The notes beneath the pieces were generated by a model. The model had not been told where the DNA came from and made no database searches. It saw only the letters and a program-made list of their open reading frames with translations. A DNA stretch of 64,000 nucleotides from Enchytraeus crypticus (lineage: Eukaryota > Annelida > Clitellata > Enchytraeida > Enchytraeidae), in assembly GCA_905160935.1 (NCBI GenBank), contig CAJHZI010000197.1, positions 1,075,001 to 1,139,000 on the forward strand, written 5' to 3'. The position numbers were made by a program, and so were the translations under genes. This document shows positions 1-64,000 of the stretch, one piece after another; position 1 is the first letter of the stretch, and every line of letters starts with the position of its first letter.

Positions 1-21
1 AATTACTACATTAGAGGTTAG

Positions 22-182
22 CAACTTTCATAATTGCTATACGAACTATTTCAATTTTGTTTTTTATTCTCACAATGCCCTGTCAACTTTCATAATTTGT
101 TTCTTATTCTCACAATGCCCTGTCAACTTTCATAATTGCTATACGAACTATTTCGATTTTGTTTCTTATTCTCACAATGCCA
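22..182. repeat. Short tandem repeat, about 62-bp unit, three copies
   Basis: Three consecutive units each begin with CAACTTTCATAATT and end with TTCTCACAATGCC. Units one and three are about 60 bp. Unit two (about 84-123) lacks the central CTATACGAACTATTTC part. This is visible directly and contains no coding signal. Confidence 0.8.
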
Positions 183-837
183 CTGTTGCCTCGAGCCTTC
201 CCTCTACGCTATATTGTGACAGTCTTTCTATTGTGGCATACATGTACACCTACCCTAAGTAGCAAATATGTCTCTCCAAATGTTTTCTGTTCTGCCACAT
301 CTACAGCTAGTTCAAACAGAACACACCATCACGGCAACTACATGTAAAATCAATATTCTTTTATCTTCATCTTTACTTATGTGTATGAATATTTCTGTTA
401 AATCTATTAGCAAATCATTCACTTACAACATGCCGTATTCAGTTCTTATGTCTAAATCTTATGGCGCTTATCTACTAAATATTTTTTAAGAACTACTTGT
501 TTACTAAATACTTTACTACATTTGTTCTTATCTAATAAATACTAATAACCTATCTACTAACAATTTCACTACTAACTCTATAGTATACCCTACTTGAGCA
601 TGTTACGAAACTGATTCTAACGTTAATGTTAATAAACCTGACTCTATATAATTGCTAATATTAATGAAAGCATGACACTAAAACTGTTCAAAACTGTCAA
701 TATTAATGAAAGCATGTTAATGAAGCTAATTCTAATAATTAATTTCAAGATAGGTTATAGCCTAGGTTAGAATAATTTCTATTTTTCTTGTCAGCGTCTT
801 TTGCAGTATTACCCAATTTTGTGATAACCTAATCATC
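183..837. other. AT-rich non-coding DNA
   Basis: No supportable gene. Short words recur: CTACTAA-like motifs between about 470 and 600, and the phrase AATATTAATGAAAGCATG twice (about 657 and 699). I see nothing else. Confidence 0.5.
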
Positions 838-839
838 TA

Positions 840-1756
840 CAGGGTGAGTAAAAAAAAAGATTACATTTGCGAAAAGTTTGAATATCTCAGGCTATTGTTA
901 ATATTTTGCAATAAAATTTTTACCAATCACTAAAGGACTAATTTTTGATGGGGTGGCCAATTTTCATCTATTTCGGAACATAGACTGGCCAGTTATGCAA
1001 GCTTGAGCAGAGCAGCCCCCATTTTTTAATGTACTGTAAATATAAATTATATTTAATTTTATTTTTCTCCTGAAAAGGGCCGTTGTAGTGGTTCAGAAAG
1101 AACCAGTTGTATCTGCTAGCATTACTGACTATTCGATATGCTTCCTCCAGCTGCTACGCAGGACTGCAGTCGCTTTCTGAACTCTAGGGCAAATCAGTCT
1201 CCCCCAGATTGATTGTAGCACTTCCTGCAGTTATGTCTTGTATTTAGGCTTCGGCTGGTGTTTCTGATAGAGATGCAGCATGGTTCCCCAGACATAGTAA
1301 TCCAGAGGATTTAGATCAGGAGAGTTTGGAGGCCATTCAGTCTTCTTAATGAAATCCAGGTTTCTCTCGCTGATCCATTCCTGTGCATGACGAGATGCAT
1401 GAGCCGGAGCACCATTCAGCTGAAAGATGAAACCATTTGGTAGAAGAGCATAGCAATCATCAAACAGCTCTGGAAGCAAAGTTTTGACGTAATACTGAGA
1501 GTTCACCTTCACCTTCTCGTCAATGAAGTGCAATCTGCCCTTACGGTTGTAGCAAGCGCAATTTTTTGGTAAAAATTGGGGGTTTCTCTGCTGAAACTTG
1601 CATAACTGGCCAATCTATGTACCAAAATGGATGAAAATTGGCCATCCTATCAGAAATTAGTCCTTTAATAATTGGTGAAAGTTTTATTGGAAACTATTTT
1701 TAATAGCCTGAGATATTGAAACTTTTTTCAGGTGTAATCTTTTTATACTCACCCTG
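840..1756 (-). mobile_element. Internally deleted mariner/maT-like DNA transposon with long TIRs
   Basis: The element begins CAGGGTGAGTA at 840 and ends with its inverse TACTCACCCTG at 1756. A TA dinucleotide lies on both sides (838-839 and 1757-1758), the target-site duplication expected of Tc1/mariner elements. The terminal inverted repeats are unusually long, about 190 bp (840 to about 1030, and about 1565 to 1756), and diverged by scattered substitutions. The interior holds only the C-terminal part of a transposase on the minus strand. At 917 bp the element is shorter than an autonomous mariner (usually about 1.3 kb). It is therefore an internally deleted, non-autonomous copy that could only move with transposase supplied in trans. 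Confidence 0.88.
1231..1533 (-). pseudogene. Mariner/maT-like DD37D transposase, C-terminal fragment
   Basis: About 100 residues remain of a Tc1/mariner-superfamily transposase, the enzyme that cuts and joins transposon ends. The motif FQLNGAPAHAS matches the region of the second catalytic acidic residue, here Asn instead of Asp. WPPNSPDLNPLDYYVWG matches the third, and the Asp in PLDYYVWG lies 37 residues after the Asn, the DD37D spacing of maT-type transposases. The N-terminal DNA-binding domain and first catalytic Asp are missing because the frame runs straight into the terminal inverted repeat. The D-to-N change and the truncation mean it cannot be catalytic. It lies inside the TIR-bounded element 840-1756. 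Confidence 0.85.
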
Positions 1757-1758
1757 TA

Positions 1759-2035
1759 ATTTGTTGATTAATCTAATCTGTGATCATCTAATTTACGATA
1801 CTTTTTATCAGCTAAACGTGTTAATGGATTAAGAATGTCCTTTGATCCAATGATTGATTTGTTGTGTGGCATGGATGAGGTGAAATGTCAATATCACTTT
1901 TAACTCTACTTAGTAGACATATTTACAGATATTTAATTTAAAATATTTGAGTTATATTAGATATATAAAATATTAGAGATATTTAGTAGAGACTTTGAGC
2001 AAGGAAGCAAGAGTGTTCATGGAAATTATTAATTC
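1759..2035. other. AT-rich spacer
   Basis: I see no gene or recognisable element between the mariner-like copy and the LINE composite. Confidence 0.5.
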
Positions 2036-2975
2036 TCTCTCCCTCTCTCAGTGCACTGCCTATAGGCAGGTCCATGGCATATTGTATCTCCACTTATTTC
2101 TAACCTCTACTTTTCGATCCAGCATCCCAAGTCTCATTCTCCTTCTAATCTTCTTTCCTTCCATTTTTCTTCAATTGCTTCTTTTATTAAACCATAATCT
2201 CTGCGAACATGACCCATACCGTCCTTCTTTCAAGTCATTATTACAAAATCATTTTTTTATTTATGCACTTCTTCCCCATTTAGCACTTCTCCGTTCAAAA
2301 TTTTGTTAATCAATTTTGAGCTTCTTCATTCTTCTCCTTAGTAACATTTCGAACGCCTCCACTTTTAGAATTTTCTTTCTTAACGACCGTGTTTCACAGC
2401 CGCACAAGAGCGTGGTCTTCCCTAAAGCTTTCAAATCTTTATCTTCAAGGATTTCTTCAAACTTCTTGTCAGTAGTGCTTTCCTCATACTGAAGGCCTAT
2501 TGTGCTTGCACAATTCCAATTTTTGCTTTTGTTTCACACCTATCTTTTGTTATCTTCTTCTTTTCTTACCTCGTACCTTTTATTGTAATATTGACTCCTC
2601 TTCCTTTCCATTATAATCCCTTTGATTTTCGTGATATTACTTCTCATTCCATACTTTAATGCACTAATGTTCAGGCCATCCACAAGTTTCTATAAACCTC
2701 CGCACACTTGCATCCATTGCTACCATCGTCATTGCGTCTGCGTAAATGCTAAATAGAAGTGGTGACATGCAACACCCGTATCCTACTCCCCATCCTATTC
2801 CTCCTTTTTCGATAACCCCTGTTGAACTCTTAATAATTGCATTTTGGCAATTATCAAAGTTACGTTTCAAATTTTCTGTGTCATCCTTCCCTAAATCCAA
2901 ACTGTGATTTTCGGAACAACATCTCTGATGTTTAATTGATCTTTCTCGAGTCGTCTGTAATGTAAAAATACTCAA
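2036..2975 (-). pseudogene. Non-LTR retrotransposon fragment (RT motif and C-terminus), copy A
   Basis: This is decayed minus-strand coding sequence of a non-LTR retrotransposon. The frame at 2664-2975 contains GYGCCMSPLLFSIYADAM, matching the conserved reverse transcriptase segment usually written GVRQGCxxSPLLFNIY. Downstream on the same strand, in broken frames, are TTLLCGCETRSLRKK, VEAFEMLLRRRM and a GHVRRDYGLI-like stretch, the C-terminal block typical of this LINE group. The catalytic YADD box is not recognisable and the frame has stops. The end near 2036-2060 (GGCAGTGCACTGAGAGAG read on the minus strand) recurs in other copies. The whole fragment is duplicated in inverted orientation at 16795-17731. 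Confidence 0.75.
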
Positions 2976-2981
2976 ACCCTA

Positions 2982-3476
2982 ATCTATTCCGAAGAACTGC
3001 ACTGGTTCCAAGTCTCCGAACGAATAAACTTCAAGATAGCTTCCTTGACCTTCAAAAGTTTCAATTATGGTATACCATACTATCTATCTGATCTTTTATC
3101 AATCTATCAACCTTCTCGTAGTCTTCGTTCCTCTAGTAAAAACCTTCTCACTGCACCGAACATTAAATCTGCCATGTGCAGGTGATCCTTCATGTTTTCT
3201 GCTCCGTCAATATGGAACTCTCTGCCACAAGATCTTCGATCTTGTAATTGTATTGGTACTTTCCTTGGTAAGCTAAAACCCCATTTCTTTCCGCCATAGA
3301 TCTAAATTTTGACCCGCTTGTCTTGGATCTTGGACTTGCACTGTTTTGATCTCGCTTTCTCTTGTGGTCTCTGTGTACTCAGTTGTTATCGTGTGGTGCT
3401 TTGGCGCCTGTTTGTGTAGAGTCTGCAAGAAACGTCCCTGACATTGCCTTATGGCGAGTAACCGGACGATAAATTC

Positions 3477-3511
<35 letters not shown>
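2982..3511 (+). pseudogene. L2-like LINE 3' end (RT C-terminus and 3' tail), copy A
   Basis: Reading the plus strand from about 2988 gives EELHWFQVSERINFKIASL, then GIPSYLSDLLSIYQPSR and later SIWNSLPQDLRS. This is the C-terminal order of CR1/L2-type non-LTR retrotransposon polyproteins (LHW..V..RI.FKI, then P.YL..L, then WNSLP). Stops and a frameshift interrupt it. The 3' part holds ACGTCCCTGACATTGCC and ends in a (TTGA)n tail of about eight units at 3480-3511, typical of L2-group 3' ends. It abuts the opposite-strand LINE fragment 2036-2975, and the pair is duplicated inverted at 16278-17731. Confidence 0.8.
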
Positions 3512-3512
<1 letters not shown>

Positions 3513-6500
3513 CGAGTCTGTTAGTGTTCTTATTCAGATTAGATTATTTAGATTATTTCGTACAATATTTAGCTTATTGTTCTGTAGTCCGAACATTCCA
3601 CTGCGTTGGTATAAATACTGATCTGGTAAAGTCCTCTGGCCATATACATGTACTGCTATTGCATATATATACTCCCTTGAGTAATTTCACTAGCCTTTTG
3701 CAATGTTTCTCCAGAATTCTCTTATCAATTTTAGAAATTTTGCTGTGTCATCAATTCCTGCTGCTTCTTCTTTATTAATTATTAACTCCTACGTGATAAA
3801 AGTGAGATTATTTTTGAAGACCCTAGTCGTGCAGAGATGATAATGTTACTCATTATAATCGTTCAAGTCGCATGTGTGCTAACTAAGCCCCAGATAAATA
3901 TTGCATGAGTTAGGCTATAGTTTCTCGTAACTAATGACTCCGTCCTGACTCGACATTTCCTCTCATTTGAATTCCGCTGACTATTTGTCCCTTTCCAACA
4001 ACTTTAATATTTAATGGGAAGCCTCTTCAATATCGTCCAAGCTAACTGTCAGCACACTTGAACGTAGAAGCGATATTGATTTCTGCCCATAGCGTTATTT
4101 AACAGAGTAATTATCATGATCTTAATTGCTCTTATCTGTGTATACCGATTGGACGGCCGAGTCGCTAGCATACTTGCCTGCAATGCATGAGATCATATAG
4201 TATCCTTGTGTCTGATAGTATCCTTGTGCTATTTTACCAGGCCTTATATTAATTTATAACTTCTAATCTTTTGGATAAGCGAAAAATATGTTAACAGATA
4301 AATGCACAAGATTCATCAATTTCAACTGAAATTAATATTATTAGCCAATTATTGTCATTCGCAAATGCTTAATTTATAAGCAATTAAATCTGAAAGAAAG
4401 TTAAACTACATGTAGTGTGCATCGAATAAATCTAATGCAAGCAAGCTATATTTTTGCTGCGAATGAAATTATTTACTCTGCTAAAGATGACAACAGTCCT
4501 TCACTGCTATTTCCGACTGACAATGTTATTCCATATGGTATTGTCAAAGCTCTTTATCCCACGTTCCACTAAAGTTAAGCTTCATATGGAGATTGATTAC
4601 CCCACTGCTCTCTCACTCTCTCCCTTTAGTCTTTTAGTGGCTCGACCGACTCTTCACTCAACAATCTCACAGGATCTAAGTCCCGACTGAGTCAGTGCGG
4701 ATATCTGTATCGCGGTAACTAAGCATCTTTGTTGTTATTGGAACATTCTTGTGTGCAATTGGTTTGAATATTCAATGAAGAACTATGTTTGATATTAAAC
4801 TCCGGCACTGAAGGTATATTAAGAACTGCTATATCGGAGGATGAAAATAATATGTTTTAGCGTTTCATTAAAACTAGTAAGAGTACAATGATGCCCTCAA
4901 TGTTTGAAGTAGCCGACAGTTTTTTATTTGTCAGATCATGACATTTAAACAAATACATTGCATGTAGTAAGAGGACAGGCCCGTCACTGATTCACTCTCC
5001 AATGTCGACGATCAAGAACTCTAAAGATATATTATGCTTAGTTTCGAATCCCTTTTTTAAGCGAAATTTATAATAAAGCTCTGTCGATCCTAACATCAGG
5101 ATTCTCTTGATTATTACTGGGAGAACGATTCCTGTTGAAATATACGAATCGCATTATTATTATGTTGTCCGGGGTCACGAAGCATAACCTACGGGCAAAT
5201 TGATACGCTTCTATTATCCTCAACTGAGCGTTCTGGTATTCCTTGTCTAACCCCATCTCGTATCTTTTACTGCAGAGTTCGCCGTATCCTCGATCGAGTC
5301 TGCACTTGGAATAACTGAGAGAGTGACCCCCAACTCAACGTTAGGTCGTCTATCATCAAAGTAATGCTCGAATAAAAATGTATATTTTATTCCTCTGCTT
5401 GAATGTCAAGTAAGAGGTAATATTAGTTTCTCTTCCTTTACGAAAGTAAAAGAAGACAATCTAATTTTTATAAAAGTTATTCTTGAATAAGAATAAAAAT
5501 AGTAGTAAAATATCGATAGATGAAACATTAAAATTTTTCAATTATTGTTAAGCTAAAACGTTGGTCTAACATAAGTGTAACTAGTGAAACTAAGTTAGTG
5601 TGCTTAGCTCAGCAAATTCTTATAATACAATTTTGATGAGAAATATAAATTTATTAAATTTAGTATTTTATGTCGATCCGTCCAGTTTTGTTCAGAGAAA
5701 TTTTTCTAAAGTAGAATTATCTCTATTTGTATAGTTCGTCTGAATGGACTGAATTGTATCATAAATGAAGAGAATTACAAAAATATTTGAATAGATCTTT
5801 TAGTAGTTTCAAAATAAATATTGTTAAATTTTCTTAATTTTTTCCTATTTATTTCCAATCAGGCAAAATATCATGCGAATTATGTAAAACGTTTTAAATG
5901 TAATTTATTTATGAAGTTCTTAAAGTTATTCTATGTTGGTCTCTAAATATTTTTTTATCTCTAAGTGCTGCTTTAGACGAGAAATAACGCGGAAATATAT
6001 ACTTTCAACAATTGAAGCTAAACTATTAACCGTCTCGTCTGCATGCAGCGCGTGTTCATGAGGGGTCGAGACCTCAGGTTATGTTACATGGTCAGAATCT
6101 CTGAATGGTCCATTTCAATGCAAATCATTGATAACCTACGAGCGTGGTGACGGCAGAATTTCTACCTGACGGCAAGCAGAAGTCGCTACAAGAATTGATG
6201 GAGAAAGCAATATGTACTAGCTAACGCCATTAGCAACGACTATGATGACTCAATATGAAACGAGAAATAGACGTAGACTCAGTGGAATAAATCGATAGCA
6301 AGAAAATGCGCCTAACATTAGACGCATGATTAACTTGAGATACTGACAAATAATAAATAGAATCTAATGTGGTTTCTCTTTGATTTTCATTATTCGTTCT
6401 GGAAGCTACTTAGCAATATCTACACTATATTGAGTTATACAGTATGTTGCAAGCATTTTAATGTAAAACGCCAGTTCAAAAACTAAATAACGTCTTATTA

Positions 6501-6934
6501 ATTTTATAAATAAGACGTTAAGAAATGTAACGTAATTTAATTTTATTAACAACGTCTTTACGTTATTAATAAAATAAAATAAGTTTTGAAAATTAAAATT
6601 GAATCTTCGAGAACAGCAGTATTAGCACCGACTCCAGGAAGACAGAAGATGATAATTGAGATGAAAATAGTTTTTAATCCTCTAAGCATACTAATTATAT
6701 TGTTTACACCCAATGGTCGTGTAACACCGTCATACTCAGGGTAGCTCTTAGCTCTTATAAATAATGTCCTAACATTTTTGGTTTGTGAAAAAGGCGTTGC
6801 AAGTTAAAATTATCAATCCGAAGTTAAGCTTTTCAATATTAATATTAATCTACAAAAATTATAAATGCTCTTTTATTTAAAAGACCAATGCAGAGTTTAA
6901 AAAATTACTAACCTATATTGGATTATGTTGTCAG
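3512..6934. other. Non-coding; probable intron or upstream DNA of the iGluR-like gene
   Basis: No exon is supportable over 3.4 kb. A 62-codon minus-strand frame at 5068-5256 matches nothing I recognise. A perfect 12-bp inverted repeat, TAACGTCTTATT / AATAAGACGTTA, sits at 6488-6499 and 6509-6520. Because the first visible iGluR exon begins inside the S1 segment, the earlier exons (signal peptide and any amino-terminal domain) must lie to the left of the window or be too diverged for me to see. Confidence 0.4.
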
Positions 6935-7141
6935 GTGGAGCCGTATGTGATGATTGATCGTGCCTCCACTAATCTCACAACAGGTGACGACCGTTATATC
7001 GGATTCATCCCGGATCTGATGGATAAGATTTCCAGCGCGCTCGGGTTTCGCTACGAGTTCTACGCTGTGTCTGACGGTAGCTATGGATACAGGAGAGCCG
7101 GTGGACGCTGGAATGGAATGGTGGGCGAACTTCTTAGCGGG
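6935..7141 (+). CDS. Ionotropic glutamate receptor-like, internal exon (ligand-binding S1, first part)
   Basis: This 207-nt exon (69 codons, phase 0 at both ends) encodes the start of the bilobed ligand-binding domain. The acceptor TTGTCAG precedes 6935 and the donor GTAAGT follows 7141. The protein opens VEPYVMIDR, the EEPYVM signature at the start of S1, which includes the binding-site tyrosine equivalent to GluA2 Tyr450. GFIPDLMDKISSALGF and RWNGMVGELL follow, both diagnostic of AMPA/kainate-type receptors. It reads in frame into the exon at 12742, as in normal receptors (GELLSG then NADIAAGP). Upstream exons are not visible. Family assignment is secure. The AMPA/kainate/delta subtype is not, although wording is closest to kainate/AMPA receptors. 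Confidence 0.93.
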
Positions 7142-7159
7142 GTAAGTTGTAAGACTAAG

Positions 7160-7190
7160 TCTCTTCAGTGCACTGCCTAGGCGCAGGTTC
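7160..7190 (-). repeat. LINE 3'-end remnant next to the splice donor
   Basis: The minus strand reads CCTGCGCCTAGGCAGTGCACTGAAGAG, closely matching the 3' end of the LINE fragments at 2036-2060 and 17700-17731 (CTGCCTATAGGCAGTGCACTGAGAGAG). It begins about 20 nt inside the intron. It is short, so the assignment is tentative. Confidence 0.45.
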
Positions 7191-10100
7191 AAGGTACATA
7201 TTGATACTCAAAGTTTCTTTCTCGCTCCATAAGAGCACTCCTTAGATCAACAATTTAATCCATTCACAAAGTATATGCCTTATCCATTCCTTATGTAGCC
7301 AATAGCTTGGAAAAAGTATGACTTCCGAGGTGGTTTCCCGTTGCCTTTCTCAGTTAGATGGATTAATTACCATTTAATCCTGGGGAAAATATTTCATGGT
7401 GAGGTGGGTCCCCACTTTATATCCTCAGCTCCTGCCTTAGTCGCCTCTTACGCACAGCAGATTGTTTGCGATTGCCCTATTATACATTGCTCCAACCACA
7501 CCCGAGCACAACTCTGGGGAAGACTAAGTAATGAATAATACGTAAGGCAGTTTTGTATTTGTTTCTTAATACCTTCATTCAAAGGGTCAGCCAATGTAAA
7601 CGTTAGGACTTATTTGAATTTATTGTAGCATTGCCGAGATACAGTTCAAAGCGTGAGTATCCTTTGTCACTTCGTTATTCCATTTAGTCCTAACAATGAA
7701 CATATTAGGACTAAATTAATGTAAGTCAGTGAAGACTACTAGTGGGTCTGCCAGACTGATTGACATACATTTAAATATATGGTTTCGTTAGCCCATTTTG
7801 CCTGGTTTATCCTTATCTTTTACAGTCCAGAAATTATAGAAATTTATGAATCCATCTTCAATGGATAATGTTATTACATGTATTAGAGAACTGCTTGAGA
7901 TAATGAGCGTGATCACTGGATAAGCCGAAAGATTTACATGCTGATAATTGCAATCCTGCTAATCTCACAGTTGAATGATTGCTTGAAGCAATCGCGTATT
8001 TGTTGCATTAGATGCAGCCGCCGATCTCACGTCAATTTTCTGCAGCTCTTCCGTTCTGTATGACGCGTCTGTATTATCTAACAGCAGATCGATACAACCT
8101 CATTTTGCCAGATTAACAATGCTCTCAGCAGTGCTCTAACATTTAGACCTTTAAGAATACATTCATTGTTGTACAAATTTATCTCTATTTTAGCATCTGA
8201 AATACTACTATGGTATTTCAATGCTACTGTAAATCCTGCAGTATACGTGAGCTTGAATTAGTTTTGTAACCGCTGTTACACTGGTAACATGACGTAGCAT
8301 GACGTAAATTGTACAAATGCTTCATAGAATCATAGCTGGCCTTCTGGCTTTACTTGACTGTGATGGTTCGTTTGGCACGTGCTAAATGACTCTCACTCTT
8401 TTAAGAAGCTGAAGAGCTAATATTTTGCGGCTGTGTTCGACTTCAACTTCATATGGCTTGGGTTGTAAACTTATTAGCAGTCTCTTCATCTTTCATTCAG
8501 CGAATTGCAGATTGAACCCGAAGGAAGCTATTTCAGTGGGACGATTGACTTTCACACCCACAGCTTCCATAGCTCGTGCAGTCTCTGTGTTGTCAGCTTG
8601 GTATTAGTCATTGGATACATGAGTTCAGTTTTTTATACCTGGCGTAGCCTAAGCTTAAGTTAGATCTCAATCCCATAGATATAAAGTTGATGGCTTTCTT
8701 CAATGACGGTTATCAGAGAATCGTGTGAGAAAACAGGTACTTGCCTTTCTGATCCGGAGAAATGTTCGTGGAGGAACTCAGGAGGTTTTCAGATATCGGC
8801 CTAGCTTTACAGCTAAGTGAAAATTCTTGACTTAGAAAACTGAGAATGGACGCTTAATGCATCAACAGGGAATCGAAAAAAAGTCACGCCAAAATGCAGT
8901 ATCATTAGTCATTTTAAAGTATTTATTATTATATCGTAATGTCTTCAAATTAATTGCATGCCTAAGTATTATTCGCACAGCATTACCGCCTCCACACGCT
9001 TTGAAAGACTCTATTAATCCAATCATAAGCTTTAAAATCACCATCTCATAGGCATAAAGTAATTCTAATAAAAATTTCATATATGCCTAGTTCTAGTTTA
9101 CAAAATATAAAATTCCATTTTTATAGAAAATATATTTCATGTAGTAATTCAATTTGTAATATTAAAATTTAAAAGTCTATTGTTAATGTACAGGTTTCTC
9201 AAGAGTTCTTCGTCAACTATATTAAATCACCTCGTGTCGCAATAAGAAATCGGGTGCTTTGATGTGTTTTCCAATTGTAATCTACCTTAGATTTAAGACA
9301 TTCTGCTGTTGAAAAAATAATATAAGAAATACTATATACTGTACTTCCATTGCATGCTCTCTTAAACAATATTTTGCTTCTAATATTGAGCCATTTTCAC
9401 TCGCTAGAACATGCGACCATGAACTGGAATTCAATTCACAGAAATCCTCGAGAGCATTAGCACATTAATGGCTGCATGATATTGCAAAGACATTGCGCTT
9501 ACTTTATTATCACTTCTTATGACCATCATTTCCAATAGAACGTATGGGATCACGCAAATACAGAAACTCTACTGGAAGTTGTCATCGACCCTGTGAAATA
9601 TATATGTTAAAGCAAGAAGAGCTAAACCTACTGTAATTGCTCATCTGGAATGACGAATTAGTAGGATCCTGATAAGTTTTCAAATTTATAATTAATGTGA
9701 CCAGGGCTGTCATTTGAAACAGCATTTAAATCTCCATAATTCCTGAACAGTGAATTCATAGTAAGTTTTGACTAAAATATAAGAACCTGGACCTGTAAGA
9801 AATTTTTTAACTTCGGCATACATGTACGTTGCTTTGAACATCGTTTTGGAAGAATGGATTCGTAGTGGTGTGTCCTGCAGGGACGTCCCTTATATTAACC
9901 TTAGATGAGAAAAAGGAAATAAAACTTCATTATTATTTATTATTTCATTAATTTTACTTAAATTTGCAAGGTTTCGATTGATTATTGTGCAGAAATCCAT
10001 GATAATGATGGCTTCAACAAACGTTTACTTCTCGGTATATTTCATCGTTAAATGCTATTTCGTGGATTTCATCTCCACTAGATTTCTTGTGAAACCTTGA

Positions 10101-11449
10101 ACTCGTGCTTTTGTCGTTAAGCCTTATGGCCTTGTCGTGATTCTAGCTTTTTAACCTAGACTGTAACCAAGCTTTGTAAAAGAAGTGTCTACAGGAAAGC
10201 AATAAAGAGACAGAGACAATTCTATCATTATTGCCACTTCATTAAGCAGAATCCTCTCGTAGCACTGGCAGTGGGCAGTGCACTACGAGAGATAGCCTAT
10301 GATGAATAGTTCAAGCCAGTTTCGTTTCTCAATGATTTGAAAAGTAGCCTGGCAGGAATTTAAACCTAACATATACTGATCCGTAATCTCAAACTGTACC
10401 GATCATGCTACAAGCTCAATCAATTATTAAGTTCTTAATTGCGCAGAGCTTCTCTTCTTCAGAAAGCCTTTCCGTCATCAATATACTGCGTTTAGCTTCG
10501 CATTTATTAAAAGAAGGTCCACATAATCACTGATATTTTTGATCAATTGATCATATTTTTCTAGTATACTGACTAGGGGCTGGTCTATGATATTTTGCCT
10601 CCTCCATTTTTCTCTAGCATCTGCTTTATCTAATAAATTTGTACGCATTCTAATGAAGTCTTCCAATAATCCTATGCTCGCCTTTCTTATTGCTTTCTCG
10701 ACCACATTCTTCTAATCCTTACGTTTGAGTAAACCATTTCCCTCACAGTGTGTCTTTTGTAGTTTGTTTTCTTACTTTTTAATTGATCCATACAACCACT
10801 CTGTATAATTTCGTCAAAATGTTTTATTATCATATTTAGTTTTGTGGTAATTATTAACTATGTATGTTTACAATTACGCAGTTATTACAGATTTACCCAT
10901 TGTTCTCATATATTTTCAACGCATTCAATTCCCTTACAGATTTCATCATTAAAGTCGATATTTCGAAGTTGTGTTAAAAGAAGTTCACACTGAACTTTAA
11001 AATAATTTGACCTTGAGAATTGCTTCAGGTCTCTGTCACGTTATCAAATGCTAATTTTCCTTTCTCTGTGTTTTGTTCACTCGACTCTCGCATCCATTTT
11101 CTATATACTCTCGTCTGCTAAAGTCAGCCCTCCGGTGACAGTAATGCTCGTACTGGAGCGAGTGCAACTTAAAGTGCTTTCACTGCCCGCTGACCTCTTG
11201 CAGCGGTTTCTGTTGCTCTCATTTTATTTTAATGCTTCGAGCCAGGAGACCTGACCGACCATTTAACGAGAGATCCATATATTAGCAGATTCTCTCTACT
11301 TCCTCCATCACTGGCGTGGACTTAGATTTCTCCAGAATGCTCATGAGACCTTCATCCTCTGATCCTACTCTCTCTTCATTAAAACTTTAGACTGATGTCA
11401 TATATTATATTAAATTCTAAAAGTCTGCTGTTGTATCGTTTGGGATAGG

Positions 11450-11895
11450 CCTGTGGATGTGTAATTATGCTTGGATGTATCGTTATATGTATGAATGTAT
11501 CGTTATGTATATGGATGTTTGGTTACAAGTGTGGTTATATCGTTACATGTGTGGCTGTCTTATAATGAGTGTGGATGTATTGTCATGAGTGTGGATGTAT
11601 CATGAGTGTGGATGTATCGTGTGTGTGGATGTATCATGATTGTGGATGTATCATGAGTGCGGATGTATTATGAGTGTGGATCTATCATGAGTGTGAATGT
11701 ATCACGAGTGTGGATGTATCATGAGTGTGAATGTACATGAGTGTGGATGTATCATGAGTGTGGATGTATCATGAGTGTGGATGTATCAAGAGTGTGAATG
11801 TATCACTAGTGCGGATGTATCACGAGTGCGGATGTATCATGAGTGTGAATGTATCATGAGTGTGGATGCATCATGAGTGTGTATGTATTGTGTGC
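11450..11895. repeat. 17-bp minisatellite in the iGluR-like intron
   Basis: The unit ATGAGTGTGGATGTATC recurs about 20 times with substitutions and a few partial units. The left side (11450-11580) is more degenerate, with GTTATATGTATGAATGTATC-type variants. It lies about 0.85 kb upstream of the terminal iGluR exon. There are no unique spacers, so it is a simple tandem array. Confidence 0.85.
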
Positions 11896-12741
11896 GTGAG
11901 TTCCTAGAACTCAGTATAACGAGAAATTATTAATGATGAAAATTTAATCACTGTCACTATCCATGAAGAGCACTTCAGCGATCAACAAGTTAATCTCTTC
12001 ACAAGATACTATGCCTTATCCATACTTTAATGTCGCCAATAGATTGAGAATAATTACACATGAATACTTGAGTAAAAGAAGTATGAAAATGTCAGCCATT
12101 GGCTCGGTTAATTGCATAACCGTTAAACTCATTAACTGCAGAAAGTTGATTATAATTATTATCTTTTGTCTTTCCTTCAGATAATTCAATCGTTTCGAAA
12201 AAGTTTAATCCATAACTTAATACAATAGTGTCTGAAATTATTTCTGAGTGTGTGCATGTGAGTGCAAATGTATATCTGAGATAAGTGCCCATGTGCAGTG
12301 TGTATGTGTGTTTATATGGGTGTGTTCCTAGTCGTTCGCCAGCAGTCAGTTAATGGCGCTATAGTCTGCAGTCTGCATTTCAATCAATATTACAAGCTGC
12401 GTTGTCTGTTGTTTCGTCTTAGTCTAAATTAAATTACTTAAATTAATTAAAATAATGAAATTAATTAAATTACATGACAATAACTAATTCGAATCTTGTC
12501 CAAACATACTTCTTATGTATCAGATAACGTGTTGCATCGTTATATATAAGGGATGATAGAGTATTTGATAATTTAATTAAATTAAATACCATGCTTGATA
12601 TACGGTGCGCCTTGTTGGCATCTATCAGGGTTTGGTTGAAGCCACCGTAGTTATATCTTTTGGAGTATTTGAGTTTTAAATTAACCTTAAACTTGTATGT
12701 AGAATAAATTTTCTGCTATTGTTTACATCTATTTCCAACAG

Positions 12742-13422
12742 AATGCAGACATTGCAGCTGGACCCACGATTGCCACAAACGTTCGCAGAGAAGTAGTAGA
12801 TTTCACGGAAGCCTTCATTATCGCTCACGCCACGTTGCTGCTGCGTAAACCACCGCATGGGGCGGAGTTTCGACTGCAGAATATCAGTGACGTCATAGAT
12901 CAATCTGAGATCAAATACGGAACACTATCTACGGGAATCATTCCGAGAACCTTCAAATTCACCAACGATTCCCTCATGAGGACCATGTGGCGCAACATGC
13001 GGCGCTTCGGTGCCTCCGTGTTTACTGAGACCAACGAACAGGGCATTGAGCGAGTCAGACGAGACAAGTATGGCTTTGTTCTGCCCGACACTATTGCCGA
13101 ATATATTTCTCTCAGAAGACCGTGTGAGTTTATTACTGTAGGTAAATTTTTAATAACAATGAGTTATTCGCTAGCCTTGCCGAAGCAGTCGGAGTATTTG
13201 GAGCCGATAAATCGAGTTATCCGGGTGTTGAGGACTAGCGGCTACTTGGATATGCTGAAGCAGCGGTGGTGGGCGGGGCGTAGCGAGTGTAATGGAATAC
13301 GTAGCAGTATGATGTATCGATCTGATTGGTCAGCTTCTTCATCGTCATCACTTACGTCATCATGCTTAACCTTCGTCATAGTCGTAGTAATTTATTTTAA
13401 GTCAGTTTCTCTCTACTATTAA
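12742..13422 (+). CDS. iGluR-like terminal exon: S1 fused directly to S2, no pore
   Basis: One open exon of 226 codons plus TAA. The acceptor TTTCCAACAG ends at 12741, phase 0. Residues 1-37 are the end of S1: NADIAAGPTIATNVRREVVDF, with Arg15 aligned to ligand-carboxylate Arg485 of GluA2, then LLLRKP where M1 normally follows. Residues 38-47 are a linker. Residues 48 onward are S2: ISDVIDQSEIKYGTL, ..NEQGIERV.., DTIAEYISLRRPC, and MLKQRWWAGRSECNG with the two S2 disulfide cysteines. The roughly 150 residues of M1, pore loop and M3 (including SYTANLAAF) are missing, so no channel can form. Other ligand contacts are changed: Thr480 to Ile, Ser654-Thr655 to Ile-Ile, Glu705 to Pro. M4 is replaced by a Ser-rich run and CLTFVIVVVIYF near the end, possibly a GPI signal or short anchor. 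No stops or frameshifts. A pseudogene is possible but the open frame and intact splice sites argue against it. Confidence 0.9.
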   Translation, partial: NADIAAGPTIATNVRREVVDFTEAFIIAHATLLLRKPPHGAEFRLQNISDVIDQSEIKYGTLSTGIIPRTFKFTNDSLMRTMWRNMRRFGASVFTETNEQGIERVRRDKYGFVLPDTIAEYISLRRPCEFITVGKFLITMSYSLALPKQSEYLEPINRVIRVLRTSGYLDMLKQRWWAGRSECNGIRSSMMYRSDWSASSSSSLTSSCLTFVIVVVIYFKSVSLYY

Positions 13423-13432
13423 TTTCTAATTC

Positions 13433-13438
13433 AATAAA
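13433..13438 (+). terminator. Candidate poly(A) signal of the iGluR-like gene
   Basis: AATAAA lies 10 nt after the stop codon, within TTCAATAAAAAAATAAG. It is very close to the stop, so the 3' UTR would be short unless a later signal is used. Confidence 0.5.
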
Positions 13439-13544
13439 AAAATAAGTTGTCTTTACAACATTTCGTAGATAATTGATTTTTCATTATAGCCAAAAGACGA
13501 AAAAAAGCTTCCAAATTGTGCTTGTTCCTTTTATCTCTCTCACA

Positions 13545-13577
<33 letters not shown>

Positions 13578-14789
13578 TCTATCTCTTCTTCACTCTATCC
13601 AAAAGGTTTTGCACGAATGAATTACAAATATCCCTCAAATATGTTCTAAAACTCAACAGCCCAGTTCCAGGATAAACATTAGTCCCGCAGTTCTATACTG
13701 AACTTTGTGCGTTTAAGTTATTGTGCTCAATGATACCATGCGCTTTAGTTAAAGTATTCTATTTAGTTTATCAAGCAGCTTAATATTAAGGTTTCTTAGG
13801 ATTCTTTGAGAATAATTCCGTCTATGAAACTCCTACTGCGCGAAGACGTTTCCAGCCTTATATTAGTTCGCCTCTTAGCGGTAGCAGTGATATTTCAGCT
13901 CAGAAGAAATTAGTCTTCGCCCATCAATTGTTTTTCCTTTTTATTTATTTCTTAAAAATCTCTCTATGCCACGACCGTTACGGCGTCTTCCGGGCTTGAT
14001 AAATACCTTCATGTATATCTGGAGGTGTTTGAGTTTAAGTGTCACAAGTAACTCGAGTTTAACGTCAGTTTCCTATCTAGAATGCACGTCAGTGACAGGT
14101 TGCAGTGACAGGGCGTGCCTTGGAATGGAATCCAGTGTACCTATTGATCTGAATTTCAATAACTCACGGATCATGCTATAGCAGGAGCATACTAACGTAC
14201 ATATGCTAGGCATACATATAGTCTACTTGCATACTTCGACTAAGCATACTTGATCAGTCTAGCAGACCGTAACTCCTTGTATTGTATTCGAAGACAACAA
14301 ACAGTACCAGTTTTCAACTGGCTGAAACTGATGAGTCCCTAATTCTTACATTAATATTAGATCAATGAAGTATTTGAATCGCGCAACTGTTGAACACAGT
14401 AAGACTCTCACTTACGAATCGACTGAATCAAGTAATAATATTTTTAAAACTTTAGAAACATAACTACAAGTTGCAAGCGGTGAAGTGGGACAAGTTGTTT
14501 TGATGCCTTGTGATTGTTTTGCAGATCAAATTTTCATTAGGATTGACCATGTTAAAACTGCTTCCTCAATCCCTTACAGTGGGCTTTTAAGACGTGTTTG
14601 CGGTGTTGATCCAAACCGCCAAGTTGTTAGAATGCGCGACACTTGTTACATTATACAATCGTAGACCTTGAATAAATTAATCGGTAATATAACACGCATT
14701 ATTATGAAATAATCAACTATGTTGACAGTTATCACTTTTAGTATTACAGTTTTAAACCGTTAGGCAATTTAGTTCACTTTCCGCGTAAC
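13439..14789. other. Non-coding DNA downstream of the iGluR-like gene
   Basis: A CT-rich microsatellite at about 13535-13585 (CTCTCTCTAT variants). The rest is AT-rich with no supportable gene. Confidence 0.5.
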
Positions 14790-14921
14790 CAGTCCTGTGG
14801 ATGTCCGAGATTTTACTCTCAGATCAGCGCGGCTGGGAATTGAACCCACGAGAGTTCAATTCACCTCAGAATCTTTATTTAAAATTTAATGACTTTACCA
14901 GCCGCCTCAAACCACTGTGCT
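14790..14921 (-). repeat. Second tRNA-derived SINE-like element (degenerate)
   Basis: The minus strand has GGTTCAATTCC (14836-14846), a good RNA polymerase III B box. About 60 nt upstream on that strand is GTGGTTTGAGGCGGCTGGTA, resembling an A box. The order and spacing resemble a tRNA-derived SINE head. It differs from the main SINE family at 43844. Confidence 0.5.
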
Positions 14922-15246
14922 GTTGTGACATTCAAACATTAAAACATTAACATTAACATCGTCAATAAGTCATTCATTCATTTAGTAGATTAATACTCCG
15001 GGGCTCGGTCCCCTGGTCTCCACACAGATGATACGGGCTTTTGGGACATGCAGATTTAATAAATGAAGGAAACAAACAACGTATTATTTATTTTCCGACC
15101 CACGCGGTTATTTCAATATGGAAATAACAAAGTGCTTGGACAAGTGAGCAGCTTGGATCAGCATACGCCGTTATAGATCAATTACATGAGTCCAGAGTTG
15201 CGGTATGTCGTATTTTTTCCTCAGATTCGATGAGAAATATAAAAAA

Positions 15247-15380
15247 CTGGTAAAGCTAAGATTAATCTCAGTTTCCTCACTCGAAAGCGATGTCAGTGAT
15301 GGGAGAGCCCAGGATTTGAACCCCGCACCATCTGATCCAAGGTCGAGTATCTTACCGACTTCGTCACTGGCGCCAGCCAT
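15247..15380 (-). repeat. tRNA-derived SINE (main family)
   Basis: The minus strand carries GGTTCAAATCCTGGGCTCTC, with a B box GGTTCAAATCC, preceded by the A-box region GCCAGTGACGAAGTCGGTAAG. It ends in a tail containing GATTAATCTTAGCTTTACCAG. It matches the copies at 28515, 43054 and 43844. Long frames on both strands here are artefacts of the SINE. Confidence 0.85.
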
Positions 15381-16277
15381 TAATACGTCAAGTATAGCCC
15401 ACCTCAATCTTAAGCAATATATATACTCTATGGGTCTAATTTTTACTCCTAGAAAACGTTGCCTACATAAATGATGTCTTAACTTATTCAATATTGATTT
15501 AAAACCATTTGTTCAAATATTAAAATTGTGTACATTTATTTTTATTCAATCTTCATTTCATTCTCAATTTCAGTACAATGTCCATCTTATGCAGTTATCC
15601 TTTATCTCTACTTTAGAGACAATTTTACAACAATTAATGTTACTCCAATGTAGGTTTAGCATGATGCAGTTGGCAGTTACTAGGCCGTGTATTCTGTTGC
15701 ACGGCTAACGACATCGAGGAAGGACCGCCATACGAGAAAGCGACTGAGATACACAATGTACACTCTAACTGAGACTGATTACTGTAGAGTGATTTAGCGA
15801 GATCATAAATCATTGATGCTCGTTCCTCGAATACTCGAAATGTTGCTGTCATGATAATTCCAAAAATTACCTGCTGTCAGCGTTACGCATATAGAGTAGC
15901 ATCCTACTCTGTGTACACTACACATGTAATAACTCAATGTGTAAGAATCACTTCATTCATACGAGCGGTTGAGAGGCATGACAGTAAGGTTCAGTCCTGT
16001 TCTGCGTGTTATTTGACGGCTACCTTGATTTGACTGCTATCTACGTTAGGCTAATTTGTATCATAGGCATAATTTAAAAATACTTAAACTGCAGATATAT
16101 TTATTTTCAAAGATAGCATGAATAAATCATATCCATGTACATTGTAAATGCTTCTACAAGCATTTAAGCATCATCGGAAATGCATCAGACACGCACATAT
16201 CATCAAATACAACCATCGTCATATACCATCATATACAATTATACTCATATTATGAGCATTATCAACTCTTTTAATCA
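15381..16277. other. Non-coding DNA
   Basis: No supportable gene or element. Short ATCAT-rich stretch near 16160-16260. Confidence 0.4.
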
Positions 16278-16790
16278 GTCAATCAATCACTAAGAATTTA
16301 ACGTCCGGTTCCTCGCATTAAGGCAATGTCAGGGACGTCTCTTGCAGACACTACTCAAACAGGCGCCAAAGCACCACACGATGACGACTGAGTACACAGC
16401 GACCACAAGAGAAAGCGAGATCAAAACAGTGCAAGTCCAAGATCCAAAGCAAGCGGGTCAAAATTTAGATCTATGGCGGAAAGAAATGGGGTTTTAGCTT
16501 ACCAAGGAAAGTACCAATACAATTACAAGATCGAAGATCTTGTGGCAGAGAGTTCCATATTGTCGGAGCAGAAAACATGAAGGATCACCTGCACATGGCA
16601 GATTTAATGTTTGGTGCAGTGAGAAGGTTTTTACTAGAGGAACGAAGACTACGAGAAGGTTGATAGATTGATAAAAGATCAGATAGATAGTATGGTATAC
16701 CATAATTGAAACTTTTGAAGGTCAAGGAAGCTATCTTGAAGTTTATTCGTTCGGAGACTTGGAACCAGTGCAGTTCTTCGGAATAGATTA
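16278..16790 (-). pseudogene. L2-like LINE 3' end, copy B (inverted)
   Basis: Reverse complement of the L2-like fragment at 2982-3511. It carries the same LHW..V and WNSLP regions in broken frames, the same 3' UTR and a shorter, degenerate (TTGA)n tail at about 16276-16292. A 69-codon frame differs from its counterpart at a single residue (His-Gln-Thr versus His-Arg-Thr). It abuts the opposite-strand LINE fragment at 16795, exactly as in copy A. Confidence 0.8.
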
Positions 16791-16794
16791 GGGT

Positions 16795-17731
16795 TTGAGT
16801 ATTTTTACATTACAGACGACTCGAGAAAGATCAATTAAACATCAGAGATGTTGTTCCGAAAATCACAGTTTGGATTTAGGGAAGGATGACACAGAAAATT
16901 TGAAACGTAACTTTGATAATTGCCAAAATGCAATTATTAAGAGTTCAACAGGGGTTATCGAAAAAGGAGGAATAGGATGGGGAGTAGGATACGGGTGTTG
17001 CATGTCACCACTTCTATTTAGCATTTACGCAGACGCAATGACGATGGTAGCAATGGATGCAAGTGTGCGGAGGTTTATAGAAACTTGTGGATGGCCTGAA
17101 CATTAGTGCATTAAAGTATGGAATGAGAAGTAATATCACGAAAATCAAAGGGATTATAATGGAAAGGAAGAGGAGTCAATATTACAATAAAAGGTACGAG
17201 GTAAGAAAAGAAGAAGATAACAAAAGATAGGTGTGAAACAAAAGCAAAAATTGGAATTGTGCAAGCACAATAGGCCTTCAGTATGAGGAAAGCACTACTG
17301 ACAAGAAGTTTGAAGAAATCCTTGAAGATAAAGATTTGAAAGCTTTAGGGAAGACCACGCTCTTGTGCGGCTGTGAAACACGGTCGTTAAGAAAGAAAAT
17401 TCTAAAAGTGGAGGCGTTCGAAATGTTACTAAGGAGAAGAATGAAGAAGCTCAAAATTGATTAACAAAATTTTGAACGGAGAAGTGCTAAATTGGGGAAG
17501 AAGTGCATAAATAAAAAAATGATTTTGTAATAATGACTTGAAAGAAGGACGGTATGGGTCATGTTCGCAGAGATTATGGTTTAATAAAAGAAGCAATTGA
17601 AGAAAAATGGAAGGAAAGAAGATTAGAGGAAGAATGAGACTTGGGATGCTGGATCGAAAAGTAAAGGTTAGAAATAAGTGGAGATACAATATGCCATGGA
17701 CCTGCCTATAGGCAGTGCACTGAGAGAGGGA
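16795..17731 (+). pseudogene. Non-LTR retrotransposon fragment (RT motif and C-terminus), copy B (inverted)
   Basis: Inverted copy of 2036-2975. The 103-residue frame at 16795-17106 is identical in protein sequence to its partner and includes GYGCCMSPLLFSIYADAM. Downstream are TTLLCGCETRSLRKK, VEAFEML and the GGCAGTGCACTGAGAGAG end. Sequence on the far sides diverges from copy A immediately (about 2035 and 17731), which marks the edges of the duplicated composite. Confidence 0.78.
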
Positions 17732-18764
17732 TCAGAATTCACCATCTCAAAGCCCCTCTATGCAGCTTTTTTGAATGAAATATTGAGACGAGCTTTAGTT
17801 TCCCGCAGCAAAGGCTGGAGTGTAGAGTGTTACAACTTTTTCTAAGCACGAACGTCGACAACAGCATGATGACCTGATGAATAGATAAAAGAAGCCAACA
17901 ATATTGTAATACAATATAAGATGCAACGAATGTTTGCTTGAATGCCTTCTAGAGGATATAGTAAGATGTTATGATAGTAAGATAGAGGAGATACACCACC
18001 TTTGGCGGTAGTTTAGTTTCATCAAGTCTATCTAGTGAACTAACATAGTCGTATGGGTAAACACCTTCTCTTACTGATAAGCAAGATTGAGGGCATGGGT
18101 TCAGATCCACGGCGAATCGTCTCTGATAATTACTGGTATCATGTTTGTTTTAGAAATGAAAGGAAGCTACAGTATATATAGCTTAGTATACTGTTAGGAT
18201 ATATGCAGTAATTGTTGTTAACTTGCCGATGAAGAAAGATTCGTGTATTGCAAGACGCACATGAGAATCAAGACTTGTAAGTTGTGAGAGTGAGAGCAGG
18301 ATTTCAATCAGTGGGAGTGAAGATTAATCGCATCAGATCTCGACAGAGAGCCAGGTTGAGAGCGGTCGAGTATTCGATCAATCAACTTTAATTTATTTAT
18401 AGTTCGTTGCTACACACAATGCGTTAAGAATTCTCAGATGAGCAAACCGTGCAGACTTAGCAAGCGCTGAGCGTCTATATATCTATTCTTGAATTTATCT
18501 GGCTTTAATTTCTGACAATTGTGGTCATAGTTAACGTGAACTATCCGCGTTTAAACAACGGCATTAAATGATGGCGACGAGAACGACAGTACTGATTGCC
18601 TAGCTCTGCTCAAATACGAAAAAGGAATACTAAAAAATAGAATTAATGTGATATTGAGATATTACAGTCGAATTGATCATATTTTTTTACATTTCTAATT
18701 TTACCAGAAGTCAGTTTCAAATTACGATTCACTTAAGCCTACTAGGCCTATATTTAACCTATTT
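17732..18764. other. Non-coding DNA
   Basis: No supportable gene or recognised repeat in about 1 kb. Confidence 0.4.
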
Positions 18765-19730
18765 TTTAATAATAATATTAACAATAATAAAGGTTTAACG
18801 TCCGTTTCCTCATACAAGGATGATGTCAGGGACGTCCCCCCATCACATGTAACTAGAAATCGATTCACCCCAAACGATCTGAAAAAACATGTGCTGAACA
18901 GGAAGAAAGAGATACTAAACGATGCCGGTCCGGTGATCGAAAACAGTCAGGCAAGATGAAAAAAAATCTATGGTGGGAAAAGCTGTGTTTTCAACCTACA
19001 ACACAAAATGAAAGTAGTAGAACATGAGCGAAGATCAGGAGGCAGAGATTTCCAAATAGTAGGAGCGGAGAGAGTAAATGAACGTCTACCTAACGAAGTG
19101 AGAATATTTGGAATTTTGAGCAGTTTGGCATCGGATGAACGAAGCTTACGAGAAGGTTGATATTGGATTAGGAGATCAGAAAGGTAAGAAGGTTTATCAA
19201 AGAGAAGTGTTTTGAAAATTAACAGATTTTATACGTAATTCTTTGAATAACATGAAGCCAATGAATATTATTAGGCAAGGGAACGACAGACAACACGTGC
19301 TAGAGAATTCTGAACGCGTTGCATACGCATGAGAGAAGAAGAAGGTAAACCAAATAGCAATGAATTGCAGTAGTCAAGTTTAGAATGAACTATTGAGTTA
19401 GCAAGAATTATGGATGAATTTTTATCAAGAGATGACCGTATCTGTCTGCTTTGGCGGATAGGGAAGAATGATGAACGAAACGCAGATGAGATATGAAGTC
19501 AAGATTTTCATCAAATATGACAGCAAGATTTTTAACCTTGGGAGTAGGAGTGAGAGCAAGATTTTGAAAATAGATGGAAGAATTGGCTACTCTGGTTCTT
19601 TGCTGAGGAGTGCCGATTAAACGATATTCGGTTTTAGAAGGGTTGACAGAGAGACGATTGCATCAAAACCACGAATAAACTTTGTCAAGAACAGATGAAA
19701 GGTGTTGCAATTTCAAGTCAGAATCTTAAA
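18765..19730 (-). pseudogene. L2-like LINE fragment (RT C-terminus and 3' end)
   Basis: Minus-strand reading gives NSIVHSKLDYCNSLLFGLP, then SLMRMQRVQNSLARVVCRS, the classic CR1/L2 C-terminal motif order (LDYCNSLLYGLP, then LQRVQNxAARLV). Remnants of the next block follow with several stops. The 3' end on the minus strand has ACGTCCCTGACATCATCC and GAGGAAACGGACGTTAAACC, then an ATT-rich tail at 18765-18790. It is related to, but diverged from, the L2-like ends at 2982 and 16278. Confidence 0.8.
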
Positions 19731-20284
19731 ACCATGTTGCTTAAATTAAAAGTAAAAATGGGAGAACTTTTTAAGCTATTTTCAATGTCAAGCCTACTTC
19801 TTAAAGTTCGATTAGCCCCTTGAGGCTTTAAGTTTTTAATTTTATGACCTGTTGCATAATACTTTGAAAGATTAACCCCTGCGATCTTATTCCACAAAGC
19901 TGAAGTATTTAAATTAATTGCAATAGATTTTAATGCAACTTCGCCAGATGACACTATAATTTTAATATACCTTGCGGTGTGTACTGTACGCATGCATGAT
20001 TCTCTTCACTTGCTGTTTGCTAATTCTACTAGTTAGAACTCACGATGAGAAATTTTTTAACATCTTTTTTTCAACTCTATACTTTTTTCCATTTCACCTA
20101 TTTTGCCAACGACGCTATTTGCGTCGTTGTTAACATTTTGTGGACGCCCCTGGCCGCAACCTAATCACTAGTAATTTCTAATACATAAAGCAATCGATTT
20201 CTCAGTACCTTCAGAGTCTTTCGTAACCAAAAGTGAAGCCTAAATTTTTAAATTGATTATTTTAATAAGCTTGATCGTGTATTT
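19731..20284. other. Non-coding DNA
   Basis: A 91-codon minus frame (19718-19993) is unrecognised and could be more LINE sequence. A small hairpin AACGACGC...GCGTCGTT lies near 20109. Otherwise nothing. Confidence 0.35.
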
Positions 20285-20304
20285 TTATGTAAGCCTATAC
20301 ATGC

Positions 20305-20324
20305 CTTATATATATATATATACG

Positions 20325-20355
<31 letters not shown>

Positions 20356-20620
20356 TTATTTATTTATTTATTTATTTCACCAATTCAATGGTAGACAAGT
20401 ACAAAAGACAAAATTACAAAGCTATCAAGTGAGCAAGTAACATGCAAATTGTCAATATTGTTCAATGACAAAAAGTGAATAGCAAAATGTGCGACCAATA
20501 TCGAATGTATACATACATCCATACACATAGATCTATATACACATACATACACATATACACATATAAATATAAACACACACACATATACATACACACATCC
20601 ATACATGTATACACATATAC
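20305..20620. repeat. Microsatellite block: (TA)n, (TTTA)n, (ACATA/CA)n
   Basis: TA repeat about 20308-20350, TTTA repeat about 20351-20378, then CATACACATA-type repeats about 20508-20620. Apparent frames rich in Tyr, His and Thr here are repeat artefacts. Confidence 0.9.
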
Positions 20621-20678
20621 ACATTCACCACTAGTCATGTTAACATCATGCGATTACACATACAATTCAAAAACATTT

Positions 20679-22310
20679 TTAATTACTAGCATGTAAAATA
20701 TTCTCAAATTTATTCCATATCTTATGTTTTATTTGACTTTTTGAATCATTTGGATTTAGACCATATTCCAGTTGCAATACTGTATAATCTGTAATGTCAT
20801 TTTTATCCTCATTCATATTTTGACTAATTATATTTAAATTATATAGTTTATTTAGAAAATTATACCTATGATAACCATAGGTATACTTGAATGGCAAAGA
20901 GTTGGTAAAGTACTGACAATTCAAGATTACTTCATCGCAGTGAGTATGGAATATCTTAGAGAAAACGCTGTTATACACACAGCTTAGCCTGTGAATGTCC
21001 TTTTTTGATAATGCAATAGATGCAATACCGTACAGTATATGAGGGATAGCTTGTGACTATCAGTTTTAGTCGAACCCCAACCGGTGCGGATGTACCAAGG
21101 TGATTAAGTATCGAGTTGGACTTCCAATAAAAACTTTTTATACTTGATTCCCATGAACATTTAAAAACCTTATTATTTAAAATTGTAATTCCTAAAAACC
21201 TAATCTCATTTACCCACGGTACAATTATGTCATTTATTTTTATATTCTTACAAATATTCTTACATCTCGGACCGATTATAAGACATTGACACTTAGAGTC
21301 ATTTTTTGGCAAATCCAAAGAAGAAAATAACATATTACATAAATCAAATAGTTTTTGCATGTCAGTTACGGTAATGCTTAGTAAAATCAAGTCATCAGCA
21401 TACATAAAACTATTATAACATTTTCGACCAATAAAGAATCCCAAACGTGATTTTTCTAATTTCTCTAAAATTGTATCAACATAAATTGAGAATAGGAGAG
21501 GTGAGAGTATCCCTCCCTGTCTTACACCCGACATTAGAGGAACAGCATTTGATCTAGTATTGTTCCATTAATACTTGTTGAATTCTTTAAAAACCAATTT
21601 TCTAAAATATTTATTATATTTATATTAAAATCCTTTTCTTGCAGTATACATAGAATTCCAAAAAAGGTTAGTTTTATCAAAAGCCTTTTTTTAGGTCTAT
21701 TGAGCCAATATTTATTGTTGAATTACGCTCATTGAAGAAATTTATTATCTTGAGTACAGTTTGAATAGAATTATAACATCCTACATTTTTCTTAAAACCG
21801 AACTGTCTGTTGGATGTTGTCAATTTTGAGAAATATTTATGCAAACAGTGCTCAAATATTTTTTAGATAACTGGACTAATTGTTATTGCACGAAAATCGT
21901 CTGCTGTTACATTTTTCTTACTAGTATTAAATTTTGGTATTGGGGTTGATAAGCCGACACCGAAATCATCCGGTACCAATCCCAGTTTAAGCATAATATC
22001 GAATAAACGAGTAAGGATAATTATGATAGATGGATGTGCCTATATTATATGTTCAATTGAAATATGATCATTACCAGGAGATTTATGAGTATCGATCTTA
22101 TCAATAGCCTCGTTCATTGCTTGGACACTAAATGAGATACCATCTGAACCAGTATCTGCTTTTCGTAAGAAATATTTTAATTTGAAGTCATTATGCTTGG
22201 TAATGTCATTTGGTGAGCATGTTGACGCTAACTCATTTGCTAGATATTCAGCTATCTCTGCATTATCTTGTAAACCGTTAAATTTACGACAGTTTGTTTT
22301 TTAGGTTCTT
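20679..22310 (-). pseudogene. Non-LTR retrotransposon reverse transcriptase, decayed
   Basis: Minus-strand reverse transcriptase with frameshifts. The upstream part (about 21560-22310) reads in pieces with HKSPGNDHISIEHI, LVPDDFGVGLSTPIPKF and RQFGFKKNVGCYNSI, the fingers region. The best frame, 20971-21534, has GVRQGGILSPLLFSIYVDT and the catalytic box FMYADDLILLS, then FLGITI. A C-terminal frame (20679-20978) has YTVLQLEYGLNPN. The YADD aspartates are intact, but the coding sequence is split over at least three frames, so it is dead. No endonuclease domain is seen upstream. The wording differs from the neighbouring element at 22654, so it is a separate family. Confidence 0.85.
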
Positions 22311-22653
22311 TTTACGCAATTATTAAAGCGTAAAGCATTAGAGGAGAGAAACATATGTTTAATTAAATTTGTTCACATATCACACAGCACGACAGTCAAC
22401 ATATTTCGAATAACATAAAGGTACAAAGTAAAACGCAAAGACAGGCACACTAGTACATGCAAAAACCAGGCCATCAATGAGGGAGCATAACACCCTATCG
22501 AGTTGACCACCCGGATATCAATCACCCCGCTAACAAGCGTCCCACATGTCTAAATAAAACTTTTAATCAAAATAAAAGAGTGAAAGTGTCAATCATAGAA
22601 GATTTTAAATTACAACAAAGCAGAAGTTGGATGAGAAAAAAAAACAATTTTTC
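22311..22653. other. Spacer or 3' UTR between two LINE pseudogenes
   Basis: No coding signal. It probably contains the 5' truncation point of the element at 20679-22310 on the minus strand, and the 3' UTR lies on the other side. I see no tail. Confidence 0.35.
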
Positions 22654-24075
22654 TTATTGTGACAAATTTTCTAATAAATATTGTTTAAATTCTCTAGAAA
22701 AGGTTGGTAGCAATTTGATGTTGCGTAATATTGGTTGAATTTTATTCCAGTCTGTACACGCCTCATTTACATAAGATTTATAGAATGTTACATTGGATTT
22801 TTTAAACAGATAGTTGGAGTCAAGCAGTCTAGTTGAATAATTATGGTTAGAGTGGTTGAGATCATACATATTAGCCAATACTGTAGACTTAGTTAGATTA
22901 CTGCTAATACATTTATGAATCAACTTGGCCATACAGTATTTATGCAATAGATGAACTGGCAAAATATCATAAGAAACATAAAGATCTTCAACATTACAGT
23001 AACGATGACTTCCCTGCAAGGTTCGCAGAACTCTGTTACAAGCAATATGTAGTGATTGTAAAACATTCCAAGTGGCATAACCATAAATTTCAATGCAATA
23101 TCTTACACGAGAATATATCATAGAGAGATACAAGTTCCTGCGACTGGACATTGGTATAAATTCTCTTCGATTAAAGTGTAATCCGTTAGCACTTTTAACA
23201 GTTCTTGTAATTTTTTCGATATGATTTTTAAAACTTAAATGTTCGTCAATTTCTACGCCAAGGAATTTAGTACAATTAACTCTTGCAATTTTATTATGGT
23301 CCGTAAATAATGTAAGATTGTTATCACGTATATACGCCTCGTCATTGGTAGACGGAAAGAAAACAATATATGCTGATTTAGCTGTATTAATAGTTAAACG
23401 ATTAATTTGGAACCAGTTACAAATTTTTTTACTTGCCGAATTGGCACATGCAAACAAATCTATCAAGTTATTTCCTTTAATAAAGGCATTTGAATCATCA
23501 GCAAAAAGTTTGAATGAAAGGTCCGGGCACGTATGATGGATATCATTGACATATATTAGGAAAAGCAAAGGCCCTAATATAGAGCCTTGTGGAACTCCAA
23601 CTGAGATTGGTTTAGTGGAAGAAACTGAGTCGCCTATAACTGAATATTGCTGTCTATTTGTAAGATACGAGGTTAGCCAACTGAGTGGTAAACCTCTATA
23701 CCATAATTTTCTAATTTATTTAGGAGGATGTCATGATCGACCGTGTCAAATGCTTTGCTGACGTCTAGAAAGAGTCTCAGTGTATGATTTTTATTGCCTT
23801 TCTGAGAATGTATCATATTTAAACTACTGAAAATTGCGTCTACTGTAGAGTGTCCTTTTCTGAAACCAAATTGATTTTCAGAGAGTGTATTATGTCGTTC
23901 AAAAAATTAAATAATTCTGTTATATACTAGTCTTTCAATAATTTTACTGAGGTTGTCTAGCAAAGAAATATGTCTCAAATTTTGTATATCGTCACTTTTT
24001 CCTGATTTAAAAACTGGAATAACTTTGGCTGTCTTAAATCTAGTAGGGAACACACCAGTAATAAAATAAAAAAGT
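22654..24075 (-). pseudogene. CR1/Jockey-like LINE reverse transcriptase, nearly continuous
   Basis: Reverse transcriptase on the minus strand, truncated at its N-terminal side. Order from 24075 downward: [61 protein letters not shown] (catalytic Asp), then a frameshift near 23700. The frame resumes with [32 protein letters not shown] (catalytic Asp pair), TKFLGVEIDEHL and a C-terminal region to 22654. About 300 residues are open after the frameshift. There is no endonuclease domain: beyond 24075 the sequence changes to another repeat. The three catalytic aspartates survive, so decay is fairly recent, but the frameshift and truncation make it non-functional. Confidence 0.88.
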
Positions 24076-24103
24076 GTGAAAAAATGTGAACTCTGTCCCG
24101 TAG

Positions 24104-24461
24104 CAGTGGTGCAAACAGCCCTGGCTGGAAAGGGCTTAAGCCCCCCTCCCACCGCCAAAATTTGGTCACTTTTGCAATTCGTCGAGATCCACAGAGTTTC
24201 TTCAGAGGTGAAAAAAATAACCTACTTTTCCAAACAAATGTAGGATTTTAGATTTTTCCCTGACGGGTATGAGCGAGGGGGGGGGGTAAAGTACGGGGAT
24301 ACACTCACTCCATGAGCCAAACGCAGAAATGAACAAATTTTGAGCTCCTACCCCCACAGAAATGTGTCTGGTTGCGTCACATGTCCCGAAGAAAGCAAAA
24401 AATGTACACTCTCAAAAAGAATTTCGGGCCCCCCCTTAAAAAATTCCTGGATCCGCCCCTG
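24104..24461. repeat. Possible hAT-like MITE ending CCTGGATCCGCCCCTG
   Basis: Non-coding, with G- and C-homopolymer runs. The right end, read inverted, is CAGGGGCGGATCCAGG, a terminus I associate with non-autonomous DNA elements in many animals. The left end, CAGTGGTGCAAACAG, matches it only partly. No clear target-site duplication is visible, so limits and class are tentative. It interrupts the N-terminal side of the LINE pseudogene. Confidence 0.4.
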
Positions 24462-25451
24462 GAAGTTATTATTTCATTATTTTCCAAATAATTTTATAAT
24501 GTATTACACATAATACACAGTAAACAATAAACAGCAATACATTAGTATTTCAGCAATGCAAAAGTATTTTCAAAGTAAAATACTAGTCTTTTAAAAATAT
24601 TTTGCCCATCACTGCCTGTATAGTGTACATCATACAGGCATATTGAGGCAATTCATTCAGACCAGAAAAGTCTCTGTCAGGAGAAGTTTGTTAAATGAAA
24701 GGACACATTGAAATAAAGTAACAATAACAATATTATTGAATTGATGTTCATTGGTTACTGTGTATTGTGCATAACTACTTGGAATGCTGCGGCACCAAAT
24801 TAAGCCGATGAGCAGAAAGTAAATCCAGAAAACGGTAATTTTTTTAACCAACTAAAGTAGGGCTACTGCAGGAATAGAGGTTTACGTGTAGCTTGCATTT
24901 CATGCGCTGTGAGTGGATGAAAAGTAGAGATCGAAGCGATGCACTTAACCACCTATGAACTACTATAATAAGAAAGGAAAGACTGATGTGAACAACGTGA
25001 AGTACGTAAATCGGATGGAAGTGAATTAGAGAAGTTTGGTGCAGTATTCTGTTTGAAGTGCCTGGACAACTTGCGAATAGAATGAGTGCTAGGTCTTTCT
25101 ACTCTATAGTAATCACTAATAAGTTTGAAGAACTTGACGATGCTAGACTTCCTGGAGTTAGAGACTCACTTACATTAAGTGGGATATTAATTTTCTCAGG
25201 TATGGTGATGTAGATAGTGAAATCGTATAGCCTAAATTGTATAGCCTAAATCATATACCCTAAATTATAATTTTTTATAAACTGAATTAAATAAGTGTAT
25301 ATATTTGATAAATTTGTTACGTTTTTTGTTGGTAAGTTTTCAAACATTCTCATTGATCAATCCATTAAGGATTTCGATATTTTCACTAAATTTACCTTTG
25401 GACTTCGGAAAGTGAAGTCTAAAAATCTCTAGTACCTGTTAGTAAGCGTAT

Positions 25452-25501
<50 letters not shown>

Positions 25502-26184
25502 ACACACACACATACATACACACACACATACACACACACACATATATACATATAGCATTATAATTATTTAATTCAATTTAAATAACTTTAATATAGATCG
25601 TCAGTACGGAGGACAGGAAAGGGCGATGTGTGTGAAGTGGAGGCCAGAGATATTGTAATTAGAGAATGACAGTGATACTCAATGTTTAGAGAAACCCCTC
25701 TTTCAGATCTATGAACATTAAAAAACTAGATATCAGCTTTCCATTACATTCTTGATTGCAAAGACCAGTGGTTAAAGTGGGGGGGGGGGACGCAGGGAAC
25801 TCCGTTCATCTTGCTCTCATTTTCTCTGAGGTGCGTTCCCCTGCAAGGAGCCCATTTTAGATACGTGGAGACCTGTGAATACTTTGCAAGGGGCCCGAAA
25901 AATTCTGACCCTTCCCCTAGCTCTTAATTCCCACTTTATACAAAACTATATAAATATTTTATAGGCATCTACATATATTATGAAAGGTAAAATGTAAATA
26001 ATATTAGAATTTAGAAAGAAAATTTTAAGTTGTTTAAAATGTAAAAGCGTACTTTCTACCTAGGAATTAAGTTAATCAAGTGATTCTACTATTGAAAACT
26101 GAGAACCCTCATATGCTTATGTATGTGTATGTTTGTTTGTGTGTGTGTGTGTGTATGTGTGTGTCTTAATGTTTTATATTACAG
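24462..26184. other. Non-coding DNA with (CA)n microsatellite
   Basis: (CA)n with CATA variants at about 25455-25545. A G9-run and a GGGGCCCGAAAAATTCT stretch near 25780-25910 recall the element at 24104 but cannot be bounded. A GT repeat lies at about 26138-26165. No supportable gene. Confidence 0.5.
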
Positions 26185-26297
26185 AAACTTTACCCGTCTA
26201 TACGACTTTCAACGACAAGCCTGATGAAGGCCTGACCGCAGCAGGCGACAGCCGAGGCTCGCAGGCTAAGCTAACAGGACGTAGTACACTGCGGTGA
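26185..26297 (+). CDS. Candidate small terminal exon, unknown gene
   Basis: After the acceptor-like TTTTATATTACAG, a 36-codon frame runs from 26187 to a TGA at 26295-26297 and begins TLPVYTTFNDKPDEGL. It is hydrophilic and rich in Gly, Ser, Thr and charged residues, and distinctly GC-richer than its surroundings, as a cytoplasmic C-terminal tail would be. An AATAAA lies about 220 nt downstream (26518-26523). I do not recognise the protein. It may be a chance frame: the pyrimidine tract is weak and no partner exon is visible in the window. Confidence 0.3.
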
Positions 26298-28100
26298 CTG
26301 CGCAAGCTCTTTAGGCGGTAACTAACTAGTTGCGCACTGGCTTTGCTAGTAGGTTGATCTTCTGACGTTTCTCAATTTCTTCACTTAAGAAAACTAGCGC
26401 TACAACGGTTACTGTATCATGTGAAGTTCAGAGTTGCTGGCTAATGAATATATTAAAATGTTGAATTATACTATGAATAAGTGATATATTATATATATAT
26501 GTATATATTTAGTCGAGAATAAAGTACATATGTATACAAATAATTGATTAGAGTTAAGCGATAATAGTTAATTATCAAAATACTGGTGGTTCTGTTCGGC
26601 GTTAATAGGACAACAATGTCGGTCTTTTCACAAAGTGTAGGCTTAGATTCAGAATAACAAGTAACGTTACGACTTCTGGTGGCAAATGATCTGTTTATGC
26701 AGTAGTTTTGTCACAAGTTGTGGCCTATTCGCTGTTTATTCTACAGTTTTGTCACAAATTGTGGCCTATGTGCTTTTCATGCAGTAGTTTTGGCACAAGT
26801 TGTGGACTATGTGCTAACCCTGATTACGTTAAGCAATATCCATTCGAGTGTCATGAGTATATTAAAATCTTATAAATAAAATTAATTTATTAAATGTTAA
26901 TAACTAATTTATGAAATATTTAGTTAAATTGATTTTGCAAATGTTAGTGATGCTTCATTCATATAGTGCGAGTACAACTGACTGTCAGTTATCTCTTGAT
27001 TGAGCTCATACCTGTGTTAAGTTATCTACAGAATTTTATGGATATCGGCTAGAGCAGGTAACCATGAAACTATGTAAGCATTTAATCTTCATTGATAGCT
27101 TTTTACAATCTCAAAGCGTTTTAAATTTTTACAGCTTTAATTCGAAAGGTCACTTCTGCCTTGCGCCTGCATTTGATGCTAGTTAATTATGTGTAACAGT
27201 GCGTGATAGTCGGTGAATTGAAATAGGAGAGACTTAAGTATAGCCTACAGGCTATTGCGGAGTCACGTTGTGAGGCTTTACGCTTGCTCCTACTATATTT
27301 AATTATACATGTACATTGTACAACCAAGCCTCGACGGGTTAGAAGCCGTATCGCTGTGTTTATTCATATCTACTCTCACTGGCCCTCCCTCATTAGCTAT
27401 CCTGAATAATTAACATCCGGTATATGATGCTTCAAATATTCCGTAAGGCAGCACAGTCTGGCATAGTAAATCATCTCACTGTATTGAATTCTTTTCTACT
27501 TCAATCAAATCATCTTACTAGTATTAAACTTGAGACTTGTTGGTGTTTAATAATTCGCGTATTTAGTAAATCTGACAAGAACGGAAAATAAGCATATAGC
27601 TTATTTTGTACAAATGGACTTTATTTAAAATGCAACTTTGAAATTCGAAATGTGAAGATATTTGAAACTCAAACATTAGGTCGTCACATCATGATTACCC
27701 GGCCATCGTAGTCTAATGCTGGTCCACCTTCCTCTAAATAATTTACTTTGTTAACTGACTAGAAGGGTCTATGTAAGAAGAAACATTTTACGATCCTAGT
27801 GTATACGATTGTACTAGAATACCTGAATATTCATGATAATATAGTGTCTATTTTATATTAGTTTTATTAATATGCATATGAATTGATTGATTTAACACGT
27901 GTGATTATTATATTTTATTACAACATCGACTTTGCTATTAACCCCTTGTTTTAACAATACTGGTATATTAATTTTAAGCGTATAGTCACTTCAGAGTAGA
28001 AATATAATATAGTGCACCGTTGGCGGATGACTTGATGATTTGAGTCATTTGAAGCGCCCTACCGTGGATGGGTGTCTATCTGGTGCATGTGCTTAAGATA
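26298..28100. other. Non-coding DNA
   Basis: About 1.8 kb with no supportable gene. Three related phrases, AGTTTTGTCACAAGTTGTGGCCTAT-like, recur at about 26700-26815, a short degenerate tandem repeat. Confidence 0.45.
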
Positions 28101-28295
28101 TCATGACTAGATCTACACTCATCCCTTGTGGGGATGTGATCAGCTGATAGTCTATGACTAGATCTACACTCATCACTTGTGGGGATGTGATCATCAGATA
28201 GATTTATGACTAGATCTAAACGCATCACTTGTGGGGCTTCATCATCTATCTGATACAGTTATGACTAGATCTTACAACATCACCTGTGAACAGTG
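28101..28295. repeat. 53-bp minisatellite, four units, at the left duplication edge
   Basis: Four units start with ATGACTAGATCTACACTCAT or a variant and continue CTTGTGGGGATGTGATCA. The first two are near identical and the last two increasingly diverged. The left end of the long direct repeat (28120) falls inside the first unit. Confidence 0.8.
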
Positions 28296-28514
28296 ATTAA
28301 AGAGGAAATTGAGAACTAGGGGAACGGTCAGAATTTTACGGGCCCCTTATTACTTAGCCTATTAATTATTTAACTTTCAAATTAGGACTGCTCCAAACGA
28401 AATCCGATGACCCAATAGATTTGAGTCATCGGAATTTGGCCATTTGTTTGACGATCTAGAAATAGTTCATTAGTTTGACGATCTAGACGCAAATAACAAT
28501 GTCAGTTTTAGCTG

Positions 28515-28633
28515 CTGGTAACATGTTTTTCCTAACTCGAAAGCGATCTCACTGACGGGGGAGCCCAGGATTTGAACCCCGCACATACTGATCCGCGGTC
28601 GAGTACCTTACCGACGTCACCACTGGCTCCAGC
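28515..28633 (-). repeat. tRNA-derived SINE, with an inverted partial head following
   Basis: The minus strand has the B box GGTTCAAATCC and A-box region; the tail side is at 28515-28545. Immediately after its 5' end, the plus strand restarts the same head (AGCCAGTGGCGATTTCGGTAAG, about 28629-28652), giving a head-to-head inverted pair around CACTGGCTCCAGCCAGTG. GTCGGTAAGATACTTAGAT is then repeated once. Confidence 0.82.
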
Positions 28634-29543
28634 CAGTGGCGATTTCGGTAAGATACTTAGATGTGTCGGTAAGATACTTAGATATGTCATATATGTGTCA
28701 CCTTGTTCTAATACATATTAACCATATTATCTGTTTAGCTATATTAGTATATTAGATTAAGCTATTTAGATTAAGGAATGGAGTGTGACATTAGTGAATT
28801 AGCTTGGCTTGGTTTGACTTTAAAAGACTCGTGTGGCCTAGTTTCTAGTCCTAGTTCTATCGACAAACTAATATGTTCTTAGTGTCTATAGATTACGAGT
28901 TGAAAATCATTAATTCTAGAGTGAGTCAAAGTTGGAAAAGACTAAGAAGTTATACTACAATTAATAAATACACATGTTATAGGACGTATAATCTGTATAA
29001 GTGTGCGCTTAAATCCGATAATTACAGGTACATACGGCTCTAAATCTCGATGACTTGTCTCTTCAACTTCTAGCTATATCATCAAGCTGCCTGAGTAGTA
29101 CAAAGCAAATAAAGCTAAAGGCTCTGACGCCTTCAGATTAATTTCAATACAACGGTCGAGCTTTGTTATAAGTCGCTATCGCTAAGACTGTCTATGTTAA
29201 TCACCGGAAACTGTTGAACATCGTCCCCTGTTGTAAATTCTCAGCACATAGTTGAGTAACTCTCACTCATCTTGTTCACTGATTCATTAACGGCTGACTA
29301 GATCTCTTATACAAAGACTTCTACAATGACAACGATACATACGTTATCAGCAGATATGCATATATTATGCTGTGCAAACGTGTACAGTTTGGTGCACAGT
29401 TGATATACTAGCGATTATAAAAGAGTATGATATCCATTTTATTCTTAGAATAACATGGATATTATGCATCTTGAATTCTGTCCACTGACTGACCAGTTAA
29501 TGTTATTTAGCTGTTAACTGGTATTAATACAGTTTATTTCAAC

Positions 29544-29623
29544 GTTATTGTGAAAATGTGTTCTTACCAAACAACTTCTTGTTTGGTAAGAACACATTTC
29601 CCGGCCTGCTTCTTCACAATAAC
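29544..29623. repeat. Long hairpin: 21-bp perfect arms plus 10-bp outer arms
   Basis: The inner arms 29554-29574 and 29579-29599 are exact reverse complements around a CTTC loop (core TTCTTACCAAACAA). Outer arms GTTATTGTGA (29544-29553) and TCACAATAAC (29614-29623) extend it, with an unpaired CCGGCCTGCTTC-type bulge on one side only. Copy 2 lies at 48072-48151. Confidence 0.9.
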
Positions 29624-31457
29624 TTTAACTTAATTGTAAAGTTTAAAAGCTAATTTAAGCTGCTATTCACAATTGTAAAATTTCCAAATGAAGTAAATTA
29701 GAAATAAATTAACAAATTATAAATAGAATCACAAAAAATACTTTAATAAAAATACTTTGCAGGCATGAAAAATGAAATTGAGCCGCCTATCTATAATGAA
29801 GCAGTTTAACGGCGCTGTTGGAAAACCATAATTTGCTTATTCATATATTTAAATTTTATGTAGCAAGTTCAAAATCTCGCTTAAGAGAGCTATTATCAGT
29901 AAACATATTTTTGTACTGAAAATTCGTTGTACAATACCGATGAGATTGTGGCTCTCTGCCTTTAGTGAAAGTCGAAAGAACGCTAAGTATTATGTTGATT
30001 AAATCAAGTTCGGAAGATCATTGAAGGAATGTTTGGTAATGAGAAAAGCAGAAAGCTTTTTTACTATCAGAACTTTTTACCGATCTGTATCCATGCATCG
30101 AAGTTTCTTGTGTTAGTGCAGCTGTGTGATCATGATGTGAAATCCTTCTTCTTTTCTTGTGAGGTCGAGCTCATGAAGTCCATGGCTTGAGCCGAATGAT
30201 TCTCATTTCACGAAATGCTACAGTGATGTATCTATATTTATAGCTGATCATATTTAGTTATATTTAGATCATATTTATTATAGTTGATCATATTTATAGC
30301 CTCTAAGCATAAACTAATTATTGTATACAATATTAAAACTGCCTATATACGATGTGTATATATGTATAGAAATGGTGTAATCTACAGTAGGTTTCGTCGC
30401 AGTACGAGTATGTTAGATACAAATGGTATCATGGATTAATATATTTAGCATTTTTTCAGCCTGTTTTGTTGTCACAATGTTTACACAAATATACCTGTAT
30501 TCACCAAGATATTTGAATATTCAAGTCCATGCATGATCTCTTGTGATTAAATTAGCAAAACATTTTAAACTGTTTCATTTTTGGACGAAATATCAAATTT
30601 GTCTTCAAACTCCTTCCTCCTAATTCCACAAGTCCACCAGTCAGTCTTTATCCGCAGAATTTCATTTATGCATCTTGGTTTATTGACCCTATACCGTCTA
30701 TACCACTTCCAGCATAAATTAATTCTCTACGCCATTAACTTCCAGTTCCATTCTCTTTCTAATTTCTCTCTAGTAGTCTCTGGTTGCCTCATTTCTTCTT
30801 TAATCTTTAGTTAGAGAAAATTATTAGAGATAGGAATAGAACCCGAAACCAACCCTGAAATCTTAAATTTTGAAACCTGAACCCTGATGCTGGCCGAACT
30901 CGAACTGAATACGAACATTGGCCAAGCCAAACCGAACCGTACTTTCCTTCGCCAGCCATAGGCGAACTAGAATTGAACCTCATACTTTCATTTCGACTAT
31001 TTTTCAAATATTCTCCATAAAATATTAAGGAGAATATTTGGCGTTGTATAATTATAGTGGAGTCAATACAATTATATCATTAGTTTCTGCATACACAAGT
31101 TCTATAGTATCTAGTTTTTATGTAGGCCTATATTTTGTAAGACTCATTGCGATACCAATTTTAAAATTTACTTTAAAATTAACGTTAATTTTAAAACTAA
31201 TGCTACATTAAGCGCAGGTAGGCATATTTCAGATACTGCTACCGATACGACTATATTTTAATTTTGGATTATAAAAAGTATCATAAAAAGTAACTTTAGT
31301 TTAATTATTTATTAACTAATTTCAGTAAAGTCAATAGCTCATATGATAGCCCTGTGTATATCCTATACACAGTGTTGCCTAACTTATCATACACAGAGAT
31401 AATTAATTTTATCAGGTAAACAATAAGATCAAAAAACCCCTATCGAGCCCCTATAAT

Positions 31458-31490
31458 TAAGCCCCTTTGATCTAAAATCAAAGGGGCTTA
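31458..31490. repeat. 14-bp-arm hairpin
   Basis: TAAGCCCCTTTGAT and ATCAAAGGGGCTTA flank a CTAAA loop. Perfect arms. Copy 2 at 49986-50018. Confidence 0.9.
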
Positions 31491-31560
31491 TCTTGAGTTT
31501 TTGACCAATAAATTCTAGGGGAGCAAATGAATCAAAGCGAGGCAGTTGAGAGTTGCATAA

Positions 31561-31590
31561 TGGGCGCAAAGTAAATTTACTTTGCGCCCA
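31561..31590. repeat. 30-bp perfect palindrome
   Basis: TGGGCGCAAAGTAAA is followed directly by its reverse complement with no loop. Copy 2 at 50089-50118. Confidence 0.92.
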
Positions 31591-32124
31591 GTATGACTGG
31601 AAAGATGTCTACAAAGATCCACGCTACCCGATTGTTACATTTGTCCTATTATTCTCATTGTTATAGAAATTTGCATAAACGCTTATACATCTGCAATTCT
31701 GCATGTATGTTCCGCATTCTTTATTAACTTCTACGAAATTGAATATGTTAATTGGGCCGCAATGCAAATCAGGTGATATTACGTGAGGCTATGCTGCTGT
31801 GGTCCTGTAATTAACCGATCCACTAATGCGATGGGAAAGCGACGTGAACCCAGAAAGGAACACTGAATTGTTATTACCCCTAGGGAATTGATCTTCAAAT
31901 TCATCCGCATTCCCTCTTACACAGGCTACATACACGTATATCACCTAAGATCGTTGGATTCCTTTAATTAGATTGCCAGTTGTCACAAGAGGTTTTCTCA
32001 AAAGAATTCTTCACGATTCATATTTCATTTCAGATTATTATCTATTGAAACTCAGTTGAATTGTGCAAAATACAGTCTGGCTGACGGCCATTGTCCAACC
32101 TTTAAGTTAACGATAGAATGAAAG

Positions 32125-32871
32125 ATGTTTTATAATCGATCCAGAAGTATTGTAAATAAAATGTCTCAACTAGAGTTGTTGATTAAAAATGAAAATATAG
32201 ATATTTTGGGAATCAGTGAGTCATGGTTGTCTGATGACAATAGTGATAGTGAAATTAGTTTTAGTGGATACAGTGTATTTAGATGTGATCGAAATGATTT
32301 AGTCAAGAAACGAGGTGGGGGCGTTTTGCTCTATATCAAAAATGAATTGAACCCAAGTCAAGTTCATGATTTATGTGTTTCCAACTTTAAAGAAAGTGTT
32401 TTGTGTAATATCAAGTGTAACAACATTAATCTTATTATTAGTGTTATGTATAGAGCCCCAGATAGTTCAAAAACTAATGACGAGGCTATGTTTATTGTGT
32501 TTGATAAATTGTATGATAAGAAGGTTGTAGTAATGGGTGATTTTAACTATCCTGAATTTGACTGGGGAAATAGAGAAAACATAGATGAATCTCATTTATT
32601 TATAGAATATATAAATAATAGTTTTGTAGAACAGTATTGTAATAATCCTACTAGAGGCAAAAATTTCCTTGATCTTGTTTTGTGCTCTGAAGAAATAATT
32701 AAGGATATACTTATAGGTGAACCTTTTGAGACAAGTGATCATCTAACCATTAACTTTGTAATTCAGTGCAGTTGCATCTGTAGGAAAGTCAAAAAATTTG
32801 ATTATTTTAAAGTAAATTATGAAGAAATTAAAAGAAATATATGCAGCATAGAAATGTATTTATGGTTTTAA
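32125..32871 (+). pseudogene. LINE APE-type endonuclease domain, copy 1
   Basis: A 248-residue open frame. Motifs in order: SIVNKMSQLELLI, DILGISESWLSDD (metal-binding Glu), GGGVLLYIKNE, VMYRAPDSS, VVMGDFNYPEFDW (catalytic Asp and Asn) and FETSDHLTINF (Asp-His pair). This is the domain that nicks the target DNA so that reverse transcription can be primed. All key catalytic residues that can be judged are present. The first strand of the fold (the N-terminal Asn) is cut off by 5' truncation, so the domain is incomplete. It should continue into the reverse transcriptase, but the frame closes at 32871. Confidence 0.9.
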
Positions 32872-34891
32872 GTGATAATGATAATAACGATGACGTAGAG
32901 GGCTTATGGAATAATATTAACACAGGTCTCAGGATGATTCGTGATGAGTTTATTAAATTGAAAGCCAAAAATAGAGATAGATGCAAGTGGGTTACTAAAA
33001 AGGTAAGAAGAAAAAGAAAAGCCAAAAAAGATGCTTGGTTACAATTATAAAAATAGTAATAATGAAGAATCATTGTACTGTGAATATAAGAAAAAGCTTA
33101 ATAAATCGGTTGCAGAAAATAGAAAAGCCAAGTTAGAATTTGAAAAACAGCTAGCTCGTAATATAAAGAATAATGCAAAGAGTTTTTTTTGCCTATGCTA
33201 ATGCTAACAAAAGGGTTATTAAAAAGATTGGTCCTTTAAGAGATGAATATAACAACATTATAGAAGATAATAAAGATACTGCTAACCATTTTAATAAATA
33301 TTTTTCGTCTGTATTTGTGGAAGAAGATTTAGTTAATATGCCAGTACCGGCTAGGAACTTCAAGGGTAACTTTGAATGCTCCTTACATAATATTGAGTTT
33401 GATATTGATGATGTTATAAATAAGTTAAATTGGCTAAATGTCAATAAAAGTCAAGGTCCAGATGAGATTCATGGAAAACTGATTTCGGAGCTAAGAGATG
33501 AATTAGCACCAGCTCTATTAAACCTACTAAAAGCTTCAATGAAAACAGGGGTGGTTCCTCAAGATTTTAAGAATGCCAATGTTGTACCAATACATAAAAA
33601 TGGAAATAGGGATAAAGCAGAAAATTATAGGCCTATAAGCTTAACAAGTATAATCGGTAAGACATTTGAAAGCATTATTAAGGATAAAATAATTAGTTTC
33701 TTGGAAGAATATAACTTAATTAGAAATAGTCAGCATGGTTTTATTAGTGGACGTTCTTGTTTAACTAATTTGCTAGATTTTTTAGAATATATTACAAAGG
33801 AAGTAGATAATAAAAATAGCATTGATATCTTATATCTAGACTTTGCTAAAGCGTTTGATAAAGTTCCACATAAAAGATTACTTAGTAAGTTGGAAGCACA
33901 TGGAATAACGGGCACACTTTTAAAGTGGATAGGTAATTGGTTAAGCAATAGAAAACAAAGGGTGTGTGTCGAGGACGAGTTCTCGGAATGGGCAGCAGTG
34001 AAGAGTGGTGTGCCACAGGGCTCTGTTTTAGGACCTCTGTTATTTTTAGTTTACATCAATGACATTGATATAGATATTGTATCTAAATTTAGTAAATTTG
34101 CAGATGATTCTAAAGTAGCAAAGATAGTAAACAACATTGAAGATGCTGAGATTTTAAAGTATGATATAAAAATATTACAGAACTGGTCTAGGGATTGTCT
34201 AATGGAGTTCAGTGCTGAGAACTGTAGAGTTATGCATATAGGGAATAATAATTTAGAAATTCAGTATACATTGAACAATATTAAACTAAAATCCACAAAC
34301 AGTGAGGGATTTAGGTGTCTTTATGGATAGCTCTTTTATATTTAGTGAAAATTGTAATAAAGTTGTAAATAGTGCTAATTGTGTATAAGAATGATTAAAA
34401 GAACAATTGCATGTAGAAATAAAGATATTGTGGTAAGGCTACATAAGGTTCTTGTACGACCCAAACTTGAATACTGCGTTCAGGCTTGGTGCCCATATCT
34501 TAAAAAAGATATCGATAAATTAGAAAGGGTACAAGCCAGAGCAACAAGGCTGGTGTTTGACTGTCAAAAACTTAGTTATAAGAATAGATTAAAATTCGTA
34601 GGATTAACCTCTTTAAGTGAAAGAAGAACTGGAGGAGATTTAATAGAAGTTTTTAAGATACTCAAAGGCTTCAGCAAAGTTAACCATAGTATTTGGTTTA
34701 ATTTATCAAACAATAGAAACACAAGGGGACGTATTTATAAACTTAGTAAATGTAGAAGTAGACTAGATTTAAGGAAATTTTTCTTTAGTCAGAGAGTTAC
34801 AAATGCTTGGAATAGTTTGCCAAGCGAAATTGTGGAAGCAGAATCAGTGAATGCTTTTAAAAATAAATATGATAAACATAAGAGCATGTAA
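32841..34891 (+). pseudogene. LINE reverse transcriptase, copy 1, frameshifted
   Basis: The linker frame 32841-33050 is Lys/Arg-rich (VTKKVRRKRKAKKDA). The main frame 33173-34330 (385 residues) has SQGPDEIHGKL, NYRPISLTSIIGKTFE, QHGFISGRSCLTNLL, LYLDFAKAFDKVPHKRLL (catalytic Asp), GVPQGSVLGPLLFLVYIND and SKFADDSKVAKI (catalytic Asp pair). After small deletions at about 34316 and 34375, the C-terminal frame 34379-34891 has LVRPKLEYCVQAWCPYL, RVQARATRLV and AWNSLPSEIVEAESVNAFK. All catalytic aspartates are intact, but the protein is split across four frames. Copy 2 differs at about a dozen bases and has extra lesions. Confidence 0.92.
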
Positions 34892-35080
34892 ATTAGATGC
34901 TAATTGCATGTTCAGGGTTATACATAGGCTAAGCCTATGTATAAATTTGACATGTTGACATTAAGTCTGTATGATTTGATTAATACTAAATGGTTTTAGT
35001 TAAGAGCCTGTTGAGTCTTAAACAAGCACATAATTGCTTCATGACTCTGTAATGTTATGTTATGTTATGTTATAATTATG

Positions 35081-35760
35081 TAATTTTAATAGTATAATTA
35101 AATCATGATACGAACTTACAGTTACATAATATATTTAAGATAGCATTAGAGTATATAGCGTAGATCTATATGTCATTATATATATTATTATCGTTAAGTA
35201 CTTTTATATTTGTAGACCATCAATTAAAATAGATATAAAAACTAACAATATAGGATAAATTTGAGTAAATTTCAAAGTTAGGTATGTTACCATATTTACA
35301 TTATATACCGTATTTTAAACCAGAAAGACTGTTTTTCGCGATTTATATCAAGACATGATATTTACATACCTTTTAGTAAACTCAATCGTTCTCAGCTAGT
35401 TAATGAATGATTAATTATTCGGATAAATTTGGCCCTTAAATAGCGAAAAATTGAATAGTAGACTTATTGTATTGCCACTGTTAAGTAATGAAGAGATCAC
35501 AGTCATGCTTTCAAATCAAGTAATAGTTGTTCTGCTAAGAATAACTATTATAAGAGTTATTCTACTAAACTGTCCTGTATCTAGAAATCTAGGCCTATAG
35601 CGCGGTTCCCAGCTCTATTAAACTAATTTATAATACTGAATTTATTACTCTGTTTTATATTGAATTCATATTGTCTTTATCCACACTCGAAATTTAACCC
35701 ATATGAAGAAGATAACAAACTAGACTTTATCAATGTTCCCTTAAACACTTAAAGACAAAT
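35081..35760. other. Non-coding AT-rich DNA
   Basis: No gene or recognised element. Copy 2 at about 53606-54285. Confidence 0.4.
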
Positions 35761-35774
35761 TCTATAGCCCGTTC

Positions 35775-36002
35775 ATGACTTCAACTGATGTTGCTACAAT
35801 ATCACGACGGAATCGAGAGATACCTTACATCGCTCTATTCAGAGAGCCTATTCGTCGTAATCGTTACACTATAAAGTATGGACCAACAGTTTGGAACAAT
35901 CTACCTGATAGTCCTAGACAATCAGATTTATCGCTTCTGAGCTTTCAGAAGAAACTGAACTGTTTTCTGAGCTTTCAAAATGACAGTTTAGTTCAATCGT
36001 GA
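35775..36002 (+). pseudogene. LINE reverse transcriptase C-terminal remnant
   Basis: The frame contains NRYTIKYGPTVWNNLPDSPR followed by LLSFQKKLNCFL. This is the C-terminal signature of another non-LTR family (xFSIRYxGPxIWNNLP, then a FKKxLKxYL helix). Only about 60 residues survive. It may be the coding end of the element whose 3' UTR with ATT tail follows at 36080. Copy 2 at 54300-54527. Confidence 0.65.
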
Positions 36003-36061
36003 GTATAATAACTACATTAGCTCAACTATGGTTTAGTGCATTGAAGCGGAAATCATATAAA

Positions 36062-36207
36062 TTCACTTATTATTATTATTTTTTATCCCGTGTGTAAAGA
36101 ACCCGAGGTTTGATAAAAACGATTCGAGCAATACGTGCTGAATCGCCGCCCGGCTACTCCAGATTTAAAAGAATTGCAGAAGCAAACTGCGTTAAATCTT
36201 CGCAAGG

Positions 36208-36243
<36 letters not shown>

Positions 36244-36472
36244 TCATCATCATCATCACCATCATTATATTAAAGTAGTAGAATTTTACGGTCTGGTTTT
36301 ATTATTATTATTATTATTATTACTTATTATTATTATTTTTTATCCCGTGTGTAAAGAACCCGAGGTTTGATAAAAACGATTCGAGCAATACGTGCTGAAC
36401 GCCGCCCGGCTACTCCAGGTTTACAAGAATTGCAGAAGCAAACTAGAAGCGAAGCGTTAAATCTTCGCAAGG

Positions 36473-36523
<51 letters not shown>

Positions 36524-36545
36524 TCATCATCATCATTATTTTAAA
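36062..36545 (+). repeat. Two tandem LINE/SINE 3'-end cassettes with (ATT)n tails
   Basis: The cassette TTTTTATCCCGTGTGTAAAG ... CTTCGCAAGGTC, about 130 bp, occurs at 36078-36209 and again at 36337-36473. Each is followed by an (ATT)n tract and ATTCATCATCATC, then AAAGTAGTAGAATTTTACGG. The second copy contains an extra TAGAAGCGAAG. Poly-Tyr, poly-Ile and poly-Leu frames here are microsatellite artefacts. Copy 2 at 54587-55070. Confidence 0.85.
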
Positions 36546-36559
36546 GTAGTAGAATTTTA

Positions 36560-37656
36560 CGGTCTGATTTTTTCTGGTCCTCTAAATTCGTAGTTATTAA
36601 AGGATCGAGAGAGTCATATAGACTTACGCTCTTGGCACTAGCTCTTTTCGATGCATGTATAATTCAGCACAAAATTCTCTTCATGAAAGCGCAGCTATGC
36701 TACTATGCATTTACAGCGGAGTAGAGATAGGATCTGTTAAATGCGCAGTGCATGTCAGTGCAGCCAGGCGTGACCTGTATAGCACACAAGGGTTGCAATA
36801 GAACAGTTATAACACCATAAACATTTCAAATCCATACAACTCGAGCAACCGTTGAGTGCTATCATGTATTAAACTGGCATCTGATCATCAGTGATCAATC
36901 TCTTGTGTTCAGAAGAGAAAAGAATTCCAGTTCTTTACTTTAACCTGTCTAAATGTATTCAACAGCATTCATGGCTCGTTTGCTTGCATTCACAGTAGGT
37001 TGACTGGTAATTAGTTTAAAGAATTTAAGTTGAATTCTGTAGGAACTAGCCATGCACTGGAGATGAACATTAACAAATTTTATGCTTTGAGTTTACAAAC
37101 TGAACGCAAGACGAAGCAATATTGAAATTTTAATATTAGTACACAGCGTAATTTTCAATCCGAATGGTATACTAAAAGGCCATATAAAACAATCTTAGCT
37201 TTTGATCTATTTACATTTGGCATTGCTTCATAATTTTAAGTACTGCACACCTGTCCTTATAAATCTAACTGAATTATTCGCTAGAGATACAGAAAGACTA
37301 AAATTCTTAATGGTTTTGATCACTTATAAAAGATAAATTCAGACGAGAGCATCATAAACAAAGTATTACGTACTACACAACACGTCATTCGTTATTATAA
37401 CATTATTGTCATAGACGTCACAGGCAGACATAAAACGATGGGCCAGTGGTATAGGCCGATGACTTGAATATCACAGGGCTTCATGGCTCTCTCTCTCTCT
37501 CTGATGTGTGGCATGTTGCTTATTCTTACTATAGGCCTATGCATTAGTGCGAGTTCATCTCAACTAAGACAAGTTCTAGACGGCAGCAAGTCCGCAACCT
37601 ATACACATGAATCCTGGGCTCCAATACTACGTAAAACGTAAACAATCATCATCCTT

Positions 37657-37693
<37 letters not shown>

Positions 37694-38552
37694 CCATCAC
37701 CATCATCATCATCAGCATCCCTAAATGATACATAGTACAATTATAAAGTCTTTAAAACTTACTGATCCTGTGCACCTAAAATAAATTACACAAGCTACTA
37801 TTAAAAGTCAGTGCGGGTTGTAGAATTTGCTATAGCCCGCACTGACTATGCTACAGCATAGCTCTTGAAGAAGCAGTGTAGTGAGCACCACAAGATGTTT
37901 TAATCTTTATTCAGGCTGAAAGAGCACAAAACAGCAAGCACAAATAAAATCAACACAACAATAGCTACTACACATTTCGTTCAGCTGATACGGGTAACGT
38001 CGCATGTCGTGGCAAATAAATAATTATTCTCAAAATATACAGTATATAATACTACTCTTAACACACGTCGACCTCATTCTCTAAATCATTACCAAGCCGT
38101 ATTCATCGAGTCGTGACTGAAGTTCTACAACACAGGAATTGACTAAGCGCATAACACACGTTTTACATACAAATCTACGTCGTGATACAAGCAGTGGCGA
38201 GCTCACAAACACGCAAAACGCTGGACGCTAGTAACAACTTGTGAATAGGCAAATTCGCTACCATAATAGAACTACAGTCCTAATGTAGCGGTATATTCCG
38301 AAAATCTAAGAAAAATAATTGCCAATTGGCCAACAATACAATAAAAACAGGAAGGGCATCACCTCTCTACAAAGAATATCTAAATCATAGTTATTAATGA
38401 ATATAGCATCGTATTGGTATCACGCAGGGAATCAACAAAGGAATCAAATGTACAAGAAGTGGTACCTAAAATAAAAGATTAGAATACATGTTTATCTAAT
38501 ACAAGCTAAAGGAAGGTTTTCTGCTTTCACTATACGTGTATGTATATATAGG

Positions 38553-38625
<73 letters not shown>

Positions 38626-41097
38626 TAATATATATACAATGTAGCTTACTAGCCTACTATAGATTTATGGAGCGAGAAATGCAACATATTGAGTGTGAAC
38701 ATGTAACTTGAACCAGCCACTGGGTTGAAGAAGAATATATAAGCCTACATCATATATATCATTTGTATCTTAACAACTTTAAGTAATACTCAAAAAACAG
38801 CTAAACTCTATAGAACTGGAAATTTGAAATATTTCATTACACTGAACTATTCTACTATTGCAGGTTTTATTATGTAATTCTTTTATCGAACTACTATAAT
38901 TCAGTAATCAAGCCATAGTATAAATGCTACAAATTTTTAGAAAATTACTCCAAAATTAGTTCAGAAACTGAAATGAATCCTTAGAAATACTCTTTGCAGA
39001 GAAGAAATATGACAATGGTTAAAGTTTAACAAAGAAATCCAGAATAAATCTTTAGTCAAATGGAGCGTTGAAGAGCTCCCGTTTACTAGTATAACGACTT
39101 AAAATTTAAATACGTTTTCTTAATACAATTGCCAGGTCAGAGTTGATCCATCTGAAATTAATTTCGTGGATTAGTGATCAGGCAATGCGTTGTAGGCAAC
39201 CGGTGTGGAGACATTATTTTGTAATATTGATCAGCCAAACAACACATCACAGAATAATTAATAGATAAGTTGCTAAAAGTTTGCACTAAAATTAAATCAT
39301 ATCCAAGACATCACATCAATCTTCAAGGACAAAATTAATTGCAAAAATATAAAATTTGGACGCACCGCATTGATATCAAAGCATTTATTGTTTCTGTTAG
39401 ATGATAAAATTAATCTGTCCCTGAAGCCAAAACCTAAACTACATACCATTACAAAGAATTTACAAGGCACATAATACTCCCTGCATGCTGTGCAACAGGG
39501 GTACACGAATAACAGACGGATACAAAAACTGTCCTAATACGAGCATAGTCTAGTACGTCACATTGTATTGAGAAAACATAGGTTTTAATGTATTAAAAAA
39601 TATATAATAAACACTGAGAGTAGGGCCTGTACAATAACTAGCCCAGAATCATTTCTACGTAACATTTTAATTTTTTAATATATTTGTTAAAATTCTTTCA
39701 AAATCAAGAAGCTAACAAATATTCTTAAATATTAGAGATAGTATGTGTGTACAAGTATAACGGAAATCGTGCCAGACGCTTTATAACTTAAAGCCAGATA
39801 TAACAGAATATTTTGTACATTGTTCACTCACTTGAGAATTTAAAGAACTCCTAAGAACTCTATGATTTAATTTTTAACAATATGACAGACGAATTCAAAT
39901 AAGGAAATACCATCAATTATATTTATAGGTCAGGGGATACGAAAATAGCGTGTATATAAGTTTAAATATACACTGTGAACGAGCTGAAGCAACGTCTCGT
40001 AAATGTTGTCAAAGCAAGCTGAAATCTGACCCTAGTATAATGTTAGCGATACTAGATATCCAAGAACTTCTACAAGGAATATCGTTAGGCATTTAACTGT
40101 GGAGTGCTTAAATGGCATCAATTGTTCGTTGCCAGTTACATTTATATAGGGATTTATAACACTGATTCATTAAATTCATCCACATATTTGAAGTCGCTAC
40201 TTATTTATACTGTACAAGCATGTGCAAAAGTTACGATTATATTTTTTTTTTTTTTTTTTGAATTTATAGGATACTTCCTCCTCTAAAGAGGAACATACTA
40301 ATAGTTGGGAACTTTATTGTTACAGAATTTAGGGCAGACAATGTTCAAAGCTTAATTCTTATAACTTTCTCATTTAAAATTACCAAAATTGAAACTTAGC
40401 ACGCTATAAGAAAATGCAGAGTGAATTAAACTAAAATCAGCTTTTACAATTCAATTAAATTGCAAAAGTTGATAATAACTATAGTTCACAAATAATACAT
40501 TACTTCAATCTACATAGGACATACGTTTCAAAATGATAGTCATTAAAAATAAATCTTCTAGAAACACCGATTCATCTGGCACAAACAACTTGTATAGAAT
40601 AGTTGACATACCTTCTATACATATATCACAGAATACAAAGCCACAGTATAGCTAACGCATTCATACAGTAAACACAACAAAGAACTATGATGATAACCTG
40701 GATTATTAATCCTTTCCGTAGAGCTCAGTTTAATCGACTTAATGTTACCTCTCCACTTATCTACCATCATGTGCTAATATTATCTACTATTTGCTAGAAT
40801 TATCAAAGCCTACTAGTGTTCGCTATTACTCTCTCAAACTAGCCAATATATTGTAAAGTGATTTTAACATGTCAAAAATTGAATGTGATGTAAAGATGCT
40901 TCTCTATTTCTTCTAATAAGCATTAGGCCTATTATTTATCTAAACTATGCGTCAATATGTCATATGACACTAAGCATCTTTCTGTTGAATAAATGTGGAA
41001 TTGCACATTCAAAAGCGACTTTTGAAAAGACGAAAGAACTCCTAACAAATGGTATTGAGAAAACACATAGATAAAGATTGTGAACATATTGGTCTGA
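36560..41097. other. Non-coding DNA with microsatellites
   Basis: About 4.5 kb with no supportable exon. Contains a (CT)n tract near 37490, (CAT)n at about 37648-37712, an inverted pair AGTCAGTGCGGG / CCCGCACTGACT at 37807-37848, and a long (TA)n tract at about 38550-38620. Minus frame 39297-39506 is unrecognised. Copy 2 at about 55085-59622. Confidence 0.45.
40242..40259 (+). other. 18-T run replacing normal sequence in copy 1
   Basis: Copy 1 has 18 T. The equivalent 18 bases of copy 2 (58767-58784) are seven T followed by CAATACAGTGT. Flanks are identical and the length unchanged. This looks like a sequencing or consensus error rather than an indel. Confidence 0.9.
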
Positions 41098-41512
41098 ACA
41101 ACAGTTCTGTACGGATGAGCAACGTGAACGTTAAGGAAAGAGGATATCAGGAAAATCGAAGCATTGGAAATGTTGTTATGTAGAAAGATGGAAGAGATTA
41201 GTTGGATTTCTAAATTACAAATGAAGTTCTTGAGTGAGTTATTACAGATAGACATTAATAGTTGCGATAAGAAATAGAAAAAATATGGATAGGAAGGATG
41301 CCGCAAGGGAGAATGATGTAGTGGAAGAGAGAATACAAAGGAAAAGAGTTAGAAGCAATTTGAGATACAGGATTTTAGATGATTTGATAGTATATTATTA
41401 TAAAAGAGATAAAAAAGGATGGCTGAGGATAGAATTGGTCGAAGGAGTTATATGCCATGGACATGCACTAAGAGAGAGTGAAAAAGAGAGAACTTCTGCT
41501 GCTGATGTCTGA
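41098..41512 (+). pseudogene. LINE C-terminal fragment, same group as the inverted composite
   Basis: Reads TTVLYG then, after stops, TLRKEDIRKIEALEMLLCRK and MEEISWISKLQMKFLSELL, the C-terminal block of a LINE in which YGxETWTLxK is followed by RIEAFEMW. After a frame change, 41285-41512 reads RIQRKRVRSNLRYRILDDL. It ends near GCCATGGACATGCACTAAGAGAGAG, resembling the 3' end of the fragments at 2036 and 17731. A long minus-strand frame (40932-41306) is its shadow. Copy 2 at 59623-60037. Confidence 0.72.
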
Positions 41513-43053
41513 GGCCATTTAAAGCTCTACGTGATGCCGTTCAATGGTTTCCAGCGACAGGGCGTCGTTGTTAGACTACAACAGCCGTCAAGTTTTAGTC
41601 AGGACAATGATTCTGCTAATAGCTGAGCTCAAATAAGCAATGCGCTAGAATTTCTCTTAGGATGACAATGCTAACTTATCGTCTCTACCAATACTATACC
41701 AACAATTATCAGCTTTAATGATTTTAAGCACTTGCTAAATCTATCCATGCTATTTATGAGCTCCTGCAATTCATCTGCAAAGAAATAAAGCTGAATATAA
41801 GTTGAACTGAAGTTAACTGAACTGAAGTTAACGCAGCTCTTCTTCTTATCCAAACATTCTAATTTTGATTCTTTCTCACAGTGCAAAACTTCGATAACAC
41901 GTCAAAAGTACACAACTTAACAAGAGCTAACTGCACTATTAAAATTTTCCGCAACCGATCAGACATGCTATGAATACTAGAAATTCAGGAAATCTTGAAA
42001 AAGCTTGGATATATCTAGAAAGTTCTCCATTAGTGATCAGTGTAAATACTTCTCAGTATAATGATTGTTAAACACTGCCGTCATCAATGCGCCTCCAGAA
42101 AAGAGCTTGAGATATAATCGTTTGATGCTGATGAATGCCTCAACACGTAAAAATCAAGTTCACACTTTAATCGTTGAGCCATAGACTGCCTTAGCGTGTT
42201 ACAGGCAATCCTAGTTCATAAAAACTGATACTGAGATATACCATAGCCATAAAGATAAAATGATATACAAAGAAATATACCACATCTTTAAAGATGATAT
42301 ATAGCCATAGTTCGAGCTTAAATACAATAATTACTCTGATATTACTGATAATTGTAATTATTACTAGGCCTACACTATAAACTAGCAACGTTATATATCC
42401 GTATAGCGATATATAAACACTGGGTTACACATAATAATCTTAGCGAATTATTGCTTGACGAACTCTATGTAAATCAGAAAACACATAGACCTGAAAGCCA
42501 AAAATAAGTTATGCTCAAATTTACATATGCAATTAAAAAAAATCAATGTAAAATTAATGTAAATGTCAATCCTAAACACCATGCTGGAAAACTGAATTAC
42601 CTAATCAAATCAATCGCCCAAAGATCCTCACTGATTTTATTTCCATATTCAAATAGGGGTGACGAGTGCCGCTATGAATGTGGCTGGCGACAGCTAGGCT
42701 ATTCGAGACTTCATTTTTTAAGCTACAAACGTATGGCTTTGTAGCATGACATATCTACCATAGAGCATCACTCAACAAATATTTCAATGACAACTTGTGC
42801 TTGTTCTTCGTGAATATTATATAAAGAATTAAATTGCTAAATTAATAACATTATGACTGAAAAAGTTTGATCTCAATCAATATCAACATTTATATAGTAA
42901 TAATACATCGAAAGTAAAAGAGATGCTTACAAAACAAGCTATCGCCAGCACCTGAGTAACCTAAGATAATGCTTAATGTTGCACACATGCAATCAGGGCG
43001 ATTAAAAAGAAAAGAAAAATGAATTGTGAAGTAATAAAGTCTAGATGGTAAAC
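41513..43053. other. Non-coding DNA
   Basis: No supportable gene. The frames at 41671-41886 (-), 42191-42388 (-) and 42511-42744 (+) are unrecognised and lack splice context. GAACTGAAGTTAACT is tandemly doubled near 41800. Copy 2 at about 60038-61578. Confidence 0.4.
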
Positions 43054-43189
43054 TGGTACAAAAAACTAAAGCTAATATTAACGTCAGTTTCCTTACTCGA
43101 AAGCGATGTCAGTGCCCAGGATTAGAACCCCGCACATACCGATCCGCGGTCGAATATCTTACCGACATCGCCACTGGTTTCAGTGGCGA
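43054..43189 (-). repeat. tRNA-derived SINE
   Basis: Minus-strand member of the main family with tail TTAACGTCAGTTTCC on the plus strand. The B box is degenerate (GGTTCTAATCC) and the core around it is deleted by about 9 bp. The 5' head forms an inverted pair, GCCACTGGTTTCAGTGGC. Copy 2 at 61579-61714. Confidence 0.82.
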
Positions 43190-43843
43190 GGTTTTCTATT
43201 TTTAGTCGATTTGGCACGCCAATTTCATAATATAAAAAAAGTTTCATGAAATTCCTATATAAACATACAGCTTTGTTACCGTTGGCCTCTAATTACCATA
43301 ACAATAATTCGCACTGAATATGTAAAATTTGAGAACAAACTTAATCTAACTTTCAATGCCCTCATGAGCATACTTATTTTTCTTGGGACATCAGACTTAT
43401 TTATATGCGCTGATTACAAAGACTACTTTGATTAAAAGGAAATAATTAATTTAAAAAAATAAATTTACTGCAAACAATCAAGTCAATATTCAGCTTCCAT
43501 CAGCCATACACAGCATATGCTTTTCGACCTATTACATAAAATCCTATAAATGCTTGGCTCAACATAAATCTACAACTGAAGGGATGCGAGAGCAAATAAT
43601 CCAATAATACAGCCATCAACAAATTTAATTCAATGAAATTTCATATTGATATGAATCTGCGTTTTCGTTTTAACTTTAAATTCTATATACTTAAGGTCAA
43701 ATGGTTTATAAGCTAATGCTGAATTTTTCGAGCTACTCTGTATTACCAAAGAGATCCCATGGAGTTAAAAATTTAATCCACATGTAGGCCTATAATATAG
43801 CATACATGTAGATACATTAAAAATAATACCTATGCATAAGACT

Positions 43844-43976
43844 GGCTGGAGCCAGTGGCGAATTCGGTAAGAAACTAGACCGCAGATCAGTATGTGAGGG
43901 GTTCAAATCCTGGGCTCTCCCGTCACTGATATCGCTTTCGAGTGAGGAAACTGACGTTAACCTTAGCTTTACCAGC
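43844..43976 (+). repeat. tRNA-derived SINE (clearest copy)
   Basis: Starts GGCTGGAGCCAGTGG, with A-box-like TGGCGAATTCGG (43856-43867) and B box GGTTCAAATCC (43900-43910). It then continues TGGGCTCTCCCGTCACTGAT and ends GAGGAAACTGACGTTAACC plus TTAGCTTTACCAG. The spacing of the two boxes is that of a tRNA-derived RNA polymerase III promoter. The 3' third resembles the L2-like LINE 3' ends in this window. Copy 2 at 62369-62501. Confidence 0.88.
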
Positions 43977-43979
43977 TTT

Positions 43980-44687
43980 TAAGAATAATGGAGAGCAGAT
44001 TTAAGCTGAAGAAAATGCCTTTATTACATGTGATGCCTGGAATAAAGAAATGCCTAAAAAAACTCAAGATAGCAATAAGTTGCTTCAGCTAAAGAATATA
44101 CAAGCAATCAAAGTCAACGGCAAAGAGAGTCTAAAAGGAAACGATAGGCTGTTTGAAAAGCATGAATAAGAAAAAGAAGTAATATTAATAAAATATTTGT
44201 CAGCATTCGAAATTAGGCCCCCAAAATCGGTTACGTTATCAATAGTCAAATTGCTTATAAATCGATCATCCAAAACATTATGCTGAAGTTAAGACTATCA
44301 AATATTGTTATCTGCAAGAAAATAGAATGAACCTTCCTGTATCATCCACGCATTTATGTTACTTTCACAGTGTAACGTACATAACTTTCATTATGGACAT
44401 TTTGCATTAAAAATCAAATCACTGATTTACTTAACTGCAGTTGACAACTGTCTAAGAAAGCCTATGTATATCACAATTTTATTTCAAGTAGCCTATTAAG
44501 TTCGAAATTATTATAATTTTACTACAACTCTTCAACACTTCTCCTAATAGGTCCTTGACTCTTAAATTATGATCCTAGCGAGAAATAAAATCACACAAAT
44601 AACGTAACGAAATTCAATATGGATATGGTTGAATTAAGAAAGCAATTAACAGACACAAGAGATATAAACACATCCAGACATTTCAGA
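43980..44687 (-). other. Probable 3' UTR and flank of the minus-strand gene
   Basis: Downstream of the TAA stop at 44685-44687 on the minus strand. Candidate poly(A) signals AATAAA (TTTATT on the plus strand) lie at 44478-44483 and near 44018. No other coding signal. Copy 2 at 62505-63212. Confidence 0.45.
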
Positions 44688-45017
44688 TTACTGGCGATGC
44701 CCCCTGGTGTCCAGTGTTAGTTGACCCTCGTCCTCGATGACGGTCTGTTGAGGAGGCAGACTGGTCAGGATGGGCAGGGTCTCAGTGTCGACACCGGGGG
44801 GCACGCTCGCTCGAGTTCCTATCGGCTGGTAACGGTAGCTCGAGGCGTCCAGAGTCGACTCTTTGCCGCTAGGAGTGACTGGGTCATTCAGCTGACCCGG
44901 TAGATTGTCGTAAGTCTTCAGACCAGTGCTACCAACGCTACCTCGAAAACTCTGACGAGCAGGAGAGCGGTAACGCATCTTAATGTACTCGAGTTCATCA
45001 TGGACTGGTTGTGCTGA
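44688..45017 (-). CDS. C-terminal coding exon of an unrecognised gene, copy 1
   Basis: On the minus strand an acceptor TTTGTCTTTCAG ends just above 45017. Then about 109 codons stay open to TAA (44685-44687). The frame starts in phase 1 with QPVHDELEYIKMRYRSP, followed by QSFRGSVGSTGL, STLDASSYRYQPIG, TETLPILTSLPPQQTVI and TLDTRGHRQ. It is GC-rich compared with its flanks, hydrophilic and rich in Ser, Thr, Pro and Tyr without membrane segments, like the cytoplasmic tail of a receptor or adhesion protein. YIKM fits a YxxM motif, a PI3K-SH2-type site if phosphorylated (inference only). Upstream exons would be at higher coordinates and are not seen before copy 2 begins. Duplicated without change at 63213-63542. 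I do not recognise the family. Confidence 0.72.
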   Translation of the reverse strand, partial: SAQPVHDELEYIKMRYRSPARQSFRGSVGSTGLKTYDNLPGQLNDPVTPSGKESTLDASSYRYQPIGTRASVPPGVDTETLPILTSLPPQQTVIEDEGQLTLDTRGHRQ

Positions 45018-45625
45018 AAGACAAACATACAGAGGGAATTAAAGTACGCATCAAGGATCGGTATTAGAAGTAACAGATACTGAAAACGTCATGCTGAGAC
45101 GTCGCAGAACTATACAAACAGTACAGGATCTTATGGAATTGTTCTGCTTCATAGTAGACAAACATAGGCGTAGTTAAATACACACAATAGAGTACATTTA
45201 AAAGTCAATAAATAGTTAACAGGAACAGCTGTATTATATATATTAGATATTAGTTAACAGCTGTATTATATATATATTATCAAAAAAAAAAAAAAAAGTG
45301 GCAGTAGTACAAGAAAGGAAAATAAGACAACAAAAAAAATTACATTATTGTAAAACTTACAAAATAGTAAGCTACTAAAACATAAAATGTAAATATGCTA
45401 AATTATATCAACAACAACAAAATTAACATAACATAATGCATTAATATTATCATTTAAATAAATCATCATAAAAATTACAATGTAACAGCATTTATAGATA
45501 TATATTTATTTATGGATATATATAGCGACAGATGAATCCACTAGTCGTATATTGCAACAACTAAATTTTAACTGATGTGTTGAGCTCTGTGCCTACATTT
45601 TGCAGGTCTTGCGCGTGAAACTACC

Positions 45626-45665
<40 letters not shown>

Positions 45666-45717
45666 ATATATATAAGGTATAAGTCTATATATAAAAAATA
45701 TATATATAATAGATATA

Positions 45718-45770
<53 letters not shown>

Positions 45771-45984
45771 CGCATCAGTAAAATACATTACGCACGAATC
45801 AGGGTACAAGGATTAAAGTAAAGCAAGCAATAAAACAACAAAACAATAAACAATTGTGTAAGTTATAACTGGCTGGCAGGAATATGAATCAGTTCTACGC
45901 ACAATACACTAACCGTAGGAATGGCGAGACAAGCAGGTGTAACATTAAAATGTGGACAGTTCAGTCACGCACCACGGAGCACCA

Positions 45985-46051
<67 letters not shown>

Positions 46052-46647
46052 TGGGAGAGAGGCGGAACAGACTATCAAATTTTATTACAATGTGAGTTTG
46101 CAATGCTACACAGCTATACACAACATTATTTCATGCTTTATATCCATCAAGTCGGTCTCTAAGGGGTTAAAAGTTAGTTTATGTCATAAAATGATTCAGT
46201 AATAGAATGCATATAACCTAAGGCTTCAACTATTAAACTGTATCTAGAAGAAAAGTGTATCAACGGATTATATCACTCAGTCGCCTGAGAGTCACACTGA
46301 TTGGTCCCATTGCACTGTTTACAAATGTTGTAACTAAACAGTTTAGTTTATCAAGTTGTATTACAAAACGGAGAATTGAATGAACTTAGCTTCCAACAGA
46401 TCGATAGTTTCGCTACGAGATATCACGGACGTCTCTAATAAAGAAGAAACACAGACGTTACTAGACTACCTGAAGACGTCTTTTTTTCTTAGCGATGAAG
46501 AGAAAATTAAGTAAGTCTACACACGTTATAAAGCTAACATACGGTAGTACATATGGTAAACAGTATAGTTTTCTCAGGGAACGAAGCCCCTGCCCAGTAA
46601 ATTTTAGTCGAAGATGAGAAAGGCATAGAGGCCCACCTTGTCATACG
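45018..46647. other. Intron/intergenic DNA between repeat copies, with microsatellites
   Basis: 45018-45475 is shared with copy 2. 45476-46647 is seen once here. It has (TA)n at about 45631-45663, (GA)n at about 45727-45766 and (GA)n at about 45988-46047. No further exon of the minus-strand gene is supportable. The frames over the microsatellites are artefacts. Confidence 0.5.
45282..45297 (+). other. 16-A run replacing normal sequence in copy 1
   Basis: Copy 1 has 16 A. The same 16 positions of copy 2 (63807-63822) are TCTATTCACC then six A. Flanks and length are identical. Same pattern as 40242-40259, read on the opposite strand. Confidence 0.9.
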
Positions 46648-47042
46648 CATCCCTTGTGGGGATGTGATCAGCTGATAGTCTATGACTAGATCTACACTCA
46701 TCACTTGTGGGGATGTGATCATCAGATAGATTTATGACTAGATCTAAACGCATCACTTGTGGGGCTTCATCATCTATCTGATACAGTTATGACTAGATCT
46801 TACAACATCACCTGTGAACAGTGATTAAAGAGGAAATTGAGAACTAGGGGAACGGTCAGAATTTTACGGGCCCCTTATTACTTAGCCTATTAATTATTTA
46901 ACTTTCAAATTAGGACTGCTCCAAACGAAATCCGATGACCCAATAGATTTGAGTCATCGGAATTTGGCCATTTGTTTGACGATCTAGAAATAGTTCATTA
47001 GTTTGACGATCTAGACGCAAATAACAATGTCAGTTTTAGCTG

Positions 47043-47161
47043 CTGGTAACATGTTTTTCCTAACTCGAAAGCGATCTCACTGACGGGGGAGCCCAGGATT
47101 TGAACCCCGCACATACTGATCCGCGGTCGAGTACCTTACCGACGTCACCACTGGCTCCAGC
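47043..47161 (-). repeat. tRNA-derived SINE, copy 2 of 28515
   Basis: Same sequence as 28515-28633, including the inverted partial head that follows (about 47157-47180). Confidence 0.82.
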
Positions 47162-47189
47162 CAGTGGCGATTTCGGTAAGATACTTAGA

Positions 47190-50100
47190 TGTGTCGGTAA
47201 GATACTTAGATATGTCATATATGTGTCACCTTGTTCTAATACATATTAACCATATTATCTGTTTAGCTATATTAGTATATTAGATTAAGCTATTTAGATT
47301 AAGGAATGGAGTGTGACATTAGTGAATTAGCTTGGCTTGGTTTGACTTTAAAAGACTCGTGTGGCCTAGTTTCTAGTCCTAGTTCTATCGACAAACTAAT
47401 ATGTTCTTAGTGTCTATAGATTACGAGTTGAAAATCATTAATTCTAGAGTGAGTCAAAGTTGGAAAAGACTAAGAAGTTATACTACAATTAATAAATACA
47501 CATGTTATAGGACGTATAATCTGTATAAGTGTGCGCTTAAATCCGATAATTACAGGTACATACGGCTCTAAATCTCGATGACTTGTCTCTTCAACTTCTA
47601 GCTATATCATCAAGCTGCCTGAGTAGTACAAAGCAAATAAAGCTAAAGGCTCTGACGCCTTCAGATTAATTTCAATACAACGGTCGAGCTTTGTTATAAG
47701 TCGCTATCGCTAAGACTGTCTATGTTAATCACCGGAAACTGTTGAACATCGTCCCCTGTTGTAAATTCTCAGCACATAGTTGAGTAACTCTCACTCATCT
47801 TGTTCACTGATTCATTAACGGCTGACTAGATCTCTTATACAAAGACTTCTACAATGACAACGATACATACGTTATCAGCAGATATGCATATATTATGCTG
47901 TGCAAACGTGTACAGTTTGGTGCACAGTTGATATACTAGCGATTATAAAAGAGTATGATATCCATTTTATTCTTAGAATAACATGGATATTATGCATCTT
48001 GAATTCTGTCCACTGACTGACCAGTTAATGTTATTTAGCTGTTAACTGGTATTAATACAGTTTATTTCAACGTTATTGTGAAAATGTGTTCTTACCAAAC
48101 AACTTCTTGTTTGGTAAGAACACATTTCCCGGCCTGCTTCTTCACAATAACTTTAACTTAATTGTAAAGTTTAAAAGCTAATTTAAGCTGCTATTCACAA
48201 TTGTAAAATTTCCAAATGAAGTAAATTAGAAATAAATTAACAAATTATAAATAGAATCACAAAAAATACTTTAATAAAAATACTTTGCAGGCATGAAAAA
48301 TGAAATTGAGCCGCCTATCTATAATGAAGCAGTTTAACGGCGCTGTTGGAAAACCATAATTTGCTTATTCATATATTTAAATTTTATGTAGCAAGTTCAA
48401 AATCTCGCTTAAGAGAGCTATTATCAGTAAACATATTTTTGTACTGAAAATTCGTTGTACAATACCGATGAGATTGTGGCTCTCTGCCTTTAGTGAAAGT
48501 CGAAAGAACGCTAAGTATTATGTTGATTAAATCAAGTTCGGAAGATCATTGAAGGAATGTTTGGTAATGAGAAAAGCAGAAAGCTTTTTTACTATCAGAA
48601 CTTTTTACCGATCTGTATCCATGCATCGAAGTTTCTTGTGTTAGTGCAGCTGTGTGATCATGATGTGAAATCCTTCTTCTTTTCTTGTGAGGTCGAGCTC
48701 ATGAAGTCCATGGCTTGAGCCGAATGATTCTCATTTCACGAAATGCTACAGTGATGTATCTATATTTATAGCTGATCATATTTAGTTATATTTAGATCAT
48801 ATTTATTATAGTTGATCATATTTATAGCCTCTAAGCATAAACTAATTATTGTATACAATATTAAAACTGCCTATATACGATGTGTATATATGTATAGAAA
48901 TGGTGTAATCTACAGTAGGTTTCGTCGCAGTACGAGTATGTTAGATACAAATGGTATCATGGATTAATATATTTAGCATTTTTTCAGCCTGTTTTGTTGT
49001 CACAATGTTTACACAAATATACCTGTATTCACCAAGATATTTGAATATTCAAGTCCATGCATGATCTCTTGTGATTAAATTAGCAAAACATTTTAAACTG
49101 TTTCATTTTTGGACGAAATATCAAATTTGTCTTCAAACTCCTTCCTCCTAATTCCACAAGTCCACCAGTCAGTCTTTATCCGCAGAATTTCATTTATGCA
49201 TCTTGGTTTATTGACCCTATACCGTCTATACCACTTCCAGCATAAATTAATTCTCTACGCCATTAACTTCCAGTTCCATTCTCTTTCTAATTTCTCTCTA
49301 GTAGTCTCTGGTTGCCTCATTTCTTCTTTAATCTTTAGTTAGAGAAAATTATTAGAGATAGGAATAGAACCCGAAACCAACCCTGAAATCTTAAATTTTG
49401 AAACCTGAACCCTGATGCTGGCCGAACTCGAACTGAATACGAACATTGGCCAAGCCAAACCGAACCGTACTTTCCTTCGCCAGCCATAGGCGAACTAGAA
49501 TTGAACCTCATACTTTCATTTCGACTATTTTTCAAATATTCTCCATAAAATATTAAGGAGAATATTTGGCGTTGTATAATTATAGTGGAGTCAATACAAT
49601 TATATCATTAGTTTCTGCATACACAAGTTCTATAGTATCTAGTTTTTATGTAGGCCTATATTTTGTAAGACTCATTGCGATACCAATTTTAAAATTTACT
49701 TTAAAATTAACGTTAATTTTAAAACTAATGCTACATTAAGCGCAGGTAGGCATATTTCAGATACTGCTACCGATACGACTATATTTTAATTTTGGATTAT
49801 AAAAAGTATCATAAAAAGTAACTTTAGTTTAATTATTTATTAACTAATTTCAGTAAAGTCAATAGCTCATATGATAGCCCTGTGTATATCCTATACACAG
49901 TGTTGCCTAACTTATCATACACAGAGATAATTAATTTTATCAGGTAAACAATAAGATCAAAAAACCCCTATCGAGCCCCTATAATTAAGCCCCTTTGATC
50001 TAAAATCAAAGGGGCTTATCTTGAGTTTTTGACCAATAAATTCTAGGGGAGCAAATGAATCAAAGCGAGGCAGTTGAGAGTTGCATAATGGGCGCAAAGT

Positions 50101-50646
50101 AAATTTACTTTGCGCCCAGTATGACTGGAAAGATGTCTACAAAGATCCACGCTACCCGATTGTTACATTTGTCCTATTATTCTCATTGTTATAGAAATTT
50201 GCATAAACGCTTATACATCTGCAATTCTGCATGTATGTTCCGCATTCTTTATTAACTTCTACGAAATTGAATATGTTAATTGGGCCGCAATGCAAATCAG
50301 GTGATATTACGTGAGGCTATGCTGCTGTGGTCCTGTAATTAACCGATCCACTAATGCGATGGGAAAGCGACGTGAACCCAGAAAGGAACACTGAATTGTT
50401 ATTACCCCTAGGGAATTGATCTTCAAATTCATCCGCATTCCCTCTTACACAGGCTACATACACGTATATCACCTAAGATCGTTGGATTCCTTTAATTAGA
50501 TTGCCAGTTGTCACAAGAGGTTTTCTCAAAAGAATTCTTCACGATTCATATTTCATTTCAGATTATTATCTATTGAAACTCAGTTGAATTGTGCAAAATA
50601 CAGTCTGGCTGACGGCCATTGTCCAACCTTTAAGTTAACGATAGAA
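47190..50646. other. Non-coding DNA with palindromes, copy 2 of 28662-32118
   Basis: Same content as copy 1, including the hairpins at 48072-48151, 49986-50018 and 50089-50118. No supportable gene. Confidence 0.5.
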
Positions 50647-50652
50647 TGAAAG

Positions 50653-51399
50653 ATGTTTTATAATCGATCCAGAAGTATTGTAAATAAAATGTCTCAACTA
50701 GAGTTGTTGATTAAAAATGAAAATATAGATATTTTGGGAATCAGTGAGTCATGGTTGTCTGATGACAATAGTGATAGTGAAATTAGTTTTAGTGGATACA
50801 GTGTATTTAGATGTGATCGAAATGATTTAGTCAAGAAACGAGGTGGGGGCGTTTTGCTCTATATCAAAAATGAATTGAACCCAAGTCAAGTTCATGATTT
50901 ATGTGTTTCCAACTTTAAAGAAAGTGTTTTGTGTAATATCAAGTGTAACAACATTAATCTTATTATTAGTGTTATGTATAGAGCCCCAGATAGTTCAAAA
51001 ACTAATGACGAGGCTATGTTTATTGTGTTTGATAAATTGTATGATAAGAAGGTTGTAGTAATGGGTGATTTTAACTATCCTGAATTTGACTGGGGAAATA
51101 GAGAAAACATAGATGAATCTCATTTATTTATAGAATATATAAATAATAGTTTTGTAGAACAGTATTGTAATAATCCTACTAGAGGCAAAAATTTCCTTGA
51201 TCTTGTTTTGTGCTCTGAAGAAATAATTAAGGATATACTTATAGGTGAACCTTTTGAGACAAGTGATCATCTAACCATTAACTTTGTAATTCAGTGCAGT
51301 TGCATCTGTAGGAAAGTCAAAAAATTTGATTATTTTAAAGTAAATTATGAAGAAATTAAAAGAAATATATGCAGCATAGAAATGTATTTATGGTTTTAA
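50653..51399 (+). pseudogene. LINE APE-type endonuclease domain, copy 2
   Basis: 248-residue frame with the same protein sequence as 32125-32871, carrying the ISESWL, GDFNYPEFDW and SDHLTINF motifs. Incomplete at the N-terminus through 5' truncation. Confidence 0.9.
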
Positions 51400-53416
51400 G
51401 TGATAATGATAATAACGATGACGTAGAGGGCTTATGGAATAATATTAACACAGGTCTCAGGATGATTCGTGATGAGTTTATTAAATTGAAAGCCAAAAAT
51501 AGAGATAGATGCAAGTGGGTTACTAAAAAGGTAAGAAGAAAAAGAAAAGCCAAAAAAGATGCTTGTTACAATTATAAAATAGTAATAATGAAGAATCATT
51601 GTACTGTGAATATAAGAAAAAGCTTAATAAATCGGTTGCAGAAAATAGAAAAGCCAAGTTAGAATTTGAAAAACAGCTAGCTCGTAATATAAAGAATAAT
51701 GCAAAGAGTTTTTTTTGCCTATGCTAATGCTAACAAAAGGGTTATTAAAAAGATTGGTCCTTTAAGAGATGAATATAACAACATTATAGAAGATAATAAA
51801 GATACTGCTAACCATTTTAATAAATATTTTTCGTCTGTATTTGTGGAAGAAGATTTAGTTAATATGCCAGTACCGGCTAGGAACTTCAAGGGTAACTTTG
51901 AATGCTCCTTACATAATATTGAGTTTGATATTGATGATGTTATAAATAAGTTAAATTGGCTAAATGTCAATAAAAGTCAAGGTCCAGATGAGATTCATGG
52001 AAAACTGATTTCGGAGCTAAGAGATGAATTAGCACCAGCTCTATTAAACCTACTAAAAGCTTCAATGAAAACAGGGGTGGTTCCTCAAGATTTTAAGAAT
52101 GCCAATGTTGTACCAATACATAAAAAGGGAAATAGGGATAAAGCAGAAAATTATAGGCCTATAAGCTTAACAAGTATAATCGGTAAGACATTTGAAAGCA
52201 TTATTAAGGATAAAATAATTAGTTTCTTGGAAGAATATAACTTAATTTGAAATAGTCAGCATGGTTTTATTAGTGGACGTTCTTGTTTAACTAATTTGCT
52301 AGGCTTTTTAGAATATATTACAAAGGAAGTAGATAATAAAAATAGCATGATATCTTATATCTAGACTTTGCTAAAGCGTTTGATAAAGTTCCACATAAAA
52401 GATTACTTAGTAAGTTGGAAGCACATGGAATAACGGGCACACTTTTAAAGTGGATAGGTAATTGGTTAAGTAATAGAAAACAAAGGGTGTGTGTCGAGGA
52501 CGAGTTCTCGGAATGGGCAGCAGTGAAGAGTGGTGTGCCACAGGGCTCTGTTTTAGGACCTCTATTATTTTTAGTTTACATCAATGACATTGACGTAGAT
52601 ATTGTATCTAAATTTATTAAATTTGCAGATGATTCTAAAGTAGCAAAGATAGTAAACAACATTGAAGATGCTGAGATTTTAAAGTATGATATAAAAATAT
52701 TACAGAACTGGTCTAGGGATTGTCTAATGGAGTTCAGTGCTGAGAACTGTAGAGTTATGCATATAGGGAATAATAATTTAGAAATTCAGTATACATTGAA
52801 CAATATTAAACTAAAATCCACAAACAGTGAGGGATTTAGGTGTCTTTATGGATAGCTCTTTTATATTTAGTGAAAATTGTAATAAAGTTGTAAATAGTGC
52901 TAATTGTGTATAAGAATGATTAAAAGAACAATTGCATGTAGAAATAAAGATATTGTGGTAAGGCTACATAAGGTTCTTGTACGACCCAAACTTGAATACT
53001 GCGTTCAGGCTTGGTGCCCATATCTTAAAAAAGATATCGATAAATTAGAAAGGGTACAAGCCAGAGCAACAAGGCTGGTGTTTGACTGTCAAAAACTTAG
53101 TTATAAGAATAGATTAAAATTCGTAGGATTAACCTCTTTAAGTGAAAGAAGAACTGGAGGAGATTTAATAGAAGTTTTTAAGATACTCAAAGGCTTCAGC
53201 AAAGTTAACCATAGTATTTGGTTTAATTTATCAAACAATAGAAACACAAGGGGACATATTTATAAACTTAGTAAATGTAGAAGTAGTCTAGATTTAAGGA
53301 AATTTTTCTTTAGTCAGAGAGTTATAAATGCTTGGAATAGTTTGCCAAGCGAAATTGTGGAAGCAGAATCAGTGAATGCTTTTAAAAATAAATATGATAA
53401 ACATAAGAGCATGTAA
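51369..53416 (+). pseudogene. LINE reverse transcriptase, copy 2, stop codon and frameshifts
   Basis: Linker frame 51369-51662, RT frames 51699-52250 and 52415-52855, and C-terminal frame 52904-53416. Relative to copy 1: HKKGNRD for HKNGNRD, Arg to stop at 52248, a frame break that removes the LYLDFAKAFD catalytic segment from any long frame, DIDVD for DIDID, IKF for SKF, GHIY for GRIY, RSSLD for RSRLD and RVIN for RVTN. GVPQGSVLGPLLF and KFADDSK are intact. Confidence 0.92.
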
Positions 53417-53605
53417 ATTAGATGCTAATTGCATGTTCAGGGTTATACATAGGCTAAGCCTATGTATAAATTTGACATGTTGACATTAAGTCTGTATGAT
53501 TTGATTAATACTAAATGGTTTTAGTTAAGAGCCTGTTGAGTCTTAAACAAGCACATAATTGCTTCATGACTCTGTAATGTTATGTTATGTTATGTTATAA
53601 TTATG

Positions 53606-54285
53606 TAATTTTAATAGTATAATTAAATCATGATACGAACTTACAGTTACATAATATATTTAAGATAGCATTAGAGTATATAGCGTAGATCTATATGTCA
53701 TTATATATATTATTATCGTTAAGTACTTTTATATTTGTAGACCATCAATTAAAATAGATATAAAAACTAACAATATAGGATAAATTTGAGTAAATTTCAA
53801 AGTTAGGTATGTTACCATATTTACATTATATACCGTATTTTAAACCAGAAAGACTGTTTTTCGCGATTTATATCAAGACATGATATTTACATACCTTTTA
53901 GTAAACTCAATCGTTCTCAGCTAGTTAATGAATGATTAATTATTCGGATAAATTTGGCCCTTAAATAGCGAAAAATTGAATAGTAGACTTATTGTATTGC
54001 CACTGTTAAGTAATGAAGAGATCACAGTCATGCTTTCAAATCAAGTAATAGTTGTTCTGCTAAGAATAACTATTATAAGAGTTATTCTACTAAACTGTCC
54101 TGTATCTAGAAATCTAGGCCTATAGCGCGGTTCCCAGCTCTATTAAACTAATTTATAATACTGAATTTATTACTCTGTTTTATATTGAATTCATATTGTC
54201 TTTATCCACACTCGAAATTTAACCCATATGAAGAAGATAACAAACTAGACTTTATCAATGTTCCCTTAAACACTTAAAGACAAAT
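53606..54285. other. Non-coding AT-rich DNA, copy 2
   Basis: Same as 35081-35760. I see nothing in it. Confidence 0.4.
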
Positions 54286-54299
54286 TCTATAGCCCGTTC

Positions 54300-54527
54300 A
54301 TGACTTCAACTGATGTTGCTACAATATCACGACGGAATCGAGAGATACCTTACATCGCTCTATTCAGAGAGCCTATTCGTCGTAATCGTTACACTATAAA
54401 GTATGGACCAACAGTTTGGAACAATCTACCTGATAGTCCTAGACAATCAGATTTATCGCTTCTGAGCTTTCAGAAGAAACTGAACTGTTTTCTGAGCTTT
54501 CAAAATGACAGTTTAGTTCAATCGTGA
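54300..54527 (+). pseudogene. LINE C-terminal remnant, copy 2
   Basis: Identical protein to 35775-36002, with NRYTIKYGPTVWNNLPDSPR. Confidence 0.65.
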
Positions 54528-54586
54528 GTATAATAACTACATTAGCTCAACTATGGTTTAGTGCATTGAAGCGGAAATCATATAAA

Positions 54587-54732
54587 TTCACTTATTATTA
54601 TTATTTTTTATCCCGTGTGTAAAGAACCCGAGGTTTGATAAAAACGATTCGAGCAATACGTGCTGAATCGCCGCCCGGCTACTCCAGATTTAAAAGAATT
54701 GCAGAAGCAAACTGCGTTAAATCTTCGCAAGG

Positions 54733-54768
<36 letters not shown>

Positions 54769-54997
54769 TCATCATCATCATCACCATCATTATATTAAAG
54801 TAGTAGAATTTTACGGTCTGGTTTTATTATTATTATTATTATTATTACTTATTATTATTATTTTTTATCCCGTGTGTAAAGAACCCGAGGTTTGATAAAA
54901 ACGATTCGAGCAATACGTGCTGAACGCCGCCCGGCTACTCCAGGTTTACAAGAATTGCAGAAGCAAACTAGAAGCGAAGCGTTAAATCTTCGCAAGG

Positions 54998-55048
<51 letters not shown>

Positions 55049-55070
55049 TCATCATCATCATTATTTTAAA
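54587..55070 (+). repeat. Tandem 3'-end cassettes with (ATT)n tails, copy 2
   Basis: Same as 36062-36545 with equal microsatellite lengths. ATT tracts normally vary between alleles or paralogues, so equal lengths are notable. Confidence 0.85.
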
Positions 55071-55084
55071 GTAGTAGAATTTTA

Positions 55085-56181
55085 CGGTCTGATTTTTTCT
55101 GGTCCTCTAAATTCGTAGTTATTAAAGGATCGAGAGAGTCATATAGACTTACGCTCTTGGCACTAGCTCTTTTCGATGCATGTATAATTCAGCACAAAAT
55201 TCTCTTCATGAAAGCGCAGCTATGCTACTATGCATTTACAGCGGAGTAGAGATAGGATCTGTTAAATGCGCAGTGCATGTCAGTGCAGCCAGGCGTGACC
55301 TGTATAGCACACAAGGGTTGCAATAGAACAGTTATAACACCATAAACATTTCAAATCCATACAACTCGAGCAACCGTTGAGTGCTATCATGTATTAAACT
55401 GGCATCTGATCATCAGTGATCAATCTCTTGTGTTCAGAAGAGAAAAGAATTCCAGTTCTTTACTTTAACCTGTCTAAATGTATTCAACAGCATTCATGGC
55501 TCGTTTGCTTGCATTCACAGTAGGTTGACTGGTAATTAGTTTAAAGAATTTAAGTTGAATTCTGTAGGAACTAGCCATGCACTGGAGATGAACATTAACA
55601 AATTTTATGCTTTGAGTTTACAAACTGAACGCAAGACGAAGCAATATTGAAATTTTAATATTAGTACACAGCGTAATTTTCAATCCGAATGGTATACTAA
55701 AAGGCCATATAAAACAATCTTAGCTTTTGATCTATTTACATTTGGCATTGCTTCATAATTTTAAGTACTGCACACCTGTCCTTATAAATCTAACTGAATT
55801 ATTCGCTAGAGATACAGAAAGACTAAAATTCTTAATGGTTTTGATCACTTATAAAAGATAAATTCAGACGAGAGCATCATAAACAAAGTATTACGTACTA
55901 CACAACACGTCATTCGTTATTATAACATTATTGTCATAGACGTCACAGGCAGACATAAAACGATGGGCCAGTGGTATAGGCCGATGACTTGAATATCACA
56001 GGGCTTCATGGCTCTCTCTCTCTCTCTGATGTGTGGCATGTTGCTTATTCTTACTATAGGCCTATGCATTAGTGCGAGTTCATCTCAACTAAGACAAGTT
56101 CTAGACGGCAGCAAGTCCGCAACCTATACACATGAATCCTGGGCTCCAATACTACGTAAAACGTAAACAATCATCATCCTT

Positions 56182-56218
<37 letters not shown>

Positions 56219-57077
56219 CCATCACCATCATCATCATCAGCATCCCTAAATGATACATAGTACAATTATAAAGTCTTTAAAACTTACTGATCCTGTGCAC
56301 CTAAAATAAATTACACAAGCTACTATTAAAAGTCAGTGCGGGTTGTAGAATTTGCTATAGCCCGCACTGACTATGCTACAGCATAGCTCTTGAAGAAGCA
56401 GTGTAGTGAGCACCACAAGATGTTTTAATCTTTATTCAGGCTGAAAGAGCACAAAACAGCAAGCACAAATAAAATCAACACAACAATAGCTACTACACAT
56501 TTCGTTCAGCTGATACGGGTAACGTCGCATGTCGTGGCAAATAAATAATTATTCTCAAAATATACAGTATATAATACTACTCTTAACACACGTCGACCTC
56601 ATTCTCTAAATCATTACCAAGCCGTATTCATCGAGTCGTGACTGAAGTTCTACAACACAGGAATTGACTAAGCGCATAACACACGTTTTACATACAAATC
56701 TACGTCGTGATACAAGCAGTGGCGAGCTCACAAACACGCAAAACGCTGGACGCTAGTAACAACTTGTGAATAGGCAAATTCGCTACCATAATAGAACTAC
56801 AGTCCTAATGTAGCGGTATATTCCGAAAATCTAAGAAAAATAATTGCCAATTGGCCAACAATACAATAAAAACAGGAAGGGCATCACCTCTCTACAAAGA
56901 ATATCTAAATCATAGTTATTAATGAATATAGCATCGTATTGGTATCACGCAGGGAATCAACAAAGGAATCAAATGTACAAGAAGTGGTACCTAAAATAAA
57001 AGATTAGAATACATGTTTATCTAATACAAGCTAAAGGAAGGTTTTCTGCTTTCACTATACGTGTATGTATATATAGG

Positions 57078-57150
<73 letters not shown>

Positions 57151-59622
57151 TAATATATATACAATGTAGCTTACTAGCCTACTATAGATTTATGGAGCGA
57201 GAAATGCAACATATTGAGTGTGAACATGTAACTTGAACCAGCCACTGGGTTGAAGAAGAATATATAAGCCTACATCATATATATCATTTGTATCTTAACA
57301 ACTTTAAGTAATACTCAAAAAACAGCTAAACTCTATAGAACTGGAAATTTGAAATATTTCATTACACTGAACTATTCTACTATTGCAGGTTTTATTATGT
57401 AATTCTTTTATCGAACTACTATAATTCAGTAATCAAGCCATAGTATAAATGCTACAAATTTTTAGAAAATTACTCCAAAATTAGTTCAGAAACTGAAATG
57501 AATCCTTAGAAATACTCTTTGCAGAGAAGAAATATGACAATGGTTAAAGTTTAACAAAGAAATCCAGAATAAATCTTTAGTCAAATGGAGCGTTGAAGAG
57601 CTCCCGTTTACTAGTATAACGACTTAAAATTTAAATACGTTTTCTTAATACAATTGCCAGGTCAGAGTTGATCCATCTGAAATTAATTTCGTGGATTAGT
57701 GATCAGGCAATGCGTTGTAGGCAACCGGTGTGGAGACATTATTTTGTAATATTGATCAGCCAAACAACACATCACAGAATAATTAATAGATAAGTTGCTA
57801 AAAGTTTGCACTAAAATTAAATCATATCCAAGACATCACATCAATCTTCAAGGACAAAATTAATTGCAAAAATATAAAATTTGGACGCACCGCATTGATA
57901 TCAAAGCATTTATTGTTTCTGTTAGATGATAAAATTAATCTGTCCCTGAAGCCAAAACCTAAACTACATACCATTACAAAGAATTTACAAGGCACATAAT
58001 ACTCCCTGCATGCTGTGCAACAGGGGTACACGAATAACAGACGGATACAAAAACTGTCCTAATACGAGCATAGTCTAGTACGTCACATTGTATTGAGAAA
58101 ACATAGGTTTTAATGTATTAAAAAATATATAATAAACACTGAGAGTAGGGCCTGTACAATAACTAGCCCAGAATCATTTCTACGTAACATTTTAATTTTT
58201 TAATATATTTGTTAAAATTCTTTCAAAATCAAGAAGCTAACAAATATTCTTAAATATTAGAGATAGTATGTGTGTACAAGTATAACGGAAATCGTGCCAG
58301 ACGCTTTATAACTTAAAGCCAGATATAACAGAATATTTTGTACATTGTTCACTCACTTGAGAATTTAAAGAACTCCTAAGAACTCTATGATTTAATTTTT
58401 AACAATATGACAGACGAATTCAAATAAGGAAATACCATCAATTATATTTATAGGTCAGGGGATACGAAAATAGCGTGTATATAAGTTTAAATATACACTG
58501 TGAACGAGCTGAAGCAACGTCTCGTAAATGTTGTCAAAGCAAGCTGAAATCTGACCCTAGTATAATGTTAGCGATACTAGATATCCAAGAACTTCTACAA
58601 GGAATATCGTTAGGCATTTAACTGTGGAGTGCTTAAATGGCATCAATTGTTCGTTGCCAGTTACATTTATATAGGGATTTATAACACTGATTCATTAAAT
58701 TCATCCACATATTTGAAGTCGCTACTTATTTATACTGTACAAGCATGTGCAAAAGTTACGATTATATTTTTTTCAATACAGTGTGAATTTATAGGATACT
58801 TCCTCCTCTAAAGAGGAACATACTAATAGTTGGGAACTTTATTGTTACAGAATTTAGGGCAGACAATGTTCAAAGCTTAATTCTTATAACTTTCTCATTT
58901 AAAATTACCAAAATTGAAACTTAGCACGCTATAAGAAAATGCAGAGTGAATTAAACTAAAATCAGCTTTTACAATTCAATTAAATTGCAAAAGTTGATAA
59001 TAACTATAGTTCACAAATAATACATTACTTCAATCTACATAGGACATACGTTTCAAAATGATAGTCATTAAAAATAAATCTTCTAGAAACACCGATTCAT
59101 CTGGCACAAACAACTTGTATAGAATAGTTGACATACCTTCTATACATATATCACAGAATACAAAGCCACAGTATAGCTAACGCATTCATACAGTAAACAC
59201 AACAAAGAACTATGATGATAACCTGGATTATTAATCCTTTCCGTAGAGCTCAGTTTAATCGACTTAATGTTACCTCTCCACTTATCTACCATCATGTGCT
59301 AATATTATCTACTATTTGCTAGAATTATCAAAGCCTACTAGTGTTCGCTATTACTCTCTCAAACTAGCCAATATATTGTAAAGTGATTTTAACATGTCAA
59401 AAATTGAATGTGATGTAAAGATGCTTCTCTATTTCTTCTAATAAGCATTAGGCCTATTATTTATCTAAACTATGCGTCAATATGTCATATGACACTAAGC
59501 ATCTTTCTGTTGAATAAATGTGGAATTGCACATTCAAAAGCGACTTTTGAAAAGACGAAAGAACTCCTAACAAATGGTATTGAGAAAACACATAGATAAA
59601 GATTGTGAACATATTGGTCTGA
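55085..59622. other. Non-coding DNA with microsatellites, copy 2
   Basis: Counterpart of 36560-41097, with the (CAT)n and (TA)n tracts at unchanged length. At 58767-58784 it keeps the non-homopolymer version of the sequence overwritten by T in copy 1. Confidence 0.45.
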
Positions 59623-60037
59623 ACAACAGTTCTGTACGGATGAGCAACGTGAACGTTAAGGAAAGAGGATATCAGGAAAATCGAAGCATTGGAAATGTTG
59701 TTATGTAGAAAGATGGAAGAGATTAGTTGGATTTCTAAATTACAAATGAAGTTCTTGAGTGAGTTATTACAGATAGACATTAATAGTTGCGATAAGAAAT
59801 AGAAAAAATATGGATAGGAAGGATGCCGCAAGGGAGAATGATGTAGTGGAAGAGAGAATACAAAGGAAAAGAGTTAGAAGCAATTTGAGATACAGGATTT
59901 TAGATGATTTGATAGTATATTATTATAAAAGAGATAAAAAAGGATGGCTGAGGATAGAATTGGTCGAAGGAGTTATATGCCATGGACATGCACTAAGAGA
60001 GAGTGAAAAAGAGAGAACTTCTGCTGCTGATGTCTGA
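59623..60037 (+). pseudogene. LINE C-terminal fragment, copy 2
   Basis: Same as 41098-41512, with RKIEALEMLLCRK and RVRSNLRYRILDDL. Confidence 0.72.
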
Positions 60038-61578
60038 GGCCATTTAAAGCTCTACGTGATGCCGTTCAATGGTTTCCAGCGACAGGGCGTCGTTGTTAGA
60101 CTACAACAGCCGTCAAGTTTTAGTCAGGACAATGATTCTGCTAATAGCTGAGCTCAAATAAGCAATGCGCTAGAATTTCTCTTAGGATGACAATGCTAAC
60201 TTATCGTCTCTACCAATACTATACCAACAATTATCAGCTTTAATGATTTTAAGCACTTGCTAAATCTATCCATGCTATTTATGAGCTCCTGCAATTCATC
60301 TGCAAAGAAATAAAGCTGAATATAAGTTGAACTGAAGTTAACTGAACTGAAGTTAACGCAGCTCTTCTTCTTATCCAAACATTCTAATTTTGATTCTTTC
60401 TCACAGTGCAAAACTTCGATAACACGTCAAAAGTACACAACTTAACAAGAGCTAACTGCACTATTAAAATTTTCCGCAACCGATCAGACATGCTATGAAT
60501 ACTAGAAATTCAGGAAATCTTGAAAAAGCTTGGATATATCTAGAAAGTTCTCCATTAGTGATCAGTGTAAATACTTCTCAGTATAATGATTGTTAAACAC
60601 TGCCGTCATCAATGCGCCTCCAGAAAAGAGCTTGAGATATAATCGTTTGATGCTGATGAATGCCTCAACACGTAAAAATCAAGTTCACACTTTAATCGTT
60701 GAGCCATAGACTGCCTTAGCGTGTTACAGGCAATCCTAGTTCATAAAAACTGATACTGAGATATACCATAGCCATAAAGATAAAATGATATACAAAGAAA
60801 TATACCACATCTTTAAAGATGATATATAGCCATAGTTCGAGCTTAAATACAATAATTACTCTGATATTACTGATAATTGTAATTATTACTAGGCCTACAC
60901 TATAAACTAGCAACGTTATATATCCGTATAGCGATATATAAACACTGGGTTACACATAATAATCTTAGCGAATTATTGCTTGACGAACTCTATGTAAATC
61001 AGAAAACACATAGACCTGAAAGCCAAAAATAAGTTATGCTCAAATTTACATATGCAATTAAAAAAAATCAATGTAAAATTAATGTAAATGTCAATCCTAA
61101 ACACCATGCTGGAAAACTGAATTACCTAATCAAATCAATCGCCCAAAGATCCTCACTGATTTTATTTCCATATTCAAATAGGGGTGACGAGTGCCGCTAT
61201 GAATGTGGCTGGCGACAGCTAGGCTATTCGAGACTTCATTTTTTAAGCTACAAACGTATGGCTTTGTAGCATGACATATCTACCATAGAGCATCACTCAA
61301 CAAATATTTCAATGACAACTTGTGCTTGTTCTTCGTGAATATTATATAAAGAATTAAATTGCTAAATTAATAACATTATGACTGAAAAAGTTTGATCTCA
61401 ATCAATATCAACATTTATATAGTAATAATACATCGAAAGTAAAAGAGATGCTTACAAAACAAGCTATCGCCAGCACCTGAGTAACCTAAGATAATGCTTA
61501 ATGTTGCACACATGCAATCAGGGCGATTAAAAAGAAAAGAAAAATGAATTGTGAAGTAATAAAGTCTAGATGGTAAAC
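60038..61578. other. Non-coding DNA, copy 2
   Basis: Counterpart of 41513-43053. No supportable gene. Confidence 0.4.
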
Positions 61579-61714
61579 TGGTACAAAAAACTAAAGCTAA
61601 TATTAACGTCAGTTTCCTTACTCGAAAGCGATGTCAGTGCCCAGGATTAGAACCCCGCACATACCGATCCGCGGTCGAATATCTTACCGACATCGCCACT
61701 GGTTTCAGTGGCGA
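61579..61714 (-). repeat. tRNA-derived SINE, copy 2 of 43054
   Basis: Same degenerate SINE with the deleted core and inverted head. Confidence 0.82.
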
Positions 61715-62368
61715 GGTTTTCTATTTTTAGTCGATTTGGCACGCCAATTTCATAATATAAAAAAAGTTTCATGAAATTCCTATATAAACATACAGCTTTG
61801 TTACCGTTGGCCTCTAATTACCATAACAATAATTCGCACTGAATATGTAAAATTTGAGAACAAACTTAATCTAACTTTCAATGCCCTCATGAGCATACTT
61901 ATTTTTCTTGGGACATCAGACTTATTTATATGCGCTGATTACAAAGACTACTTTGATTAAAAGGAAATAATTAATTTAAAAAAATAAATTTACTGCAAAC
62001 AATCAAGTCAATATTCAGCTTCCATCAGCCATACACAGCATATGCTTTTCGACCTATTACATAAAATCCTATAAATGCTTGGCTCAACATAAATCTACAA
62101 CTGAAGGGATGCGAGAGCAAATAATCCAATAATACAGCCATCAACAAATTTAATTCAATGAAATTTCATATTGATATGAATCTGCGTTTTCGTTTTAACT
62201 TTAAATTCTATATACTTAAGGTCAAATGGTTTATAAGCTAATGCTGAATTTTTCGAGCTACTCTGTATTACCAAAGAGATCCCATGGAGTTAAAAATTTA
62301 ATCCACATGTAGGCCTATAATATAGCATACATGTAGATACATTAAAAATAATACCTATGCATAAGACT

Positions 62369-62501
62369 GGCTGGAGCCAGTGGCGAATTCGGTAAGAAAC
62401 TAGACCGCAGATCAGTATGTGAGGGGTTCAAATCCTGGGCTCTCCCGTCACTGATATCGCTTTCGAGTGAGGAAACTGACGTTAACCTTAGCTTTACCAG
62501 C
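62369..62501 (+). repeat. tRNA-derived SINE, copy 2 of 43844
   Basis: Same sequence: A box TGGCGAATTCGG, B box GGTTCAAATCC, tail GAGGAAACTGACGTTAACC. Confidence 0.88.
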
Positions 62502-63212
62502 TTTTAAGAATAATGGAGAGCAGATTTAAGCTGAAGAAAATGCCTTTATTACATGTGATGCCTGGAATAAAGAAATGCCTAAAAAAACTCAAGATAGCAA
62601 TAAGTTGCTTCAGCTAAAGAATATACAAGCAATCAAAGTCAACGGCAAAGAGAGTCTAAAAGGAAACGATAGGCTGTTTGAAAAGCATGAATAAGAAAAA
62701 GAAGTAATATTAATAAAATATTTGTCAGCATTCGAAATTAGGCCCCCAAAATCGGTTACGTTATCAATAGTCAAATTGCTTATAAATCGATCATCCAAAA
62801 CATTATGCTGAAGTTAAGACTATCAAATATTGTTATCTGCAAGAAAATAGAATGAACCTTCCTGTATCATCCACGCATTTATGTTACTTTCACAGTGTAA
62901 CGTACATAACTTTCATTATGGACATTTTGCATTAAAAATCAAATCACTGATTTACTTAACTGCAGTTGACAACTGTCTAAGAAAGCCTATGTATATCACA
63001 ATTTTATTTCAAGTAGCCTATTAAGTTCGAAATTATTATAATTTTACTACAACTCTTCAACACTTCTCCTAATAGGTCCTTGACTCTTAAATTATGATCC
63101 TAGCGAGAAATAAAATCACACAAATAACGTAACGAAATTCAATATGGATATGGTTGAATTAAGAAAGCAATTAACAGACACAAGAGATATAAACACATCC
63201 AGACATTTCAGA

Positions 63213-63542
63213 TTACTGGCGATGCCCCCTGGTGTCCAGTGTTAGTTGACCCTCGTCCTCGATGACGGTCTGTTGAGGAGGCAGACTGGTCAGGATGGGC
63301 AGGGTCTCAGTGTCGACACCGGGGGGCACGCTCGCTCGAGTTCCTATCGGCTGGTAACGGTAGCTCGAGGCGTCCAGAGTCGACTCTTTGCCGCTAGGAG
63401 TGACTGGGTCATTCAGCTGACCCGGTAGATTGTCGTAAGTCTTCAGACCAGTGCTACCAACGCTACCTCGAAAACTCTGACGAGCAGGAGAGCGGTAACG
63501 CATCTTAATGTACTCGAGTTCATCATGGACTGGTTGTGCTGA
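63213..63542 (-). CDS. C-terminal coding exon of an unrecognised gene, copy 2
   Basis: Same exon as 44688-45017, with the same acceptor TTTGTCTTTCAG, open frame and stop, and no coding change. If the long repeat is a real tandem duplication, the locus has two identical last exons. A minus-strand gene entering from the right would then meet this copy first and the copy at 44688 second. If the repeat is an assembly artefact, there is only one exon. Confidence 0.72.
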   Translation of the reverse strand, partial: SAQPVHDELEYIKMRYRSPARQSFRGSVGSTGLKTYDNLPGQLNDPVTPSGKESTLDASSYRYQPIGTRASVPPGVDTETLPILTSLPPQQTVIEDEGQLTLDTRGHRQ

Positions 63543-64000
63543 AAGACAAACATACAGAGGGAATTAAAGTACGCATCAAGGATCGGTATTAGAAGTAACA
63601 GATACTGAAAACGTCATGCTGAGACGTCGCAGAACTATACAAACAGTACAGGATCTTATGGAATTGTTCTGCTTCATAGTAGACAAACATAGGCGTAGTT
63701 AAATACACACAATAGAGTACATTTAAAAGTCAATAAATAGTTAACAGGAACAGCTGTATTATATATATTAGATATTAGTTAACAGCTGTATTATATATAT
63801 ATTATCTCTATTCACCAAAAAAGTGGCAGTAGTACAAGAAAGGAAAATAAGACAACAAAAAAAATTACATTATTGTAAAACTTACAAAATAGTAAGCTAC
63901 TAAAACATAAAATGTAAATATGCTAAATTATATCAACAACAACAAAATTAACATAACATAATGCATTAATATTATCATTTAAATAAATCATCATAAAAAT
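63543..64000. other. Intron of the minus-strand gene, copy 2, cut by window end
   Basis: Counterpart of 45018-45475. It keeps TCTATTCACC where copy 1 has an A run. No coding signal. Confidence 0.5.

What the first reader, a model, noticed from the sequence alone, without database searches (positions are those of the whole stretch)
6935..13422. A natural 'S1-S2 only' ionotropic glutamate receptor gene with the ion pore removed
Seen: exon 6935-7141 and exon 12742-13422 join in phase 0 and encode a complete-looking AMPA/kainate-type ligand-binding domain (EPYVM, RWNGMV, REVVDF, then IKYGTL, RWW..RSEC). S1 (LLLRKP) runs into S2 (ISDVIDQSEIKYGTL) through ten residues inside a single exon, so no alternative splicing can put M1-pore-M3 between them. 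Established: all channel-forming iGluRs have about 150 residues there, including the SYTANLAAF gating motif, and crystallographers remove exactly this part to make soluble S1S2 constructs. Inference: the gene encodes a non-channel decoy, a secreted or surface ligand-binding protein, or a modulator or assembly partner. I know of no named family with this architecture.
Basis: partly seen in the sequence, partly recalled or inferred. Interest (0 to 1): 0.92.

Follow-up and report, generated by a model that had tools for sequence, protein, structure and literature searches.

The report
Glutamate receptor family without channel
This animal gene encodes only the ligand-binding clamp of a glutamate-gated ion channel, with the channel itself missing and a membrane-anchor-like tail at the end; it belongs to a conserved, apparently undescribed gene family whose clamp has probably stopped binding glutamate.

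Summary

Two corrections. (1) The pocket is not a glutamate pocket: Arg485 stays, but Glu705 is proline in 46 of 52 relatives and Ser654/Thr655 are hydrophobic in 54 of 54. A glutamate decoy is unlikely here; another group in the same genome keeps the glutamate residues. (2) 41 of 44 C-termini look like GPI-anchor signals by my rule, against a mean of 10.5 in shuffled tails.

Best reading: a GPI-anchored Venus-flytrap binding protein, analogous to acetylcholine-binding protein. Anchor, ligand and role are inferred. My ten literature searches found no description of such a family; one survey lists a few receptor models lacking the channel domain.

The parts
6935..7141 (+). S1 exon (VEPYVM...GELLSG), phase 0 at both ends
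   Evidence: L003; PF10613
7142..12741 (+). intron, GT..AG; no pore exon found in it
   Evidence: tblastn with five pore queries, three of which passed the positive control
12742..13422 (+). terminal exon: end of S1, linker, all of S2, C-terminal tail, stop TAA
   Evidence: the same exon start is seen as a splice-acceptor 'Q' just before (K/N)ADxAA in 22 of 61 relatives plus the window frame; most other relatives start after this point, and P0001 and P0050 read as spliced
12853..12882 (+). ten-residue S1-S2 junction (PHGAEFRLQN) in place of M1-pore-M3
   Evidence: junction pattern matched in 54 of 62 family sequences
12784..12786 (+). Arg equivalent to GluA2 Arg485 (carboxylate anchor), kept
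   Evidence: R in 48 of 48 relatives that cover it
12937..12942 (+). Ile-Ile at GluA2 Ser654/Thr655
   Evidence: hydrophobic in 54 of 54 relatives that cover it
13084..13086 (+). Pro at GluA2 Glu705
   Evidence: P in 46 of 52 relatives that cover it
13291..13419 (+). 43-residue C-terminal tail with a hydrophobic end (SSSSSLTSSCLTFVIVVVIYFKSVSLYY): candidate GPI signal
   Evidence: 41 of 44 family tails (window included) pass my rule, against mean 10.5 and maximum 19 in 500 shuffles and 0 of 4 pore-bearing proteins
13433..13438 (+). AATAAA polyadenylation signal, 11 nt after the stop

Best explanation
The gene encodes a natural S1S2 protein: an extracellular two-lobed Venus-flytrap domain from an AMPA/kainate-like ionotropic glutamate receptor with the M1-pore-M3 block replaced by a short, nearly fixed linker (shown). 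It cannot conduct ions (follows from the missing pore). It most likely enters the secretory pathway and is held on the outer cell surface by a GPI anchor (inferred from the C-termini). Its pocket keeps the arginine that grips a carboxylate but has lost the acid that grips an alpha-amino group, and has hydrophobic residues where glutamate's side chain would sit. It therefore probably captures a hydrophobic carboxylate rather than an amino acid (inferred), and acts as a surface receptor or ligand-capture protein, chemosensory or neuromodulatory, in the manner of acetylcholine-binding protein (role inferred, weakly). The family has diversified within one genome, and a second group there keeps the canonical glutamate-binding residues.
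Against: No first exon or signal peptide was found for this gene. P0001 has a hydrophobic stretch near its N-terminus by eye, but P0050 shows none, and the model is low-confidence there. The GPI rule is my own loose heuristic, not a trained predictor, and the shuffles preserve composition only. Three of 44 tails fail it (P0006, P0021, P0053). No transcript of this very gene was seen. The ligand is unknown. dN/dS was measured on a group-B pair, not on the window gene.
Confidence: 0.58

Rival explanations
1. The same pore-less binding protein, but tethered by an ordinary transmembrane helix left over from M4, or secreted free, rather than GPI-anchored.
For: The hydrophobic end is strong in the window (best 12-mer mean hydropathy 2.98), and the model of P0001 makes its end one long helix. 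P0006 and P0021 read on past it.
Against: 41 of 44 tails stop within 12 residues of a hydrophobic stretch, whereas 0 of 4 pore-bearing proteins do (15 to 30 residues follow).
Confidence: 0.17
2. Modulator or assembly partner: it pairs with real iGluR subunits through the LBD dimer face and damps or retunes them.
For: Other contigs of the same genome carry iGluR-like exons (e.g. C557, C729, C441, C609), two of them read with pore sequence (C774, C463). Of the dimer-face positions, L483, L748 and N754 also differ from GluA2 in the pore-bearing comparison sequences, so their loss says little.
Against: L751 is L in 2 of 44 family sequences but L or M in 4 of 4 pore-bearing ones. No ATD in P0001 and no M1-M3 for assembly.
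Confidence: 0.12
3. Glutamate decoy or buffer that binds synaptic or ambient glutamate.
For: LBD fold and Arg485 kept. The group-B paralogues at C246 (3) and C297 (1) keep G-S-T at 653-655, Glu705 and Arg485 (alignment of three of the four), so this may be true of them.
Against: In the window gene and its group, 705 is Pro (46 of 52), 654/655 are hydrophobic (54 of 54) and 480 is Tyr/Leu/Phe (47 of 47; Ile in the window).
Confidence: 0.08
4. Pseudogene, exon-loss relic or assembly error.
For: The gene lies between two copies of an inverted repeat, in a window with a large near-identical duplication; no first exon found; no transcript seen.
Against: Open frame, good splice sites, polyA signal; 38 of 41 conserved columns intact; the same junction in dozens of relatives.
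Confidence: 0.03

Closest known systems
AMPA-type iGluR ligand-binding domain, and the laboratory S1S2 construct of GluA2 (e.g. PDB 1ftk)
   Same: Same fold, S1 joined to S2 by a short linker instead of M1-pore-M3, both cysteines, Arg485
   Different: Natural gene; Glu705 to Pro and Ser654/Thr655 to hydrophobic; anchor-like tail
Chemosensory Ionotropic Receptors (IRs) of protostomes (PMC2924276, passages read; PMC11939437, passages read)
   Same: iGluR-derived, LBDs lacking glutamate-contacting residues, mostly without an ATD. The stomatopod survey lists a few predicted IRs with Lig_chan-Glu_bd but no Lig_chan domain (e.g. OratIR40a-2, OratIR09105, OratIR04168, OratIR11918); the passages do not say whether these are pore-less genes or partial models
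   Different: The ion channel domain is described there as the most conserved part of IRs; this family has none
Acetylcholine-binding protein of molluscs (PMC3423370, abstract read)
   Different: Unrelated Cys-loop fold (recalled), soluble ring-like pentamers; here a flytrap with a likely membrane anchor
SmGBP of Schistosoma, a metabotropic-type glutamate receptor lacking its membrane segment (PMC3206071, abstract read)
   Same: Receptor-derived flytrap without its signalling part, membrane-associated and surface-exposed
   Different: From the metabotropic receptors, which are unrelated; binds glutamate

Membership tests
iGluR ligand-binding domain superfamily | S1 and S2 lobes forming one flytrap domain | tested here: met
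Channel-forming ionotropic glutamate receptor | M1-pore-M3 (PF00060, SYTANLAAF motif) between S1 and S2 | tested here: not met
Channel-forming ionotropic glutamate receptor | M4 followed by a cytoplasmic tail | tested here: inconclusive
   Hydrophobic end present, at most 12 residues after it in 41 of 44; GPI signal and M4 remnant cannot be told apart by sequence alone
Channel-forming ionotropic glutamate receptor | Amino-terminal domain (PF01094) | tested here: inconclusive
   Absent in P0001; first exon of the window gene not found
Amino-acid-binding iGluR | Arg485 | tested here: met
   48 of 48 relatives and the window
Amino-acid-binding iGluR | Acidic residue at 705 | tested here: not met
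   Pro in the window and in 46 of 52 relatives
Chemosensory IR | Ion channel domain with divergent LBD | tested here: not met
   Divergent LBD yes, channel no
GPI-anchored protein | C-terminal small-residue site, spacer, hydrophobic end | tested here: met
   Own heuristic: 41 of 44 tails; shuffled tails mean 10.5, maximum 19 of 44; pore-bearing 0 of 4
GPI-anchored protein | N-terminal signal peptide | tested here: inconclusive
   Hydrophobic N-terminal stretch in P0001 by eye, none in P0050, none found for the window gene
GPI-anchored protein | Attached glycolipid | not testable with these tools
   Needs phospholipase release or mass spectrometry
Acetylcholine-binding protein | Cys-loop pentamer fold | tested here: not met
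   The sequence and the model match iGluR flytraps

The most novel reading that the evidence does not exclude
An invertebrate lineage, probably annelids, has evolved a multigene family of channel-less, GPI-anchored iGluR ligand-binding domains: a flytrap counterpart of acetylcholine-binding protein. One branch (including this gene) has left amino acids for hydrophobic carboxylates, another keeps the glutamate pocket and would be a true extracellular glutamate-binding protein, and all may descend from one loss of the pore.
Probability: 0.5. Interest if true: 0.88.

Novelty: new variant of a known kind. Interest (0 to 1): 0.8.

Why it matters
iGluRs are defined and collected by their pore: the metazoan census of Ramos-Vicente et al. 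dropped sequences that kept fewer than four residues of SYTANLAAF (PMC6307864, passage), and a crustacean survey filtered out sequences without its characteristic domains (PMC11939437, passages). A pore-less family would be lost or misread in such surveys. It would show that nature made the crystallographers' S1S2 construct and kept it; it would supply natural flytraps with new ligand specificity; and it would raise a testable question of how animals use receptor clamps without channels, as acetylcholine-binding protein did for nicotinic receptors.

Tried and rejected
Upstream exon: a motif scan for a phase-0 exon ending in a beta-strand like LRIATI in window 1-6934 and in that plus 30 kb further upstream gave no convincing candidate. 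Comparing the C246 copies gave a conserved hydrophobic frame that might be a signal-peptide exon of group B, but without a clear donor site: left open.

Taxon: the LINE reverse transcriptase search showed only a few named hits among the 120 listed (stork, two turtles, a crayfish) and was not useful. Mitochondrial contig C802: cox1 at 9116-10453, cox3 at 11749-12504, atp6 at 14375-14989, all on +. cox3 before atp6, with about 4 kb between cox1 and atp6, fits the annelid order as I recall it and not the arthropod one. AGA falls at serine positions and AAA at lysine positions of COX1 (positions judged by recall). No hit to the cuticle family PF00379, but no control genome rang either, so this is weak. 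cox2, cob and other mt genes were not placed.

One or several pore losses: the maximum-likelihood tree puts group B (UFBoot 100) and group C (42) with channels, separated from group A (96); a single pore-less clade is not rejected (AU p 0.50). The alignment has 31 rows and 249 columns, many rows incomplete: undecided.

Dimer face: I first took L483, L748, L751 and N754 as evidence against an assembly partner; on checking, three of the four also vary in the pore-bearing sequences. I raised that rival from 0.10 to 0.12 and lowered the best explanation from 0.60 to 0.58 for this reason.

One scan of viral contigs confirmed no relative. Other annelid genomes could not be searched. Dropped before counts: six hits with a precomputed PF00060 (P0033, P0034, P0036, P0037, P0038, P0040) were not counted as family. 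The pocket table used 55 of 61 relatives (P0005 and P0063-P0067 left out). In one search the eight non-matches are P0032, P0039, P0065 (start after the junction), P0053, P0061, P0064 (pore-less with a variant residue) and P0066, P0067 (garbled frames); none of the eight lists PF00060. Many relatives are not independent: P0002 and P0005 are one protein, and P0054-P0067 are mostly close to P0001. Protein searches admit only 0.55-1.75 times the query length, so they favour pore-less proteins, and one search scored only the 7997 candidates sharing most words; the six-frame genome searches do not have the length bias.

Full report
What is there. Exon 6935-7141 and exon 12742-13422 are bounded by canonical splice sites and join in phase 0 to 295 codons and a stop; AATAAA follows 11 nt later. 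The protein matches GluA2 from S1 into S2 (8i0b_A, E 6.3e-52, query residues 2-261), has PF10613 and PF00497, and shows no PF00060. The ten residues at 12853-12882 stand where a channel has M1, pore and M3. The intron, the rest of the window and 30 kb upstream gave no credible pore match (three of five queries passed the positive control).

It is a family. With the window that is 62 sequences: 54 match one junction pattern, 50 of them with exactly 17 residues between the S1 end and the QSEIKYGT strand. The eight others are fragments, variants or garbled frames; none lists a pore domain. The searches' length filter favours short proteins, so this alone would not show that pore-bearing close relatives are missing. 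In 22 of 61 relatives and the window the frame upstream of (K/N)ADxAA shows the Q of a splice acceptor, so the intron before this exon is conserved. P0001 (400 residues) reads straight through two borders that its close relatives show unspliced (P0055-P0058 and P0060 break off after S2's first part, P0065 starts at the second). I infer that it comes from a spliced transcript. It has a hydrophobic stretch near the N-terminus, no ATD, the flytrap and the hydrophobic end. The window gene has the consensus residue at 38 of 41 columns that are at least 90% conserved in 55 relatives.

The host genome. The window lies in a 524 Mb assembly of 802 contigs. The window protein finds 52 exon matches there. 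Reading the frames gives at least ten pore-less genes. Group A: this one, C323:694 kb and C734. Group B: C246 three copies and C297. Group C, divergent: C323:350 kb, C370:3.17 Mb and C102. A second search with a group-B protein had 16 matches: it runs through the junction at nine of these ten genes (C102 not found). At five other receptor loci (C609, C319, C618, C154, C557) it stops at or before residue 52, where the pore region begins, and at C463 it matches only the S2 side (28-175), in a frame that carries M3. The group-B pair at C246 has dN 0.047 and dS 0.170, ratio 0.27, over the terminal exon, which points to purifying selection on that pair. Mitochondrial gene positions suggest an annelid; the gene order used for this is recalled, not looked up.

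The pocket. Aligned to GluA2 with 55 relatives, Arg485 is R in 48 of 48, Pro478 is P in 38 of 39, Cys718 and Cys773 are kept in 45 of 47 and 45 of 45, and Tyr732 is Y or F in 47 of 48. But Thr480 is Tyr, Leu or Phe in 47 of 47 (Ile in the window), Ser654 and Thr655 are hydrophobic in 54 of 54, and Glu705 is Pro in 46 of 52 (the other six: F, F, K, R, G, D, some from frames that are garbled there). The literature rule is that Arg485 and an acid at 705 fix the amino acid, and that changes there would make binding impossible (PMC6307864, section 7 read). So group A most likely does not bind glutamate or glycine, though a carboxylate could still be gripped. Group B keeps Arg485, G-S-T at 653-655 and Glu705; its C297 member also matches GluA2 best in the PDB (E 2.3e-23).

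The anchor. Of 44 readable C-termini (window included), 41 have a hydrophobic 12-mer ending within 12 residues of the stop and a small-residue site upstream; P0006, P0021 and P0053 do not. In 500 rounds of shuffling each tail, the mean was 10.5 of 44 and the maximum 19; of four pore-bearing proteins none passed. In 19 of 44 the protein ends within two residues of the hydrophobic segment. This is how GPI signals look; the rule is my own and loose. A remnant of M4 without a tail is the main alternative.

Origin. The tree does not settle whether the pore was lost once: group A separates from B, C and channels (UFBoot 96), B is firm (100), C is weak (42), and forcing all pore-less genes together is not rejected (AU p 0.50).

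Known or not. Ten literature searches in an open-access library found no description of a pore-less iGluR gene family; subscription journals are mostly not held. Against full novelty: a stomatopod survey lists a few predicted IRs with the LBD domain but no channel domain, without saying whether they are real genes of that form (PMC11939437 passages). The major census excluded sequences lacking the gating motif (PMC6307864 passage). Nearest analogues are acetylcholine-binding protein (abstract) and schistosome SmGBP (abstract); neither shares the architecture. I therefore call it a new variant of the iGluR kind, with a function that works like a receptor-derived binding protein.

Noticed in passing
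window 28117-45475 and 46645-64000: A 17.4 kb direct duplication at 99.8% identity, carrying LINE reverse-transcriptase frames: very recent, or an assembly duplication.
   Followed up: no
window 2040-3497 and 16273-17731: A 1.46 kb inverted repeat at 98.6% that brackets the receptor exons; one copy ends at a run of TTGA repeats.
   Followed up: no
window 11561-11888: Minisatellite of about 17 bp (GTGTGGATGTATCATGA) inside the receptor's intron.
   Followed up: no
window 1231-1614, minus strand: Fragment of a DDE_3 transposase.
   Followed up: no
G000:C323:348885-352355 (L008), G000:C370:3166150-3169695 (L011), G000:C102:231900-233400 (L063): Divergent pore-less receptor genes with long low-complexity inserts or C-terminal extensions; two of the three (C102, C370) lack the Arg485 equivalent in the alignment.
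   Followed up: partly
G000:C246:601001-642258: Cluster of three pore-less genes, two on one strand and one on the other, with canonical glutamate-pocket residues.
   Followed up: partly
window 44688-45038 minus, repeated at 63213-63563: Open frame of 116 aa that looks like a terminal exon of an unidentified protein; no Pfam match at E up to 0.1.
   Followed up: no
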